Shown here: in pieces, positions 1-64,000 of the stretch
How positions within the stretch are numbered: the first letter of the stretch is position 1
Layout of the letters: every line of letters begins with the position of its first letter
Assembly (NCBI GenBank): GCA_016125275.1
Contig: WGMB01000009.1
Coordinates: forward strand, 372,001-436,000
Reading direction: 5' to 3'
DNA length: 64,000 nt
Origin: Acidobacteriota bacterium
GTDB taxonomy: Bacteria; Acidobacteriota; Terriglobia; Bryobacterales; UBA6623
Notes under the pieces: model-generated
The model's input: the letters and a program-made list of their open reading frames with translations, nothing else
What the model was told of the DNA's origin: nothing
The model's database searches: none
Made by a program: the position numbers and the translations under genes

Positions 1-1658
1 ACGTCCCACAGCACGGCCGCCCAGATTTCGCCGTCGTTGTGGACCTCGAAGCCCTCGTTGCCCAGGTCCTGGTGCTGGAAGGTGTAGCCCTCGTAGGACT
101 GCCTGCGAATGCCGGACAAGGGCAGGGCAAAGTCGTCGTAGGCCCCCAGCACAGGGTCGTTGGTGAAGCTGATGGCGTAGTAGTCCGACCAGCCTTCGGC
201 CAGACTGTCAGAGATCTGCGTGTCGAGGCAGTCGGTTCGGTCCGGCCCGCCGATCAGCCGGCCGGTGAGCCCGTGGGCCATCTCATGGATGATGGTCTGC
301 CGGGAATAGGCCAAATCGAAGTCGTCGGTCTGCGCCAACGTCCCGTTGGAGCCGATGCCGGTGCGCAGTCGCGGCGACACGCCTTCGGGCCGCGGCAAGA
401 AGGAAGCCCCCGAACTGGTCTGTACCGACGCCAGCACGGGGTCGCCGCCCTCGCCGCCGTGGTCGAAGTTCGACGTCTGAAAGTTGCCGGCTTCCTCAGT
501 GAACCCCAACTCGTAGAAGGCGTCCAGCGTCTGGTTGAGGTGGTAGAAGAGGTTGGTCGCCGCCGCCGCGGGAAACATCCGCGGGTTCTTGCCGCTGAGC
601 CCCTCTCCAGACTCGAAGTCGAACTCCTGGGTTTCGCTGAACGCCCGGCCGCCCTGCAACCCTGGGGACTCCTCGTCATCCGGCTCGCCGTCGAGGTCGC
701 GGTCCAGAAAAGCGTCCACGCGGTTGCCCAGCGTCACCAAACCGCCCTCGTCCAGCCATTCGGCGGGAATGTCGACGAGCTCACGGTCCCCGTGCAGCGG
801 CGAGCGCGGGTAGATGCGCGCCGTGGCATGCCGGGCCAGCGGCGCTCGGTAGAGGGCCTCGCCGCTGCGCGCGTCGAGGAGCATCTCATAGGATTCACCC
901 TTCGGGCCGTCCACGTACACGCGGTAGGCCACACGCCCTTCCGTCGTGCTGAGCGGGAAGACGGCTTGGCTGACGGCGACCGGCAGGGCCGACGCTTCCG
1001 GGTGGCGGTACAGCGTCCAGCGGCCCGACGGGGATTGCAGTGGTACGAGCGCTTCGTCGCTCGCCCGCACGCCGGCCATCCGCAGGCCGAGACGGGCGGC
1101 GTCGCTCGCCGTCAGCGTCGTGCGGGGATCGACCGCCAGGCCGGGGCGGATCGGGTCCGACAGCAACTGGACGACTTCGCCGCGCTGATTGAGCGTCACG
1201 GACACCTGTCCGCCCCACACCGGCAAGCCTCCAGCAGTCTGCTCCAAGCGCACCTGCGTCCAGCGGCCGATCGGAGTCCGGCCCGCCACGCGGAAGCCTT
1301 CCAGGTCGCGGGGCGAAAGACCCAACACGTTGCGGTAGGTCGTCAGGAACTCACGCGCGGCAGCCACCGGGTCGGAGGCCTCCGGACGGCCGAGGACGCC
1401 CCCTACCCGATGCACCGACCGCGGCCGGCCGTGATCTCCCCAGCTCACCCGCAAATCGGCGCCGGAGCCCCACGCCGCGCGCACCAGATCCTGGGCGGCG
1501 GCCTGGACGCGACGGGCCTCTTCCTTGGCCTCGCCGCCGGCCGTCAGCAGCCGAACGTCAAAGACCGGCTCGGGAATTCCCGATCCGGTCTTCTGGGCCG
1601 AAACAGCAGTGAAACAAAGCAGTATCCCTAGGGCGACACGGGCGCTGCGCAATAGCAT
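1..1658 (-). CDS. Secreted fungalysin-type metallopeptidase (M36), C-terminus cut by window edge
   Basis: The reading frame is open from an ATG at 1658 to the left edge, so the C-terminus lies outside the window. The first ~22 residues form a Sec signal peptide ending in AVSA. A long propeptide-like region follows. Around residue 457 there is the zinc motif HEMAH, and about 30 residues later EGWSDYY, which carries the third zinc ligand. This is the layout of family M36 fungalysins (HExxH, then EGWSD). Known members are secreted endopeptidases that remove their own propeptide. The gene is read away from the beta-helix gene at 1754-4939 and separated from it by 95 bp, so it may have its own promoter. 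Family call is strong; substrate is unknown. Confidence 0.85.
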   Translation of the reverse strand, partial: MLLRSARVALGILLCFTAVSAQKTGSGIPEPVFDVRLLTAGGEAKEEARRVQAAAQDLVRAAWGSGADLRVSWGDHGRPRSVHRVGGVLGRPEASDPVAAAREFLTTYRNVLGLSPRDLEGFRVAGRTPIGRWTQVRLEQTAGGLPVWGGQVSVTLNQRGEVVQLLSDPIRPGLAVDPRTTLTASDAARLGLRMAGVRASDEALVPLQSPSGRWTLYRHPEASALPVAVSQAVFPLSTTEGRVAYRVYVDGPKGESYEMLLDARSGEALYRAPLARHATARIYPRSPLHGDRELVDIPAEWLDEGGLVTLGNRVDAFLDRDLDGEPDDEESPGLQGGRAFSETQEFDFESGEGLSGKNPRMFPAAAATNLFYHLNQTLDAFYELGFTEEAGNFQTSNFDHGGEGGDPVLASVQTSSGASFLPRPEGVSPRLRTGIGSNGTLAQTDDFDLAYSRQTIIHEMAHGLTGRLIGGPDRTDCLDTQISDSLAEGWSDYYAISFTNDPVLGAYDDFALPLSGIRRQSYEGYTFQHQDLGNEGFEVHNDGEIWAAVLWD

Positions 1659-1753
1659 GCGCCCGATCGTAGCAACAGTTTCCGGAACCGCGCAGCAGTT
1701 TTGAGCGAAGACGAATCAATATTGTTCCGACAAAGTTTGCGCGGCATCGACGC

Positions 1754-4700
1754 CTATCGGCGCGAGCGGGAGCGGCCCGGCTGCAGCGTTCCGCCGGCCA
1801 CCAGAACCCCCTCCAGAAATCCCGACGGGCATTGCACCCGGTAGTGATACTCCCGCCCTGCCTGCAGCCCTTCCAGTGAGGCATAACGCTCCGACCCGGA
1901 GCCGGAATCGCGGACCTGCACGTAGTGTTCGAACTCGCGGTCCGGGGAGTAGGCGACCAGGCAGCTCTCCGCCGCCGCCGTGCGGTAGCGCAGGGTGGTG
2001 ACGCCGCTGGCCGGGTCCACGCTCATTTCCACCGGAGAGACAGCGCCTTGGGCCGCTTCGAGCGCGTCGATATCCGCACCCACGGCGCCCAGAACGCCGT
2101 CGCGATAGCGAAAGTCCCCTTCTTTGGGAAACACTGTTTCGAAGCGCTGGTTCGCGGTCTCCTTGCCTCCCTTCCCCGCGCAGACGACATCGGAAAAGCC
2201 TTTGTAGTAATTCTCGCAGTCGCCCTTGCTGAAGCTCGCCCCGGGATCGTTGTAGTTGGCCGGATCGGAGGATCGGGTTACGCCGGGAAGAATCAAGTTC
2301 CGCGAGAAGGTCGAATCGGATTCTCCGTTCACACTCGTAAAGTATTCCCCGAATGACGAGGAAATGAGGCGGCTCAAGGCCGGCTCGATGGCGCCCACCT
2401 GCTGAGGAGGCGCCAAACCGCCGAAGCCGTTGTCGGCGTTGTGGGTGAAAATGTTGTCGGTCAACACCACGCCGCCGCCGCGGCCGGACTCGTAGCGGAA
2501 GGTCCAGGGCCCCGTGCCGCGGTTGTCGAAGACGGTGTTGTGCGTGATCCGCAGGTCCTCCATCGACCCGGTCAGGTAGACGAAATACCCTCCGAAATTG
2601 GCGGACTTCTTGTCCTGGTTCACGCCCGACGGCTGACTCCGCATCGTGTAGAAGTCGATGCCGTCGAAGAGATTGTTGTGGATGCGGACGCGGGCCGTCG
2701 GCAACGCTCCGTGACCGATGAAGCGGTCCTCGGCGATCACTTGAACGCCGCTGCTAATGTGCCGAAACGTGTTGTTGGTAATGTCGATGTCGGCGACCTG
2801 GTTACCCTCGACATCGCCCACGGGAAACAGCGCGATGGCCGGACCGGTGGGCGTCCAATCGGCCCAGTTGCCGTCCACGGTATTGCCGTCGAAACGGAAG
2901 CGTACGCCGCGCTTGAGCTCCATCACGTGCCGCGTCGAATAGGAGCGGCCGTCCGAGGCCGGGCTCCCGGCCATGTAGCGCAACTCGGAGCGAAACGTGT
3001 TGCGCTGGATCGTCACGTCGCTCGGCGTCATCTCTTTGGACTTGCGGTAGGGCTGGGCAAACAGCGTGATGCCGGGGCAATTCAAGAACAGGTTGTTGGA
3101 GATGAGAACGCGGGCCGCGTCGCCGAACTCGATGGCCTGCGAGGTCGAAAGGTTTGACCCCGCCGCGCCGCTCTCGGCGATTTTCGAAGCCGGGTTGATT
3201 CCCCGCCAGGAGTTGAAGTTCTCGATGTGGCTGTTGAGGACGGCCGAGTCCTCGGACGAGACGCCGATAGCCCGCTGAAACCGCAAGGGAAACCCACCTC
3301 CGTCGAGAATGCAACGGTCGAGGATCAGGTTCTTCGCCCCCCTGCCGAAGTCGACGAGGCTGTGGAAGTATTGCGGGTCCTGGGCGAGGTAGCCCCCAGC
3401 GATCGCCTCGCCCTTGCCGTCCAGATAGTCGAGCTGAAACTCCGTCTCGCTGACCACACTGTAGAGATGGCTGCCGTCGATGCGGCCCGTCCCGTCGATC
3501 TGGACCACGTGGATGGCTTCGAGCTCGCCGCAGTCCTTCTCGCAGTCGACTCGGGGCCAAGTGTGCAAGGCCAATTGTCTTTCCATGCCGTACTGCACGC
3601 TCCAGACGCCGTTCCAGTCCTTGACCGAGGAGTTCTCGACCCGGACCAGGTCTCCGGCGCCGATGCCGTGGCCGAGACCGACAAAGACCCGGACGCCGGT
3701 TTTGCGCTGAACCGGCGTCCGGAACGACCCCTTCAACCCGTGCGGCCCTTTCGTTTTGCAGACGATGGGCTTGCCGCCCGTGCAGCCCTCCAGCGGAATC
3801 GTCAAGGCGTTCACCACGTGGCCCGTGCCCGCTTGATATCCGTCTGGAGCCGGGGCCCCCGGAACGATGATCTGGCGCGGCGAGATGGCGATCGGGCGTA
3901 CGACGCGATTGAGATCCGGCGCACCTTGCACCCCCGTGATGCCGACATTGGTGTAGTCGGCGAACTCGACGTCGCGATCGAGGGTCAGCAGGGCGCCGCG
4001 CTTGTCGGCCGTGGCGTCGACCACACCGTACACGTCCGGCTCGAATTCCTGGAAAGGCGGCGCGACGAATCGGATTCCCACCAAACGCCAGCCGTTGGAG
4101 CAACGCCCCTCCTCGCAGCCGGCGCGAAACAGCGGGGAGGTCCATTTCGACAGGCTGGGCGGCATCGACAGCGTAGCCATCAGCGCCGCGTTGCTGGGAT
4201 CGACCCGGGTGTTCTCCGGCGGCAATTGTTCGAGCGGCGTGGACGGACGGACGACCACGATCCCCGGTCCGGGCTTGGGCGGCGCAGTGAAGGGTCCATA
4301 GCAGGTTGCGCCGGCCGGAATCACGATCTCATGGTTGAGGGCCGCGTCCTCCTTGGCGGCGGCTTGCAGCATGGCTGCGAAGTTCGTGCATCGCCCGGCG
4401 TCGTCCACTTCCACCGCAAATCTTCGGCCGTTGATTGCCGGTATGGCGACGTCGGGGACCGCCGGTGGGGTCGGCAGCGTCGCGGCGGGGTCCGGACGGG
4501 CGGTCGTCCGGAAGTACGGCAGGTCATCGACTGCCTCGCAGACGTAGCCCTCGAAGATTCCGGCCGCCGGACAGCTCCAGCTCGCAACGGCTCGGCCCTC
4601 GCGCACCAGCACGGGCCGAAAATAGTAGACCTGATCGGCGGCCAGACCGCCCAGCGCGATGCGCAGCGAGAAGGGCCCCTTCCGGACGCCCGCGTCGCCG

Positions 4701-4939
4701 CTCTGAAAGCCGAGTGAACGGTCCGGGCCGTACTGGATGGCGACGCGCGCGCCTCCGTTCGCCGACGACAGTGACAACGTGATCTGCGCGCGGCTGCGGC
4801 TGACCTGATCGAAGCGCACGCCGTCGAAGCGGTCCTCCGGCGGCGCCTGTTGCGACTGAGACTGCGCGCAGGCCAAGGCCGTCAGCAACAACGCCAGGGG
4901 CGCACAGCGACAGATCGAGGATCGCAAGGCTGCTGTCAT
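1754..4939 (-). CDS. Large secreted right-handed beta-helix protein with flanking fibronectin-like domains
   Basis: 1061 residues from the ATG at 4939. I chose this start because it opens a signal peptide (about 26 residues, hydrophobic core ending near LTALACAQ); the frame is open further upstream but that part mirrors the next gene. Residues ~35-145 look like a fibronectin III or phosphatase-N-type beta sandwich. The centre (~170-900) has repeated short strands with Asn-rich turns (ISNNLF, IHNNLF, ITNNTF, THNTVF), typical of parallel beta-helix proteins such as pectate-lyase-like folds. A second beta-sandwich-like stretch lies at the C-terminus. No catalytic motif can be assigned. It is probably an extracellular carbohydrate-binding or carbohydrate-cleaving protein. 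It shares architecture, not obvious sequence, with the secreted protein at 15870-18059. Confidence 0.75.
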   Translation of the reverse strand: MTAALRSSICRCAPLALLLTALACAQSQSQQAPPEDRFDGVRFDQVSRSRAQITLSLSSANGGARVAIQYGPDRSLGFQSGDAGVRKGPFSLRIALGGLAADQVYYFRPVLVREGRAVASWSCPAAGIFEGYVCEAVDDLPYFRTTARPDPAATLPTPPAVPDVAIPAINGRRFAVEVDDAGRCTNFAAMLQAAAKEDAALNHEIVIPAGATCYGPFTAPPKPGPGIVVVRPSTPLEQLPPENTRVDPSNAALMATLSMPPSLSKWTSPLFRAGCEEGRCSNGWRLVGIRFVAPPFQEFEPDVYGVVDATADKRGALLTLDRDVEFADYTNVGITGVQGAPDLNRVVRPIAISPRQIIVPGAPAPDGYQAGTGHVVNALTIPLEGCTGGKPIVCKTKGPHGLKGSFRTPVQRKTGVRVFVGLGHGIGAGDLVRVENSSVKDWNGVWSVQYGMERQLALHTWPRVDCEKDCGELEAIHVVQIDGTGRIDGSHLYSVVSETEFQLDYLDGKGEAIAGGYLAQDPQYFHSLVDFGRGAKNLILDRCILDGGGFPLRFQRAIGVSSEDSAVLNSHIENFNSWRGINPASKIAESGAAGSNLSTSQAIEFGDAARVLISNNLFLNCPGITLFAQPYRKSKEMTPSDVTIQRNTFRSELRYMAGSPASDGRSYSTRHVMELKRGVRFRFDGNTVDGNWADWTPTGPAIALFPVGDVEGNQVADIDITNNTFRHISSGVQVIAEDRFIGHGALPTARVRIHNNLFDGIDFYTMRSQPSGVNQDKKSANFGGYFVYLTGSMEDLRITHNTVFDNRGTGPWTFRYESGRGGGVVLTDNIFTHNADNGFGGLAPPQQVGAIEPALSRLISSSFGEYFTSVNGESDSTFSRNLILPGVTRSSDPANYNDPGASFSKGDCENYYKGFSDVVCAGKGGKETANQRFETVFPKEGDFRYRDGVLGAVGADIDALEAAQGAVSPVEMSVDPASGVTTLRYRTAAAESCLVAYSPDREFEHYVQVRDSGSGSERYASLEGLQAGREYHYRVQCPSGFLEGVLVAGGTLQPGRSRSRR

Positions 4940-4995
4940 TGTACCCGAGGGTACGGGCCCCTCCCGGAGCGGCGGCTCGGCGCTCCGGACCCCCT

Positions 4996-6414
4996 TCAAG
5001 CCAGGTCGAACGACTGGCCGGCCACCGGAATCGTCACCGGCGTGTGGAAGCGCTCGTCGATCGCCGCGGCCAGCGCCTCCGACTGCGCCGGCTCGCCATG
5101 CACCAGAAAGATGCGCTTCAACCCGGCTTTCGCCATCGGCTCGAGCCAGTGCAGCAGCTCCTTCTGGTCGGCGTGCGCGCTCAGCTCGTCGAGCTTGAAG
5201 ACTTCCGCCCGCAACGCCGTGGGCGTGCCGAAAATCGGAACTTCGGGCCAGCGCTCCAGCAGCTTGCGGCCCAGGGTGTGCTCGGCCTGATAGCCGGTGA
5301 TCAACACGGCGTTGCGCGGATCGGAGATGTGCTGCCGCAGGTGGTGCAACACGCGGCCGGCTTCGCACATGCCCGAGGCGGCGATGACGATGAAGGGGTA
5401 CGGAATGTCGTTGAGCCCTTTCGACTCCTCGGCCTGACGGACGTAGCGCAGCCGCCCAAAGGCGAACGGGTCGCGCTGTTCGAGCAGGTGCGTGCGGATC
5501 TCGGCGTCATAGCATTCCGGGTGGGCCTTGTAGACCTCGGTGGCGTTGATCGCCAAGGGACTGTCGACGAAGATCGGCAGTTCCGGAATGCGGCCCGCCA
5601 GGGTCAGCTCGTGGAGCATCAGCACCAGTTGCTGCGTGCGGCCCACGGCGAAGGCCGGCACGATGAGCTTGCCGCCGCGCTCGGCCACCCGCCGGACGAT
5701 CATGGTGAGCTGATCCTTGACGTTCTCCGCCGGCTGGTGGAGCCGTCCTCCGTAGGTGCTCTCCATGATCAGGTAGTCGGCCTCGGCCGGCGGCTGCGGG
5801 TCGCGGATGATCGGTAGGCCCGGGCGCCCGATGTCGCCGGAGAAGACCAGCCGGACCGGGTCGCGCCCGTTGCGCAGATGCAGTAGGATGCTGGCCGAGC
5901 CGAGAATGTGCCCGGCGTCATAGGATTCGAAGCTCAGCCGCTCGGTCAGCGGCGTCGGCGTCTTGTAACCGACCTCGCGGAACAGCTCGACGGTCCGGTC
6001 GGCGTCCTCCATCGTGTAGAGCGGCTCCACGGCCGACGGGTCGAAGTCCGGGTCCACCTTCCGGCGGCGCGCCGAGCGCTTGTTGAGGAACTCGGCGTCC
6101 TTCTCCTGGATGTGGGCGGAGTCGCGCAGCATCGCCCGGCACAGATCCGTCGTCGCCGGCGTCGCGTAGATGGGTCCGCTGAAGCCGCCGCGCACCAGCG
6201 ACGGCAGATTGCCGCTGTGGTCGATGTGAGCGTGGGAAAGCACCACCTTGGAGGCGGATTCGGGCGGGAACGGCAGCTCGCGGTTGCGCCGCCGCGCCTC
6301 GGCCCGGCGGCCTTGGAACAGGCCGCAATCGAGCAGGATGCGCTCTCCGTCGACGTCGAGTTGATGCAGGGAGCCGGTTACCGTCCCGGCTGCGCCGCGA
6401 AATGTCAGCTTCAT
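4996..6414 (-). CDS. Beta-CASP metallo-beta-lactamase RNase/CPSF-type protein
   Basis: 472 residues. The HxHxDH zinc motif is present as HAHIDH near residue 70, with the following SGDIG, MESTYGGR, ASGM and LSAHADQ motifs of the beta-CASP family and its C-terminal RNA-specificity (RMMBL) region. Family members are zinc-dependent RNA endo- or exonucleases acting in the cytoplasm. An in-frame GTG four codons upstream (6426) is possible; I prefer the ATG at 6414, where the conserved first beta strand begins (MKLTFRGAA). It lies 48 bp downstream of the last universal stress gene in the same direction, so it is probably the distal gene of that operon, linking RNA turnover with the stress proteins. 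Confidence 0.88.
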   Translation of the reverse strand: MKLTFRGAAGTVTGSLHQLDVDGERILLDCGLFQGRRAEARRRNRELPFPPESASKVVLSHAHIDHSGNLPSLVRGGFSGPIYATPATTDLCRAMLRDSAHIQEKDAEFLNKRSARRRKVDPDFDPSAVEPLYTMEDADRTVELFREVGYKTPTPLTERLSFESYDAGHILGSASILLHLRNGRDPVRLVFSGDIGRPGLPIIRDPQPPAEADYLIMESTYGGRLHQPAENVKDQLTMIVRRVAERGGKLIVPAFAVGRTQQLVLMLHELTLAGRIPELPIFVDSPLAINATEVYKAHPECYDAEIRTHLLEQRDPFAFGRLRYVRQAEESKGLNDIPYPFIVIAASGMCEAGRVLHHLRQHISDPRNAVLITGYQAEHTLGRKLLERWPEVPIFGTPTALRAEVFKLDELSAHADQKELLHWLEPMAKAGLKRIFLVHGEPAQSEALAAAIDERFHTPVTIPVAGQSFDLA

Positions 6415-6462
6415 GGTTTCGAACACCGAGACTCGAGTTTCACGATGGACGGCCTTTCCACG

Positions 6463-7335
6463 TCAGACGCTGAAGACCGGGCACGGGGCCTCGCGAATCA
6501 GCGCAAAGGCGTTCGCGCCGACGCCGCCCAGCAAGCCGTGGCTGACGCTGCGGCCCACCACGAGCGCGTCGATCTCGTTGCGCTCAATCACTTCGACCGC
6601 ATAGGGGATGGCTTCCAGCCCGTCCACATGCTGCGTCGCCGGGTAGCCCACAGCGTCGATGAGCTCGGTCAGCCGCTCGCTCGACGCCGCCCGCACCAGT
6701 TGCTGGGTCTCGTCCGGGAACCACTCGCCGGCCCCCCAGTCGATCGCCGGCGGCACGTGGATCACGTGCAGCTCCGAGGACCAGGAGCGGGCCAGGTCCG
6801 CCGCCCAGCGCAGCGCCTTCTCCGAGTGCTCGCGCTCGCGCAACCCAACCGCGCAGGCGATCCGGCGGTAGGGGCCGTTGCGAAACGCGGGGCCTTCCTC
6901 CAGGTGGACGCCGGTCAGCACCGGGACCTGAATGTCGTGCAACACCTTCGCCGTCACCGAACCCACCAGCAGCCGCCGGAACAGCCCGTGGCCATGCGTG
7001 GGCAGCACCACCAGGTCCGCCTTGCGGTCCAACACCGCCCTCTCGATGCGGTGAGCCGGATCGCCATGCTCGATCAGCGGCTGGCAATCGACGCCCATCG
7101 AGACTTCGCCGACAAACTTCTCCAGCCGATCGCGCAGCATCGCTTGGTCAGCCGCGTCAATGCGCTCGGGCTTGCCCTCGGCGAACATGTGGTACTCGGT
7201 GGGCGGCGGCGGAATCACGTGCAGAAACAGCACGCTCGCGTCAAAGTGCATCGCGAGCTCGACGGCGCGCTTCGCGGCGGCGTGAGATTTCTCTGAAAAG
7301 TCCACCGGGGCCAGGATCGTATCGATGCGCAACAT
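6463..7335 (-). CDS. Universal stress protein, tandem UspA domains
   Basis: 290 residues with two UspA domains (~1-145 and ~150-290). Domain 1 opens with ILAPVDFSE and contains the nucleotide-loop-like stretch THGHG...GSV; domain 2 ends CPVFSV. The ATG at 7335 is chosen because GGGAG lies eight bases upstream; longer in-frame starts exist. Proteins of this family bind ATP or act as stress sensors in the cytoplasm. Fourth of four consecutive paralogues, followed by the beta-CASP gene. Confidence 0.9.
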   Translation of the reverse strand: MLRIDTILAPVDFSEKSHAAAKRAVELAMHFDASVLFLHVIPPPPTEYHMFAEGKPERIDAADQAMLRDRLEKFVGEVSMGVDCQPLIEHGDPAHRIERAVLDRKADLVVLPTHGHGLFRRLLVGSVTAKVLHDIQVPVLTGVHLEEGPAFRNGPYRRIACAVGLREREHSEKALRWAADLARSWSSELHVIHVPPAIDWGAGEWFPDETQQLVRAASSERLTELIDAVGYPATQHVDGLEAIPYAVEVIERNEIDALVVGRSVSHGLLGGVGANAFALIREAPCPVFSV

Positions 7336-7367
7336 GTCGAACACTCCCATTCCAATCGCTGATTCGG

Positions 7368-8258
7368 TCAAACGCTGATGACGGGGCAGGGCGAGCGGCG
7401 CACCAAGCTGTAGGCCTTCTCGCGCAGGGCCGGCAGCCCGTCATGGTCGGCGGTGCGGCCGATGATCAGCAACCCGGCGTCGAAGCGCTGCACGGCGTGA
7501 GAAACCACTTCCTCCGGCGAACCCAGATCGACCAGCAGGGAAGCCTCCACTCCGACCGCGGCCAGCAGCTCCTCGCCTTTGCTGCGCGAATCTTCCATCA
7601 GCCGGTCCCGCAGCCCCGGCGTGAACCGTTCCTCGTCCAGGGGGCTCGAGGCGAGCCAGTCCACCGCGTGAACGACGGTCAGGCGCGCGCCCCAGCGCTT
7701 GGCGAACTCCGAGGCCCAGTGTAGAACTTCGCCGCTGTGCTCCTCCAAGTCGATGGCGCAAACCACCGACTCGAAGGGCTCCGGACGACCCGGCGCGGTC
7801 TCTTCGAGATGCGCCCCGGTCAGCACCGGCAAGTCCAGGTCGTGCAGCACCTTATTGACTACCGATCCAAGGACCAGACGACGGAAGCGGCCGAAGCCGT
7901 GCGTGGCCATCACCACCAGCGCGTCCGGCAGGGACCTGGCCATCGCTTCGATGTGCTGCGGCGGGTCGCCTTGCGTCACCTTGATGCTCATCCTCGAGCG
8001 CAGGGCGTCGGACATCTCCAGCCCCTCGATCTCATGGGCCAGCCGCTTGTGGACGTCCGCGTCGGTCGGCCACGAGGCCCCCACGTACGCCCCGCCCTCG
8101 AAGGCGGCGTACTCAAAGCTCGAGTACGGGATGGAGTGAAAGAAGACGATCGGGATCTCCAAGCGCTCGGCGATCAGGACCGCGTACTCCGCCGAAGCCT
8201 TGCACCGCTCGGAGAAGGCATAGGGAACCAGCACGCTCTGGATCGAAAAAGCTCTCAT
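7368..8258 (-). CDS. Universal stress protein, tandem UspA domains, degenerate first domain
   Basis: 296 residues, two UspA domains. A clear AGGAGG precedes the ATG at 8258. Unlike its three neighbours, whose first strand reads PVDFS or PIDFS, this one reads VPYAFSE, so the conserved aspartate near the nucleotide base is replaced by alanine. The THGFG...GSV loop remains and the protein ends CPVISV. It may have altered nucleotide binding or act as a heterodimer partner; that is inference. Third gene of the operon, 32 bp from the next start. Confidence 0.9.
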   Translation of the reverse strand: MRAFSIQSVLVPYAFSERCKASAEYAVLIAERLEIPIVFFHSIPYSSFEYAAFEGGAYVGASWPTDADVHKRLAHEIEGLEMSDALRSRMSIKVTQGDPPQHIEAMARSLPDALVVMATHGFGRFRRLVLGSVVNKVLHDLDLPVLTGAHLEETAPGRPEPFESVVCAIDLEEHSGEVLHWASEFAKRWGARLTVVHAVDWLASSPLDEERFTPGLRDRLMEDSRSKGEELLAAVGVEASLLVDLGSPEEVVSHAVQRFDAGLLIIGRTADHDGLPALREKAYSLVRRSPCPVISV

Positions 8259-8283
8259 GACGACCTCCTCACCGCCCGGTGCG

Positions 8284-9168
8284 TCAAACGCTGATGACCG
8301 GGCATGGAGCTTCGCGAATCAGGGCCGAGGAGTCGGCCCGCAGCCGGCCGAGCAGTGAATCGTCGGCGCTGCGCCCAATCACGAGCGCATCAGCCCGACT
8401 CTCCTGCACGGCCTCCACCACGTAGCGCACCGTGGCCGCACAATCGACGTCGATGCGGGCGCCGGCGACGCCGATCCCGTCGAGCAACTCCTGAATCTCC
8501 GCGGTCTTGTCGCGAATCACCGATTGGCGCAGGTCCGCCGGGAAGTACTGCCCGTCGGCCGGCGTGGCGTCCAGCGCCGGCGCGGCGTGAACCACCAGCA
8601 GCTCCGCATCCCAAGCCTTGGCAAAGCCCGCCGCCCAGCGCAGCACGACCGAGCTGTGCGGACCGAGGTCGACGGCGCAGACCACCAGCTCATAGGGCTT
8701 GGCGGCCGTCGGCGGTTCAGGTACATGCGCTCCGGTCAGCACCGGAAACCGCAGATCGTGCAGCGCCTTGGTTGTCACCGAACCCAGCGCGAAGCGCCGG
8801 AACGGCCCGTAGCCATGCGTGGGCATTACGATCAGGCCGACCTGCTCGTGCTCGGCGAGCCGCTCGATCTCAGCCGCCGGGTCGCCCCAGCTCACCACCT
8901 GGATCACCTCTCGTCCGCCCGCAGTCTTGGTGACCAAGGCCTGCATCTGATCGAGCAGGCGGGCTTCCATCTCCTCCCGGTCAGGCCATACGGACGCCGG
9001 GCTGTAGCCGCCCTCGATGAAGCCGTGCTCGTAAGGTCCAGGCGGTACCACGTGCTGAAAGATCAGCTCGGCGTCAAAACGCCCGGCGATGGCCGCGGCG
9101 TGCTCGGCCGCCGCCGTGGAGCGCTCGGAGAAGTCAATCGGGACGAGAATCTTCTTGAGTCGAAACAT
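8284..9168 (-). CDS. Universal stress protein, tandem UspA domains
   Basis: 294 residues, two UspA domains. The first strand is ILVPIDFSERS, the nucleotide loop is THGYG...GSV, and the end is CPVISV. GAGGGG precedes the ATG. It is separated from its neighbours by 13 and 25 bp in the same orientation, so it is co-transcribed. Likely cytoplasmic ATP-binding stress protein; the specific stress cannot be read from sequence. Confidence 0.9.
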   Translation of the reverse strand: MFRLKKILVPIDFSERSTAAAEHAAAIAGRFDAELIFQHVVPPGPYEHGFIEGGYSPASVWPDREEMEARLLDQMQALVTKTAGGREVIQVVSWGDPAAEIERLAEHEQVGLIVMPTHGYGPFRRFALGSVTTKALHDLRFPVLTGAHVPEPPTAAKPYELVVCAVDLGPHSSVVLRWAAGFAKAWDAELLVVHAAPALDATPADGQYFPADLRQSVIRDKTAEIQELLDGIGVAGARIDVDCAATVRYVVEAVQESRADALVIGRSADDSLLGRLRADSSALIREAPCPVISV

Positions 9169-9181
9169 GGTTCCCCTCTGC

Positions 9182-10066
9182 TTAGACGCTCACGACCGGG
9201 CACGGCGCTTCGCGAATAATGGCGTAAGCGTGCTCTCGGATACCGGCCAGCAGGCCGTGCGTCGGCCCGCGCCCAATCACCAGCAGGTCGGCGTAGGCCC
9301 GGTCGGCCGTCGCGCGGATGTAGCTGACGGGTTCCGCGCTGTCCACGTGCACCTCGGCGGCGATGCCGAGTTTCGAGAGCATCTCCTCCACGCCTTGTCG
9401 GGCGGTCTTCACGATCTGCTCGCGGCTCTCCGGCGGGAACCAGTCCCCGTAGGCGCCGCCGACCTCCACCTGCGGCGCGGCGTGGATGACCACCAAGTCG
9501 TCGGCGCAGGTCTGGGAGAGCGCGTGGGCCCACCGCAGGACATCCTCGCTGTGCTCGAGCAGGTCGATCGCGCAAGCGATCCGCTTGTAGGGCTCCTTGT
9601 CGACGGTCGCAATCTCGGGCACGTGCGCGCCAGTGAAGACCGGGATGCTCACGTCGTGCAGGACTTTGTTGGTCACCGAACCCAGCACGAAGCGCCGGAA
9701 GGGCCCGTAGCCGTGGGTGGGAAGCATCACCATGTCCACGCCCTGCTGCTGGATGATCTCTTCGATTTCGGTAACAGGGTCCCCGCGACGAATGATCTTA
9801 TCGGTAGGCGTCGTCAGGTTGGCTTGCGCGATGAGAGCGTCCAGACGCTCTTCGAGCTTGTCCCGGACGTCGCCGATGTCCGGCCATGCTGCGGCGGCGA
9901 AGAAGCCTTCGTCAAAGGCGGCGTACTCGTACGGAGACGGCGGAAGGAAATGAGCCACGATCACGCGCGAATCGAACAGACGAGCAAATGCTGCGGCGTG
10001 TTCCAATCCGTGGCGGGAGCGGTCGGAAAAGTCAACAGGGGCCAGGATGGTTTTGATCTGGGGCAT
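9182..10066 (-). CDS. Universal stress protein, tandem UspA domains, first gene of operon
   Basis: 294 residues with two UspA domains (ILAPVDFSDRS at the start, THGYG...GSV loop, CPVVSV end). A strong GAGGAGGATCCG ribosome site precedes the ATG at 10066. As first gene of the minus-strand group it should carry the operon promoter in the 194 bp that separate it from the divergent signalling genes. The divergence suggests, without proving, that the kinase/regulator cassette and the stress operon are functionally linked. Confidence 0.9.
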   Translation of the reverse strand: MPQIKTILAPVDFSDRSRHGLEHAAAFARLFDSRVIVAHFLPPSPYEYAAFDEGFFAAAAWPDIGDVRDKLEERLDALIAQANLTTPTDKIIRRGDPVTEIEEIIQQQGVDMVMLPTHGYGPFRRFVLGSVTNKVLHDVSIPVFTGAHVPEIATVDKEPYKRIACAIDLLEHSEDVLRWAHALSQTCADDLVVIHAAPQVEVGGAYGDWFPPESREQIVKTARQGVEEMLSKLGIAAEVHVDSAEPVSYIRATADRAYADLLVIGRGPTHGLLAGIREHAYAIIREAPCPVVSV

Positions 10067-10260
10067 CGGATCCTCCTCGGGCTGCGCCTCACGGGCGCTT
10101 CAGCACGCTGGGCGCCACATAGATTAGCAGCCTGCCCGCAGGCCCTGCGGCGGCGGCCAGCCGCTTTGCAGGGGAGATTCCCCCCGCAGGCTATTGTTTC
10201 CTCCGACATCTGTCGATCAATCCCGGTGCCCGTCCGAATCAGCAGGGGAGCGGCCAGAAG
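10067..10260. promoter_or_regulatory. Divergent intergenic region between stress operon and signalling cassette
   Basis: 194 bp with no gene. It must hold the promoters of both divergent units. No convincing sigma70 pair was found on either strand. On the minus strand a GGGCAC...TTGAT element resembles a sigma54 site but lacks the required GC of the -12 box. Confidence 0.4.
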
Positions 10261-10695
10261 ATGGAAATAGAATTGCAGTTCGTTCAACGCGGCGAGGCGA
10301 CCACGATGTCCGAGTTGCCAAAATCCCGAAAGCGCCGGGCCGTGATTCTAGTCGGCCTCGAGCACAGCGATCTGGCGGACCGGCTCCGCCTCAAAGGACT
10401 GGAGACGATGGAAGCGGCCTCGCCCGAGGCCGTGCCCAGTTTGCTGCGCACCATGCCTCGGTCAGCCATCGTCGTCTATAACCGCGGCGCCGCCAGCCGC
10501 GACGCCCAGCAGGTGCTGGCGGCCGTTGCGGCGCTGCACCGCCGGGCCCCCGTGGTGGTGCTGGTGGATGAGACCGACTTTGGCGAGTACTATTCCCTGA
10601 TGGGGTCGGGCGCACTCGAATACTTCGCCATGAGCGAACGCCCGGAGTTGATCGTGCGCGGCATCGAGTGGGCCACCGAAGACAGGGCTTCTTGA
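10261..10695 (+). CDS. Receiver-like protein lacking phosphoacceptor
   Basis: 144 residues (129 from the alternative ATG at 10306). The alternating hydrophobic strands and helices (RAVILVGLEHSD, SAIVVYNRG, APVVVLVDETD, GALEYFA) match a CheY-like receiver, but the position of the phosphorylated Asp after strand 3 reads VVYNRG, with no Asp. No output domain. It stands 74 bp before a histidine kinase gene in the same direction. It may be a pseudo-receiver acting as a partner or decoy for the downstream system. The fold call is from pattern only and could be wrong. Confidence 0.55.
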   Translation: MEIELQFVQRGEATTMSELPKSRKRRAVILVGLEHSDLADRLRLKGLETMEAASPEAVPSLLRTMPRSAIVVYNRGAASRDAQQVLAAVAALHRRAPVVVLVDETDFGEYYSLMGSGALEYFAMSERPELIVRGIEWATEDRAS

Positions 10696-10769
10696 ACGAC
10701 CCCAGTAGCGTGGGGCTCCCAGCTTTGGCATCGTGATTGTAACGCCTTGACCCAGAGGCGCGGCGACAG

Positions 10770-11843
10770 GTGCGGCGAGACCACAACAGTAAGAACTTGG
10801 CGGCCCCCCCCGACCTTTCGATCCTACAGTCTCCGGACCTGCTGGCCCGCATCCTCGAGATCGCCGACGACGCCATCATCTCCGTCGATACAGGCTTTAG
10901 AATCTGCGTCTTCAATCAAGGCGCCGCCAAAATCTTCGGCTACGCTCCGGCCGAAGTTTTGGGGCAGCCATTGACAATTCTGTTGCCCGCTCGCTTCCGC
11001 AACGGGCATGACGGCCAGATGGCCGCATTCGCCAGATCCCCCACCCCATCGCGCGTAATGGCCCAAAGGTCCGAGATTTTCGGCCTCCGCAAAGACGGCC
11101 GTGAGTTCCCGGCCGAGGCCTCGATTTCCAAGGTCGATCTGGGCGGCGTGCAACTGTTCACGGTCATCCTGCGCGACGTCAGCGAGAGCCGCCACGTCGA
11201 GCGCACGCTGCGGGCGGCGCTCCAGGACAAGGAGATCTTGCTGAGGGAGGTGCACCATCGGGTCAAGAACAACCTCCAGGTCATCTCCAGCCTGCTGAGC
11301 CTGCAGGCCCGCGCCACGCAGGACGAGGAAGTCCGCCGGGCCTTTGACGAGAGCCAGCACCGCATCCAGTCGATGGCGCTCATCCACGAGCAGCTCTACG
11401 AATCGACGGACTTCTCCGACGTCGACTTTCCGGAATACATCCGCCAGCTCGCTCAGCGACTGTTCCGTTCCTACCAAGTCCGGCCCGGCCGGGTCGAGCT
11501 CGAGACATCGATCGGCGATGTCCGCCTGGGCGTGGATGTGGCGGTGCCTTGCGGGCTCATCGTCAACGAGCTGCTGTCGAACTCGCTCAAGCACGGCTTT
11601 CCCAACGACGAACAGGGCCTCATCCGGATCAACGTCGAATCGATGCCGGACAAGAGCGTCCTGCTCACGGTCTCTGACAACGGCGTCGGATTGCCGCCCG
11701 AGATCGGCTTCTGGAGCACCAAAACATTGGGGCTTCGGCTAGTCCGATCGCTGGTCCGGCAGCTCGACGGCGAGATCGAGCTGGAGGGTCCGCCGGGCGC
11801 CGAGTTTCGTATTCGCTTTTCGGTGGACGGGACGCGAGAATAG
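10770..11843 (+). CDS. PAS-domain histidine kinase, HisKA_2 type
   Basis: 357 residues from a GTG; the exact start is uncertain because no clear ribosome site precedes it. A PAS domain spans ~20-145. The dimerisation/phosphorylation helix contains VHHRVKNNLQ (His162/His163), the signature of HisKA_2 rather than classical HisKA. A HATPase_c domain follows (NELLSNSLKHG N-box, DNGVGLP, GLRLVRSL). There is no transmembrane segment, so it should sense a cytoplasmic signal through PAS. The regulator gene starts 6 bp after its stop codon, so the two form a two-component pair. Confidence 0.9.
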   Translation: MRRDHNSKNLAAPPDLSILQSPDLLARILEIADDAIISVDTGFRICVFNQGAAKIFGYAPAEVLGQPLTILLPARFRNGHDGQMAAFARSPTPSRVMAQRSEIFGLRKDGREFPAEASISKVDLGGVQLFTVILRDVSESRHVERTLRAALQDKEILLREVHHRVKNNLQVISSLLSLQARATQDEEVRRAFDESQHRIQSMALIHEQLYESTDFSDVDFPEYIRQLAQRLFRSYQVRPGRVELETSIGDVRLGVDVAVPCGLIVNELLSNSLKHGFPNDEQGLIRINVESMPDKSVLLTVSDNGVGLPPEIGFWSTKTLGLRLVRSLVRQLDGEIELEGPPGAEFRIRFSVDGTRE

Positions 11844-11849
11844 GGGTCG

Positions 11850-13607
11850 ATGGCGCCAGCGAAGATTCTCATCGTCGAGGACGAACAGATCACCGCCACC
11901 GATATCGAAGACATCGTAGGCCGGCTCGGCTACGACGTCGTGGGCGTCGCGCCGAACGGCCCCCTGGCTCTGGATATCGCCCGCCGGCGCCGGCCGGAGC
12001 TCGCCCTGATGGACATTCGCCTCAAGGGCGAGATGGACGGCGTGCAGACGGCTCGAAGGCTCCGCGAACAGTACGACACCCCGTCGATCTTTCTCACGGC
12101 CCACGCCGACGACTCGACGCTGGACCGAGCCAAGGACGCCGAGCCGCTCGGCTACATCGTCAAGCCCTTCCACGAAGCCGAGCTGCAAGCCGCTTTGCAG
12201 ATGGCCCTCCACAAGTGCAGCGTGGACCGTTTGCGCTCCACGCGGGCGCGCGAGATGGAAGACACGCTCGAGGCGCTGGCCGAAGGCGTGGTGCGGACCG
12301 ACGAGCTCGGCGCGGTGCTCTACCTCAACCACGCCGCCGAGCGCTGGACGGGTTGGAAGCTCTCCGAAGCGCGCGGAAAACGGCTGACGGAGGTCCTGCA
12401 CCTGCTGGACCCCGCAAACGCCAAGCCGCTGGATCGCTTCATCGAGGCGGCCTTGCGCGAACGGCGCATGGTGGAGATCCCCATCGCGACCAAGGTGCGG
12501 GCGCGCGACGGCATCGAACGCGAGGTCGCCGGCACCTTTGCTCCCGTCACCGACGGCCTGGGGCACACCCTGGGCACGGCGGTGGCCATGTGCAAGGTCC
12601 CCGAGCAGCTCGCGATCGAGATCACCAACGGCTCGCGCCGGTCCGGCTCGCGCGCCGCCTCGGACTCGGAAGTCGTGGTGCACGCCCCGGCCATGCTGGA
12701 GGTGATGCGGCTGGCCGAACGGGTGGCGACCAGCCAAGTGACCACAGTGCTTCTCCAAGGCGAAAGCGGCGTCGGTAAGGACGTGCTCGCCCGGCGACTG
12801 CACGAGCTGAGCTCGCGCGCCGGCGAACCCTTCATCGCCGTCAACTGCGCCGCCATCCCTGACACTCTGCTAGAAAGCGAGGTCTTCGGGTACGAGAAGG
12901 GCGCGTTCACTGACGCGCGCTCGCAGAAGAAAGGCGTGCTGGATCTGGCAGACGGCGGCACGGTCTTTCTCGACGAGATCGGAGAGCTCCAGCCGCACCT
13001 GCAAGCCAAGCTCCTGCGGGTGCTCGAAGAGCAGACGTTCCGGCGGCTGGGCGGCGTGCGCGACGTGGCCGTCGACCTACGCATCATCACCGCCACCAAC
13101 CGCGATCTGGCCGAGGCGGTGCGGCTCAAGGAGTTCCGCGAGGACCTTTACTACCGCCTCAACGTCATTACCATCGCGATTCCGCCACTGCGCAAGCGCA
13201 GCGAGGACATCGTGCCGCTGGCTCTCATGTTCATCGAGCGCTACAACCAGAAGTTCGCGCGGCAGATCCAGGGTCTGACGGCGGCGGCCGAGGCCAAGTT
13301 GCTCGACTACTCCTGGCCCGGCAACGTGCGCGAGGTGCGCAACGCCATCGAACGCGCCATGGTGCTGGCCGACGGAGAGTGGCTCGACGCCGAGGATCTG
13401 CACCTGGTCGGCGACGAGCTCGGCGAACGCGTCCCGATCGCCGCGGCCGCCGCGGCCGTGGGCGAGAGCTCGCTCGAGGACGTGGAGCGCGCCATGCTCG
13501 TGGAAGCTCTCGAGCGCTTCCACGGAAACCAGACGCAGGCGGCCAAGGCGCTGGGCATCACCCGCGACACGCTGCGTTACCGCATCAAGAAGTACGACCT
13601 CAAGTAG
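11850..13607 (+). CDS. Sigma54-type response regulator (REC-PAS-AAA-Fis) with GAFTDA loop
   Basis: 585 residues. REC domain 1-125 with phosphoacceptor Asp55 (LMDIRLKG), the conserved Thr in FLTAHAD and Lys in IVKPF. A PAS domain follows (~130-245). The AAA+ domain (~270-510) has Walker A GESGVGKD and Walker B-like VFLDEIGE. A Fis-type helix-turn-helix closes the protein (NQTQAAKALGITRDTLRYRIKK). The loop that contacts sigma54, normally GAFTGA, reads GAFTDA at 351-356, a variant that may alter coupling to sigma54. It is coupled to the upstream kinase gene. Targets are unknown; a sigma54-like promoter lies in the exopolysaccharide locus at 26105-26120. Confidence 0.92.
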   Translation: MAPAKILIVEDEQITATDIEDIVGRLGYDVVGVAPNGPLALDIARRRRPELALMDIRLKGEMDGVQTARRLREQYDTPSIFLTAHADDSTLDRAKDAEPLGYIVKPFHEAELQAALQMALHKCSVDRLRSTRAREMEDTLEALAEGVVRTDELGAVLYLNHAAERWTGWKLSEARGKRLTEVLHLLDPANAKPLDRFIEAALRERRMVEIPIATKVRARDGIEREVAGTFAPVTDGLGHTLGTAVAMCKVPEQLAIEITNGSRRSGSRAASDSEVVVHAPAMLEVMRLAERVATSQVTTVLLQGESGVGKDVLARRLHELSSRAGEPFIAVNCAAIPDTLLESEVFGYEKGAFTDARSQKKGVLDLADGGTVFLDEIGELQPHLQAKLLRVLEEQTFRRLGGVRDVAVDLRIITATNRDLAEAVRLKEFREDLYYRLNVITIAIPPLRKRSEDIVPLALMFIERYNQKFARQIQGLTAAAEAKLLDYSWPGNVREVRNAIERAMVLADGEWLDAEDLHLVGDELGERVPIAAAAAAVGESSLEDVERAMLVEALERFHGNQTQAAKALGITRDTLRYRIKKYDLK

Positions 13608-13626
13608 ACGCGCGCGGCCGTTCGCC

Positions 13627-14514
13627 TCAGGCCTTGGTCTCGATCGCCGACCGGACCGTGTCGCGGCGGTGCAGGTAGTCGGCCAGGGCCTCATCGAGCG
13701 TGGGCATCGGGGGCAGGCCCAGCTCCTCGATCTTCTTGTTTGACAGGCTGGAGTGGCGGGGACGGCGGGCCGGCGTCACGTACTCGCGGTGGTTCGTCGG
13801 CTGAATGTCGGCTTCGAGCTGCGCCGCCTCCAGGATCTTCAGAGCGTACTGGTACCAGGAGACGGTTTCGCCGCCGCCGAGGTGATAGAGCCCAAAGGGC
13901 GCCTTCTCCAGCAGGTCCACCGACCGAGCCGCCAACGGCACGGCGTAGGTGGGCGTCGCGAAGAAGTCCTCCACCACCCGCAGCGGCTCTTTGGCGCGCG
14001 CCTTGCGCAGCACCAGCTCGGGAAAGTTGCTGCGATTGGTGAACTGCCCGGCCGGCCCGAACACGCCCGCCACGCGAATCACGAAGCGCTTGTCGCAATA
14101 AGCGTGCGCGTAGTATTCCCCGGCCAGCTTGGAGATGCCGTAGGCCGAGGGCGGCGACGGCAGGTCCTCTTCCTCATAAGGCGTCTGCTTCTCGCCGTCG
14201 AAAACGTGATCGGTAGAGTAATGGACCAGCGTTGCGCCCACTCCCGAGGCCGCGACGGCGATGTTGCGCACGCCCAGGGCGTTCACGCGATAAGCCAGCT
14301 CCGGCTCGCGCTCGGCCTTGTCCACCAGGTTGTAGGCCGCCGCGTTGAGCACCCAGTCCGGCTGGTGCCGATGAAACAGGGCCTCCACGGCCGACGGTTC
14401 AGTAATATCGAGTTGCCGACGGGTGACCGCCAGCACATGGACGCCCCGCTTGCGCAACTCTGCGGTGAGCTCAAACCCTAGCTGACCGCCTGCTCCTAGA
14501 ACGACTGCTCGCAT
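13627..14514 (-). CDS. rfbD: dTDP-4-dehydrorhamnose reductase-like protein (RmlD/RfbD family)
   Basis: 295 residues. The N-terminal Rossmann motif is GAGGQLG and the catalytic YxxxK appears as YGISK near residue 126, with STDHVFDG before it, all typical of RmlD. The family reduces dTDP-4-keto-L-rhamnose to dTDP-L-rhamnose with NAD(P)H in the cytoplasm. A GGAG site lies just before the ATG. No rfbA, rfbB or rfbC is nearby, so the sugar could differ; other extended short-chain reductases share these motifs. It is the last gene of a minus-strand group with a small protein and an oxidoreductase. Confidence 0.75.
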   Translation of the reverse strand: MRAVVLGAGGQLGFELTAELRKRGVHVLAVTRRQLDITEPSAVEALFHRHQPDWVLNAAAYNLVDKAEREPELAYRVNALGVRNIAVAASGVGATLVHYSTDHVFDGEKQTPYEEEDLPSPPSAYGISKLAGEYYAHAYCDKRFVIRVAGVFGPAGQFTNRSNFPELVLRKARAKEPLRVVEDFFATPTYAVPLAARSVDLLEKAPFGLYHLGGGETVSWYQYALKILEAAQLEADIQPTNHREYVTPARRPRHSSLSNKKIEELGLPPMPTLDEALADYLHRRDTVRSAIETKA

Positions 14515-14584
14515 CTACGCTCCAAACGCTCCACTCTAGCGCAGACGGGCGTAGCCATGAACCCGGCGTGGGCTTCGCGAAGAT

Positions 14585-14818
14585 CTACTCGTCCAGGCCG
14601 AGTGCGCGGCGATACAACGAATCCCTCAGCTTGCGAGCCGGCGAGGGGCTGCGTTGGAGCTGCTCCCGGCGCTCCTCGGGGTCCGCGGCGCTCAGGCGGG
14701 TTCGCCGCCCGGTCTGGCCGCTCTGCAAGTCTTCGAGGAACAGTCGCACCGTCAGCAACTGGTCCGGCGTGAGCCGATCGATGATCTCGTGAATCTGGTC
14801 CTGAATCAGGCGGGACAT
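14585..14818 (-). CDS. Small helical protein of unknown function
   Basis: 77 residues. The first half is predicted helical (IHEIIDRLTPDQLLTVRLFLEDL), a pattern also seen in small antitoxin-like proteins. The second half is basic and polar. It fits neatly between two same-strand genes (11 bp after the oxidoreductase stop), which supports it being real. No toxin partner is adjacent. I do not recognise the family. Confidence 0.5.
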   Translation of the reverse strand: MSRLIQDQIHEIIDRLTPDQLLTVRLFLEDLQSGQTGRRTRLSAADPEERREQLQRSPSPARKLRDSLYRRALGLDE

Positions 14819-14829
14819 GGCGCGGCGCT

Positions 14830-15843
14830 CTAGTCGCTCGCCAGGATCTCAGCCACCCGCACGGGCCGGTTTTCGGCCGCCGACCGGTAGCAGGCCTCCA
14901 TGGCGGCAAACGTCTTCTTCCAGTAATCGGCGCCTTCGGTCTCGAACTGATCCCCCGTCGCTAGACATTCGACGAAATGCTGCTGGGCGGCGCGGCAGGA
15001 GTCGCCGCGATAGCCCGGCTGGCCGTGGCCTTCGAACACCGTCTCGCCATTGAGCAGCACATTGCCCGGATGAGTCAGCCGGATCACCCCGTTGTAGCCC
15101 TCGAAGCGAGCGGTTTCGAGCGCCGGACCGGGCTCGTCGGGTTCGGTGGCGCGGTTGCCGTCGATCACTCCCCGCGCGCCGCCGGCGTGCTCGGTGAGGA
15201 TGAGCGCCAAGTCCTCGCCCGCGATGGCCGAATTGACGCGGCCGGTTCGGCAATAGACCTCGGCGATGTCCCCCAGCAGCCAGCGGGCCGTATCGAGGTG
15301 ATGGACCAATGTCTCGAACAGCAGCAGCCGCGGCATCTGCTTGAAGTAGGGCTGGTTAGCAAAAGGATGCGGCCCCAGCCCGTCGCGGGCGCGGGCGTGG
15401 ACGCCGTAGTAGAACACCTGGCCGATCTTGCCGGCCCCGATCAGCGCGCCGATCTCCCGGTACCAGCGCTGCCAGCGCCAGTTCTCGTTGATCATCAGCC
15501 GCACGCCCGAGCCGGCGGCGAAGTCCACGATGCGGCGGGCCTCTTTCCAACTCTCCGCCAGGGGCTTTTGCAGCAGGATGGGGAGCCCTCGCAGAGCTGC
15601 CTCCCGCACCAGCTCGACATGCGTCGACGGCCGGGTTGCGATGTCGACGAAATCCGGCTTGATCTCGTCGAGCATCTTGCGGGGGTTGTGATAGGGCTGC
15701 ACCTTGAAGGACAAGGCCATGTCGTGGGCCTTATTGGGGTCCAAGTCGCAGACGGCGGCGATGTGAGCCTGTGGAATCCGCTGCCAGGCTTCGAGCTGGA
15801 TTCGCCCGAAGAAGCCGCAACCGATCAGAACGCCTTTCAGCAC
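14830..15843 (-). CDS. Gfo/Idh/MocA-family oxidoreductase
   Basis: 337 residues from a GTG at 15843, where the Rossmann fold begins (VLIGCGFFGR, motif GxGxxG). Upstream in-frame sequence mirrors the neighbouring beta-helix gene and is not included. The second strand ends AAVCDLD and the family Lys-Pro pair appears as LLQKPLAESW. Members oxidise or reduce sugars, inositols and nucleotide sugars with NAD(P). There is no signal peptide. It starts 26 bp downstream of the secreted protein gene at 15870-18059 and may be co-transcribed with it and with the rfbD-like gene. Substrate unknown. Confidence 0.85.
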   Translation of the reverse strand: MLKGVLIGCGFFGRIQLEAWQRIPQAHIAAVCDLDPNKAHDMALSFKVQPYHNPRKMLDEIKPDFVDIATRPSTHVELVREAALRGLPILLQKPLAESWKEARRIVDFAAGSGVRLMINENWRWQRWYREIGALIGAGKIGQVFYYGVHARARDGLGPHPFANQPYFKQMPRLLLFETLVHHLDTARWLLGDIAEVYCRTGRVNSAIAGEDLALILTEHAGGARGVIDGNRATEPDEPGPALETARFEGYNGVIRLTHPGNVLLNGETVFEGHGQPGYRGDSCRAAQQHFVECLATGDQFETEGADYWKKTFAAMEACYRSAAENRPVRVAEILASD

Positions 15844-15869
15844 TCTCGGTAGGTTAACGCAACCCCTGC

Positions 15870-18059
15870 TCAGGGCCCCTGCACCGAGCCGAGCGCGCCG
15901 TTCTGCTCCTGGCCGGCGGCGCGGAACCCGGTCCAGTTGACCGACGGCCCCCAGGCCCAGTGCTGCCTCTGTGCGTTGACGACGCGGTGGACGTTGGAGT
16001 CGAAGCTGTTGCCGCCGAACAGCATCGACGATTCGCGGTAGTCGGCAACAGCCCCGCTCTGGCCGCGCCCGCCGAGGTAGGTGATGTCGTTGTCGTGGAC
16101 GGAGTTGTTGCGGGTCACGTAGGAGCCGAGTTGGCTGCCGCCACGGTCCTGCTGAATCAGCGCAATGCCGTCGCCGCCCTCGGCCGCCACCACCACGCGA
16201 TTGCCGTACACCTCCACGCCGCTGGAGTTCTGGACCAGGATCTGGGCCCCCCACAGCCAGTCGTCGAAGTCGAGCCCGTTGCGCTCCACCACGTTGTTGC
16301 GGATGATCGCGCTGAAGCTGATCTCGTGCTGGATGCCGCGGAGGCCGTTGTCGGTCACCACGTTGTCCTCATACAAAGCCCCGACGTTGTCGATGTCGGT
16401 CCACAAGCCCGTTCCGCTGTTGCGGTGCACGAAGTTGCCGCGGACGACGATGTCGCGCGAGTGGAAGAACTTCGTCCCGCCGGCCTCCCAGAAGGGGTCG
16501 AAGTCGGCGTAGTTGTTGTGGGCGATCTCGTTGTCTTCCACCAGCGAACCCACGCCGCCGCCGCCCACGCCGAGCTGCCCGTTGCGCAGGATGCGGTTGT
16601 GGCGCAGCGTCATCGTATTGCCCATCAGCACGCCGGTGCCGTGATTGAGGCGCACCTCGCAGTCCTCCACCACCCAGTCCGACGCCAGCCGATCCTGCGC
16701 GTCCGCGGCGTGAATGGCGCCTTCCTGAGAAGGATTGGCGTACTTCTCGATGATCAAGCCGCGAATCTGGACGCCGGTTCCGCCGCTGCGGAAGGCGAAC
16801 GGCGAGACGCCGATCTCCACCTTGCGGCCGGTCGGATCGTCGGCCAGATACACACGGTTGGCGGAGTAATCGAAGTACCAGCTCCCCGCCGCGACATCGG
16901 CGAGAGCCTCCACCTGCCGCAGCGGCTCGTCGTCCAGGTAGAGGTCCTCAGGGTAGCGGCAGCCCTGGTAGCTACCACCGCCGGGCAAGTCGCGGCAGAA
17001 GCCGTCGGGCGAGCCTTGCTGAGTCTGGCCGTCGGCGATCCACACCGAGCCCTGGCGGCGGAACGTCGTCAGCAGCCGCGAACCGTTGAGGATCGCGCCG
17101 GGCTCGCCCACGAAGCGGTCGTAGCTGCGCGGCGCGATCTGTTGCATCCGGTGGACCCCGGCGCCCAGCCGAAACAGGGTTCCGCCGGGAGCGGCGTTGA
17201 TCACGGCCTGAATGTTCTCGCCCGGCCGGATCAGGACGCCTTCAGTCTGATACGGCTCGTCGCCGTCCACAGGCAAACGTGCGTCGGTGGGGCCGGCCTG
17301 CGCCCCGGCGAATAGCCGCACCGGCAGGTCGCCGGCCGGCAGATCTGCGGGCAGCCGGGCGTTGATCTGCAGCAGCCCGGAAAAGCCCGGCGCGGCCCCC
17401 ACGTAGAGCAGCTCCGCGGGCCGACCCGCCACCAGCAGCTCCACCGGAGCCAGCGGCGCCGGAAACGGAGCCGTGGCCGGAGCGCCGTCCGGCAAGGCCG
17501 GCGTGCGCTCGCCATCGCCGGCCCCATAAAAGACCACCACGCCGCCCGGCCGCGCCGGCCGCTGCCGCGTGACGACCACGCCGGCCGCGTCGGTGGCGAC
17601 CGCCAAGCTGGGGTCGGAGCCCAGCCGGAACAGGCCCGGCGCGCTGTCGCGCACGGGCAAGGTCACCGCAAAGATCCGACGTTGGTAGTCGACGATCTGG
17701 AAGCGCGTCGCCAGCGAGCCCGCCAGTGACGCCGGCGCCAGCAAGGTCATCTGATCGGGACCTACGTAGAACAGCGGAGCGGGCTGACCGTCGAAGTAGG
17801 CCCGCACGCCCGCCACCACGTCCGGCAGCGCGCCGTCCTCGGTGAGCCCCGGCGAGACGGCCGTTCCCGGACCGACTCCCGCCAGAAATACGGTAATGAT
17901 CTGGCCGGGCGCCAGCGAATTCGGACGAAACGTCGCCGCGTGAACGACGGCGGCGGGCAAGAGCGTCGGCGCGCTTTGAGCACTACAAGGTTCGGACCCG
18001 ACGACCAGAGTCCCTGCCCACACGGCCAGCACTAGCCAGCAGCGCTTCCGGCGGCTCAT
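15870..18059 (-). CDS. Secreted Solibacter-type (TIGR03437-like) protein fused to right-handed beta-helix
   Basis: 729 residues. The ATG at 18059 opens a signal peptide (MSRRKRCWLVLAVWAGTLVV, cleavage near CSAQSA). Residues ~35-250 match the Solibacter-specific module (HAATF...LAPGQIITVFLAGVGP, VFYGAGDGE, GLLQINARLP). From ~275 the sequence is a right-handed beta-helix of the NosD/pectate-lyase type: GENIQAVINAAPGGTLF at the start, then rungs such as LRHNRILRN, EDNEIAHNN, EDNVVTDNG, IRNNVVERN. The protein should be exported. A polysaccharide lyase or epimerase role would fit its position beside the exopolysaccharide locus, but no catalytic residues can be named. Confidence 0.82.
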   Translation of the reverse strand: MSRRKRCWLVLAVWAGTLVVGSEPCSAQSAPTLLPAAVVHAATFRPNSLAPGQIITVFLAGVGPGTAVSPGLTEDGALPDVVAGVRAYFDGQPAPLFYVGPDQMTLLAPASLAGSLATRFQIVDYQRRIFAVTLPVRDSAPGLFRLGSDPSLAVATDAAGVVVTRQRPARPGGVVVFYGAGDGERTPALPDGAPATAPFPAPLAPVELLVAGRPAELLYVGAAPGFSGLLQINARLPADLPAGDLPVRLFAGAQAGPTDARLPVDGDEPYQTEGVLIRPGENIQAVINAAPGGTLFRLGAGVHRMQQIAPRSYDRFVGEPGAILNGSRLLTTFRRQGSVWIADGQTQQGSPDGFCRDLPGGGSYQGCRYPEDLYLDDEPLRQVEALADVAAGSWYFDYSANRVYLADDPTGRKVEIGVSPFAFRSGGTGVQIRGLIIEKYANPSQEGAIHAADAQDRLASDWVVEDCEVRLNHGTGVLMGNTMTLRHNRILRNGQLGVGGGGVGSLVEDNEIAHNNYADFDPFWEAGGTKFFHSRDIVVRGNFVHRNSGTGLWTDIDNVGALYEDNVVTDNGLRGIQHEISFSAIIRNNVVERNGLDFDDWLWGAQILVQNSSGVEVYGNRVVVAAEGGDGIALIQQDRGGSQLGSYVTRNNSVHDNDITYLGGRGQSGAVADYRESSMLFGGNSFDSNVHRVVNAQRQHWAWGPSVNWTGFRAAGQEQNGALGSVQGP

Positions 18060-18240
18060 CGCTCGGAGTATAGCAACAGGGTTCGGAGGCGATTTCGATG
18101 CCGCGACTATTTTGAGAAAGCGCGGACTATAATTTACGGATTCTTTGCCTAAGCGCGCCCGCCCGGGCCGAAGCCGCGATTCCGCCACGGATCGGCGAAA
18201 ACGTTCGCTGACTAGGAAGTCGCCCTGCGTTGGAGTTTGA

Positions 18241-18271
18241 CCTAGTACCGATGATCTAGGACTTTGGTACT
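18241..18271. repeat. Nested inverted repeats, possible operator
   Basis: CCTAG at 18241-18245 is inverted as CTAGG at 18256-18260. AGTACC at 18244-18249 is inverted as GGTACT at 18266-18271. The two palindromes interlock about 40 bp before the candidate -35 box, a suitable place for a regulator to bind. Confidence 0.35.
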
Positions 18272-18308
18272 CGTTGAATCCAAACACATAATGTATCTTC
18301 CGTACGGA

Positions 18309-18338
18309 TTGACGCTTTCTTTATGCAGCGTTTATCAT
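18309..18338 (+). promoter_or_regulatory. Candidate sigma70 promoter of exopolysaccharide locus
   Basis: TTGACG at 18309-18314 and TATCAT at 18333-18338, spaced by 18 bp, in an A+T-rich stretch. Transcription from here would give a leader of about 105 bases before the first gene. Confidence 0.5.
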
Positions 18339-18451
18339 TCCCTCATCAGTAAAAACCCCTAGATCGACTGTGAGGTTGGATACCTAACAGAATCGGGGCC
18401 GCCGGAAGAGTTCCAGGACTCCTTCTCGCTATCTGAGTGGAAAGAAAGACG

Positions 18452-19420
18452 ATGCGCGCCCCACACCCCGCCTTCTCGTTCGACATCTGTCGTGCTCTGC
18501 TCGGCGCCGCGCTGGCCTTGGCGCTCGTCGCGCCCGGCCGAGCGGCGCAGGAGCCCGAGCCTCTGCCGCTCGGCCAAGGCGATCAGGTCGAGGTCACCGT
18601 CTTGAAGCTGCCGGAGATCCAGGCGCTGACGGTGGCGGTCGACGACATGGGCGCCATCAGCCTGCCGATGATCGGCCGCGTGGAGGCGGCGGGGCGGAAC
18701 CCGCAGCAGGTTCAGGAAGCCATCGAGGAGAAGCTCTCCTCTTTCATGCGTGAGCCGAGCGTACGCCTGCGGGTGCTGACGCTGGCCAGCCGGCCGGTCT
18801 CCGTGCTGGGCGCCTTCAAGCAGCCCGGCGTGCACCAACTGCAAGGTCAGATGCGGTTGATGGAAGTGCTGTCCCTGGCGGGCGGCCTGCGCGAGGACGC
18901 CGGCTACTCCCTCAAGATTTCCCGCTCGATCGAGCAAGGCGACCTGCCCCTGCCGGGCTCCGCCTTGGACGACACGGGCAAGTTTCATATCGCCGAGGTC
19001 GACCTGGCGGCGTTGCTGCGCAATGAGAACCCGGCGCAGAACATCCTGATCCGGCCCAACGACGTCATCACGGCCCCGCGCGCTCATCTGGTGTACGTGA
19101 TCGGCGACGTCTACAAGGCCGGCGGCTTCGTGCTGGCCGAACGGCAGTCGATGTCGGTGCTGCAGGCGCTGGCGATGGCCGAAGGCATGCGCGGAACGGC
19201 TTCGGCGGGCAAGGCCCGCATCATCCGTCCGATTCCTAATTCCAACGAAAAAGAAGAGATCCCGGTCGACGTCAAGCGCATTCTCAACGGGCATGCCGAC
19301 GACTTGGCGATGTTGCCCGAGGACGTTTTGTTCATCCCCAACTCCGTCACCAAGTCCACCGGCAAGATCATGCTCGGCACGGCCTTGGATCTCGGCAAGG
19401 GTCTCATTATTTTCCGCTAG
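18452..19420 (+). CDS. Polysaccharide export protein (Wza/outer-membrane auxiliary family)
   Basis: 322 residues from the ATG at 18452; a GGAAAG ribosome site lies between it and an in-frame GTG five codons upstream. Signal peptide of ~32 residues ending in a small-residue run, with no lipobox Cys. A Poly_export domain (~37-115, beginning GQGDQVEVTVLKLPEI) is followed by two SLBB-type beta-grasp units (VLGAFKQPGVHQL and VIGDVYKAGGFVL). Family members form the outer-membrane pore for capsule or exopolysaccharide. It is the first gene of the locus, directly before the chain-length kinase. Confidence 0.9.
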   Translation: MRAPHPAFSFDICRALLGAALALALVAPGRAAQEPEPLPLGQGDQVEVTVLKLPEIQALTVAVDDMGAISLPMIGRVEAAGRNPQQVQEAIEEKLSSFMREPSVRLRVLTLASRPVSVLGAFKQPGVHQLQGQMRLMEVLSLAGGLREDAGYSLKISRSIEQGDLPLPGSALDDTGKFHIAEVDLAALLRNENPAQNILIRPNDVITAPRAHLVYVIGDVYKAGGFVLAERQSMSVLQALAMAEGMRGTASAGKARIIRPIPNSNEKEEIPVDVKRILNGHADDLAMLPEDVLFIPNSVTKSTGKIMLGTALDLGKGLIIFR

Positions 19421-19452
19421 GCCGGCAGGGGCCAAGGTAGACCGATCCCATC

Positions 19453-21756
19453 ATGAGTCGCTCGTCATACTTTCTCGACCAGTCCCGGGGCGCCATCGCG
19501 CCGCGGTACGCCGCAAGTTTCAACCCCGGCGCCGTTGCGCCGCAGCCTGAGGTGGATGACGCGAGCTTTCTGCTCGAGTACTGGATGGTATTGTGGCGGC
19601 GTCGCTGGACGATCGCGCTGGCGAGCTTGGTGACCGCGGCCCTGGGGCTGGCGGTCAGCATGACTCTCACGCCGGTCTACTCCGGCGAGGCGATGCTGCA
19701 GATCGAGGGCGTGAACCAGAACTTCATGGGGCTGGAGTCGCTCAACCCGGTCGCCGCGCCCACCGGTCCGATCAACGTCTACCTGCCGACCCAGATGCAG
19801 ATCCTAGAGAGCGACTCGCTGGTCGCCTCGGTGGTCGACAAGATGGGGCTGGCCGAGCGCGACGAGTTCCAGGGCGAGGGCCTGTCGACGCGGCTGGGCC
19901 GCAAGCTCGGCCTCGTCTCCACGCCGCCTTTGCCGGCGTCGGAGGTGGCCCTGAAGAAGGCCCGCAAGAAGCTCTCGGTCGAGCCGATCGTGCAGACGCA
20001 CCTGGTGGTCGTAGGCTTCCAGTCGAAGGACCCGGAGTTGGCCGCCGCGCTGCCGAACGCGCTGGCCCAGGAGTTCATTCGCAAGAACCTGGAGCTGCGC
20101 CGCGACGCCGGCAAGTCCACGTCGGCCTGGCTCGAAGAAGAGCTGCACGACCAGAAGCGCCTGCTCGAAGACGCCGAGAACAGCCTGCAGACCTACGCCC
20201 GGAAGAACGGCCTCTACTTCACCGGCCAGGCGCAGGAGAGCATCGCCGAAGACAAGATGCGGCAGATGCAGTCCGAACTGCTGCGCGCCGAAGCCGAGGC
20301 CGCCGCCACCCAGGCCCGCTTCGAGGCGGCGGTGTCGAGCGCCCCCGAGACCCTGGGCGAAGTGCTCTCCGATCAGTCGCTGCGCCAGAAGGAAGGCGCC
20401 CTGACGACGCTCAAGCAGGAGCTGGCGCAGACCGAGCTGTGGTTCAAGCCGAACTACCCGCGGGTGCGCGAGCTACAGGCCCAGATCGGCGAGATCGAGT
20501 CCACGCTGCAGCAAGAGCGCGCCAACATCGTGCAGCGCATCGAGAATGACTACCGCACGGCCCGCCGCCGCGCCGATCTGCTCGGAGCCGAGCTCGAGCG
20601 GCAGATCAAGGTCGTCTCCGGCGAGTCCCAGGTGGCCGTTCAGTACAACATCCTCAAGCGCGAGGTCGAGACGAACCGGCAAGTCTACGATTCGCTGTTG
20701 CAACGCATGAAGGAGGCCGGCGTCGCCGCAGCCATCCAGAACAGCAACATCACGATCGTCGACGCGGCCCGCGTTCCGCTGGAGCCTTCCGAGCCGAACA
20801 TCCCGCGCAACGTGCTGCTGGGCTGGCTTGTCGGGCTGTGCGGAGCCATCGGGCTGGTCTTCGTCCGTGACCGCGCCGACTCGACGCTGCGCACGCCGGG
20901 CGACGCCGAAACGCGCCTGTCGCTGCCTGAGCTGGGCGTGATCCCTGCCTTCGAATCCGATGCGCCCTCGCGCCGCCTGCTGGGCCGAGGCCCGGCCGGG
21001 GTGCGGATGCGGCAAGCCGACGAGGACCCCGAGCGGGCCCTTGAGCTGGTCTGCTGGCGCCGTGAGCAATCGGCCCTGGCGGAAGCCTTCCAGTCCACGC
21101 TGACCTCGGTCGAGAACATCATCCCCGACGGCGACTCGCCGCGTTGCCTGGTGGTTTCGAGCGCCCGCGCCGGCGAGGGCAAGACGACCGTGCTCAGCAA
21201 CCTCGGCGTGGCCGCCGCGCAGCGCGGCCGGCGCGTGCTGCTGATCGACGCCGATCTGCGCGCCCCGCGCCTGCACGAGCTGTTCAAGGTGGACAACCGT
21301 TACGGGCTCAGCAACCTTCTCCGAGCCGTCCGTCAAGACGGCGAGACCAATGAAGCGCTGGTGCGTCCCACCGGCGTCGACAATCTGTTCGTGCTGCCGG
21401 CCGGTACATCCGACGCCAGCATTCCCAAACTCTTGGGCTCCCCCCGTGTGAATGACCTGCTCCGGTCCTTGGAGCGTGAGTTCGACTTGATCCTGATCGA
21501 TACGCCGCCCGGCTTGGCCGTGGCCGACGCCCGTCTGCTGGCTCGCTTGGCCGACGGCGTGTTGCTGGTGCTGAGAGCCGGCCAGACCGACATGAGCTCG
21601 GCTGAGGCCGTCCAGCGCCGCTTCCAGGGCGACGGCGCGGCGATGATCGGCGCGGTTCTCAACGGCTGGAACGCTTCCCGCGACGGCTCTGCTTGGCTGG
21701 ACCCGCGGGACCGCACCTACTACGACCGTTTGGACCGTACGCCGGGCCGCGTTTAA
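19453..21756 (+). CDS. Chain-length determinant / tyrosine autokinase (Wzc/GumC-like)
   Basis: 767 residues. An N-terminal Wzz domain is bounded by two transmembrane helices (~residues 50-75 and ~445-470), with a long coiled-coil periplasmic section between them. The cytoplasmic BY-kinase domain (~560-767) has Walker A (RAGEGKTT), Walker A' (LLIDADLRAPR) and Walker B (LILIDTPPG). The C-terminal tyrosine cluster is minimal (RTYYDRLD), with only two tyrosines against the longer clusters of classical Wzc. The protein controls polymer length and export by cycles of autophosphorylation. It starts 32 bp after the export gene. Confidence 0.92.
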   Translation: MSRSSYFLDQSRGAIAPRYAASFNPGAVAPQPEVDDASFLLEYWMVLWRRRWTIALASLVTAALGLAVSMTLTPVYSGEAMLQIEGVNQNFMGLESLNPVAAPTGPINVYLPTQMQILESDSLVASVVDKMGLAERDEFQGEGLSTRLGRKLGLVSTPPLPASEVALKKARKKLSVEPIVQTHLVVVGFQSKDPELAAALPNALAQEFIRKNLELRRDAGKSTSAWLEEELHDQKRLLEDAENSLQTYARKNGLYFTGQAQESIAEDKMRQMQSELLRAEAEAAATQARFEAAVSSAPETLGEVLSDQSLRQKEGALTTLKQELAQTELWFKPNYPRVRELQAQIGEIESTLQQERANIVQRIENDYRTARRRADLLGAELERQIKVVSGESQVAVQYNILKREVETNRQVYDSLLQRMKEAGVAAAIQNSNITIVDAARVPLEPSEPNIPRNVLLGWLVGLCGAIGLVFVRDRADSTLRTPGDAETRLSLPELGVIPAFESDAPSRRLLGRGPAGVRMRQADEDPERALELVCWRREQSALAEAFQSTLTSVENIIPDGDSPRCLVVSSARAGEGKTTVLSNLGVAAAQRGRRVLLIDADLRAPRLHELFKVDNRYGLSNLLRAVRQDGETNEALVRPTGVDNLFVLPAGTSDASIPKLLGSPRVNDLLRSLEREFDLILIDTPPGLAVADARLLARLADGVLLVLRAGQTDMSSAEAVQRRFQGDGAAMIGAVLNGWNASRDGSAWLDPRDRTYYDRLDRTPGRV

Positions 21757-21785
21757 GGGATCGAGAACGGAAGGGGAGTCCGACA

Positions 21786-23216
21786 ATGAGCTTTCTCGAC
21801 CAACCTCGTTATCGGTTGATGCAATGGGCCGCCGACTTGGCCGCGCTGAGCCTCGCCTGGCTGCTGACTCTGCAAATCCGTTTCTGGCTGAACCCGATCC
21901 TGGCGACGCCGCTGACGATGGGCGAGCTGCGGGAGCTGGCGCCGCCGTTGACGGCCATCCTGGTCATCTGGTCGCTGGCGGCGGTGTGGGTGCGCTCGCG
22001 GCGCGGCGGCTCGTCGATCGGCGTCAACCTGCTCAACGCCGCCGAATCGGTGCTGATCGCCGGCGTGGTGACGGTGGTCGTCTCGTTCTTCTACCGCGAG
22101 TTGGTGGCCGATCTGTCACGCGGTTTCGTGCTGATGTACGTGCCGGTAAGCTTCGGCATGATCCTGCTGGGCCGCTACGCCGCGATGGCGGCGATGTTCG
22201 AGACCGAATCGCGTTGGCCGAGCGAAGAGCGGCTGGCGATCGTGGGCCGGGTGGGCGAGGCCGGCCGGCTGGTGCGCGACCTGCTGAGCGAGCAGATGCC
22301 GGTGGCCGGCATCATCGTGCCGGGAGCGGGCGTGGGCGCCGGCGACGGCGCCGCCATGGCCACGCCGGTGTTGGGCACGGCGGCGAGCCTGGGCGAGATC
22401 ATCAACCGCGAGAAGCTCAGCCGGGTCATCATCGCCTCCTCGGGCCTGGAGGCCGAGGAGCTGGCCGCTTGCGAAGGCGTGGCGCACCGCATGGGCGTCC
22501 CCGTGGCGCACGTCATCGGCCGGGTCTCCGGCGGAGCCGCCCGCTACCGCGACGTGGGCGCCGTAAGGCTGCTCGAGCTGCACCCGCCCCGCTTCACCCG
22601 GCGGCAGGAGATGCTCAAGCGCGCCGTGGACATCATGGCCTCCAGCCTGCTGCTGCTGGCGCTGGCGCCGCTGCTGGCGCTGATCTGGGTTCTGGTGCGG
22701 GCCACCTCGCGCGGCCCGGCGCTCTACAAGGCCCCGCGGGTGGGCAAGGGCGGCCGCTACTTCACGTTCCTCAAGTTCCGCTCGATGTACATCGACGGCG
22801 TGGACCGCGCCAAGCTGGCCAAGACCAATGAGAAGAGCGGCCACCTGTTCAAGATCCGCAATGACCCGCGGATCACGCCGCTCGGCGCCGTCCTGCGGCG
22901 CTACTCGCTCGACGAGCTGCCGCAGTTGATCAACGTGCTGCGCGGCGACATGAGCCTGATCGGCCCGCGTCCGTTGCCTTCCGCCGACCTGCAGCCCGAC
23001 GGCATGAGCCGCGACTTCCAGTTGTGGTCCGAGACGCGGGCCCGCGTGATGCCCGGCATCACCGGCCTTTGGCAGATCTCGGGCCGCTCGGACCTGAACT
23101 TCGAGCAAATGGTGGAGCTCGACGTGGAGTACGTGCAGACGTGGTCGCTGGCGCAGGACTTCAAGATCCTGCTCCAGACGCCCTTGGTGGTCCTGACCGG
23201 ACGAGGCGCGTACTAG
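21786..23216 (+). CDS. Initiating sugar-phosphate transferase (polyprenyl glycosylphosphotransferase)
   Basis: 476 residues from the ATG at 21786, preceded by GGAAGGGGAG. Several N-terminal transmembrane helices (~12-130) and a CoA-binding-like middle domain are followed by a membrane-attached helix (~285-305) and the catalytic bacterial sugar transferase domain (LKFRSMY, RNDPRITPLGAVLRRYSLDE, GPRPLP, GITGLWQISGRS). This is the WcaJ/EpsL architecture, which transfers a sugar-1-phosphate to undecaprenyl phosphate to start the repeat unit at the inner membrane. The stop codon overlaps the next start by one base, so the two are translationally coupled. The exact sugar is unknown. Confidence 0.92.
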   Translation: MSFLDQPRYRLMQWAADLAALSLAWLLTLQIRFWLNPILATPLTMGELRELAPPLTAILVIWSLAAVWVRSRRGGSSIGVNLLNAAESVLIAGVVTVVVSFFYRELVADLSRGFVLMYVPVSFGMILLGRYAAMAAMFETESRWPSEERLAIVGRVGEAGRLVRDLLSEQMPVAGIIVPGAGVGAGDGAAMATPVLGTAASLGEIINREKLSRVIIASSGLEAEELAACEGVAHRMGVPVAHVIGRVSGGAARYRDVGAVRLLELHPPRFTRRQEMLKRAVDIMASSLLLLALAPLLALIWVLVRATSRGPALYKAPRVGKGGRYFTFLKFRSMYIDGVDRAKLAKTNEKSGHLFKIRNDPRITPLGAVLRRYSLDELPQLINVLRGDMSLIGPRPLPSADLQPDGMSRDFQLWSETRARVMPGITGLWQISGRSDLNFEQMVELDVEYVQTWSLAQDFKILLQTPLVVLTGRGAY

Positions 23217-24592
23217 TGGGCGCGCGGCCCAGCCGCGCGTCGAGCGGGGGACTTCGAGCCCGTCTCGGCGCCCTCTTGGCCAGCGGTCTCGCCCGGGACG
23301 GCTTCTGGACGGCGCTCGATCAAGTGCTGGTGAGCGGCACGAACTTTGCCGCCGGCATCCTGTTGGCCCGCCTGTGCGCCCCTGAGGAATACGGCGCCTT
23401 CGCGGTCGGCTTCATGACGCTGATGCTGCTGGCGGGCGTACAGCGCGCGGTCATCACCGACCCGCTGGCTGTGCTGGGGCCCGGCCGGGACGAGAGCGAG
23501 CTCAAGCGCTACGTCCGCTCTCTGTCTCAGGCGCAGGCTTGGCAAGCGCTGGTGCTGGCCGGAGCCACCGGCTTGGCCGCCGCCGCGGTCTGGCTGGCCG
23601 GCGGCCCCGAGGTCACCTCGCAGGCCTTGTTCGGAACCGCCGTGGCGGGCTTCTTCGTGCTTGGGCAGGATTACCGGCGGCGGGTGCTGTTCACCAAGCT
23701 GCTGCCGCAGCGCGTGCTGTGGATCGACGCCCTGTTCTGCTCACTCTACTTGGGCGGACTGGTTGTGCTGTGGCGCTGGGGCGCGGCCGGCGGCGCGGCG
23801 GACGAGTACCTCTCGGCGCGCAACACGCTGCTGGCCATGGCCGTCGCGGCCGCAGCCGCCAGCGCGCTGGGCTCGTCGCTGATTCGAGCCCACCAAGCCG
23901 CCGACGCCCCGGTCGAGCGCCGTTTCTGGCGCGAGAACTGGCAGTTCGGCCGCTGGCTGCTGGGCGATTTCCTCGGCTTCTCGCTGATGGTGCAAGGCGG
24001 CATCTTCGCCGTCGCCGCGATGACCGGCAACGCCCAGGCGGCGGTCTTCGAGAGCGCCCGGCTGGTGGTCGGGCCGCTACAGATCCTGATGACCGGCGGC
24101 CACGCCTTTCTGATGCCTTGGGCCGCCACGCGGCTCGCCGAAGGCGGCGGCGAGGGCCTGACGCGGGCGCTGCGTCCGGTCGTTCTGGTCTGGACGCTGG
24201 CCTTCGTGGGCTACCCGCTGCTGGTGGCGCTGACGCCCCAGCTCTGGCTGGGATTGTTCTACGGCGGACGCTACGACAGCGCGGCCTCGGCGCTGGTGCT
24301 GTGGGCCGGCGTCTACGCCGCTCTGGGGTTGTCGCAACTGCCCTGGATCGTGGTGCAGGTGCTGCGCCGGCCGGACTTGGCGATGGCCGTCAACCTGTCA
24401 GTCGGCGCGATGGGCCTGCTGCTGATGATCGCCCTTACGCAGAGCCTCGGCGTGGAAGGCGCCGTGGCCGGACGCCTGTGCGGCGAGACGTTGCACTTGC
24501 TGGTCGGGTTGGGCTTGGCCTGGCGGCTGCTCCGGCGTGAGGCCGACCAGCCGGCGGCGACCGCCTTGCGGGCGGCGGAGGGATCGATATGA
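23216..24592 (+). CDS. Polysaccharide flippase-like membrane protein (Wzx family)
   Basis: 458 residues from a GTG that shares its G with the stop codon of the preceding gene. Upstream in-frame sequence mirrors the sugar transferase and is excluded. About twelve hydrophobic helices; the first conserved motif (FWTALDQVLVSGTNFAAGILLARLCAPEEYGAF) is typical of the MATE/polysaccharide-transport flippases. It should move the lipid-linked repeat unit across the inner membrane. It overlaps the following ligase gene by ATGA. Confidence 0.82.
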   Translation: MGARPSRASSGGLRARLGALLASGLARDGFWTALDQVLVSGTNFAAGILLARLCAPEEYGAFAVGFMTLMLLAGVQRAVITDPLAVLGPGRDESELKRYVRSLSQAQAWQALVLAGATGLAAAAVWLAGGPEVTSQALFGTAVAGFFVLGQDYRRRVLFTKLLPQRVLWIDALFCSLYLGGLVVLWRWGAAGGAADEYLSARNTLLAMAVAAAAASALGSSLIRAHQAADAPVERRFWRENWQFGRWLLGDFLGFSLMVQGGIFAVAAMTGNAQAAVFESARLVVGPLQILMTGGHAFLMPWAATRLAEGGGEGLTRALRPVVLVWTLAFVGYPLLVALTPQLWLGLFYGGRYDSAASALVLWAGVYAALGLSQLPWIVVQVLRRPDLAMAVNLSVGAMGLLLMIALTQSLGVEGAVAGRLCGETLHLLVGLGLAWRLLRREADQPAATALRAAEGSI

Positions 24593-26064
24593 GCGCCGCC
24601 GCCATGAACGGGCCAGCAATCAACCGAACTGCGATCAACGCCGTGGGAACCCACAGCGCCGTCGGGGCCGCCGCGCGCCAGGTGCGCATCCCGTTCCCGG
24701 TCACGATGCTGCTGCTCTACCTGGCCGCCATCACGGTCATCGGCAAGGGCCCCACCTATCTCGGGGTGCCGCCTCTGTTCTGGGGCGAGATGGTGATGCT
24801 CACTACGGTCGCCTGGACGGTCAGCCGCAGGGGCTTCGCGCGGCTGCTGACCTCCCGCCCGCGTGAGATCTCGACGCTGCTGATGCTCTACATGGGTCTG
24901 GGCGCGGCCTTGACGGCCTTCTGGCTGCCCACTTGGAAGATGGCCGCCGTCCGCGACGCCGCCGTCTGGTTCTACGCCATCTTCTTCGCCGTCGGCATCA
25001 CCATCGCCGAGGACGACCCGCTCGGCGACCGCGTCTGGATCTGGTTGCGCCGCTTCTTCATCGTGGCGCTGGTCTGGAACACCGCCAACTATCTCACCGG
25101 CGAGAAGCTTTCGACCATGGGGCCGCTGGTGCCGTTCCGCGGCGTGCCGCTGCTGTCGAACTCCCGCGAGGAGCCGCTGCAGCACTTGGCGATGGGTTTT
25201 GTACTGGTGCTGGCCACGAACATGTTTCGCGGGCGGCCGATCACGCGGGCGTTCCTGTCGATCGTCTCGATGGCCGGCTTCGTGTTCTTCATGCTGTCGG
25301 AAGCGCGCGGCGTGAAGGTGGGCTTCGCCTTGGGCGTGATGGCCGTGGTGGCCTTGGGACTGGCCCCGGGCCGCAAGACCCCGCTGGCTTCGCGAACCAC
25401 CGCCGGCATCGTGCTGGGCTGCATCGTGCTGGTTCTGGTGCTCGGCGTCGCCAACATCGACTTCGGCGAAGCCATGCACGCCGACCGCGTGAAGGATCTG
25501 GGCGACATGTCCACTGAGGGCACAGCCTACTGGCGGCTGGTGTGGTGGAAGGGCCTGTTCCGCGAGGTCATGGCCAAGGACCCCTTGTTCGGCCTGGGCT
25601 TCGGCGTCAACCTCAGCGACTACAGCCCCATTTTGTCGATCGACCCCGGCGAGCACGACGCGGGCTTCCCGGTGCGCTCGCCGCACAACATCAACATGAC
25701 CGTGTTTTCGCGCATGGGGCTGGTGGGCGCCGTCATCTGGGTCGCGCTGCTGGCGACGTCTCTGGGCGGCCTGTTCCTGCGCATCTGGCGGGGACGCGCC
25801 CAGGGCGTTCCCTACACGCCGGAGCGCCGCGAGGAGCTGCAGTTCTGGATCCTGATGCTGCTGACCACCTGGGGCGACAGCTCGTTCGCCGTGCTGATGG
25901 AAGGCCCCGTGATGGCGATCTGGTTCTGGTTCGCCCTGGGCTTCTCCACCGGGCGTTCGCTGACGCCTGGAACCGAAACGGATGCCGCCGTCAGCCTAGT
26001 CGGAACCGTGCGTAAGGGGAATCGCCTAGCGCGCCCCCTCCGAACGGCTGCATACGAATCCTAA
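24589..26064 (+). CDS. O-antigen ligase/polymerase-like membrane protein
   Basis: 491 residues with about ten to twelve transmembrane helices. A large periplasmic loop near residues 300-380 contains LFGLGFGVNLSD and the motif SPHNINMTVFSRMGLVG, matching the conserved His-Asn-Gly pattern of the O-antigen ligase/Wzy_C family. It likely polymerises or ligates the repeat units. The start overlaps the flippase stop (ATGA). The first 35 residues are polar, and an alternative start at the ATG at codon 6 is possible. A 72-bp gap follows, carrying a sigma54-type promoter. Confidence 0.8.
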   Translation: MSAAAMNGPAINRTAINAVGTHSAVGAAARQVRIPFPVTMLLLYLAAITVIGKGPTYLGVPPLFWGEMVMLTTVAWTVSRRGFARLLTSRPREISTLLMLYMGLGAALTAFWLPTWKMAAVRDAAVWFYAIFFAVGITIAEDDPLGDRVWIWLRRFFIVALVWNTANYLTGEKLSTMGPLVPFRGVPLLSNSREEPLQHLAMGFVLVLATNMFRGRPITRAFLSIVSMAGFVFFMLSEARGVKVGFALGVMAVVALGLAPGRKTPLASRTTAGIVLGCIVLVLVLGVANIDFGEAMHADRVKDLGDMSTEGTAYWRLVWWKGLFREVMAKDPLFGLGFGVNLSDYSPILSIDPGEHDAGFPVRSPHNINMTVFSRMGLVGAVIWVALLATSLGGLFLRIWRGRAQGVPYTPERREELQFWILMLLTTWGDSSFAVLMEGPVMAIWFWFALGFSTGRSLTPGTETDAAVSLVGTVRKGNRLARPLRTAAYES

Positions 26065-26104
26065 CTCGCTTGCAATGAGACTCTTACTCCACATCCAAAG
26101 GGTT

Positions 26105-26120
26105 TGGCCCGCTGCTTGCC
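26105..26120 (+). promoter_or_regulatory. Candidate sigma54 (-24/-12) promoter
   Basis: TGGCCCGCTGCTTGCC matches the sigma54 consensus TGGCACGNNNNTTGCW at all but two positions, with the essential GG and GC spaced by ten bases. It lies 16 bp before the deacetylase ATG, so the transcript would have a very short leader. Confidence 0.55.
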
Positions 26121-26136
26121 CTACAAGTGACGGACC

Positions 26137-26895
26137 ATGCTGATCCCATCCACAGTGCGGCTTGGGCGGCCGATCGTCACCACGAGCTGGGACGATGGAC
26201 ACGCCTCGGACCTGCGCCTGGCGGAGCTACTCGGCCGCTACGGGTTTCGCGGGACGTTCTACGTGCCGTTCCGCGCCGTGCGCGAGCCGCTGCTGACGCC
26301 GGCGCAGTTGCGCGAAGTCGCCAAGTCCGGGATCGAGATCGGCGGCCACACGCTGACCCATCCCAGCATGAAGGGCCTGGGCCTGGAGCGCTCGCGGCAG
26401 GAAGTGCGCGAGAGCAAGCAGCGGCTCGAGGACATTCTCGGCCGGCCGGTCACGTCGTTCTGCTATCCCAACGGCGACCTCGACGCCGAGGCGCGCGAGG
26501 CCGTGCGGCAGGAAGGCTACTCGCTGGCCCGCACCACGGTGAACCTGCGCACGAGCGTCGGCGGCGATCCCTTGCGGATGCCCACGAGCCTCCAGTTCTA
26601 CCCGCACAGCGCCTACAAGCGGCTGCGGATCTTCGGGCGCAACCGAGACGTCCCGGGCCTGCTGCGCTGGGCGACCGGCCACGGCTGCCGAGCCGGGCTG
26701 GACGGACTGATCGACTCGCTGTTCAACCACGCCATGCGCAACGGTGGAGTCTTCCACCTGTGGGGACATTCCTGGGAGCTGGACCGGTTCGAGCTTTGGG
26801 GGCCGCTCGAGCGGACGCTGGAGCGTCTGAGCGGACGGGCGGGCGTGCGGTATTTGACCAATGCTGAGACGTTGGAGGCGGTGAGCAAGCCATGA
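26137..26895 (+). CDS. Polysaccharide deacetylase (NodB family, CE4)
   Basis: 252 residues. The NodB motifs are clear: TTSWDDGH (motif 1 with the catalytic and metal-binding Asp pair), GGHTLTHPSM (motif 2, HxxxH metal ligands) and CYPNGD (motif 3). The family removes N- or O-acetyl groups from polysaccharides using a divalent metal. No signal peptide is apparent, so it may act on a cytoplasmic or lipid-linked intermediate. A sigma54-type promoter sits just upstream, and the stop overlaps the next gene (ATGA). Confidence 0.9.
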   Translation: MLIPSTVRLGRPIVTTSWDDGHASDLRLAELLGRYGFRGTFYVPFRAVREPLLTPAQLREVAKSGIEIGGHTLTHPSMKGLGLERSRQEVRESKQRLEDILGRPVTSFCYPNGDLDAEAREAVRQEGYSLARTTVNLRTSVGGDPLRMPTSLQFYPHSAYKRLRIFGRNRDVPGLLRWATGHGCRAGLDGLIDSLFNHAMRNGGVFHLWGHSWELDRFELWGPLERTLERLSGRAGVRYLTNAETLEAVSKP

Positions 26896-27734
26896 CTGTG
26901 CGCAACGAGAAGCAGGCGGCGCAGGCGCCGCAAAAGCAGAACGTACTGGGCGTCGGCATCAGCGCGACCAGCTACGAAGAGGCCACCGCGGTGTGCGGAA
27001 GCTGGGTGGAGCAGCGCCGCGCCGCCGTCAAGCAAGGCCTCGAAGTTCCCGGCCGCTACGTGGCCGTGACCTCCGTGCACGGTATCGTCAACGCTGTCAG
27101 CCAGCCGGACATCCAGGCCATCTTGAACGGCGCGGACATGGCCACGCCCGACGGCATGCCGGTGGTTTGGGCGCTGCGCTCGTTCGGCCACAAGGCCCAG
27201 CAGCGCGTCTACGGCCCGACCCTGATGCTGCACGTCTGCGCGCAGGCGGCGCGCTTCGGCCACCGCATCTTTCTCTACGGCGGGCGGACGGAGACCTTGC
27301 CGGTTCTGGTGCAGAACCTCAAGGCCCGCTTTCCGGGCATTCAGATCGTCGACAGCTACTCGCCGCCCTTCCGGCCCCTGACGCCGGAAGAGGACGCCGA
27401 CTGCATTCGGCGGATTCGTGAAGCCGACGCCGACATCGTCTTCGTCGGCATCTCGACGCCCAAGCAGGAGCGCTGGATGGCCGACCACAAGGCCAAGCTG
27501 CCCGGCGTGGTGATGTTCGGCGTCGGGGCGGCCTTTGACTTTCATGCCGGCCGGGTGGAGCAGGCTCCCGGTTGGATGCAACGCAGCGGCTTGGAATGGT
27601 TCTTCCGGCTCACACGGGAACCGAAGCGATTGTGGCGTCGCTATGTGCTCGAGACGCCTCGGTTCTTGCCGCTGTGGGCGATGCAGTGGGCGGGCCTGCG
27701 CACGTTTTCCATGGATGGTTCGCGCGGCAAGTGA
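26892..27734 (+). CDS. WecG/TagA/CpsF-family glycosyltransferase (GT26)
   Basis: 280 residues. The family core is visible: VTSVHGIVNAV, NGADMATPDGMPVVWALR, RVYGPTLM, LYGGRTETLP, and a C-terminal VFVGISTPKQERWM plus GVGAAFDFHAGRVEQAPGWM. Members transfer ManNAc, ManNAcA or similar residues to lipid-linked acceptors at the inner face of the membrane. The first ~15 residues are rich in Gln and Ala and may be a poorly conserved extension. It is coupled to the deacetylase by a 4-bp overlap. Confidence 0.9.
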   Translation: MTVRNEKQAAQAPQKQNVLGVGISATSYEEATAVCGSWVEQRRAAVKQGLEVPGRYVAVTSVHGIVNAVSQPDIQAILNGADMATPDGMPVVWALRSFGHKAQQRVYGPTLMLHVCAQAARFGHRIFLYGGRTETLPVLVQNLKARFPGIQIVDSYSPPFRPLTPEEDADCIRRIREADADIVFVGISTPKQERWMADHKAKLPGVVMFGVGAAFDFHAGRVEQAPGWMQRSGLEWFFRLTREPKRLWRRYVLETPRFLPLWAMQWAGLRTFSMDGSRGK

Positions 27735-27786
27735 CCGGGCGAGCGGGGAATGGACTTTTAATTTCGACCTGGAGGAAGGAAACGCA

Positions 27787-28782
27787 ATGAGTAAGCAAAC
27801 GCGAGTGCTGGTTACCGGGGCGGGCGGCTTCATCGGACACCACTTGGTGAAGCGCTTGGTAAACAGCGGGTACTGGGTCCGCGGCGTCGACATCAAGGAG
27901 CCTGAGTACGAAGCCACGGCCGCGCACGAGTTCCACGTGCTCGACCTGCGCAAGTACGACAACTGCCTGGAAGCCGTCAGCAACATCGAAGAAGTCTACG
28001 GCTTGGCCGCGAACATGGGCGGCATCGGGTTCATCGAGTCCAACAAGGGCGTCATCGTGCGCGACAACACGATGATCAACCTGCACACCATCGAGGCTGC
28101 GCGGGTGCAGGGCGTCAAGCGCTACCTGTACACCTCCAGCGCTTGCATCTACCCGGGCTATCGCCAGAACGAAGCGGCCGTGACTCCGCTGCGCGAAGAG
28201 GACGCCTATCCGGCCGAGCCCGAAGACGGTTACGGCTGGGAGAAGCTCTACATGGAGCGCATCTGCCGGCACTACACCGAGGACTTCGGCGTCGACACCC
28301 GCGTCGTGCGCTTCCACAACATCTTCGGACCGCTGGGCACCTATGACGGCGGCCGCGAGAAGTCCCCGGCGGCGATCTGCCGCAAGGTGGCGCTGGCCGA
28401 GGACGGCGACGCCATCGAGGTGTGGGGCGACGGCGAGCAGACCCGCTCCTACTGCTACATCGACGACTGCGTGGAAGGCATCTACCGCCTGATGCGCTCG
28501 GACTACCGCGAGCCGCTCAACCTGGGCCAGGACCGCATGATCTCGATCAACCAGTTGGTCGACATGGTTTCGGCCGCGGCCGGCAAGAAGGTCTACCGGA
28601 CCCACGACCTGACCAAGCCGCAAGGCGTGCGCGGTCGCAACAGCGACAACGACCGGCTGCGGAAGATCCTGGGCTGGGAGCCGCAGGTGTCGCTCGAAGA
28701 CGGTCTGGCGCGGACCTACCGCTGGATCGAGGGCGAGCTCGCCAAGGCCGGCCGGCTGACCCGCGAATCGGTGGCCGCCTGA
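27787..28782 (+). CDS. GDP-mannose 3,5-epimerase-like NAD-dependent epimerase
   Basis: 331 residues from the ATG at 27787, preceded by GGAGGAAACGCA, which decides this start over longer frames. Rossmann motif GAGGFIG; the catalytic region has SSACIYPGYR and YGWEKLYMER (YxxxK). FHNIFGPLGTYDGGREKSPAAICRK and GDGEQTRSYCYIDDC closely follow plant GDP-mannose 3,5-epimerase, including the cysteine of SSACIYP and the lysine of GGREK that act as acid/base there. The likely reaction is GDP-D-mannose to GDP-L-galactose or GDP-L-gulose, feeding the polymer. Bacterial relatives may act on other sugars. Confidence 0.82.
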   Translation: MSKQTRVLVTGAGGFIGHHLVKRLVNSGYWVRGVDIKEPEYEATAAHEFHVLDLRKYDNCLEAVSNIEEVYGLAANMGGIGFIESNKGVIVRDNTMINLHTIEAARVQGVKRYLYTSSACIYPGYRQNEAAVTPLREEDAYPAEPEDGYGWEKLYMERICRHYTEDFGVDTRVVRFHNIFGPLGTYDGGREKSPAAICRKVALAEDGDAIEVWGDGEQTRSYCYIDDCVEGIYRLMRSDYREPLNLGQDRMISINQLVDMVSAAAGKKVYRTHDLTKPQGVRGRNSDNDRLRKILGWEPQVSLEDGLARTYRWIEGELAKAGRLTRESVAA

Positions 28783-28813
28783 GTCGTAAGAGTCTGGAGA
28801 ACGTGAGGCAACC

Positions 28814-29689
28814 TTGCTGAGGATTACCCAGGGAGGCGGCGGACTGGTCCCGGTCCGCCGCATACTCACCGAGCCTTTGGGGGCGCGGTACGACCTTCGC
28901 CGACTTGCGCTCGAAAACGTCGACGCAGTCTTCGGCGAGATCGGCCAGCGCATCTTCGTGCTCGGGCGGGACCTGCGGATGGGCGCGGACGACAAGAGCG
29001 CGCGCGTCGACATTCTCGGCTTGGACCCGGCGGGCAACCTGTTGCTCACGTTCATCCGGCCTCGCACCGAACCCGACGATCTGACCAACGCGGTGCGCGC
29101 CGCATCGGCGGCCGCGCCGTGGCGGCCGGAGGACTTTCTCGAACGGCTCTCCGCCGCCCGGCGCAAGGAGCTCACCGGCTTTCTCGAAGCCGGTCCCGAC
29201 CAAATCAACCGCAGCCAGCGCATCGTGCTGCTGAGCGAGGACTACGACTTCGACGCCTTGCTCGGGGTCCGCATGCTGCGCGAGCGGCGCAACATGGACG
29301 TGCTGGCCATCCACGCCGCGCTGGCGCTGGACTACGAGAGCGGCGCGGAGTACATGGCCTGCTCGGAGATGTCCGGCGCGAACCTGCCGGCCGTCGTGGG
29401 CATTCCGTTGCCTGAGGCCGCCCGCAAGAACGCCGGGGCTCGCGCCCTGCCGGCCGGCGAAGAGGGGTCCGAGGAGCCAGCCTCCCCGGCGTCGCCGAGC
29501 GCCAAGGCCGCTCCCAAGACCGCTGTTCCGGCCGCGGCGGACGACAAGGATCAGGAGCGCGACGAGAATCGCGTGGTCCCCCTGTCAACCCAGCCGCTGG
29601 CGGCGAAACCCTTCAAGGAGCTCTTCATCGACGGCTGGAAGGTCGTCGGCGCCGAGCTCAACCCGGATCGCCCCACCGAGCCCGAGTAA
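28814..29689 (+). CDS. Uncharacterised protein with a degenerate nuclease-like (NucS/DUF91-type) fold
   Basis: 291 residues from a TTG preceded by GTGAGGCAACC. Residues ~30-150 resemble the C-terminal restriction-endonuclease-like domain of NucS/DUF91 proteins: a helix with LENVDAVFGEIGQ, then RVDILGLD (Asp66), then GNLLLTFIRPR. In active relatives the last strand carries ExK; here Phe80 and Arg82 occupy those positions. A low-complexity Ala/Pro/Lys linker (~215-255) precedes a short conserved end (FKELFIDGWKVVG). It lies within the exopolysaccharide locus, 5 bp before a glycosyltransferase gene. I assign no function; a structural or carrier-binding role is a guess. Confidence 0.7.
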   Translation: MLRITQGGGGLVPVRRILTEPLGARYDLRRLALENVDAVFGEIGQRIFVLGRDLRMGADDKSARVDILGLDPAGNLLLTFIRPRTEPDDLTNAVRAASAAAPWRPEDFLERLSAARRKELTGFLEAGPDQINRSQRIVLLSEDYDFDALLGVRMLRERRNMDVLAIHAALALDYESGAEYMACSEMSGANLPAVVGIPLPEAARKNAGARALPAGEEGSEEPASPASPSAKAAPKTAVPAAADDKDQERDENRVVPLSTQPLAAKPFKELFIDGWKVVGAELNPDRPTEPE

Positions 29690-29693
29690 TGCC

Positions 29694-30932
29694 ATGCGTG
29701 TCGCCGTCTGCCACAACTATTACCAACAGCCGGGCGGCGAAGACACCGTCTTCCATGCGGAGGTGGACCTGCTGCGCAGGCACGGGATGCAGGTCTTTCC
29801 GCACACGGTGCACAACGACGCGGTCGGGTCGATCTCCACGCTGACGCTGGCGCGCAAGACGATCTGGAACCGCGAGACGGCGTCCGAGATCGAGCAATTG
29901 GTGCGGCGCGAGAAGATCGACGTCGTCCACTTCCATAACACGCTGCCGCTGTTCTCGCCCGCCGCCTACTACGGCGCCCGGCGAGCCGGCGCGGCCGTGG
30001 TGAAGACGCTGCACAACTACCGCATGGCCTGCCCCGGCTCCACGCTGTTTCGCCAGGGCACGGTCTGTGAGAAGTGTCTGGGCAAGGCCGCGCCCTGGCC
30101 GGGCGTGGCGCACGGCTGCTATCGCGGCAGCCGCATGGCCACCGCCGGGGTGGCCGCCATGCTGACCACGCATCGGCTGATGGGAACCTACAGCCGCGCC
30201 GTGGACGCCTACATCGTGCTCAGCGAGTTCGCCCGCGGCAAGCTGCTCGAAGGCGGGCTGCCGCCGGAGAAAACCTTCATCAAGCCCAACTTTTTGGAGC
30301 CCGATCCGGGCGTCGGCGAGGGCGACGGCGGCTACGCCTTCTTCCTGGGGCGGCTGTCGCCGGAAAAAGGCGTGCGGCTGCTGCTGAAGGCCTGGGAAGA
30401 GCAGGGCTGCACGGTGCCGCTCAAGATCGGCGGCAGCGGCCCGCTGGAGGAAGAGGTCGCCGCGGCGGCTGACCGCCGGCCGCACGTGGAAGCGCTAGGC
30501 CGCCTCTCGGCCAAAGAGGTCGACTTCCACATGAAGAGGGCCTCCTTCTTGGTCTTGCCGTCGGTCAACTACGAGGGCTTTCCGCGCACCGTCGTGGAAG
30601 CCTACGCCCGTGGCCTGCCGGTGCTGGCTTCGCGGCTGGGATCGCTCGAGGAGCTGATCCACGACGGCGAGACCGGGGCGCACTTCGCGCCCTACGATCC
30701 CGCCGACCTGGCCCAGCGGGCCGAAGCCCTGTTCGCCGATACCGAGGCCTTGCGACGCCAGCGCCTGGCGGCGCGCTCGGCCTACGAGCGCCAGTACCGC
30801 GGCGACACGAATTTTCAACAACTGCAGAGGGTTTACCAAAACGCCATCGCGGCGCGCGGACGCTCCAAACCCGTCGAGCGGCCGCAGCCGAACAACCAAT
30901 ACGCCAAGGGAGAAACGCCATGCGCGCCGTAG
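29694..30932 (+). CDS. Glycosyltransferase family 4
   Basis: 412 residues. The N-terminal domain begins VAVCHNYYQQPGGEDTV, as in many GT4 enzymes. The C-terminal domain has GRLSPEKGV, the donor-site LKIGGSGPLEEEV, and the ExxxxxxxE-type motif YEGFPRTVVEAYA. A short Cys-containing segment (ACPGSTLFRQGTVCEKC) suggests a small metal or disulfide element. Cytoplasmic, retaining transferase that adds a sugar from a nucleotide donor to the growing unit. Its 3' end overlaps the nucleotidyltransferase gene by 13 bp. Confidence 0.92.
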   Translation: MRVAVCHNYYQQPGGEDTVFHAEVDLLRRHGMQVFPHTVHNDAVGSISTLTLARKTIWNRETASEIEQLVRREKIDVVHFHNTLPLFSPAAYYGARRAGAAVVKTLHNYRMACPGSTLFRQGTVCEKCLGKAAPWPGVAHGCYRGSRMATAGVAAMLTTHRLMGTYSRAVDAYIVLSEFARGKLLEGGLPPEKTFIKPNFLEPDPGVGEGDGGYAFFLGRLSPEKGVRLLLKAWEEQGCTVPLKIGGSGPLEEEVAAAADRRPHVEALGRLSAKEVDFHMKRASFLVLPSVNYEGFPRTVVEAYARGLPVLASRLGSLEELIHDGETGAHFAPYDPADLAQRAEALFADTEALRRQRLAARSAYERQYRGDTNFQQLQRVYQNAIAARGRSKPVERPQPNNQYAKGETPCAP

Positions 30933-31699
30933 TTCTAGCCGGAGGCAAGGGCCGCCGACTCGAACCCTACACCATCAGCTTTCCCAAACCGCTCGTGCCG
31001 GTCGGGGACATGCCGATCCTCGAGGTGGTGATCCGCCAGCTCCAACGCTGCAACTTCGAACACGTCACGATGGCCACCGGCCACTTGGCCGAGCTGCTGG
31101 TGGCCTACTTCGGAGACGGCGCCAAGTGGGACGTCCAAATCGACTACTCCCGCGAGGACGCGCCGCTGGGAACGGTCGCCCCGCTGAAGCTCATTGGGGA
31201 CCTGCCCGAGAGCTTTCTGGTCATGAACGGCGACGTGCTCACCACGCTGCGCTATGACCACCTGTTCGAGTACCACCGGCAGTCCGGCGCGGAGCTCACG
31301 GTCGCCTGCCATCGCTGCAGCACCCAGGTCGACCTGGGCGTGATCGAGTTCGACAGCGAGCTCGAGGTGACCGGGTACCGCGAGAAGCCTCGCCTGAGCT
31401 ACGACGTCTCGATGGGCGTGTACGTTTTCAATCGCAGCGTCCTCGACCTGGTGCAGGGCGACCAGTACATGGACTTCCCCACCCTGGTCGACACCATGAT
31501 CCGCCGCAAGCGTCCGGTGAAGGTCTATCTCTCCGACGACCGCTGGCTCGACATCGGGCGGCCGGCCGACTACGCCGAGGCCAACCGCATCTTCCAGCAG
31601 CGCCGCAACGAGTTCCTGCCCCAGGAGCTCAACGGAGCCTTCGAACCCAACGTGCGCCGGGCGGCGGCCAGCCGGCTGCTGTTCGCCGAGCGGGGATAG
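30920..31699 (+). CDS. Sugar-nucleotidyltransferase (NDP-sugar synthase)
   Basis: 259 residues. Signature GxGTRL-like motif AGGKGRRLEPYT with SFPKPLVPV, a metal-binding VMNGDVLT, and DIGRPADY near the C-terminus, as in RfbA/GalU/mannose-1-phosphate guanylyltransferase relatives. It activates a sugar-1-phosphate with an NTP. It lacks the left-handed helix domain of longer members. Overlap with the preceding glycosyltransferase indicates coupling. Which sugar and base are used cannot be said. Confidence 0.9.
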   Translation: MRAVVLAGGKGRRLEPYTISFPKPLVPVGDMPILEVVIRQLQRCNFEHVTMATGHLAELLVAYFGDGAKWDVQIDYSREDAPLGTVAPLKLIGDLPESFLVMNGDVLTTLRYDHLFEYHRQSGAELTVACHRCSTQVDLGVIEFDSELEVTGYREKPRLSYDVSMGVYVFNRSVLDLVQGDQYMDFPTLVDTMIRRKRPVKVYLSDDRWLDIGRPADYAEANRIFQQRRNEFLPQELNGAFEPNVRRAAASRLLFAERG

Positions 31700-31711
31700 G
31701 GAGACCGAGCC

Positions 31712-32674
31712 ATGAAGACACTGATTCTGGGAGGAGCCGGCTACGTCGGCTCGACATTGACGCGCCGCTTGTGGGAGGCCGGCCACGACGTGACGGTCTA
31801 TGACCGGCTGCTGTTCGGCTCCGCCTCGCTCGAACCGCTGCAAGGCCGCGAGCGCTTTCGACTGATCGAAGGCGACATCCGCGACGCCGCCGCCCTGCAG
31901 GCCGTCACGGCCGGCCAGGACGCCGTGGCGCTGCTGGCCGCCATTGTCGGCGAGCCGGCCTGCAACCGGGACCCGCAATTGGCCGTGGAGACCAACCTGC
32001 TGGGCGCGCGCAACGCGCTCGCCGCCGCTCGCCGCGCCGGCGTCGACCGTTTCGTGTTCGGCAGCACGTGCAGCAACTACGGCGTCTCCCGCCCGGATGC
32101 GCTGGTGGACGAAACCGCGCCGCTGCAACCCCTGTCGACCTATTCCGAGACCAAGGTGCAGGCCGAAAAGGAGATTCTGGCCGCCGCCTCGGAGCTGTTC
32201 CACCCCACGGTGCTGCGGTTCTCGACGGCCTTCGGCATCTCGGCCCGCATGCGCTTTGACCTGCTGGTGAGCGACTTCACCCGAGCGGCCGTGCGCGAAG
32301 GCAAGGTGGTGGTCTACGGCGAGCAGTTCTGGCGGCCCTTCGTGCACATCGAAGACATCGCCAAGGCCGTGGAGCTGGTGCTGGGCGCTTCGTCGGAGAC
32401 GGTCGGCGGAGAGGTCTTCAACATCGGCGCCAACTCGGCCAACACCCAAAAAATCGAGCTGGCCCGCCGGGTGCAGCATCGGGTCGAGGGCTCGCAGCTC
32501 GAATTCGTCAAGCGGGACGTCGATCCGCGCAGCTACCGCGTCGACTTTACGAAGGTGCGGCAGCGGCTGGGCTTCGTCAGCGACTGGAGCGTCGACGACG
32601 GCATCCGCGAGGTGCACGAGGCGCTGCTGGCCGGCGTCTGGGCCGACCCGTACAGCAGTCGCTACCAGAACTAG
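31712..32674 (+). CDS. NAD-dependent epimerase/dehydratase (extended SDR)
   Basis: 320 residues. The Rossmann motif is GGAGYVG, with a second strand ending TVYDRLLFG. FGSTCSNYG is followed by the catalytic YSETK (YxxxK). The C-terminal part has RPFVHIEDIAKAV and FNIGANSAN, typical of UDP-glucose 4-epimerase relatives. It provides a nucleotide sugar for the polymer, perhaps the ketosugar used by the DegT aminotransferase that begins 15 bp later. Confidence 0.88.
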   Translation: MKTLILGGAGYVGSTLTRRLWEAGHDVTVYDRLLFGSASLEPLQGRERFRLIEGDIRDAAALQAVTAGQDAVALLAAIVGEPACNRDPQLAVETNLLGARNALAAARRAGVDRFVFGSTCSNYGVSRPDALVDETAPLQPLSTYSETKVQAEKEILAAASELFHPTVLRFSTAFGISARMRFDLLVSDFTRAAVREGKVVVYGEQFWRPFVHIEDIAKAVELVLGASSETVGGEVFNIGANSANTQKIELARRVQHRVEGSQLEFVKRDVDPRSYRVDFTKVRQRLGFVSDWSVDDGIREVHEALLAGVWADPYSSRYQN

Positions 32675-32689
32675 GCGGGAGAGGGGGCT

Positions 32690-33859
32690 ATGCGGAGCTA
32701 TTTGCTGTCCGACGTGGACATGGGAGCCGAGGAGGTGGAGGCGGTGACGGAAGTGGTGCGCAGCAAGTGGCTCTCAGCCGGGCCGAAGACCGCCGCCTTC
32801 GAAGCGGCCTTCGCCGAGGCCCTGGGCGCCGCGCACGGCGTCGCGCTGTCGAGCTGCACGGCCGCGCTGCACCTGGCCCTGGACGCCCTGGAGGTCGGCC
32901 CGGGCGACGAGGTGCTGCTGCCGAGCTACACCTTCGTCGCCACCGCCAACGCGGTGCTCTACCAGCGCGCGACGCCGGTCTTCGTGGACATCGTGGGCCC
33001 GCATGACTTGAATCTCGACCCGGCCGACTTGGCCGCCAAGGTCACCCCGCGCACCAAAGCCATCGTGGCGGTGCACCTGGCGGGCTTTCCGGCCGACATG
33101 GACGCCTTGATGGCTGTCGCCGAGCGGTATGGGCTGGCCGTGATCGAGGACGCCTGCCACGCCGTAGGGGCCGACTACCGTAGCCCGTCCCACAGCGCTC
33201 TGCACGGCCGCAAGGCCGGCACGATCGGCCACATCGGCTGCTTCAGCTTCTTCGCCAACAAGAACCTCGTGACCGGCGAGGGCGGCATGGCCGTCACTGA
33301 CGACGAGTCGCTGGCCCGCAAGATGCAGCGCGGGCGCTCGCACGGGATGACCAAGTCGAGCTGGGACAAGGCCAGCGGACGCGCCAGCGACTACGACGTG
33401 GTGCAACTGGGCTACAACTACCGGCCGACGGAGGTCGCCGCCGCGCTCGGACTGGTGCAACTGCGCAAGCTGGCCGGCGCGAACGAGCGACGCCGCGAGC
33501 TGGCCGCCGCCTACCGCCGCGAGCTGCTGGGCCTGCCCGGCCTGACGATGCCCTTTGCCCACCGTCTCGACGGCGCCCACCACATCCTGCCGATCCTGCT
33601 CGATGAGCCGGCCGAGCGGCCCGGCTTTCGCCACGCCCTCAAGGAAGCCGGCGTGCAAACCTCGGTGCACTACCCGCCCGCGCATCGCTTCAGCCAATAC
33701 TGGGCCGAATACGGCCGCCACGCCGAGGTCCCGCGGACTGACGACGTGGCGGCGCGCGAGGTGACGCTGCCGCTGCATCCGCTGCTGGGCGACGAGGACG
33801 TGGCGGCGATCGCCGCCCTCACGCGCCAAGCGCTGGTGGCCGAAGCTCTGCCGGTTTAG
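32690..33859 (+). CDS. DegT/DnrJ/EryC1/StrS-family sugar aminotransferase
   Basis: 389 residues. The PLP-binding features are clear: SSCTAALHLALDAL, LPSYTFVATANAVLYQRATPVFVDI, EDACHAVGA, and the Schiff-base lysine in FFANKNLVTGEGG, followed by GYNYRPTEVAAALG. Members transfer an amino group to a nucleotide ketosugar, or dehydrate it in some branches. As last gene of the locus it suggests the polymer carries an amino sugar, consistent with the deacetylase. It converges with the sulfatase gene, with only four bases between the stops. Confidence 0.92.
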   Translation: MRSYLLSDVDMGAEEVEAVTEVVRSKWLSAGPKTAAFEAAFAEALGAAHGVALSSCTAALHLALDALEVGPGDEVLLPSYTFVATANAVLYQRATPVFVDIVGPHDLNLDPADLAAKVTPRTKAIVAVHLAGFPADMDALMAVAERYGLAVIEDACHAVGADYRSPSHSALHGRKAGTIGHIGCFSFFANKNLVTGEGGMAVTDDESLARKMQRGRSHGMTKSSWDKASGRASDYDVVQLGYNYRPTEVAAALGLVQLRKLAGANERRRELAAAYRRELLGLPGLTMPFAHRLDGAHHILPILLDEPAERPGFRHALKEAGVQTSVHYPPAHRFSQYWAEYGRHAEVPRTDDVAAREVTLPLHPLLGDEDVAAIAALTRQALVAEALPV

Positions 33860-33863
33860 GCGC

Positions 33864-35216
33864 TCACTCGGGCCGCCGGACGGGATAGTCCGGCGACGCC
33901 ACGTAGGCCTCGGCCATCACGGCTTCCAGCCGGCGCACCACGTCCGGGTGCGCCGCGGCCACGTCGCGGGTCTCGCCGGGGTCTGCTTCCACGTCATAGA
34001 GCTCGATCGGCTGGTCCAAGCCGTTGCGGACGGCCTTCCACTCGCCCTGCCGGACGGCTTGCAGAAAGGCGCTGCGGGTGTGGCCGTAGTCCCAGTACAG
34101 CGCCTCGTGCCGACGCTGCTCGCCGCCGGTGAGCGCCGGCACGAACGAGATGCCGTCGGTCTTCGCCGGGGGCGGCAGGCCCGCCAGCTCGGCCGCGGTC
34201 GGCAGAAAGTCCCAGAAGGCGCAGACGTGGCCGCTCACCGAGCCCGCCTCGATGCGCCCTTTCCAGCGTGCGATCAGCGGCACGCGGATGCCGCCTTCAT
34301 ACATGTCGCGCTTCTTGCCGCGCAACGGGCCCGCGCTGCGGAAGAACTCCAGGTCGTGGCCGCCCCAGGGTCCGTTGTCGCTGGTGAAGAAGACGATGGT
34401 GTTGCTGTCGAGCCCGTGCTCGGTGAGCTTGTCGAGCAGCCGGCCCACGTGGCCGTCCAGGCGGGTGATCATCGCCGCGTAGTTCTTCTCGAGCTGCGGC
34501 CAGTCCTCGCCGGAGTAGGGCTCGTCGCTGGGCACGATCAGCTTGTCGGGCCCTTCGGTGAAGTCGGAGAAGTGCGGCAGGGTGGTGGCGAAGTAGAGGA
34601 AGAACGGCCGTTCGCGATGCCGGTCGATGAAGTCGAGCGCTTCTTCGACGAACAGGTCCGGCGCGTACTGCACGTGGCGGTCCTGGCGGTTCTCCATGAG
34701 CAGCCGGATCCGGTCGTCGTCCCACAGATAGTCGGCGTAGTACTGGTGGGCTTGGTCCTGGTTGAGGTGGCCGAAGTACTCGTCGAAGCCCTGGTAGAGC
34801 GGCACGCCCCACGAGCCCGGGTTGCCGAGGCTCCACTTTCCGTACCCTGCGGTGGCGTAGCCGGCCTGCTGCAGCAGCTCCGCCACGGTGAAGTCGTCGG
34901 GCCGCAGGAAGACGCCGTGGGGGATGTTGTCGCGCACCCGGCCGTGGCCGTTGTGAAAGCCCGTCAGCAGGGCGCAGCGCGAGGGCGCGCACACGGTCGA
35001 ACCGGCGTAGGCCTGCGTAAAGCGCATGCCCTCGGCCGCCAGCCGATCGATGTTCGGCGTGCGGATCTTGGTCTGTCCGTAGCAGCCCAGGTCGCCGTAG
35101 CCGAGATCGTCGGCCATGATCCAGACGATGTTGGGACGCCGCGGCCCGCCCTGCGCCGAAGCCGGGCCGGCCAGAGCCGTCGCGGGAACCAGGCGAAACA
35201 GCTCGCGACGCGTCAT
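33864..35216 (-). CDS. Tat-exported sulfatase (alkaline phosphatase superfamily)
   Basis: 450 residues. The N-terminus has a Tat-type signal (TRRELFR, cleavage near GPASAQ). Metal site MADDLGYGD is followed by the formylglycine motif CAPSR, with TGFHNGH after it, placing it among type I sulfatases. FFTSDNGPWG gives the second metal-binding region. Activity needs a formylglycine-generating enzyme, not seen in the window. Export by Tat implies folding or modification in the cytoplasm. Its ATG overlaps the stop of the upstream sulfatase (ATGA), so the pair is coupled. A polysaccharide sulfate ester is a likely substrate. Confidence 0.92.
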   Translation of the reverse strand: MTRRELFRLVPATALAGPASAQGGPRRPNIVWIMADDLGYGDLGCYGQTKIRTPNIDRLAAEGMRFTQAYAGSTVCAPSRCALLTGFHNGHGRVRDNIPHGVFLRPDDFTVAELLQQAGYATAGYGKWSLGNPGSWGVPLYQGFDEYFGHLNQDQAHQYYADYLWDDDRIRLLMENRQDRHVQYAPDLFVEEALDFIDRHRERPFFLYFATTLPHFSDFTEGPDKLIVPSDEPYSGEDWPQLEKNYAAMITRLDGHVGRLLDKLTEHGLDSNTIVFFTSDNGPWGGHDLEFFRSAGPLRGKKRDMYEGGIRVPLIARWKGRIEAGSVSGHVCAFWDFLPTAAELAGLPPPAKTDGISFVPALTGGEQRRHEALYWDYGHTRSAFLQAVRQGEWKAVRNGLDQPIELYDVEADPGETRDVAAAHPDVVRRLEAVMAEAYVASPDYPVRRPE

Positions 35217-36667
35217 TGCAGCTTCTCCTGGGCGGCCAGCGCGGGATCGTACTTTGGGTTCAGCCGGTGGCGGATGGAGACATGCTCGTCGATCCAGCCG
35301 CGCAGGCGGGCCAGCAGCTCGGCGGCTTTCTCCGGTTGAGAGGCCGCCAGGTCGCGGGTCTCACCCAAGTCGTCCGCAAGGTCGTAGAGCTCGACCGCCG
35401 GCGGATCGTAGTGCTCGATCAGCTTCCAGCGGCCGCGCCGCAGCGCCGCCCCGGGGCGCTGGAACTGCGGGCTGTACTGCGGGTAGTACCACAGCAGGTC
35501 GCGCTCGGGTTGCGCCGCGGCCGGGTCGCGCAGAGCGGGCAGCAGGCTGCGTCCTTCCACCGCGCCGGGCCGGGCCCGCTCGCCGGCCGCCTCGGCGATG
35601 GTGGGGTAGAGGTCCACGCCACTGACGGGCTCGTGGGAGACCGCTCCGCCGGCGAAGCCGTTGGGCCAGCAGACGATCAGCGGCACGCGCACGCCGCCTT
35701 CGTACAGCGAGCCCTTCCCTTCCCGCAGCGGCCGGTTGCGGGTGGATTCGAGCAGGCCGCCGTTGTCGGAGGTGGCTACGATCAGCGTATTCTCGCGCTT
35801 GCCGAGCCGTTCCAGCGCCTGCATCAGGCGTCCCAGGCTGTCGTCGACCTTCTCGATCATGGCGGCGTAGACCGGGTCGAACTGCGAGTCGTCGGAGGCG
35901 AGCTTCTTGCGGTACTTGGCGACCAGCTCCGGCGGCGCCTGGAGCGGCGTATGCACGGCGTAGTGCGGCAGGTAGAGCAGGAACGGGCGATCGCCGCTCT
36001 GCTCGACGAAGCGCACGGCCTCGTCAGTGAGCCGGTCGGTCAGATACTCGCCGGCCTCGCGGTCGGCCAGCGTCGGGATGTCGGTATTCCAGCTCTTGTC
36101 GGGGTCCTCGTAGGGATCGAAGTAGCCTGGCGGGCTGCCGTGATCGTAGCCGGCCACGTTGAAGTCGAAGCCTTGCCGCTCCGGCCAGTACTCGCGCGAG
36201 CCCAAGTGCCACTTGCCGATACTGGCCGAAACGTAGCCGGCCGGCGCCAGGGCTTCGGCCAGAGTCGTCTCCCGAGGGTCCAGAAACATGCGATCGTCGG
36301 GCGGAATCACGCGCCCGTGCGGCTTGGAGCGGTGCCGGCCGATGGCGGTGATGTGCCCCGTGAAGCCGACCGAGCCGGGATAGCGTCCCGTCATCAGCGC
36401 CGCCCGGCTCGGCGAGCAGACCGGGCAAGCCGCATAGGCGTCGGTGAAGCGGACGCCCTCGCGGGCCAGCCGGTCCAGGTGCGGCGTCTCGTAGAAGGTC
36501 GAGCCCTGGCAGCCTAGGTCCATCCAGCCCAGATCGTCGATCACGAACAGGATGACGTTGGGCGGCCGCGTCTGCGAAGCAGCAGGCAGGGCCGCCGCCG
36601 CAGCAGCCAGCGCGGCGGTCCGCAGAAAGGCGCGTCGAGAGAGGTTCTGATCCGGCTGAAGGCCCAT
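35213..36667 (-). CDS. Tat-exported sulfatase, first of a coupled pair
   Basis: 484 residues from the ATG at 36667, chosen because it leads into the Tat motif SRRAFLR and an Ala-rich core (cleavage near PAASQ). VIDDLGWMD begins the metal site, the formylglycine motif is CSPSR, and VATSDNGG follows. Same family as the downstream protein but not a close duplicate. The two genes overlap by ATGA and probably degrade the same sulfated glycan, using different linkages. The divergent partner is the iron-uptake operon. Confidence 0.92.
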   Translation of the reverse strand: MGLQPDQNLSRRAFLRTAALAAAAAALPAASQTRPPNVILFVIDDLGWMDLGCQGSTFYETPHLDRLAREGVRFTDAYAACPVCSPSRAALMTGRYPGSVGFTGHITAIGRHRSKPHGRVIPPDDRMFLDPRETTLAEALAPAGYVSASIGKWHLGSREYWPERQGFDFNVAGYDHGSPPGYFDPYEDPDKSWNTDIPTLADREAGEYLTDRLTDEAVRFVEQSGDRPFLLYLPHYAVHTPLQAPPELVAKYRKKLASDDSQFDPVYAAMIEKVDDSLGRLMQALERLGKRENTLIVATSDNGGLLESTRNRPLREGKGSLYEGGVRVPLIVCWPNGFAGGAVSHEPVSGVDLYPTIAEAAGERARPGAVEGRSLLPALRDPAAAQPERDLLWYYPQYSPQFQRPGAALRRGRWKLIEHYDPPAVELYDLADDLGETRDLAASQPEKAAELLARLRGWIDEHVSIRHRLNPKYDPALAAQEKLQ

Positions 36668-36758
36668 GGCGTGCGGCGTCCGCGTCCCACATCCTGGCAC
36701 AACCTCATGGCCCGGTGGGCCGGGCCCTACAAACTGCGCGAGGCCCCGCCGATCCTAC

Positions 36759-36788
36759 TTGACAATCAGTTGCAAAAAGAATTTCAAT
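36759..36788 (+). promoter_or_regulatory. Candidate promoter with overlapping weak Fur-like box
   Basis: A perfect -35 TTGACA (36759-36764) is followed after 18 bp by TTCAAT (36783-36788). TGACAATCAGTTGCA (36760-36774) fits the 7-1-7 Fur consensus at 10 of 14 arm positions and would cover the -35 box. Suited to iron repression of the receptor operon, but the match is borderline. Confidence 0.45.
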
Positions 36789-36889
36789 GGACGTGTTCGG
36801 GGCTCGTGGCCGGGACTCCCCCGCGGATCGGGAAATGCAACCGCGGAACGGGGATTTCTAGGGAGCCTGCCGCACCCGAGCACAGAGGC

Positions 36890-36937
36890 GGGGACATCGA
36901 GCAGCGAACTGTGGCGCAGCGACTGCTCGACATCCCC
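36890..36937 (+). promoter_or_regulatory. Long leader hairpin before the siderophore receptor
   Basis: GGGGACATCGAGCAG (36890-36904) pairs with CTGCTCGACATCCCC (36923-36937): 13 of 15 pairs, with a two-base internal mismatch and an 18-base loop. It is not followed by a T-run, so it is not an intrinsic terminator. Confidence 0.6.
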
Positions 36938-36944
36938 TAGAGAG

Positions 36945-36959
36945 CCGGCGAAAGGCCGG
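36945..36959 (+). promoter_or_regulatory. Second short leader hairpin
   Basis: CCGGC (36945-36949), a GAAAG loop and GCCGG (36955-36959) form a compact stem eight bases after the long hairpin. Together they suggest a folded regulatory leader. Confidence 0.45.
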
Positions 36960-37032
36960 GGTCCCTGCCCCAAGTGTAGGGCGCCCCTGCCTGCTTTCGC
37001 CTGCTCCAGATGGTATTGGGAAGGAGCGCTAC

Positions 37033-39474
37033 GTGTCGAAAGCGGAACAAAAGCACCCTCAATTGAATCCGGGCCGCAAGCAGAGCTGGCCCGAAGCCTA
37101 TCGCATCCTGGCCACCGGGGCCTTGGTGGCCTATTCGGCGATCGGAAGCCGGGTCGTGGCTCCGGCGCAGGCGCAGGAGACGACCACGCCTCCGGCGCAA
37201 ACGGCCAAGGCGACGGCCGCCGGCCGGCAGCAGTTCGAGATCTCCGCCGGACCGCTGGGCGAGGTGCTGGAGAAGTTATCCCAAGCTACCCAGTTGCGAT
37301 TCGATCTCGAAAACGACGGGCTCGAGCACTTGCATTCGCCGGGCGTCTCCGGGCTCTTCACCAACCGGGCCGCCGTCGAGCAAGCGCTCAAGGGGACGGG
37401 CGCGCGGTTCTCGTTTGAGGGCGACCGCACCGTGCGCGTCGAGCTCGAAGCCGTGTCGGAGCTCATCGAGGTGGTGGGGACGCCGGTGATGTCGTCGCCC
37501 AAGTACACCGAGCCGCTCAAGGACACGCCGCAGACCGTGATGCTGATCTCGGAGCGGACCATCCAGAACCAAGGCGCAACCACGTTGCGCGACGTGCTGC
37601 GAAACGTTCCCGGCCTGACGGTCAACGCCGGCGAGGGCGGCCAGGCGGCGGGCGACAACCTGACGCTGCGCGGCTTCAGCGCCAGCAACGACATCTTCAT
37701 CGACGGCTCCCGCGACCTCGGGCCGCAGTCCCGCGATCCCTTCAACGTCGAGCAGGTCGAGGTGGTCAAGGGACCGCAGTCGGCGATGACCGGCCGCGGC
37801 TCCTCCGGCGGAACTATCAACCTGTCGAGCAAGTCCCCGCGGCTGGACCCCTTCGTCAACCTGGGCACGAACTTTGGCACCGACGGCACCAAGCGCGGCA
37901 CGGCCGACCTCGATACGCCCTTGTCCTTCCTGGGCGAGCGCGCGGCGCTGCGCATGAACGTGATGGGACACCAGTCCGGCGTAGCCGGCCGCGACGTCGT
38001 CAAGTACGAGCGCTGGGGCGTGGCGCCGACGCTGGCCTTCGGCCTCGGCACGCCGACCAACCTGACGCTGGGCTACTCCAAGCTGGAGCAGGACAACATC
38101 TCCGACTACGGCATTCCGTGGGTGCCGAACACCAACAACGTGCTGGTCGACTACCGCGACCAGCCGGCGCCGGTGCCGCGCAACACCTTCTACGGCTTTC
38201 GGGACAGGGACCACGAAAAGCTCGGCTACGATGCGGCCACGCTGCGCTTCAAGCACAGCTTCTCTGACAACTTCAGCGTCCGCGACCAGTTCCGCTACGG
38301 GCGCTCCACGCGCGATTCGATCGCCACACCGCCCCGCTTTGCCAGTGCGGACAGCACGGACATCAATCGCGAGATGCGCTCCTGGATCACCGAGGACGAC
38401 ATCTACGACAACCAGGCGGACCTGACGGCGTCGTTCAACACCGGCGGCCTCAAGCACACCGTCGTGAGCGGCTTTGCGCTGACCCGCGAGGACAACCTGC
38501 GCGCCTACCGCAGCGCTCCCAACCAGCTCACCACGCTCTACAACCCCAACCCGGACGACGAGTACCTCGGCGAGTTCACCATCAACCCCGCCAAGGGCGA
38601 CATCACCGCGGACACGCGGGCCCTCTACGCCTTCGACAACGTGCGGCTGGGCCGCCACTGGCTGGCCAACGGCGGCTTCCGGGCCGAGCGCTTCCACGCC
38701 AGCGGCACCCGCGTCTCCGGCACGGCCACCGAGCCCCTGGACCGCGTCGACACGATGCTGAGCCTGCGCGCCGGTCTGGTCTACAACCCGGTGGACTCCG
38801 GCTCGGTCTACGCCTCCTACGGCTCGTCGATGAATCCTTCGGTCGAAGGCCTCTCCTACGGCCTCTCGGCGAACAACCTCAACCTATCGCCCGAGAAGAC
38901 GTACACGCTCGAGACCGGGACCAAGTGGCAGCTCTTGCGGGACCGGCTGCTGCTCAGCGGCGCTCTGTTCGAGGTCCGCAAGACCAATGCGCGCACGCCC
39001 GGCGCGCTGCCCGACGACCCGCCGATCGTGCTCGACGGCGTGCAGCGCAACCGCGGCGTGGAGCTCGGCGCCACGGGCCACGTCACGCCGGACTGGATGA
39101 TCTTCGGCGGCTACACCTACATGGACAGCGCCGTCATCGAGTCCAACAACGCCGACGAGCTGGGCCATCGCTTCCCGAACACCCCCAGCGGCTCGTTCAA
39201 CCTCTGGACGACCTACGCCTTCCCGGGCAACGTCACCATCGGCGGCGGGGCCAACTACGTGGGCAAGCGCTTCAACAACATCGCCAACGCCCGCAGCGTG
39301 CCGAGCTATTGGACGGCCAACCTGATGGCCTCCTTCCCCTTGCACGAGAAGATCGAGGCGCGGGTCAACCTGTTCAACCTCACCAACGCGTACTACTACG
39401 ACCGAGTGGGCGGCGGCCACGTCATCCCCGGTCCGGCTCGCTCCCTGATGGGGAGCCTCAACTTCCGATTCTGA
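37033..39474 (+). CDS. TonB-dependent siderophore receptor with STN signalling domain
   Basis: 813 residues from a GTG preceded by GGGAAGGAGCGCTAC. A signal peptide (~1-48) ends PAQAQ. A secretin/TonB N-terminal (STN) domain lies at ~66-120 (FEISAGPLGEVLEKLSQAT). The plug (~150-280) has TLRDVLRNVPG, LRGFSASNDIFIDG and VEVVKGPQSAMTGRGSSGG, and the 22-strand barrel ends LMGSLNFRF. It resembles catecholate receptors of the Fiu/FhuE group. The STN domain usually talks to a FecR-type anti-sigma factor, yet no fecIR genes are present here. It is followed by a PiuC-like hydroxylase, the usual Fiu partner. Confidence 0.92.
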   Translation: MSKAEQKHPQLNPGRKQSWPEAYRILATGALVAYSAIGSRVVAPAQAQETTTPPAQTAKATAAGRQQFEISAGPLGEVLEKLSQATQLRFDLENDGLEHLHSPGVSGLFTNRAAVEQALKGTGARFSFEGDRTVRVELEAVSELIEVVGTPVMSSPKYTEPLKDTPQTVMLISERTIQNQGATTLRDVLRNVPGLTVNAGEGGQAAGDNLTLRGFSASNDIFIDGSRDLGPQSRDPFNVEQVEVVKGPQSAMTGRGSSGGTINLSSKSPRLDPFVNLGTNFGTDGTKRGTADLDTPLSFLGERAALRMNVMGHQSGVAGRDVVKYERWGVAPTLAFGLGTPTNLTLGYSKLEQDNISDYGIPWVPNTNNVLVDYRDQPAPVPRNTFYGFRDRDHEKLGYDAATLRFKHSFSDNFSVRDQFRYGRSTRDSIATPPRFASADSTDINREMRSWITEDDIYDNQADLTASFNTGGLKHTVVSGFALTREDNLRAYRSAPNQLTTLYNPNPDDEYLGEFTINPAKGDITADTRALYAFDNVRLGRHWLANGGFRAERFHASGTRVSGTATEPLDRVDTMLSLRAGLVYNPVDSGSVYASYGSSMNPSVEGLSYGLSANNLNLSPEKTYTLETGTKWQLLRDRLLLSGALFEVRKTNARTPGALPDDPPIVLDGVQRNRGVELGATGHVTPDWMIFGGYTYMDSAVIESNNADELGHRFPNTPSGSFNLWTTYAFPGNVTIGGGANYVGKRFNNIANARSVPSYWTANLMASFPLHEKIEARVNLFNLTNAYYYDRVGGGHVIPGPARSLMGSLNFRF

Positions 39475-39486
39475 GGTCTTTTCGTC

Positions 39487-40167
39487 ATGTTGCTTCAAGT
39501 TCCCGAGGTGCTCAGCGCCGAAGAGGCCGCCGCCTGGCGCACGAAGCTCGACGCGGCGGACTGGGTCGACGGCCGGGTGACCGCCGGCGTCCAGTCCGCC
39601 CGCGTCAAGAACAACCGTCAGTTGCGGGAAGGCTCTCCGCTGGCGCGCGAGCTGGGAGACAGGATTCTGGAAGTCCTGCAGCACACGCCGCTGTTCCTGT
39701 CGGCGGCGCTGCCGCTGCGGGTCTTCCCGCCCCTGTTCAACCGCTATGGCCCCGGGCACTCCTTCGGCTCGCATGTGGACAACGCCATCCGGCAGGTCCC
39801 GGGGACGCCTCACCGCGTCCGCACGGACCTGTCGGCGACGCTGTTCTTCTCCGACCCCGACGAATACGAGGGCGGCGAGCTGCTGGTCGAAGACACCTAC
39901 GGCGTACACCAGGTGAAGCTGCCGATGGGACACATGGCGCTGTACCCGTCGACCAGCCTGCACAAGGTGCTGCCCATTCGCAGCGGCGCCCGCGTGGCGT
40001 CGTTCTTCTGGATCCAGAGCATGATCCGCGACGACGGACAGCGCACCCTGCTGTTCGACCTGGATTCGGGCATCCAACGGATCAGCCAAGACGCGCCGGA
40101 CCATCCCTCTGCGGTGCAGCTCACCGGCGTCTATCACAACCTACTGCGGCGCTGGGCGGACGTTTGA
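39487..40167 (+). CDS. piuC: PKHD-type Fe(II)/2-oxoglutarate hydroxylase (PiuC/YbiX-like)
   Basis: 226 residues. The iron triad is visible: His96 and Asp98 in GSHVDNAI and His159 in LHKVLPI, followed by a conserved Arg in [29 protein letters not shown] near the start is characteristic of PiuC/YbiX. The enzyme is a cytoplasmic dioxygenase that depends on iron and 2-oxoglutarate; its substrate is not established in general. It lies 12 bp after the receptor gene and before a PepSY membrane protein, matching the known Fiu-PiuC arrangement. Confidence 0.92.
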
Positions 40168-40177
40168 GACAACCACG

Positions 40178-41446
40178 ATGAGCTTTCGCAAGATTCTGTT
40201 CTGGATCCACCTGATCGTCGGCTGCGTGGTCGGGCTGGTGGTCTTGATGATGTCGTTCACCGGCGTCCTGTTGACCTACGAGCAGCAGATCATCGACTGG
40301 GCGGAGCGGGGCTATCATTCGGCTCCGCCCTCGCCCGACGCGCCGCGGATGCCGGTGGCGGGACTGGTGGCGGCGGCCTCGACCGGCGCCGAGCCGCCCT
40401 CGACGCTGACCTTAGAAGCCGACCCGACCGCACCGGTCGCCCTGGGCTGGGGCCGGGCGAAGACGGTCTACGTGAACCCCTACACCGGCGCGGCGCTGGG
40501 CGAGGGCGACGCGGGCGTGCGGTCGTTCTTCCGCTCGGTGACGTCCTGGCACCGCTGGTTCGCCGTCGAGGGCGAGGGCCGCGAGTTCTGGAAGGGCGTA
40601 ACCGGGGCCTCGAACCTGGGCTTCTTCTTCCTGGTGCTCAGCGGCATGTACCTGTGGCTTCCCAAGAAGTGGACGCCGCAAAGCGTGCGGGCGATCGCTT
40701 GGTTTCGCGGCGGGCTGTCGGGCAAGGCGCGGGACTTCAACTGGCACAACGTGTTCGGCATCTGGATGGCGATCCCGCTGGCCCTCGTGGTCGGCACGGC
40801 GGCGTTCTTTTCCTACCAGTGGCCCTCGCGGCTGCTGTATCAGGCCCTGGACGGCGAGGCGCCGCCCCAGCGCGGAGGCCCTCCGGGACGCGGCGGCGGA
40901 CCGCCCGGGCGCGGCGAAGGCGGACCGCGGGCTGAGGGCGGAGGCCCTCGCGGAGAACGCGGCGAGCGTGGTGGAGAACGGGGCGGGCCCGGCGGCGAGC
41001 GTCGCGGGCGCGGGCCGGGCGGCGGCGAGCACGCGGCCGAGCCGGTCGATCCGGCCGTCTTTGCCGGTCTCGACGACTTGCTGGCGCGCGTGGAGCAGGA
41101 CAACCCCGGCTGGCGCACGATCGCGTTGTCCACGCCGCACTCGACGGCCGAGCCGGTGGGCTTTACCGTCAGCTCAGGCGGCAGGGGCCGGCCGGACTTG
41201 CGCGTGGAGCTGAAGCTGAACCGCGAGAGCGGCGAGACCGTGGAGAAACGAGGCTTCGCCGAGCAGAGCGCCGGGCGGCGCTGGCGCACCTGGGTGCGCT
41301 GGATACACACCGGCGAGGTCGGCGGCTTTTGGGGCCAGACGATCGCCGGCCTGGCGTCGCTGGCCGGCGTGATGCTGGTCTGGACGGGCCTGATGCTCTC
41401 CTGGCGTCGCTTCGTCGCCTGGAGGGGCCGCCGAGCCCGCGCCTAA
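40178..41446 (+). CDS. PepSY-associated TM protein (PiuB-like iron-regulated membrane protein) with RG-rich loop
   Basis: 422 residues with four PepSY_TM helices: ~8-35 (FWIHLIVGCVVG), ~145-165 (FFFLVLSGMYLWLP), ~195-215 (NWHNVFGIWMAIPL) and ~385-410 (GLASLAGVMLVWTGL). Conserved histidines sit in WIHL, SWHRWF, NWHNVFG and WIHTG. Such proteins accompany siderophore uptake and are thought to reduce or release periplasmic iron. Odd feature: a ~60-residue Gly/Arg/Pro-rich insertion between the third and fourth helices. A strong terminator follows the gene, so this is the end of the operon. Confidence 0.88.
   Translation: MSFRKILFWIHLIVGCVVGLVVLMMSFTGVLLTYEQQIIDWAERGYHSAPPSPDAPRMPVAGLVAAASTGAEPPSTLTLEADPTAPVALGWGRAKTVYVNPYTGAALGEGDAGVRSFFRSVTSWHRWFAVEGEGREFWKGVTGASNLGFFFLVLSGMYLWLPKKWTPQSVRAIAWFRGGLSGKARDFNWHNVFGIWMAIPLALVVGTAAFFSYQWPSRLLYQALDGEAPPQRGGPPGRGGGPPGRGEGGPRAEGGGPRGERGERGGERGGPGGERRGRGPGGGEHAAEPVDPAVFAGLDDLLARVEQDNPGWRTIALSTPHSTAEPVGFTVSSGGRGRPDLRVELKLNRESGETVEKRGFAEQSAGRRWRTWVRWIHTGEVGGFWGQTIAGLASLAGVMLVWTGLMLSWRRFVAWRGRRARA
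40860..41030 (+). repeat. Gly/Arg/Pro-rich low-complexity insertion
   Basis: Repeated GPPGRG and GERGG-type units in the PepSY protein, on the external side by the helix order, and much more repetitive than the rest of the gene. Confidence 0.7.
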
Positions 41447-41470
41447 CCGCCGTTCGGGACCGCGCCACCG

Positions 41471-41500
41471 AGCCCCGCCTGTGGGATGCGGGGCTTTTTT
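41471..41500 (+). terminator. Rho-independent terminator of the iron-uptake operon
   Basis: AGCCCCGC (41471-41478) and GCGGGGCT (41488-41495) form a perfect eight-base stem with a nine-base loop, directly followed by a T-run ending at 41500. It lies 25 bp after the PepSY stop. Confidence 0.92.
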
Positions 41501-41505
41501 GCGTT

Positions 41506-42777
41506 TCAGGCCAAGGCCGCCCGCGCCACCCGCAGAACGTTGCCTCCCAGGATTTTTTGGATGTCGGCGTCCTTGTAGCCGCGCTGCACCATCCCCACGG
41601 TAAACAGCGGCCAGTTGGTCCAGGCCAGGCTGGCGTTCATCTGCGGGGTGGTCTCGAAATCGTCCTCGGGCCACAGCGCCGCGAAACGCGTCCGCTGCGG
41701 GCCGCGCTTCGGCAGCTTGCGGTTCTCGGCGGCGGCGAGCTGCGAGGTGTAGGCCACGTCGGTGCCGATCGCCACGTGGTCCGCGCCGAACTTCTTTACC
41801 GCGTAGTCCACGTGATCGAGCAGCGCCTGGATGTCGCCGGTGCGGCGCAGGAAGCGCGGAATGGCGCAGATGCCGATGTAGCCGCCGGTGTCGACGATCG
41901 CCCGGATGACCTCGTCGGGCTTGGAGCGGATGTGCGGGTAGAGGCCGCCGCACGTGGAGTGGCTGGCGACCATCGGCTTGGAGGAGCGCTGGGCGGCTTC
42001 GAGGCTGGTCCGCCAACCCGAGTGCGCCACGTCGACGATCACGCCCACCCGGTTCATCTCATCCACCGCCGCCCGGCCGAAGTCGCTGAGCCCGCCGTTG
42101 GCGGTTTCGGCGCAGCCGTCGCCGAGGGGGTTCCGGCGGTTGTACGTCACGTGCATCATGCGGATGCCGAGCTGGTAGAAGACGCGGACGTAGCGCAGCT
42201 CGTCCTCGACGCTCACCCAAGCCTGAGTGAGCGGCACGCCGTTGCCGGTGAAGTAGAGGCAGCCGAGCCCGTCGGCGTGGGCCTGCTCCACGTCATCGGG
42301 CGTGACGGCCCGGCGCAGCACGCCGCGCAGGTGGTCGGTGAGGTAGGTGAAGCGGGCCAGGCGCTTCATCAGCACCATCGGGGCGTTGCCCTCCTCGCCG
42401 CAGTTCTGGAAGATGCAGGTCATGCCGGCGGCGTTCCAGGCGCGGATGAACTCCTCGCGCTCGGCCGCAACGTCGGCGGGGCGGGTCATGCCCATGTCCT
42501 CGCGCATGTCCTGGAGCTCGACGTCGGACGCGCCGGCCTCCATGGCGTCGCGCACGGCGTCGCCGTCGAGCCCGGCGCGGGGCGCGAAGCCGTAGGAGTC
42601 GAACACCAGCGACTCGCGATGGAGAGCAAGGCCGCGCTCCAGGTCGCGGGCGCTGGGTTTCAGGACGGCGAGGCCTGCCTGGCGGTCCTGCTCGATGCGG
42701 TCGTTGGTTTGGGCGGAGAGCTGGGCGGCGGCGGCCAGGGAGACGGCCGAGGACTGGAGGAAGCGGCGACGGTGCAT
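41506..42777 (-). CDS. Membrane dipeptidase-like protein (M19), Tat-exported, altered metal ligands
   Basis: 423 residues from the ATG at 42777, which opens a Tat-type signal (HRRRFLQSS, cleavage near LSAQ). The renal-dipeptidase pattern is evident in GIRMMHVTYNRRN and VDVAHSGW, both with their zinc His, and in IGTDVAYTS. However, the first HxD ligand pair is replaced by FDSYGF (~59-64), and the bridging Glu before the LTHN-like region is not evident (CLYFTGNGVPL). The protein may bind one metal only or be a non-enzymatic relative. It converges with the iron operon, whose terminator abuts its stop. Confidence 0.8.
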   Translation of the reverse strand: MHRRRFLQSSAVSLAAAAQLSAQTNDRIEQDRQAGLAVLKPSARDLERGLALHRESLVFDSYGFAPRAGLDGDAVRDAMEAGASDVELQDMREDMGMTRPADVAAEREEFIRAWNAAGMTCIFQNCGEEGNAPMVLMKRLARFTYLTDHLRGVLRRAVTPDDVEQAHADGLGCLYFTGNGVPLTQAWVSVEDELRYVRVFYQLGIRMMHVTYNRRNPLGDGCAETANGGLSDFGRAAVDEMNRVGVIVDVAHSGWRTSLEAAQRSSKPMVASHSTCGGLYPHIRSKPDEVIRAIVDTGGYIGICAIPRFLRRTGDIQALLDHVDYAVKKFGADHVAIGTDVAYTSQLAAAENRKLPKRGPQRTRFAALWPEDDFETTPQMNASLAWTNWPLFTVGMVQRGYKDADIQKILGGNVLRVARAALA

Positions 42778-42844
42778 GAGCAACACCTTAGCGCGGAGTA
42801 TGCGCGGCCGTGTATCGCACAACCGGAAGAGCTCACCCGGGGCG

Positions 42845-43597
42845 TTACTTTGAGTCGGGACTCTTCTGCGTTGGCGTTGGCGTTGGCGTTGGCAGATGCT
42901 GAGGCGGAGATTTCTGCACTGGCACCCTTGGCATCGCCGGGGGTACGCCGCCCCGCTGGTCCAGCGGCACGCTCGCCATGCCGGGAGGTATGAGACCGTT
43001 GGTAGCTGGGGTACCCTTAGGGGTCTTGAATGGCTGCGACTTGCTCACAGGGCTAACTTTAGCAGCTACCCACATGTTCGGACCGACAAAAAATAGAGTT
43101 GTAAGGAGGGCCAGGACAAACAATATTCCTGCGGCCTTGTTCAACCTGTCCGTGGCCGCACTGGGTTCATTCTCTGCATTGAAGGCTGTTTCGTCCTTTT
43201 CGACGTAGTATTTTTGCGCCAAAGCGAGCTGCGCATCATAAGCCTGTTGGCTCTTGACGAATGACAGGAGGATGCAAGCAATCGAAGCTAGGAACAGAAC
43301 CCAGGACACGAACAGCAACGGGAGCCAAAACACTTGCGACACGGGCACGACATCCTTCAGGAAGGCCAACGACAGCACCAACGAGCCGCTCGACAGTGAC
43401 AACAGCGCCCTATCGAACTCAGCAAAACTGGATTGCCGCCCCGCCCAAAGCTCCTTTTGGTAGTCGGAGTACAGCTGCATCCTCACGTTGTTGTCGGATG
43501 ACACCTCGGGCGCAGTCGCGTCCACTACGTCATCGCCCGGGTCCGTGCTGCTTCGTTGGTCTTTGACATACGCCTGCGGATGCTTTTCGGTATCCAT
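42845..43597 (-). CDS. Lower-GC membrane protein of unknown function with Pro/Thr tail
   Basis: 250 residues. A polar N-terminus (~1-55) is followed by FAEFDRALLSLSSGSLVLSLAFLKD and a second helix (VFWLPLLFVSWVLFLASIACILL), then a third near 157-180 (AGILFVLALLTTLFFV). The C-terminal ~70 residues are polar and end in PTPTPTPT. The gene is visibly poorer in G+C than its neighbours, which suggests transfer. No strong ribosome site precedes the ATG. I do not recognise a named family; two or three membrane helices are certain enough. Confidence 0.7.
   Translation of the reverse strand: MDTEKHPQAYVKDQRSSTDPGDDVVDATAPEVSSDNNVRMQLYSDYQKELWAGRQSSFAEFDRALLSLSSGSLVLSLAFLKDVVPVSQVFWLPLLFVSWVLFLASIACILLSFVKSQQAYDAQLALAQKYYVEKDETAFNAENEPSAATDRLNKAAGILFVLALLTTLFFVGPNMWVAAKVSPVSKSQPFKTPKGTPATNGLIPPGMASVPLDQRGGVPPAMPRVPVQKSPPQHLPTPTPTPTQKSPDSK
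42870..42893. repeat. Four perfect GTTGGC hexamer repeats
   Basis: A 24-bp microsatellite inside the C-terminal coding end of the membrane protein gene, encoding the Pro-Thr repeats. Copy-number change would add or remove PT pairs without frameshift. Confidence 0.8.
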
Positions 43598-43688
43598 ACT
43601 TTCATTTTCGAACAGCAGGTTCCTATTACGGAGGGATCGCCAGCGAGATCAGGAGGGATGTCTGTCCGAAGAGAATCCTGTGCATGCT

Positions 43689-44138
43689 CTACGCTTGCGC
43701 CTCCTCCACCGGCAGCCAGCCCTGCTTGGTCCATTTTTCCCAGTGCGAGCCGTCTTTGCTGCGGTAGGAGCCGCCGCTGGTGTTGCCGCCGCCGGCGCCG
43801 ATCGCGCGGTTCTCCAACAACGCCAGCACGTAGCCGTCCTCGAAGCGGATCGACTGCCCCAGGCAGACCGTCGGAAACAGGTAGAAGCCCGTCTTGAGCA
43901 CCCTGGTTCGTTGCACCTTGCGTCCGCTGGTGTCGAGCAGGTAGACCTCGCAGCTCATCGCCAGAAACGCCACCGGGCGGCCTTCGAGCTCGGTCTCGAA
44001 CACCACGCCGCCTTGCGGCTCGACCTCCTGGCGCAACGCCGCCAGTTGCTCCGCGGGCGTGCGTTTGCGGAGAGCCCAATACGCGGCCGCGGCCAGCAGC
44101 AAGGCGACGACCAGGACGACGAGCAGGGCGCGAGGCAT
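43689..44138 (-). CDS. Single-pass membrane protein of unknown function
   Basis: 149 residues. A membrane anchor at ~4-22 (ALLVVLVVALLLAAAAYWAL) is followed by a soluble part that looks like beta strands (GVVFETELEGRPVAFLAMSCEVYLLD, GYVLALLENRAIG). The last third is rich in Gly, Ser and Trp. It starts 13 bp downstream of the SDR stop, so it belongs to the VWFA/MaoC/CorA/SDR operon. No family recognised. Confidence 0.65.
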   Translation of the reverse strand: MPRALLVVLVVALLLAAAAYWALRKRTPAEQLAALRQEVEPQGGVVFETELEGRPVAFLAMSCEVYLLDTSGRKVQRTRVLKTGFYLFPTVCLGQSIRFEDGYVLALLENRAIGAGGGNTSGGSYRSKDGSHWEKWTKQGWLPVEEAQA

Positions 44139-44151
44139 GGCAGGGACCGCC

Positions 44152-44970
44152 TTACATGACCATGCCGCCGGTGACCAGCACGACGGCGCCGGTGACGTAG
44201 TCCGACAGCGGCGAGGCCAGAAACAGCACCGGCCCGGCGGCGTCTTCGGGCGTGCCGGCGCGGCCCAGCGGGATGTGATGCAGTTGGTTCTCGCGCACCG
44301 ATTCCGGGATGCCCAGCGCGACGCCCCCGGCGGTCGTCTCGCCGATCTCCTTGGCCTGGGTCAAGCGCGTGTCGATGAAGCCGTAGGCCACGGCGTTGCA
44401 GCAGATGTTGAAGCGGCCCCACTCCTTGGCGACGGTCTTGGTCATGCCCACCACGCCCATCTTGCCGGCGGCGTAGTTGATCTGGCCCGCATTGCCGGCC
44501 ACGCCGGAGGTCGAGCTGACGTTGATGATCTTGCGGCAGGGCGGCCGTTCGCCGGCGTCGAGCGCCTTCTTGGCTTCGCCGCGCAGGTACTCCGAGGCGG
44601 CCCGGATGATACGGAACGGCGCCTTCAGGTGCACGTCGAGCATGGCGTCGAACTGCGCATCGGACATCTTGTGGATCACGCCGTCCCAGGTATAGCCGGC
44701 GTTGTTGACCAGAATGTCGATCGAGCCGAAGCCGCTCAGCGCCGTCTGGACGAGGTGGTCGGGGAAAGCCGGGTCGGTGACGCTGCCGGTGGCGACCACG
44801 CACTCGCCGCCGGCGGCATGGATGGCCGTGGCGGTTTCGCTCACCGGGTCGGGGTCCAGATCGTTGACCACGACCTTGGCGCCGTGCGCGGAGAGCAGTT
44901 GAGCCACGGCGCGGCCGATGCCGCGGCCGGCCCCGGTTACGATGGCGACCTTTCCAGCCAGCAGTTGCAC
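44152..44970 (-). CDS. Short-chain dehydrogenase/reductase (FabG-like)
   Basis: 272 residues from a GTG at 44970, which shares its first base with the CorA stop codon; upstream in-frame sequence mirrors corA. Rossmann motif TGAGRGIG, NNAG at ~90, and the catalytic Ser-Tyr-Lys in NVSSTSGVAGNAGQINYAAGK. The end has PLGRAGTPEDAAGPVLFLAS, usual for FabG-type enzymes. With the MaoC dehydratase two genes upstream it could perform the reduction and dehydration steps of a 3-oxo/3-hydroxyacyl thioester pathway; the substrate is an inference. Confidence 0.9.
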   Translation of the reverse strand: MQLLAGKVAIVTGAGRGIGRAVAQLLSAHGAKVVVNDLDPDPVSETATAIHAAGGECVVATGSVTDPAFPDHLVQTALSGFGSIDILVNNAGYTWDGVIHKMSDAQFDAMLDVHLKAPFRIIRAASEYLRGEAKKALDAGERPPCRKIINVSSTSGVAGNAGQINYAAGKMGVVGMTKTVAKEWGRFNICCNAVAYGFIDTRLTQAKEIGETTAGGVALGIPESVRENQLHHIPLGRAGTPEDAAGPVLFLASPLSDYVTGAVVLVTGGMVM

Positions 44971-46064
44971 TATTCGTCCTCGTCTTCGGGCCGGCGCAGC
45001 CAGCCTTTGCGGTAGAAGTAGATCAGCATTCCGGCCGCAACGCAAGCCATGGCCGCCAGTACGGCCGGGTAGCCGTAGGGCAGGTCGAGCTCGGGCATGT
45101 ACTTGAAGTTCATGCCGTAGAGCGCTGCCACGAAATTGAGCGGGATGAACAGGCTCGCCACCACGGTGAGCGCGCGCATCACCTCGTTGGCGTAGTTGTC
45201 CACCGACGAGGCCCAGGTGCCGGCGATGCCGATGACGACCTCTCGGTAGGAGTCGATCACGTCGGCGACCTGCTGGCAGTGGTCGGCCGTGTCACGCAGG
45301 TAGAGGCGGACGGTGTCGCTGACCAGCGGCGCCTCCAGCCGGCAGAGCCCGTGCAGCGCCTCCTTTTGCGGCAGCAGCACCCTGTGCAGCGCCAGCAGCG
45401 AGCTGCGCACGCGGTTGTTGCGGCGGATGACGGACTTGGTGGGCCGCTCCAGGGCCTCGTCCTCCAGCTCGGCGAGATCGTCGCCGAGGGCGTCGAGCAG
45501 CGGAAAGTAGGCGTCGATGGCGGCGTCCACCACGGCGTAGGCCAGGTAGTCGGCGCCCTCGCTGCGGATGACGCCGCGGTTGCCGAGGATGTGGCTGCGG
45601 ACGCTGTCGAGCAGCTCTCCCGGCTCCTGCTGGATGGTCAGGGCCCAGCCCTTGCCGTAGAACAGGCTGAGCTGTTCGAGCCGCAGCGGCGCGTCGTTGC
45701 GGATCAACGGCGTGCGCGCCACCACGAACACGAAGTCCGGGTAGGGCTCGGTCTTGGGCCGTTGCGGCGGGTGAAAGACGTCCGCCACGGCCAAGGGGTG
45801 CAGCGACAGAGCGTCGCCGAGCTGCTGCACCAGGGCGCCGTCGCCCAGGCCCTGCACGTCGATCCACAGCACGCCGGGGCGTTCCCGCAGCGCGGCCAGA
45901 CCCTCCACCGTCGGCTCGTCGATCTCGTCCACGCCATCGGCGTCGTAGTGCAGCGCCCGCCACCGCGTGGGTCCGGCGGCCGGCTCGTGCGCGATTTCGC
46001 CGGGATGAGCCCCGGGCGGCGGACGCCGCTTGCGGAAGAATTGCAGGCTGGGGGCTCGGCTCAT
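44970..46064 (-). CDS. corA: CorA-type Mg2+/Co2+ channel
   Basis: 364 residues. Long acidic cytoplasmic domain, two C-terminal membrane helices, and the selectivity motif YGMNF between them, diagnostic of CorA. The C-terminus ends in an acidic stretch (RPEDEDE). It transports Mg2+ across the inner membrane. The gene overlaps the MaoC gene by four bases upstream (ATGA) and shares a base with the SDR gene downstream, so it is translated together with two lipid-metabolism-type enzymes. Confidence 0.95.
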   Translation of the reverse strand: MSRAPSLQFFRKRRPPPGAHPGEIAHEPAAGPTRWRALHYDADGVDEIDEPTVEGLAALRERPGVLWIDVQGLGDGALVQQLGDALSLHPLAVADVFHPPQRPKTEPYPDFVFVVARTPLIRNDAPLRLEQLSLFYGKGWALTIQQEPGELLDSVRSHILGNRGVIRSEGADYLAYAVVDAAIDAYFPLLDALGDDLAELEDEALERPTKSVIRRNNRVRSSLLALHRVLLPQKEALHGLCRLEAPLVSDTVRLYLRDTADHCQQVADVIDSYREVVIGIAGTWASSVDNYANEVMRALTVVASLFIPLNFVAALYGMNFKYMPELDLPYGYPAVLAAMACVAAGMLIYFYRKGWLRRPEDEDE

Positions 46065-46543
46065 GGCTTCTGCGGCGCCGGACGGCGGGCGAACAGCACC
46101 AGGTCCTCGTAGGTCAGCGCGACCTGGTCGTGCTGGTTGGAGACCGTGGTCCGGAAGCGCACGATGCCGCGCTTGACGTCCTTAGCCTCGGTCTCCACGA
46201 CCTCCTTCGAGGCTCGGATCGTGTCGCCCACGAAGACCGGCCGCAGAAAGCGCAGGTTGTCCACGCCGAACAGCGCGATCATGGCCGGGTTGCTGGGGAA
46301 GATCCTGGTGGAAAGGCCGCTGGCGATGGAGAAGATCAGCGCGCCGTGGGCGATGCGCCGCTTGAACGGCGTGCCCGCGGCATGCACGTCGTCGGTATGT
46401 TGGGGGCTGTGGTCGCCGGTCAGGCCGGCGAACAGCACCAGGTCCGCGTCGGTGAGGGTGCGGCGCGGCGAAAGCGCGTTGCGGCCGGGCTCGAAGTCCT
46501 CGAAGTAGAGCGTCTGGCAGGTCTCGACCGGATCGGCGGGCAT
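46061..46543 (-). CDS. MaoC-like hydratase/dehydratase (hotdog fold)
   Basis: 160 residues from the ATG at 46543; the frame upstream mirrors the VWFA gene. The motif AGLTGDHSPQHTD contains the catalytic Asp-His pair of MaoC dehydratases, followed by RRIAHGALIFSIASGL and VGDTIRASKEV. The family adds water to, or removes it from, enoyl/3-hydroxyacyl thioesters. The gene starts 10 bp downstream of the VWFA gene and overlaps corA. Confidence 0.9.
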   Translation of the reverse strand: MPADPVETCQTLYFEDFEPGRNALSPRRTLTDADLVLFAGLTGDHSPQHTDDVHAAGTPFKRRIAHGALIFSIASGLSTRIFPSNPAMIALFGVDNLRFLRPVFVGDTIRASKEVVETEAKDVKRGIVRFRTTVSNQHDQVALTYEDLVLFARRPAPQKP

Positions 46544-46553
46544 CTCCAAGATC

Positions 46554-48215
46554 CTATCGGGCGAAGTAGCCGTCGCGCGAGCGGACCGAGGCGTCGGGCT
46601 TGTCGACCTGAATCTGGACCGGCCGGAACTCGCCGTGGAAGTTCTGGTCCTGCGGGTAGTAGGCGACGGTGTAGACGGCGCGCAGCTCTTCGGCCACCTG
46701 CTGGTAGACGCGCTCGAAGTCCGACGACGAGTCCGCCACGAAGACCTTGCCGCCGGAGGCCGCGGCGATCTTATCGAGCCGTTCGTAGGCCCGCGCTTCG
46801 TTGGTGCGTCCGCGCTGCTGCTCGACGGGCGCACCGAGAAAGATGGGGTAGATGAGGGTGTCGGCGCGGCGGGCCGCTTCGACCAGCGCTTCATGGCCGA
46901 CCTTGGAGGGCAGGCCGGTGGAAGCGAACTGATTGTCGAGCCCGTCGGTGATCACGATCAGGGCGTTGCGCTCGTCGGGGTGCGCCGCCAAGTCCTGCCC
47001 GTAGGCCAGGGCAATGGCGTCGTAAACCGGGGAGCCGCCGGAGAGCTGCGGCAGCCCGTCCACCAACTGTTCTGCGTGCTTCTTGTCGGAGGTGAGCCCG
47101 GAGACGACCATGAACCAGTTGTTGGCCAAGGCGTAGACGGCGACGCGGTCCTGCGGGCGGGCGATGTCGAGAAAGCCGTGGGCGATGCGCTTCATCTGAT
47201 CGCGGTCGCGGCGGGTGCTGGCGCTGAGGTCGAGCAGGATGGCAAGGTTGAAGGGCGTTTCGCCGGAGTGCGCGATGGCGACCTTCTGAGAAGCCCCGTT
47301 CTCGACCACCGTGAAGTCGTCGGCCGTCAGCCCGGTCAGCGGGCGCCGGTCGGCGCCGTAAACCGCGGCGGTGAGGTTGACCATCCGCACGTCGGAGGAG
47401 AAGGTGGCCCCGTCGGCCGATCCGCCCTCGCCGCCCGAGGCCGGGCCCGACGGCGCCACGGATTGGCTGGTCGGGCTAGCGGGCCCCGCGCCCGTTGCTT
47501 TGGCGGCCGGCCCGCCCCGGGGCTTGGACGACGCCGAAGCGGCCGGCTTGGGAGCCGCCGCCGCGGCTTGGCGCGACTGCGTTCGCAAGGCGTCGAGCAC
47601 GGCTTCGGACTGCCAGGGCATCTTGATCGGAGAGTCCTTGGGGATGGGGATCTCCTTGAGCAACAGCCGCTTGCTGTTCTCGGCCCGGATGCGGACCTGC
47701 GCGAAGGCGACCTTGTCGAGATCGACCTTGTCCTGCATCACCCAGTTGATGCCGGGCACGTTGGACGAGCGCTGCTTGCGGAAGCCGATGCCGGGCGGCA
47801 GCTCGACCTTGCCGGGCTGTTGGCTGGCCAGCACCAGAATGTTGGTCGCCTCCCAGGGCGCGGAGAGCTCGATGTCGCCGCGCACGGTCTGGGCGCCGAA
47901 CAGCGCCGGGAAGCCGCTCATCGAGATCTTGCCGTCCACGGTCTCGGCGTTCACCCGCACGGCCATCGGAACGCGGGCCTGCACGGCGACCTTGGCGCCG
48001 TCGGTGGGACGGCACGAGATGGTGACGGTGTCTCCGTTGCGGCTGACGAGCAGGTCGTCCTGGCGCACGGGGCGGCCTTCGGGCACGGCGCGGATGGCGA
48101 GCTCGCCGCGGCTGATGAACTCCACGTCGATGCCGCCGAAGTGATTGTCGATCCGCAACTCCGCCGCCGACGCGAGCGCCGCGCACAAACACAGGAGGCC
48201 GAGCAGCCGAGGCAT
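46554..48215 (-). CDS. Secreted VWFA-domain protein of the acidobacterial type
   Basis: 553 residues from the ATG at 48215, which opens a signal peptide (~1-18, ending ASAAE). Residues ~20-180 are a beta-rich domain resembling the adhesin/DUF4097 region (GELAIRAVPEG, ETVDGKISMSG). An Ala/Pro/Gly linker (~210-265) precedes the VWFA domain (~285-553), with the metal site DLSAS (DxSxS), ITDGLDNQ, and the DDFTVVENG start typical of VWFA-related acidobacterial proteins (TIGR03436). It probably mediates protein binding outside the cytoplasm. First gene of the MaoC/CorA/SDR operon. Confidence 0.88.
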   Translation of the reverse strand: MPRLLGLLCLCAALASAAELRIDNHFGGIDVEFISRGELAIRAVPEGRPVRQDDLLVSRNGDTVTISCRPTDGAKVAVQARVPMAVRVNAETVDGKISMSGFPALFGAQTVRGDIELSAPWEATNILVLASQQPGKVELPPGIGFRKQRSSNVPGINWVMQDKVDLDKVAFAQVRIRAENSKRLLLKEIPIPKDSPIKMPWQSEAVLDALRTQSRQAAAAAPKPAASASSKPRGGPAAKATGAGPASPTSQSVAPSGPASGGEGGSADGATFSSDVRMVNLTAAVYGADRRPLTGLTADDFTVVENGASQKVAIAHSGETPFNLAILLDLSASTRRDRDQMKRIAHGFLDIARPQDRVAVYALANNWFMVVSGLTSDKKHAEQLVDGLPQLSGGSPVYDAIALAYGQDLAAHPDERNALIVITDGLDNQFASTGLPSKVGHEALVEAARRADTLIYPIFLGAPVEQQRGRTNEARAYERLDKIAAASGGKVFVADSSSDFERVYQQVAEELRAVYTVAYYPQDQNFHGEFRPVQIQVDKPDASVRSRDGYFAR

Positions 48216-48346
48216 TGCTGCTACTGATGCTAGCGGAGATGGCAAGCCGCCGCCGGAGCGGGCTCGGCCCCGGAGGGTCGGCCGGAGGACGGCGCCGGGC
48301 CGGCGACGGCGCCATGCTGAGGGTGGCGGAGGCGTGGGAGGAAGAG

Positions 48347-48769
48347 ATGCACTGGATCCTCTACGGGTTGTTGTCGGCGGTGTTTGCCGCCGGGATTCCG
48401 ATCCTAGGAAAGATGGGCATGAGCTCCGTCGACCCGACCCTGGCCTCGGCCGTCCGCGCGGCGGTAATGGCTCTGTTCCTGACGGCGGTGGTGGGCGCCA
48501 CGGGCAAGGCCGCGCTGCTGGGGACGATCGACCGGCGGGCGCTGCTGTGGATTGCGCTGACGGGCGTGGCGGGGGCGCTGTCGTGGCTGTGCTACTTTCT
48601 GGCGCTGCAAACCGGCCCGGCCGTGGCGGTGGTGGCGCTCGACCGCACCAGCGTGGTCTTCGCGGTGGCCTTTGCGGCCTTGTTCCTGGCCGAATCGGCC
48701 GACTGGCGAACCTTGGCGGGCGCCGGGTTGGTGGCGGCCGGAGCTTTCTTGATGGCAATGCCCCGCTGA
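48347..48769 (+). CDS. Half-length EamA/DMT-type transporter
   Basis: 140 residues from the ATG at 48347, preceded by GGGAGGAAGAG. Five predicted helices, with the single EamA repeat pattern: YGLLSAVFAAGIPILGK, ALSWLCYFLALQTGPAVAVVALDRTSVVFAVAFAALFLAE, LAGAGLVAAGAFLM. Full DMT transporters have two such repeats; single-repeat members may work as dimers. It transcribes away from the VWFA operon. Confidence 0.85.
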   Translation: MHWILYGLLSAVFAAGIPILGKMGMSSVDPTLASAVRAAVMALFLTAVVGATGKAALLGTIDRRALLWIALTGVAGALSWLCYFLALQTGPAVAVVALDRTSVVFAVAFAALFLAESADWRTLAGAGLVAAGAFLMAMPR

Positions 48770-48796
48770 GGCCTGGGCGGCGCTAGAGTATTCGGC

Positions 48797-49441
48797 GTGC
48801 GGACCCTGCTGCTGTGCCTTATGGTGGGGGCGATGAGCGCGCCCGCCGAACAACCCCGGGAGGTCGTCTTCCCCACCGCCGACGGCGGCGCCATTCACGC
48901 CTTGGTGTATGGCGCGGGCGACCACGGGGTGGTCCTGGCGCACGGGGCCGTGTTCAACAAGGAGAGCTGGGACGAGCAGGCCCGGGCGCTGGCCGCCGCC
49001 GGGCTGCACGTCGTGGCAATCGACTTTCGGGACTACGGGGAGTCGAAAGCGGGCTCGGAGTCCGGCGCGCGCTACCAGGACGTACTGGGGGCGATGGCTT
49101 GGCTGCGCAAGGACGGCGCAAAGAAGGTTTCCGTCGTCGGCGCCAGCATGGGCGGCGGGGCGTCGGCGCGAGCGGCGGTCGAGGCCCCGGCCGGCTCCAT
49201 CGACGCGCTGATCCTGCTGGCCGGGGGGCCGACCGAGCGCCCGGAGAAGATGCAAGGCCGCAAGCTGTTCCTGGTGAGCGAAGGCGATCCGGGATTCGAA
49301 CGGGTGCGCGACCAGTACACGCGGGCGCCCGAGCCGAAGAAGCTGATCGTGCTGCCCGGCTCGGCGCATGCCCAGCACATCTTCAAGACCGACCTGGGCG
49401 AGCGGCTGCTGCGGGAGATACGGGACTGGCTGCTGCAGTAG
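48797..49441 (+). CDS. Secreted alpha/beta hydrolase
   Basis: 214 residues from a GTG at 48797. A short signal peptide (ends near MSAPAEQ) precedes the fold: VVLAHGAVFNKESW (oxyanion loop), VAIDFRDYGES, the nucleophile elbow GASMGGGAS, and a final His in PGSAHAQHIF. The Asp of the triad probably lies in VSEGDPGFER. An esterase or hydrolase of small substrates is likely; the exact reaction is unknown. It follows the EamA gene by 27 bp. Confidence 0.85.
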   Translation: MRTLLLCLMVGAMSAPAEQPREVVFPTADGGAIHALVYGAGDHGVVLAHGAVFNKESWDEQARALAAAGLHVVAIDFRDYGESKAGSESGARYQDVLGAMAWLRKDGAKKVSVVGASMGGGASARAAVEAPAGSIDALILLAGGPTERPEKMQGRKLFLVSEGDPGFERVRDQYTRAPEPKKLIVLPGSAHAQHIFKTDLGERLLREIRDWLLQ

Positions 49442-49451
49442 GCCGGCGGCT

Positions 49452-50324
49452 TCAGCACTCGCCCAGTAGCGCCGCGGCGGCCCGGGCCTTGAAGTCCGCT
49501 GCCGCCGCCGTCGCGTCGAGCCGTTCGCTCCAGACGACGCGCATCCCCCAGGAGTCTCCGTAGAGCGCTTCGACGGCCGCACGGGCTTCGGCCAGATAGC
49601 GCTCAGCGGGCTGCCCGGGCGAGGGGCCCGGCTGGGTGCGAACCCGCAAGCGGGCCGCGTCGGCGTCGAGCTCGATCCGGAACGCCACCGGGGTCGCCCC
49701 CAGACGCCGCGCCAGCCCCAGCAGCCCCGGCGAGGCCAACGCCGCTCGGCGAGACTGGCGGCCGGCGTCGAGCAGCGCGATGGTCGCCTTGCCGTGCTCG
49801 ATCGCGCGGCGCAGCTCGAGCAGCCCTATCGAAGACGGCCGGATCGGCTGACAGCCTTCGAAGTCGCCCCAAGACGGGTTGAGGCGCTGCGCCGTCAGGC
49901 AGGCCGAGGGCCAGCCCCAGCTTTCGAACAGCAGGGGAATGGCGCCGGCCAGGGCGTGGTGCATTCCGCACCACAGCGTCTTGCGGCCCTCGGCCTGGAG
50001 CTTCCGCAGCGCCTCCTCGTTGTCCGCCAGGACATCAAAGCTGACGGGCCGGCCGCAGGTGCGGCAAGCGCGGACGAGCTCCCGCAGCGACAATCCGCGC
50101 AGGTCAGGGTCGAGAGCGTCCGCCGGCTGGAAGCGGAGCCGCCGCCCCAGCCAGTCGCAGACGACCGCGGCGCGGCACAAGGCGCCGGGCAGGCGTTCGG
50201 CGGGCACGCGGCGCACGAAGGGCCCGGCGGCGACGGCCAGGGAGCGCCGCACGACCTCGATGCGTTCAAAGCGCCGGTGCAGGTCGCTCGCGCCGTAAGC
50301 CTTCCGCTCAGTAGCCGCCGTCAT
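49452..50324 (-). CDS. Lysophospholipid-acyltransferase-like protein
   Basis: 290 residues from the ATG at 50324. The central part, LWCGMHHALAGAIPLLFESWG, followed by a region with ELRRAIEHGKATIALLDAG and GLARRLGATPVAFRIELD, resembles the HtrB/LpxL-like lauroyl-acyltransferase fold in order of elements. The usual HX4D/E motif is not strict: HH is followed by ALAGA. No membrane anchor is obvious. The gene overlaps the radical SAM gene by 17 bp, so the two are translated together. Call is tentative. Confidence 0.55.
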   Translation of the reverse strand: MTAATERKAYGASDLHRRFERIEVVRRSLAVAAGPFVRRVPAERLPGALCRAAVVCDWLGRRLRFQPADALDPDLRGLSLRELVRACRTCGRPVSFDVLADNEEALRKLQAEGRKTLWCGMHHALAGAIPLLFESWGWPSACLTAQRLNPSWGDFEGCQPIRPSSIGLLELRRAIEHGKATIALLDAGRQSRRAALASPGLLGLARRLGATPVAFRIELDADAARLRVRTQPGPSPGQPAERYLAEARAAVEALYGDSWGMRVVWSERLDATAAAADFKARAAAALLGEC

Positions 50325-51171
50325 TGGCGATCTGGTGCTCGAACCAAGGCTGGATGGTTCCGTCGGGGCAGATCCGGCCGCGCTCGCCGCTGCCGAGGTC
50401 CGGCCATTGCGTGATCTGCACCTTGAGCCGGCCGACCTTGCCGTGCATGCAGGTGGACGTCTCTTCCTCGCGCATCCCGGTGACCTCGCCAAAGGAACGA
50501 CGCGCCAGCTCCAGCATCTCCTCGAAGCGGTAGGGACGCTCCTCGGGGACGTAGCGGCCCATCGGCCCGACCGAGCGCAGGTGGTACTCGCGCACCTGCC
50601 GCTCGCCCCGGATGCGGCGGGCGACGGCTTCGACGACGCTCTCGTTGACTCCGCGCATCAGGATCGTTCCCAGGCTCACGTAGGCCCGCTCGGCGATCAA
50701 GTTGTCGAGCGCGGCGGCCTTCTTGTCGGCGCAGCGCTGGTTGTCGATGGCTTCGTAGAGGTCGTCGTCGAAGCCGCCGCTGAACGACAGGTAGCAGGTG
50801 CGCAGGCCGGCCTCCATCAAGGTCCGCAAATAGTCTCGGTCAGCGATCTTGAGGCCGTTGGTGAGCAGGATGGGCAGGTGGCCGGCGTCGCGCACCATGG
50901 CGATCAGTTCCGGCAAGTCCTTGCGCACGGTCGGCTCGGCGCCGACCAGGCGAACGTGGGCGCGGCGCGGCAGCCGCAGCAGAATGTCCCGCAGCCATTC
51001 GGCGTCCATGTCCGGCGGCGTGCGGTTGGGCAAATAGCAGTTGTTGCAGGCCATGTTACAGCGATGCGTCACGTCGGCGATCACTGTGGTGTAGGGGTTG
51101 TCCTCCGGTTGAAAGACCGTCTCGGTCGAGAGCACCGGCAGGGCGCCGGTCCAGTGTGCAATTTGCGTCAT
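50308..51171 (-). CDS. Radical SAM protein
   Basis: 287 residues from the ATG at 51171, preceded by AGAGGG. The CxxxCxxC cluster motif is CNMACNNC near residue 43, followed by the barrel elements RLVGAEPTVR and LPILLTNGLK. The C-terminal third has extra cysteines (TSTCMHG, GRICPDG) and TIQPWF, which hint at an auxiliary cluster or substrate-binding end. It generates a 5'-deoxyadenosyl radical; the substrate is unknown. It overlaps the acyltransferase-like gene, suggesting modification of a lipid, but this is inference. Confidence 0.85.
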   Translation of the reverse strand: MTQIAHWTGALPVLSTETVFQPEDNPYTTVIADVTHRCNMACNNCYLPNRTPPDMDAEWLRDILLRLPRRAHVRLVGAEPTVRKDLPELIAMVRDAGHLPILLTNGLKIADRDYLRTLMEAGLRTCYLSFSGGFDDDLYEAIDNQRCADKKAAALDNLIAERAYVSLGTILMRGVNESVVEAVARRIRGERQVREYHLRSVGPMGRYVPEERPYRFEEMLELARRSFGEVTGMREEETSTCMHGKVGRLKVQITQWPDLGSGERGRICPDGTIQPWFEHQIANDGGY

Positions 51172-51233
51172 GGAACCCTCTGGGGCTCCATCGGCGGATC
51201 GGAGGCAGGGGATGAGGCCCGGCCCGAGAAGAG

Positions 51234-51260
51234 CTGACAGGCCCGCCGACACGCTACAAT
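51234..51260 (+). promoter_or_regulatory. Candidate promoter of the fatty-acid operon
   Basis: CTGACA (51234-51239) and TACAAT (51255-51260) are spaced by a short 15 bp. The ATG of the thiolase follows 15 bases later, so the leader would be short. Confidence 0.35.
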
Positions 51261-51275
51261 CAGGCCGGATTCGCC

Positions 51276-52454
51276 ATGCAAGAAGCCGTTATCGTCAACT
51301 GCCTGCGCACCCCTGTCGGCAAGGCGCCGCGCGGAACGCTCCGCTCCACCCGTCCGGACGACATGGCCGCGGCCGTCGTGCGCGCGCTGCTCGACGCCGC
51401 GCCGCAGCTCGATCCCGCCGACATCGACGACGTGATTCTGGGCTGTGCCATGCCCGAAGCCGAGCAGGGCATGAACGTCGCCCGCATCACGGCCATGCGC
51501 GCCGGGCTGCCCGATTCGGTGCCGGGCATGACCATCAACCGGTTCTGCTCCTCGGGCCTGCAGTCGATCGCCCTGGCCGCCGAGCGCATCCGCTCGGGCG
51601 GCGCTGAGGTCATCGTGGCCGGCGGAACCGAATCGATGAGCCTGATTCCGGCCGCCGGGCACAAGATGGCGCCGAACCCCTGGCTGATGGAGCACCTGCC
51701 GGAGATCTACATCAATATGGGGCTGACGGCGGAGAACGTGGCCCGCAAGTACGGCGTGTCGCGCGAGAGCGCCGACGCCTTCTCGCTGCGCAGCCACCAG
51801 AAGGCCGCCGCCGCGCAGGACGCCGGCCGCTTCGACGCCGAGCTGGTTCCGCTGGAAGTGGAGGTCGTGACGGCGACCAACGGCTCGGCCAAGCGCTCGT
51901 CGTTCCGCTTCGAGACCGACGAGGGCGTGCGCCGGGACTCCTCCGAGGAGGCTCTGGCGAAGCTGCCGGCGGTGTTCCATGCGCGCGGCAGTGTGACGGC
52001 CGGCAATTCCTCGCAGACTTCCGACGGGGCGGCGGCGGCGCTGGTGATGTCGGCGAGTAAGGCCAAGGAGCTGGGGTTGAAGCCGCTGGCCCGCTTCGTG
52101 AGCTTCGCCTCGGCGGGCGTGCCGCCGGAGATCATGGGCATCGGCCCGGTGGTGGCCATTCCCAAGGCGCTGGCGCTGGCCGGCGTGAGCTTGCAGGAAA
52201 TCGACGTCGTCGAGCTCAACGAGGCGTTCGCGGCGCAGGCGCTGGCAGTGATCGACCGCGCCGGATTGAACCCCGAGATCGTGAACCCCAACGGCGGCGC
52301 GGTCGCCCTGGGGCATCCGCTCGGGGCCACCGGGGCCAAGCTCACGGCCACGATCTTGCAGGAGATGCAGCGGCGCAAGGCCCGCTACGGGCTGGTGACG
52401 ATGTGCATCGGCGGGGGCCAAGGCGCGGCCGGCGTGTTCGAGCGGATGGACTAG
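51276..52454 (+). CDS. Acetyl-CoA acetyltransferase / 3-ketoacyl-CoA thiolase
   Basis: 392 residues, the usual thiolase length. The active-site Cys is in NRFCSSGLQ (~89), the conserved GHPLGATGAK has the catalytic His, and the second Cys lies in MCIGGGQGAAG at the C-terminus. It cleaves 3-ketoacyl-CoA or condenses two acetyl-CoA molecules in the cytoplasm. With the acyl-CoA dehydrogenase 10 bp downstream it points to beta-oxidation. Confidence 0.95.
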   Translation: MQEAVIVNCLRTPVGKAPRGTLRSTRPDDMAAAVVRALLDAAPQLDPADIDDVILGCAMPEAEQGMNVARITAMRAGLPDSVPGMTINRFCSSGLQSIALAAERIRSGGAEVIVAGGTESMSLIPAAGHKMAPNPWLMEHLPEIYINMGLTAENVARKYGVSRESADAFSLRSHQKAAAAQDAGRFDAELVPLEVEVVTATNGSAKRSSFRFETDEGVRRDSSEEALAKLPAVFHARGSVTAGNSSQTSDGAAAALVMSASKAKELGLKPLARFVSFASAGVPPEIMGIGPVVAIPKALALAGVSLQEIDVVELNEAFAAQALAVIDRAGLNPEIVNPNGGAVALGHPLGATGAKLTATILQEMQRRKARYGLVTMCIGGGQGAAGVFERMD

Positions 52455-52464
52455 AGGGGCTGCG

Positions 52465-54237
52465 ATGGATTCCACCACTGTCACCGCCGCGCCTGGCGGA
52501 GCCTTCCTGCTGGGTCCCGGCGAGGCGGCCTTCTCGCTGGAGGATCTCTCCGACGAGCAGCGCCAGAGCTACCAGACGGCGATGCGCTTTCTGGACGAGG
52601 AAGTGCTGCCGGCGGTAGACGAGTACGAAACCAAGCCGCCGGGTTTGGGGCGCAAGCTGCTGCGGCAGTGCGGCGAGCTGGGCCTGCTGTCGATGCTGAC
52701 GCCGGAGAAGTACGGCGGCCTGGAGATGGACCTCACCAGCCAACTGCTGGTGGCCGAGGCCATGGGCCGCTACTCGTCATTCTCGGTGACCTACGGCGCG
52801 CACTCCGGCATCGGCACCTTGCCGCTGGCGCTGTTTGGGACCGAGCAGCAGAAGGAGCGCTACCTGCCGCGACTGGCGAGCGGCGAGTGGATGGCCGCCT
52901 ACTGCCTCAGCGAGCCGCAGGCCGGCAGCGACGCGCTGGCGTGCCGCACCCGCGCCGAGCTCTCCGCCGACGGCTCGCACTACACGCTCAACGGCCAGAA
53001 GATGTGGATCTCCAACGGCGGCTGGGCGGACTTCTTCACGGTCTTCGCCAAGGTGGACGGGGAGAAGTTCACGGCCTTTCTGGTGGAGAAGAGCTACGAA
53101 GGGGTCCGGCCCGGCGCCGAGGAGCGCAAGATGGGCATCCACGGCTCCTCGACCACGGCGATCTACCTCGACAACGTCCGCGTGCCGGTGGAGAACGTGC
53201 TGGGCGAGATCGGTCGCGGCCACATCATCGCCTTCAACATCCTGAACCTGGGTCGGCTGAAGCTGGGGGCCTCGTGCGCCGGCGGCGCCAAACAGACGAT
53301 CAGCGAAGCCGTGGCTTACGCCAAGCAGCGTGTGGCCTTCGGGCAGCCGATCGCCAACTTCGGCGCGATCCGCCACAAGCTGGCCGAGATGGCGGTGAAG
53401 ACCTTCGTGACCGAATCGATCGTCTACCGCACCGGCGGGCTGATCGACGCGCTGTGGAGCCAGGTGAGCTGGGCGGACGCCGACGCGGCCCCGCGCATGC
53501 TCGCGGCCCTGGAAGAGTACGCGGTAGAGTGCGCCGTGGCCAAGGTGGTCGGCAGCGAGGCGATGGACTTCGTGGCCGACGAGGCCGTGCAGATCCACGG
53601 CGGCTACGGCTACCACCAGGACTATGCGGTGGAGCGCCTCTACCGCGATTCGCGCATCAACCGGATCTTCGAGGGCACCAACGAGATCAACCGTCTGCTG
53701 ACGGTCTCGATGCTGCTCAAGCGGGCCGGCCAGGGGCGGCTGCCGCTGATGGGCGCGGTGACGGAGCTGATGGGGCGCATCATGCAGGGCGACTTCTCGT
53801 CGCCGCGCACCGAAGGGCCGCTGCGGCGCGAGCGCGACATCGTGGAACGCGTCCGCAAGGTGACGGTGCTGAGCATGGGCCTGGCCTACCAGCGCTTCGG
53901 CCGCTCGCTCGAACAGGAGCAGGAGATCAACCTGCTGCTGGCGGAGATGATCTTGACGCTGTACGGAATGGATTCGGCCGTGCTGCGGGCGGGCAAGCTG
54001 ATGGCCGCCGGCCGCGAGGAGCCGGCCGCTTCGCTGGCGCGGGTGATCGCCGAGGACGGCTTGGCGGCCACGGCCCGCGCCGCCGAGGTGGTGCTGGCGG
54101 CCAGCGTGGAGGGCGGCAAGCTCGAGGAGTACAGCGGCGTGCTGCGGCGGCTGGCGCGGCTGCAACCCGCCGACACGATCGGCCCCCGGCGGACGATCGC
54201 CGCGCGGCTGCTGGAAGCGGGAAGATACGTGGTTTGA
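52465..54237 (+). CDS. Acyl-CoA dehydrogenase (long, VLCAD-like)
   Basis: 590 residues, longer than short-chain enzymes, with a C-terminal helical extension. Motifs include AYCLSEPQAGSDALA, KMWISNGGWADFFTVFAKV, KMGIHGSSTTAIYLDNVRVP and QIHGGYGYHQDY. The catalytic Glu is in the FEGTNEINRLL stretch. It oxidises acyl-CoA to enoyl-CoA with FAD. The start follows the thiolase stop by 10 bp; the stop overlaps the kinase-like gene (TTGA). Confidence 0.93.
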   Translation: MDSTTVTAAPGGAFLLGPGEAAFSLEDLSDEQRQSYQTAMRFLDEEVLPAVDEYETKPPGLGRKLLRQCGELGLLSMLTPEKYGGLEMDLTSQLLVAEAMGRYSSFSVTYGAHSGIGTLPLALFGTEQQKERYLPRLASGEWMAAYCLSEPQAGSDALACRTRAELSADGSHYTLNGQKMWISNGGWADFFTVFAKVDGEKFTAFLVEKSYEGVRPGAEERKMGIHGSSTTAIYLDNVRVPVENVLGEIGRGHIIAFNILNLGRLKLGASCAGGAKQTISEAVAYAKQRVAFGQPIANFGAIRHKLAEMAVKTFVTESIVYRTGGLIDALWSQVSWADADAAPRMLAALEEYAVECAVAKVVGSEAMDFVADEAVQIHGGYGYHQDYAVERLYRDSRINRIFEGTNEINRLLTVSMLLKRAGQGRLPLMGAVTELMGRIMQGDFSSPRTEGPLRRERDIVERVRKVTVLSMGLAYQRFGRSLEQEQEINLLLAEMILTLYGMDSAVLRAGKLMAAGREEPAASLARVIAEDGLAATARAAEVVLAASVEGGKLEEYSGVLRRLARLQPADTIGPRRTIAARLLEAGRYVV

Positions 54238-54701
54238 ACCACCCGCAACAGCGCATCATTCTGGCCGTCGGCCTGCCCGGCGCCGGCAAGTCCACCTGGT
54301 TCCAGCGGCACGGCATCACGCCGCTGTCGAGCGACCAGATGCGGCTGCTGCTGGCCGACGACGAGAACGACCAGTCGATCCACATCGAGGTCTTCGAGTC
54401 GCTGCGCTACCTGCTGACGCAGCGGCTGCGCATCGGCCGCCCAGCCAGCTACGTGGACGCCACGCACCTGCTGCGGATCCATCGCCAGGCCTACCACGAG
54501 CTGGCGCGCGAGCAGGGCTGCCTGGTCGAAGCGCTGTGGTTCGACGCGCCGCTGGAGCTGTGCCTGGAGCGCAACCGGGCCCGGCCGCGCAGGGTTCCCG
54601 AAGAGGTGATGCTCGAGATGGCGCGCACCTTCGAGCCGCCAACCGAGGAGGAAGGCTTTGCGGCGGTGACGCGGCTGCGCGAGCCGGCGCGAGGGGCTTG
54701 A
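54234..54701 (+). CDS. Small P-loop kinase-like ATPase
   Basis: 155 residues from a TTG that overlaps the acyl-CoA dehydrogenase stop (TTGA). Walker A is GLPGAGKST near residue 17. LSSDQMRLLLADDENDQSIHIEVF, PASYVDATHL and a lid-like region with RNRARPRRVPEEV match the AAA_33 / polynucleotide-kinase-like family. It phosphorylates an unknown small substrate, nucleotide or RNA end. Its promoter would be that of the fatty-acid operon. Confidence 0.8.
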   Translation: MNHPQQRIILAVGLPGAGKSTWFQRHGITPLSSDQMRLLLADDENDQSIHIEVFESLRYLLTQRLRIGRPASYVDATHLLRIHRQAYHELAREQGCLVEALWFDAPLELCLERNRARPRRVPEEVMLEMARTFEPPTEEEGFAAVTRLREPARGA

Positions 54702-54757
54702 CAGGGCCGCGTATCCTGGAAGCGCCCGATTCGCGGGGTAATGTCCGCGGATTCCCG

Positions 54758-54786
54758 TTGACCGCCCTCGGCCGTTCCCGTATTCT
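54758..54786 (+). promoter_or_regulatory. Sigma70 promoter of the CHAT-lipase gene
   Basis: TTGACC (54758-54763), a 17-bp spacer and TATTCT (54781-54786). The leader would be about 115 bases. It gives the fusion gene its own transcript, independent of the fatty-acid operon. Confidence 0.55.
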
Positions 54787-54909
54787 GTTCGCGCGCTGAG
54801 CGACCCCGCCCGAACCGCGGGCGCCGTTCCGGCCCCGCAAAAAGGCCCCGAGAGCCCGCCAAACCCCGGTCGCCCGTTTTCGCCCTGTCGCCCGTTGGAA
54901 CCCATCGCC

Positions 54910-57900
54910 ATGTCGTCCTCCCCCGAAATCATCCGCCGCTTCGAAGCCGCCGAGCCCACCGAGCTGGCCGCCCTGGTCGATTCGCTGACCGCCGAGCAGG
55001 AGCGCCAACTGCGCGACTACTTGGGCGACGGCCGCTTCGAGCGCATGCGCCGGATGGCGCGACCGGTGACCCGCGGACCCGCCGCGGCGCAGGAGCTCAA
55101 GGGCAACGTGGTGGTGCTGCCCGGCATCATGGGCTCGGAGCTGAGCTGGTTCAAGACGCCGGTGGCCTCGGACAAGATTTGGCTGAGCATTCTGCGGTTG
55201 ATGGGCGGAGGCTTTCGCCACCTGGACGTGCGGCCCGACGGCTCGTCGGCCGAGCAGGTGGAAGCCTCGGGGGTGCTGAAGCGCTTCTACGGCGAGCTGA
55301 TCCTGCAACTGGCGCAGAACTGGAACGTGCGCTCGTTCTGGTTCGACTGGCGGCTGGACATCCGCGATTGCGCCGACGAGCTCGACCGCCGGATCGAGAA
55401 GTGGTTCGGCGCCGACGCGCCGGTGCATCTGGTGGCGCACTCGATGGGCGGGCTGGTCTCGCGGGCCTTCATCCACCGCCACCCGGAGCGCTGGCGCAAG
55501 GCGCAGCAGGGCTCGCGCGGCGGCCGGCTGGTGATGCTGGGCACGCCGAACTACGGCTCTTTCGAGATCGTGCAGTTGCTCGAAGGCATCAACGGCAACA
55601 TCCGCAAGCTGGCTCTGGCGGACCTGTTCAGCTCGACCGACGACCTTCTGGGGATCATCAAGAACTTCGTGGGGACCTACCAGATGCTGCCCGCTCCGGG
55701 AGCGGTGGGCGGCGCCGACAGGCTGTATGAGACGGCGACCTACGGCGCGCTGCAGCCGCCGAAAGCGCGCTTTGACGCGGCCAAGACCTTCCACCAGGAG
55801 CTCAAGGACGTCGTCGACCCGCAGCGCATGATCTACGTGGCGGGCTACGGCTTCGACACCGCCGTGGGCGTCAAGGACTTCGCCCAACTGGACTCGAAGA
55901 AGAAGGGCTACATCTACAACAAGCTGGGCGACGGCACCGTGCCGCACGCCTTCGGCCTGCTGCCGGGGACGCCGACCTACTACGTGGAAGCCGAGCACGG
56001 CGGGCTGCCGGAGGACAAGACCGTGCTGGGGGCGATCGACGAGCTGCTCGAGATCGGCAAGACCGACAAGCTGTCCTCGCGGCTGCCGGCCACGCGCGGC
56101 GCGGAGCTCGAGGCGGAGATCGCCGAGGGCGACGTGGAGGCGCGGGAGCGGCGCGAGATGAGCCGGATCGAGGAGCTGCGGCGGCTCTCCGAGGCCCGCC
56201 GGCGTGGAGCCGAGGGCGAGCCGGAGCTGACCGAGGACGAGCAGCGCGAGGCCGAGGAGCTGGTGGTGCGGGGCCTGCTCGGCTCCGGCCCCGAAAGGGC
56301 GGCCCCGGCGGAGGCCGGCCCGCCGGCCGCAGCCGAGCTGATTCCGCTGACGCTGCGGCTGCTGCAAGGCGGCATCGAGCAGAGCTCCTGGCGGGCGGGC
56401 TCAAAGACGGTGACCGTCGACGCCCTTGCGGTGGGCCACTACGAGGGCGTGCTGCCGGTGCGGGCGGAAAAGGCCCTGGACGAAGCGATTTCCAAGGGAC
56501 TGCCCGGCGACGCCCAGACCTCCGGCTTGATCCACGACCTGGTCGCGCGCGGCGCGCCGCTGGGCGCCTTGGGACAGATCTACGTGATCGACGATCCCCG
56601 CCGAGGGGCCGACGGACGGGTGGTGGCGATCACCGGCATGGGCCGTGAGGGCCGCTGCGGGCCGGCCGAGCTCGAGCTGGCCGTGCGCGAGCTGGCCTGG
56701 ACGCTGGGGCGGCTGGGCAAGAAGCACTTGGCGTCGGTGCTGATCGGCTCCGGCGAGGGCAACATGACGATGGAGCAGGCGCTGGAGAGCTGGATGCAAG
56801 GGCTCTCCACCGCGCTGCGCAACGCGCCGCAAGGCCAGCGGCTCGAGTCGGTCTCGTTCGTGGAGCTGCGGGCCGCCCGTACCTACCAGTTGGACGTGGC
56901 GCTGACGCGCATCGGCCGGCGCTCGCCGGACCCCGACGCGGGCGTGAAGATCGATTACGAGGCGTGGAGCGACGCCCGTCTGGCGAACCTGCGCAAGACC
57001 GCCGTGGAAGAGGAGACCGCGCGGCTGGAGGAGGATCTGGAGCGCCGCCGGGCGCTGCTGGAGGAAGGCCCCTCCGCCGAGGAGGCCAACCCCGAGCCGA
57101 TCCGCATGTCGGTGGAGATCGTCGACAGCGTCTACCGCTACAGTCTGCTGACCGAATGGGCCGCCTCGCCGGTGCGCGAGAACCCGATCGACCCGGAGAT
57201 CATCGCCGAGATCAGCCAGAAGCTGATCGCCGAGGCCGACCCGCAGCGCCAGAGCGACCTGATCGCAGCCCTGGAGCGGCTGCTGATTCCGGAAGAGATC
57301 CTGCGGGAGATCACCCGCAGCGGCCCGATCGTGCTGACCTGCGACACGACGACGGCGTCGATTCCGTGGGAGATGCTGGGCCGCGTGGTGGACCAGCGGC
57401 GGCCGATCGCCGCCGAGGAGGCCAGCGGCAACGTGGACCGCGGCAACCGCCCGTTCGGCGTCTTCCGGGGGCTGACGCGGCGCTTCAACACGCGCTTCGC
57501 GGCGCTGCAGCAGGACGGCGCGGGGGAGATCCGGCGCATCCGCACGCTCATCATCGGCGACCCGGCGGACAACCTGCCGGGCGCGGCGACCGAGGCGGCC
57601 GAGGTCGCCAAGTACTTCACCGAGCTGGCCGCCAATAACCCGTGGAAGGACCGCGGCGTGGAGATCAGCGTGCCCGAGGCGCTGATCGGTTCGCGCGACG
57701 CGACCCGCGCGAACGTGCTGGAGAAGCTGCTGCTGAACCGCTACGACATTCTGCACTACGCCGGCCACGCGGTCTTCGACCCGAAGGAGTGGTGGAAGTC
57801 CGGCTGGATCTTCGCCGGCGGCAAACGGCTGTCGACGGGCGAGCTGCGGCGGCTGGACAAGCTGCCGCCGCTGGTGTTCTCGAACGCCTGCGAGTCCGGC

Positions 57901-58227
57901 GCGACGCCGCAGCGCATGGACGCGGTTTCGCGGCAGTTGGCGCCGAGCTTCGCCGAGTCGTTCTTCGAGAAGGGCGTGGTGGACTTCGTGGCGAGCGGCT
58001 GGCCGGTGTACGACGACGCGGCGCTGGATTTTGCGCGGGCGTTCTACCAGGCGATTCTGCCGGCGACGGCGGGCCAGGAGCCGGAGACGACCCACGAAGC
58101 CGTCCGCCGGGCGCGGACCGTGCTGTACGGCAAAGCCAAGGATTTGCCGCGGAGCTACGGCAAGACTTGGGGGGCCTATCAGCACTACGGGGCGCACAAC
58201 TTCCGGCTGATCATGCCGGCGAAGTAG
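54910..58227 (+). CDS. LCAT-like lipase / M17_N-like / CHAT protease fusion
   Basis: 1105 residues from the ATG at 54910 (an in-frame TTG lies five codons upstream). No signal peptide. Residues ~60-375 form an alpha/beta hydrolase of the LCAT/PGAP-like type: VVVLPGIMGSEL, nucleophile Ser178 in AHSMGGL, Asp341 in GDGTVP and His363 in AEHGG make a plausible triad. A charged, probably coiled-coil stretch spans ~385-450. Residues ~498-670 resemble the macro-like N-terminal domain of M17 leucine aminopeptidases (VDALAVGHYEGVLP, GQIYVIDD, VAITGMGREG). The last ~375 residues are a CHAT caspase-like protease with His953 (HYAGHAVFD) and Cys994 (NACESGA), 41 residues apart. An effector in which proteolysis and lipid cleavage are linked is likely, but this is inference. 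It lies next to two toxin-antitoxin pairs. Confidence 0.9.
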   Translation: MSSSPEIIRRFEAAEPTELAALVDSLTAEQERQLRDYLGDGRFERMRRMARPVTRGPAAAQELKGNVVVLPGIMGSELSWFKTPVASDKIWLSILRLMGGGFRHLDVRPDGSSAEQVEASGVLKRFYGELILQLAQNWNVRSFWFDWRLDIRDCADELDRRIEKWFGADAPVHLVAHSMGGLVSRAFIHRHPERWRKAQQGSRGGRLVMLGTPNYGSFEIVQLLEGINGNIRKLALADLFSSTDDLLGIIKNFVGTYQMLPAPGAVGGADRLYETATYGALQPPKARFDAAKTFHQELKDVVDPQRMIYVAGYGFDTAVGVKDFAQLDSKKKGYIYNKLGDGTVPHAFGLLPGTPTYYVEAEHGGLPEDKTVLGAIDELLEIGKTDKLSSRLPATRGAELEAEIAEGDVEARERREMSRIEELRRLSEARRRGAEGEPELTEDEQREAEELVVRGLLGSGPERAAPAEAGPPAAAELIPLTLRLLQGGIEQSSWRAGSKTVTVDALAVGHYEGVLPVRAEKALDEAISKGLPGDAQTSGLIHDLVARGAPLGALGQIYVIDDPRRGADGRVVAITGMGREGRCGPAELELAVRELAWTLGRLGKKHLASVLIGSGEGNMTMEQALESWMQGLSTALRNAPQGQRLESVSFVELRAARTYQLDVALTRIGRRSPDPDAGVKIDYEAWSDARLANLRKTAVEEETARLEEDLERRRALLEEGPSAEEANPEPIRMSVEIVDSVYRYSLLTEWAASPVRENPIDPEIIAEISQKLIAEADPQRQSDLIAALERLLIPEEILREITRSGPIVLTCDTTTASIPWEMLGRVVDQRRPIAAEEASGNVDRGNRPFGVFRGLTRRFNTRFAALQQDGAGEIRRIRTLIIGDPADNLPGAATEAAEVAKYFTELAANNPWKDRGVEISVPEALIGSRDATRANVLEKLLLNRYDILHYAGHAVFDPKEWWKSGWIFAGGKRLSTGELRRLDKLPPLVFSNACESGATPQRMDAVSRQLAPSFAESFFEKGVVDFVASGWPVYDDAALDFARAFYQAILPATAGQEPETTHEAVRRARTVLYGKAKDLPRSYGKTWGAYQHYGAHNFRLIMPAK

Positions 58228-58573
58228 GCGGGCGAGGATGATCGAGATATTCCTGCAGCGTTGCGATCAACGCCGGCAGGTCCTGCTCGACCGTCTTCCA
58301 GACCTGCTCGTGGTCGATGTCGAAATAGGCATGGACCAGGCGGTTGCGCATTCCGACCATCGCCGGCCAGGGTATCTCGGATAGCCGAAGGCGGACGTCT
58401 TCGGTGATGCGGGAGGCCGCCTCCCCGATGATTTCCAGGAGCTTGACGATTCCGAAGGCCCAAACCGGGTCATAGGCCAGATCTTCGCGCACTCGTGTAG
58501 CCGCCGATTCAACGGCCGTTCTGGCGGCGTCGAGCATGTGCCGCAGCCGCACCTCATCGTCAACGATGGGCAT
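58211..58573 (-). CDS. hepT: HepT-like toxin (HEPN/DUF86 RNase)
   Basis: 120 residues from the ATG at 58573; upstream in-frame sequence overlaps the antitoxin. All-helical HEPN domain with the RX4HXY motif in RNRLVHAYFD, which is the RNase centre of HepT toxins. The start lies 14 bases inside the end of the MNT antitoxin gene, the standard coupling. Its 3' end overlaps the CHAT-lipase gene by 17 bp in convergent orientation. Confidence 0.9.
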   Translation of the reverse strand: MPIVDDEVRLRHMLDAARTAVESAATRVREDLAYDPVWAFGIVKLLEIIGEAASRITEDVRLRLSEIPWPAMVGMRNRLVHAYFDIDHEQVWKTVEQDLPALIATLQEYLDHPRPPTSPA

Positions 58574-58862
58574 AGCGCAGCTCGGCGTGGCGCAACACAT
58601 CGTCTCGGAAATAGCGGCTGAGCTCGGCCGGCGTTCGGAGGTCCACCTTTCGCCCGAGAATCTCCGTCAGCTCCGCTTCCAACTTCGCCATCCCGACCAG
58701 ACTCGGCGTCTGACCGGGGTCGAACTCGACCAGTAAATCGAGGTCGCTGGCCGGGCCGAAACGCTCGGTGAGCGCCGATCCAAACACAGAGAGCTTCCGC
58801 ACGCGGTTCCGCCGGCAGAGCTGCGCGATCCGGTCTTGCGGCCACTGGGTCCGATCGAGCAT
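58560..58862 (-). CDS. mntA: MNT-type nucleotidyltransferase antitoxin (MntA-like)
   Basis: 100 residues. The minimal nucleotidyltransferase motif is GSALTERFGPASDLDLLVEF, with the G-S and D-x-D metal-binding residues. Known partners of HepT neutralise it by binding or by adding AMP to the HEPN tyrosine. It comes first in the operon, with the toxin overlapping. Confidence 0.92.
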   Translation of the reverse strand: MLDRTQWPQDRIAQLCRRNRVRKLSVFGSALTERFGPASDLDLLVEFDPGQTPSLVGMAKLEAELTEILGRKVDLRTPAELSRYFRDDVLRHAELRYAHR

Positions 58863-58912
58863 TCCGCTTGGATCTTAGCGCATCCGGCTGACAACTCCGC
58901 AGAGGGCGAAGC

Positions 58913-58945
58913 GACCGGTTGACTGGTCCCTTCTTCCCATATACT
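58913..58945 (+). promoter_or_regulatory. Promoter/operator of the Phd-PIN module
   Basis: TTGACT (58919-58924) and TATACT (58940-58945), spaced by 15 bp, lie just before the antitoxin ATG. An imperfect palindrome GACCGGTT/GACTGGTC (58913-58928, six of eight positions per arm) covers the -35 box, as expected for an autoregulated antitoxin operon. Confidence 0.45.
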
Positions 58946-58955
58946 GAGGCCAGCC

Positions 58956-59243
58956 ATGGCGACCGGAGCCCAACCTGAAACCGTCGGCGCGAGCGACTTC
59001 AAGGCTCGCTGCTTGAAGATTCTTGACGAGGTCGCCGAAACGGGCCGACCGGTCACCGTTACCAAGCACGGCAAGCCGATCGCGAGGCTGGTTCCCATTG
59101 CGGCGGAGCGCAAGCCCTTCAAGGGCCGCTGGGCCGGCAAAGCCCGTACGCTGGGAGACATCGTGAGCTCGGATGCCGGCGGCTGGGATCCGGACGAGAC
59201 GGTCCGAGAATGGGACGAGATCATGGCCCAAGGGGATGTCTAG
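58956..59243 (+). CDS. Phd/YefM-family antitoxin
   Basis: 95 residues. The N-terminal domain (VGASDFKARCLKILDEVAETGRPVTVTKHGKPIARLVPI) is typical of the DNA-binding Phd/YefM fold. The C-terminal part is variable and should bind the toxin. It is directly followed by the PIN gene with no spacer. Confidence 0.92.
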   Translation: MATGAQPETVGASDFKARCLKILDEVAETGRPVTVTKHGKPIARLVPIAAERKPFKGRWAGKARTLGDIVSSDAGGWDPDETVREWDEIMAQGDV

Positions 59244-59639
59244 TTGTTCCTGCTCGACACCCACGTCTTCTGGTGGTTGCTAGCCGAGCCGGAACGCCTC
59301 TCCGCGTCCCACGCCGTCATCCTGGATCAAGCAGAGGCGGAGGGGAGCCCGCTCCAGATCAGTTGCTACAGCCTGTGGGAGCTTGGCCAGATGGCCGCGC
59401 GGGGTCGGATACTGCCCCCTGAGCCGCTCCATCTGTGGCTGCCGAGCATCGACCAAGACCCGGATATCGTCGTCCACCCGCTGACCGGCGCCGTGGCGGC
59501 GGATGCAGTGCAGCTGAGCGATAGGTTCCCCAAGGACCCCGGTGACCGCATTATTGCGGCGACAGCAAGGGTCCACGGTTTGACGTTGCTCACAGCGGAC
59601 TGGGCCATTCGCAAGTCCGACGAAGTCCCAGTCGCCTAG
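59244..59639 (+). CDS. PIN-domain toxin (VapC-like)
   Basis: 131 residues from a TTG placed immediately after the antitoxin stop; AGGGG precedes it. The acidic residues of the PIN site appear in LLDTHVF, LWELGQ, PGDRIIAAT and TADWAI. Family members cut tRNA or rRNA in a metal-dependent way. It converges with the enolase-family gene. Confidence 0.92.
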   Translation: MFLLDTHVFWWLLAEPERLSASHAVILDQAEAEGSPLQISCYSLWELGQMAARGRILPPEPLHLWLPSIDQDPDIVVHPLTGAVAADAVQLSDRFPKDPGDRIIAATARVHGLTLLTADWAIRKSDEVPVA

Positions 59640-59649
59640 GGCCCCCAAC

Positions 59650-60963
59650 TCACGGGCGCACTAGGCTCCCATCCATGCCGCGGACCGTCGTCCAGTCGGA
59701 GGTGTGGTGGTCGTCGACCAGCGGGTATTTGGCGGCGACGTCTTCCTTGATGTCGATGCCCAGACCCGGCAGGTCCGAGCCGTAGAGGTAGCCGCCGCGC
59801 AACTCCGCCGCGCCGGGCATCATCTCGCGGACTGCTTCCGGGAAATCGTTCTCTTCCTGGATGCCGAAGCTCGAGATCGACATGTCCACGTGGTAGGCCA
59901 GCAACTGGTTGATCGGGTCGTTCTCGCCGCCTTCCTGGAACGCCGTGCGGCAGCCGAACTGCTCACACAACGCCGCGATCTTCTTGGCCTGGGTGATGCC
60001 GCCGATCATGCCCACCCGGGTGCGGATGAAGTCGATCAGCCCCTCGGAGATCAGCGGGCGCCACTCCTGCGGCGAGGTGAACAGCTCGCCCATCGCCATC
60101 GGCGTGGTCGTCTGCTGCCGGATCTGCCGGAAATACTGGATCTGCTCCGGCGGCAGGATGTCTTCCACAAAGAACATCTTCACGTCTTCGAGCCGTTTGG
60201 CCAGCTCCATGGCCGAAGCCGGCGAGAGGTGCTCGTGGACGTCGTGCAGGAACTTCACGTCCCAGCCCATCTTGTCGCGCAGGTGCTGGAAGAGCTGCGG
60301 AATCGTGTCGACGTAGAGCTCTTCGTCGAAGGCCTGGCCCTGGAAGCCGCTTTCGGGGCGGCTGCCCTCCCCCGGCGCGATGAAGCCGCCGCCGCCGTAG
60401 CCGCCCATCTGCACCCGGACGTGCCGAAAGCCCTTCTCATGCCACTCCTGCGCGCTTTCGACGCAGGCGTCCATGGTCGGTCCGCCGGCGTGGGCGTAGC
60501 AGGGCACGGCGTCGCGGGCTTTGCCGCCCAGCAGCTCGTAGACCGGCATGCCGGCGCGCTTGCCCTTGATGTCCCACAGGGCGGAATCGAGGGCCGTGGC
60601 GCAGACGTTGGTGATCGGGCCGTTGCGCCAGTAGGAGCGCTGGTAGTTCCACTGCCACAGGTCCTCGATGCGGTCAGCCTGCTTGCCGATCCAGAACGGG
60701 GCGTAGTGCTTCTCCAGCGCTGCTTTGGCGGCCCAGCAGAGGTAGCGGTCGTTGGCCGAGCCGACGCCGTAGAGGCCGGGCTCGGAGGTTTCGACCTTGA
60801 GGAAGACCCAGGAGTAGCCGGGGCCCGGGCTCGTGCCGATGACCTTGACGTTGGTGATGGTGACCGGCGGCAGCCCGCGGGTGGCCTGGGCGTAGAGGTC
60901 GGCGGCGCGGAGCATCCAAGGAGCGGGGAGAAGGGCTTTGAGCAGGTCGCGGCGACTGGGCAT
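59650..60963 (-). CDS. Tat-exported enolase-superfamily protein (ManD/RspA-like)
   Basis: 437 residues from the ATG at 60963, which opens a Tat-type signal (SRRDLLKALL). The enolase-superfamily metal ligands are in HDVHEHLSP, FFVEDILPP and MAMGELFTS. The order of motifs closely follows mannonate/gluconate dehydratase-like ManD (GGITQAKKIAALCEQFG, FGIQEEND). Where ManD has GCHGATD with a catalytic His, this protein reads AFQEGGEND, so the reaction may differ. A periplasmic location is unusual for this family. The TonB-dependent receptor upstream is on the same strand and may share substrate supply. Confidence 0.85.
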   Translation of the reverse strand: MPSRRDLLKALLPAPWMLRAADLYAQATRGLPPVTITNVKVIGTSPGPGYSWVFLKVETSEPGLYGVGSANDRYLCWAAKAALEKHYAPFWIGKQADRIEDLWQWNYQRSYWRNGPITNVCATALDSALWDIKGKRAGMPVYELLGGKARDAVPCYAHAGGPTMDACVESAQEWHEKGFRHVRVQMGGYGGGGFIAPGEGSRPESGFQGQAFDEELYVDTIPQLFQHLRDKMGWDVKFLHDVHEHLSPASAMELAKRLEDVKMFFVEDILPPEQIQYFRQIRQQTTTPMAMGELFTSPQEWRPLISEGLIDFIRTRVGMIGGITQAKKIAALCEQFGCRTAFQEGGENDPINQLLAYHVDMSISSFGIQEENDFPEAVREMMPGAAELRGGYLYGSDLPGLGIDIKEDVAAKYPLVDDHHTSDWTTVRGMDGSLVRP

Positions 60964-61015
60964 GGCGCCCAGGATTGTAGCGCGAAGACCGTAAGCCGCT
61001 ACGCCCGACGGAGAA

Positions 61016-61049
61016 GCCCCCCGAACCGCTCCTGGGCGATTCGGGGGGC
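61016..61049 (-). terminator. Hairpin after the TonB-dependent receptor gene
   Basis: Perfect ten-base arms: GCCCCCCGAA (61016-61025) and TTCGGGGGGC (61040-61049), just after the receptor stop on the minus strand. Only a weak T-tract follows (TTCTCC), so termination may be partial. Confidence 0.7.
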
Positions 61050-61055
61050 GAGTCA

Positions 61056-64000
61056 TCAGAACGTGACGCGCAGCGCGAACTGCAGCCGACGCGGGTTCGA
61101 CGAGTACAGCGAGCCCAGGTTGCCGAAGTTCGACGAGCCCGGCACGAGCTGCGAGGGCGTGGACGAGCCCAGCAGGTTGGGGGGCAGAAATCCGTGCAGG
61201 CCCACGCCGGTGATCTGGCGATGGTTGAGCACGTTGTAAGCCTCGGCCCGCAGCTCGAACGTGGTGCGCTCCATGAAGGTGAACTTCTTGGAGGCCGCCA
61301 CATCAAAGTTCTGCACCGGGTTGAGGCCGATATAGGACTGTCCGGTCGAGTACGAGCCCAGGCCGCCTCGCACGTACCGGGCGTTCGGGTTCGTCGCTTG
61401 ATAGGCCACGATCTGGCCTAAGTTGTTGCGAATCGGGTCGACGCCGGAGCTGACGCCGGGCGTACCGTCCGGGTTCTCGAAGATCGCCGCGCTCATCCCT
61501 GCGCCGGACAGGCTTGTGTCCAGCGAGCTCACCAGCGGCGCCGAGATGTGCGACATGTACGTGTAGGTCCCCATCACGGAGAGGTTGGCGATGATGTCGG
61601 TGACGATGCCGCCGTCGGGGAACATGTCATCCAAGTCGAGCACGCCGCTGACCGTCACGCGGTGGTCCGGATTGTACGGCGCGTTGAAGTGGCCGGCTCG
61701 TTGGAATCCCAGGTCGAGACCGTTGCCGTAGCTGTCGATCTGCAGATCGCTGAGCGTGTAGCGCGCCGACATCTGCACGCCGCGCGTCATGCGGCGGTTC
61801 AGCTCCACGATGCCGGCGTGATACCAAGAGGTGCCAGCCGGCTGGAAGCCATAGAGAGGGTTCGTGAAACCGGCCTGCTGCCACGGCCCCGGCTGTACGT
61901 TCTGGATGTCGTTGAGCGACAGCGAGAGATTGTTGATCTCCGACAGGCTTGGCGAGTTGAAGTAGACCGGCAGATTGCGGGTCGCGGTGACGAACCCGTT
62001 GGGATTCAGTTGGGAGAACCGGGGCTGATTCAAGCTCCGATTGCCGACGTAGCGGATGGAGCCGGTGAAGTTGCCCCACAGAGAGCCCTGGAACCCGCCG
62101 TTCCAGTGAATGGTGTAGGGCAGTTGCTGGTTGGTGAAGAACGCGCCCAGTCGGCCCTGCTCCGCACCCGGCCGCTGTACGCCGCCGTTGGCCAGGAAGC
62201 CGGAGGCGACCGAGGCCGGATTCGACTGGGTCACCAGGCCGGACTGCGGACCCAGCGTGCGCCCGAGGCGGTTGGCTAGGTAGAGAGTGTCGTACTCGAC
62301 GCCGCCTCCGGCGCGCATGATGAAATGCGTGGTCGGAGCGTACGCCACGCCCAAACGAGGGCCGAAGCCTTGGTTGTCGTCGTCGGGATTGCTGAAATCC
62401 GAAGACTGACCCAGGTCGAAGGAGTTGAGTCTCTGCCGCCGGGCGAACTCCGGCAACTGCGCCCATTGGTAGTGCAGTCCGGCTTCGACCGTCAGCTTGG
62501 ACATCACCCGGATGCGGTCCAGCAGCCAGCCGTTGACGATCCACTGGTTGGCGTTGAGCGCCGGGGAGCCAAAGGCGCGTTGCGCGAACACGTCCGGCGT
62601 TTGGTCCAGCAGGAAGCGCCCGAGCGAGGAGTACGTGTAGGCGCCGTTGAACTGCGGGAACCCGAGCTGGGTGGAGGCCACCTTGCGCGCATCGCCGCCG
62701 AACTGGATCTGATGCCGCCCGAGCGTCAGCGACATCTGGTCCGAGAGGTGATAGGTGTTGAAGATCCCGGACGTAAACGGGTAGCGCGCGCCCAACGGCA
62801 GATTCGAACCCTGGATGGAGATGAAGGGCATGGAGCCCTCCTGTGCGCCGTCGAGGGCGAACGTGCCGGGGTTGTAGCTCGAATCGAGCCGGTTGTAGCC
62901 CAAACGCAACTCGTTCACGTAAGTCGAGCCCGCGTGCGTGTAGCCGATGGAGGCCAGGATCGACTGGGTATCGCTGGGAGTGGCGAACGAGGGCAGCGCT
63001 CCGCCCGAGAAGGAGCTGTTGATGTCATTCTGCACGTAGTGGGCGTTCAGGCGGTCGTGGTCGGTCGCCACGAAGTCCAGCACGCCCACGCCGGCATAGG
63101 TATTGCGGCTTCCGGAGACGCCGCTGCTGACCAGCCCGAGAGGGATCGCGGCGCCTCCCACCATCTCCGTCTGATCGACGGCGCGGAAGGTCCGGACGTT
63201 GTTCGCCAGCAGGTCGAGATTCCGCTGGGAGACGTTGGGGTTGCCCCGCAGCATCTGCAGACCTTGCTGCGTGGGCGCCAGGGCCTGGCTCGAGCCGTAG
63301 CTCTCGAATCCGAACGGCAGATACTCGAAACTGAACGACCCGAAGAGCTTGTCCGCGAGGATCGGCATGGACAGAGAGCCGCCGAGGCGGTTCTGGTCAT
63401 ACCGCGGCTTGTCCGCGAGATTGAAGTTGCTGAGCCGGGCGTCGCGGGAGTTGAGAATGCGGTTCTGCAAGAACCAATAGGCCGACCCGTGCCACATGTT
63501 CGAACCCCGCCGGGCCACCGAGTTGAAGTAGCCGCCGGTGACGTGGCCGGACTTGCCGTTCGAGGCATTCTGCTGCAGCGTGAATTCTTCGGTCGCGGCG
63601 TCCGGCAAGTACAGCAGCGGCCCGGGAACGGCTCGATTGTTGTTGTCGACGCCGCTGATGGCAAACGAATTGGCGTCGGCGGGACGGCCGGCGACGGCGG
63701 GCCCCGAGAACGGGCTGAACTCGAGCGGAGGCCGAATCGCCTCGGCAAGCAACGACAGGTTGTAGGCCCCATAGATGGCGCCGCTCCTGTCAATCCAGTC
63801 CGGCTGCACGGCTTCGTCGACGACGCCGTGCGGGAAGATCTCACTCACCTGCTCCGGCGTGGTCGTCACCACGCGGATCTCAACGGGGGTGGACGTCGGA
63901 GATCCTCCGCCCGCGGCCGAGTGCAGCCGAGCCATGGTCAGTCCGGCTTCGGAGACGGTGAAGCGCACCGGCTCGGAAGAGCCGATGTCCGACAGTAGGA
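61056..64000 (-). CDS. Large TonB-dependent receptor (acidobacterial Oar-like), N-terminus cut by window edge
   Basis: The frame is open to the right edge; the N-terminus, signal peptide and probable carboxypeptidase-regulatory domain are outside. The visible ~980 residues start after that domain and have plug-like features (ISGVDNNNRAVPG, GGYFNSVARRGSNMWHGSAYWFLQNR), then a long beta barrel (FSFEYLPFGFESYG, FRIRVMSKLTVEAGLHYQW) ending RRLQFALRVTF, with a terminal Phe as in outer-membrane barrels. Such receptors are expanded in Solibacter relatives, probably for glycan or oligosaccharide uptake. Ligand unknown. Confidence 0.9.
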   Translation of the reverse strand, partial: LLSDIGSSEPVRFTVSEAGLTMARLHSAAGGGSPTSTPVEIRVVTTTPEQVSEIFPHGVVDEAVQPDWIDRSGAIYGAYNLSLLAEAIRPPLEFSPFSGPAVAGRPADANSFAISGVDNNNRAVPGPLLYLPDAATEEFTLQQNASNGKSGHVTGGYFNSVARRGSNMWHGSAYWFLQNRILNSRDARLSNFNLADKPRYDQNRLGGSLSMPILADKLFGSFSFEYLPFGFESYGSSQALAPTQQGLQMLRGNPNVSQRNLDLLANNVRTFRAVDQTEMVGGAAIPLGLVSSGVSGSRNTYAGVGVLDFVATDHDRLNAHYVQNDINSSFSGGALPSFATPSDTQSILASIGYTHAGSTYVNELRLGYNRLDSSYNPGTFALDGAQEGSMPFISIQGSNLPLGARYPFTSGIFNTYHLSDQMSLTLGRHQIQFGGDARKVASTQLGFPQFNGAYTYSSLGRFLLDQTPDVFAQRAFGSPALNANQWIVNGWLLDRIRVMSKLTVEAGLHYQWAQLPEFARRQRLNSFDLGQSSDFSNPDDDNQGFGPRLGVAYAPTTHFIMRAGGGVEYDTLYLANRLGRTLGPQSGLVTQSNPASVASGFLANGGVQRPGAEQGRLGAFFTNQQLPYTIHWNGGFQGSLWGNFTGSIRYVGNRSLNQPRFSQLNPNGFVTATRNLPVYFNSPSLSEINNLSLSLNDIQNVQPGPWQQAGFTNPLYGFQPAGTSWYHAGIVELNRRMTRGVQMSARYTLSDLQIDSYGNGLDLGFQRAGHFNAPYNPDHRVTVSGVLDLDDMFPDGGIVTDIIANLSVMGTYTYMSHISAPLVSSLDTSLSGAGMSAAIFENPDGTPGVSSGVDPIRNNLGQIVAYQATNPNARYVRGGLGSYSTGQSYIGLNPVQNFDVAASKKFTFMERTTFELRAEAYNVLNHRQITGVGLHGFLPPNLLGSSTPSQLVPGSSNFGNLGSLYSSNPRRLQFALRVTF

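Follow-up and report, generated by a model that had tools for sequence, protein, structure and literature searches.

A NucS-type nuclease fold without its catalytic residues in an acidobacterial exopolysaccharide locus, with relatives fused to PilZ or PAS domains

The locus and its gene

Why should a protein that resembles a DNA mismatch endonuclease, and that has lost its catalytic residues, be encoded among genes for exopolysaccharide (EPS) assembly? This question is raised by one gene in a 64,000-nucleotide stretch of an Acidobacteriota genome, which we refer to as the window. The features considered below are as follows.

18437..33859, + strand: Wzx/Wzy-type exopolysaccharide locus around the dead NucS gene (family matches; flippase recognised by eye only)
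28814..29689, + strand: gene for the dead NucS-like protein (291 aa, TTG start)
28814..29383, + strand: NucS/EndoMS C-terminal-type PD-(D/E)XK domain, residues 1-190 (profile comparison and model)
29009..29011, + strand: Asp66, the sole retained active-site residue (alignment)
29051..29059, + strand: Phe80-Ile81-Arg82, replacing Glu-x-Lys (alignment)
29087..29101, + strand: Asn92...Ala96, replacing the Gln-xxx-Tyr motif (alignment)
29384..29686, + strand: predicted disordered tail, residues 191-291 (model; PilZ at the matching place in four of five relatives)

Judged by its sequence, the open reading frame at 28814-29689 is a real gene. Its codon-position G+C (0.73/0.48/0.88) is as in the neighbouring genes and it can thus be considered coding, while in four relatives an ATG, opening 'MLR...' or 'MLK...', stands opposite its TTG start. 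The gene is preceded by an NAD-dependent epimerase gene, at a distance of 31 bases, and followed after 4 bases by a GT4 glycosyltransferase gene. Around it, the locus runs from an SLBB export protein through Wzz/BY-kinase, polyprenyl sugar phosphotransferase, probable flippase, Wzy, polysaccharide deacetylase, WecG-type transferase and epimerase to the dead NucS gene, followed by the GT4 gene, a nucleotidyltransferase, a second epimerase and a DegT aminotransferase, so that the initial annotation was right to place the gene inside an EPS locus. This arrangement was seen in its own genome only and was not found in the other 17 genomes of the family, nor was an orthologue of the gene; in one of these (G007), a relative of the EPS-locus epimerase is followed by other genes. 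No relative with an intact ExK motif, which would have spoken against the initial annotation, was found at the same locus position. Scans of the genome-contig collection revealed no relatives, and no plasmid match was found.

Fold assignment

On its own, the window protein matched nothing in Pfam or among PDB sequences and did not reach the curated Pfam/NCBIfam cut-off for the NucS/EndoMS endonuclease; NCBIfam holds no NucS model, and the single-protein search there yielded nothing useful. It has two paralogues in its own genome, at 32% and 31% identity, and three more relatives in two further genomes of the family. In the order, class and phylum, a profile of five of these proteins recovered others; 21 of those were aligned, and in each of them ExK is intact. 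When the profile of the dead members was compared with that of 20 intact members, hhalign gave a probability of 99.4% (E 8.6e-22), and a whole-genome search with the intact-members-only profile recovered the window gene with an E of 5.6e-7. The combined profile matched the solved structures of NucS (2vld, 1.1e-7) and EndoMS (5gke, 5.9e-4).

The AlphaFold model of the window protein has pLDDT above 90 over most of residues 21-180 and is disordered after about residue 190. Its best solved match is P. abyssi NucS (2vld_A; VIA-align Z 10.4, rmsd 2.4 over 107 residues), followed by EndoMS (5gke_A; Z 10.2), while the first match outside NucS/EndoMS has a Z of 7.9, in the range below 8 that, by the tool's own note, possibly reflects just a common arrangement. 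It should be considered that intact nucleases were part of the alignment given to AlphaFold, so that the model, unlike the profile tests, depends on the homology. Both point to a homologous fold of the PD-(D/E)XK, NucS type. The NucS/DUF91 fold pattern noted initially from the letters alone, for which structure prediction had been proposed as the check, is thus borne out, the predicted structure being a NucS fold and not another.

Aligned with 2vld, the window protein covers only the C-terminal catalytic domain (2vld 126-233), with its residue 28 opposite 2vld residue 126 at the start of the alignment. As this leaves no room for it, the N-terminal DNA-binding and dimerisation domain of NucS/EndoMS is absent. 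On profiles and model together, it is near certain that residues 1 to about 190 represent a non-catalytic domain of the NucS/EndoMS C-terminal type, and that the protein belongs, without a PilZ of its own, to a small family restricted to one lineage.

Loss of the active site

Residues were compared in a 27-row alignment of the six dead members (the window protein and its five relatives) and 21 intact-class relatives. The invariant Asp, Glu and Lys align with Asp66, Phe80 and Arg82 of the window protein, respectively, exactly as first read, when Asp66 and Phe-Ile-Arg at 80-82 had been reported. All 21 intact-class relatives retain the D, E, K, Q and Y of the NucS/EndoMS catalytic D, ExK and QxxxY motifs. 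In all six dead members E, K, Q and Y are missing, and in two of them D as well. At these five positions, the window protein has D66, F80, R82, N92 and A96, and the relatives have D/V/E/R/A (L002), T/A/Q/D/E (L003), D/I/S/R/S (L004), D/A/H/P/A (L005) and N/A/Q/E/Q (L007). That the replacements differ from member to member points to a loss of catalytic constraint across the six rather than to an alternative site that they share. The initial annotation, which called the nuclease dead and proposed to check whether Glu and Lys are absent throughout, is supported, as both are absent at the ExK positions of all six members, although it did not see the additional loss of QxxxY (Asn92 and Ala96), nor the PilZ-bearing paralogues described below.

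Relatives, partner domains and neighbourhoods

In an IQ-TREE phylogeny that used every kept column, motif columns included, the six dead members form one clade with a support of 100/100. Within it there are three pairs, namely L002 with L004, L003 with L007, and the window protein with L005, the last with moderate support (88/89). Dead members occur in three of the 18 genomes of the family, and no further one was found in overlapping samples of the order (250 genomes), class (399) and phylum (396). As scoring in these searches was confined to the top 8 to 13 candidates of each genome, with an E of 1e-12 for the class and phylum, very diverged dead members could be missed.

Four of the five relatives (L002, L003, L004 and L007) carry a C-terminal PilZ domain, with Pfam E values of 3.6e-6, 8.5e-4, 0.006 and 4e-4, respectively, of which only the first passes the curated cut-off and the other three lie below it. 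Both c-di-GMP-binding motifs, RxxxR and DxSxxG, are present at equal spacing in all four. The L002 model has, beyond a disordered linker, a beta-rich domain for which the top-ranking solved structures are PilZ domains, among them those of cellulose synthase, VCA0042 and Alg44. The fifth relative, L005, ends in a PAS domain and its gene is convergent with a PAS-GGDEF-EAL gene (L047:1930-4794, G007:C96), a further link of the clade to c-di-GMP. The window protein has neither PilZ nor PAS. Its tail contains RDENR at residues 249-253, which resembles the RxxxR of the paralogues, but no DxSxxG, and a PilZ remnant in the tail is not significant, as 40 of 1000 shuffles score as high. The tree, in which the window copy groups with the PAS member, does not favor an origin of this copy from either of the two PilZ paralogues by simple loss of PilZ. 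The window's genome probably has c-di-GMP signalling, as 15 GGDEF and six PilZ matches in it exceed the cut-offs.

The pairs differ in where their genes lie (nadA and nadC were named from their sequences, without a family search). L002 and L004 share a neighbourhood that is conserved in two genera: an ATPase, a gene with a weak EPS-tyrosine-autokinase match, the dead NucS-PilZ gene and then nadC. The ATPase is of the XrtA/PEP-CTERM-associated type, the copy in G000 having an E of 1.6e-50 to TIGR03015, below that model's cut-off. L003 and L007 are located after nadA, with no obvious EPS neighbors.

Two further observations concern the nadC site. The BY-kinase-like gene upstream of the dead NucS-PilZ gene (L043:12307-13110 and L045:9150-10037, both weak autokinase matches) appears by eye to be without the Walker A GK[ST], and is a candidate for another pseudo-enzyme of this module. 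In L004, an in-frame TGA lies within the NucS-like domain (L004:1645-1650, G002:C134), so that a pseudogene or a sequencing error is possible.

Proposed role and alternatives

We tentatively favor the view, to which we give slightly less than an even chance, that the window protein is a non-catalytic adaptor in c-di-GMP-linked EPS control. The dead domain would be a protein-binding platform, which in the paralogues would be coupled to c-di-GMP through PilZ, while the window copy would act in EPS assembly at its locus, or in the regulation of that assembly, as a scaffold or adaptor subunit. Its partner might be a PilZ-bearing paralogue or, contacted through the tail of the window copy, the BY-kinase/Wzz machinery. 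The homology of dead and intact members, the contrast of six of six with 21 of 21 in the catalytic residues, the PilZ or PAS fusions of the other five members and the EPS surroundings (both the window locus and the nadC-site module in two genera, with its TIGR03015-like ATPase and BY-kinase-like gene) are consistent with such a role. Against it, the window copy's own link to c-di-GMP is indirect, as it has no PilZ; a conserved pairing of gene and locus is unsupported, as the EPS locus was found in one genome only; and no EPS genes are evident around the nadA-site paralogues. The suggestion of the initial annotation that the fold was reused as a binding or scaffold protein fits the fusions to PilZ and PAS, and should still be regarded as an interpretation.

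Three other explanations should be weighed. Migrated active-site residues are known in the PD-(D/E)XK superfamily, and since Asp66 is kept and Arg82 is basic, one may ask if the protein is an active nuclease with a rearranged site. We consider this very improbable, as the six members have unrelated residues in place of Glu (F/V/A/I) and Lys (R/E/Q/H/S), and as two have lost even the Asp. An unlikely, though less remote, explanation is that the dead domain, while no longer cutting nucleic acid, still binds it and acts as a transcriptional regulator of the EPS genes or, in the paralogues, of their targets. NucS and EndoMS do bind DNA (5gke is a DNA complex), and a dead PD-(D/E)XK domain can retain the ability to handle it, as in RecC (PMC1185551), but what is absent here is the N-terminal region of NucS, to which DNA binding and dimerisation are ascribed (PMC8228993).

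We also doubt that the gene is a functionless, decaying duplicate of a PilZ- or PAS-bearing paralogue that was inserted in the EPS locus. The missing PilZ, the long tail predicted to be disordered, the RxxxR-like RDENR and the fact that no orthologue was found in the 17 other genomes would be in line with it. Nonetheless, the 291-codon frame is intact with normal codon-position G+C, the shuffles lend no significance to a PilZ remnant, the tree pairs the protein with the PAS member and not with a PilZ pair, and the combination of a well-formed predicted fold with only some 30% identity between the protein and its paralogues suggests long maintenance.

Returning to the adaptor role, a wider reading can be proposed, although we hold it with more doubt: the NucS fold may have been disarmed once in this bacterial lineage and have come to serve, as input or partner domain, in a new class of c-di-GMP (PilZ) effectors controlling EPS assembly, of which a PilZ-free copy was built into an EPS operon as an adaptor. 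If true, a repair-enzyme fold would have been recruited into second-messenger signalling, disarmed throughout a clade and tied to PilZ, PAS and polysaccharide genes, and a new candidate component of c-di-GMP-controlled EPS production could be named.

Relation to known systems

The window protein is like the C-terminal domain of NucS/EndoMS (Pfam PF01939; PDB 2vld, 5gke) in fold, in sequence homology and in having Asp66 at the catalytic Asp, and differs from the mismatch endonuclease in lacking the N-terminal domain and E, K, Q and Y, as well as in its EPS setting. From the same order, class and phylum come intact DUF91/NucS-like proteins that stand alone (L006, L012, L038 and others). They have a homologous N-terminal domain of similar extent, whereas they keep D-ExK-QxxxY, differ in their C-terminal parts and had no PilZ that we noticed. 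Control of EPS by PilZ is already known from Alg44 and BcsA. The window protein's relatives carry PilZ domains with best solved matches including both of these effectors; in contrast to them, the window copy has no PilZ, and the partner domain is a dead nuclease. Inactivated PD-(D/E)XK domains are likewise known, for example in RecC, where the fold without catalysis was given a structural role (PMC1185551); RecC handles DNA, whereas the context here is one of signalling and polysaccharide. In the libraries and open-licence papers searched, no description of a dead NucS fused to PilZ was found.

Other genes near the locus and in the same genome

A second copy of the EPS-locus GT4 gene, with 40% identity, is found in the same genome (G000:C5:60608-61792, L052). 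Upstream of the EPS locus, a PAS/HisKA_2 histidine kinase lies beside a sigma-54-dependent response regulator (window 10770-13604, + strand), and may regulate the locus. Two neighboring genes face the locus from its other end (33864-36700, - strand), the first being a sulfatase by Pfam and the second sulfatase-like by eye. Further upstream, four similar genes of about 295 codons stand in a row (6463-10066, - strand), of which the one tested matches universal stress protein, in two Usp stretches.
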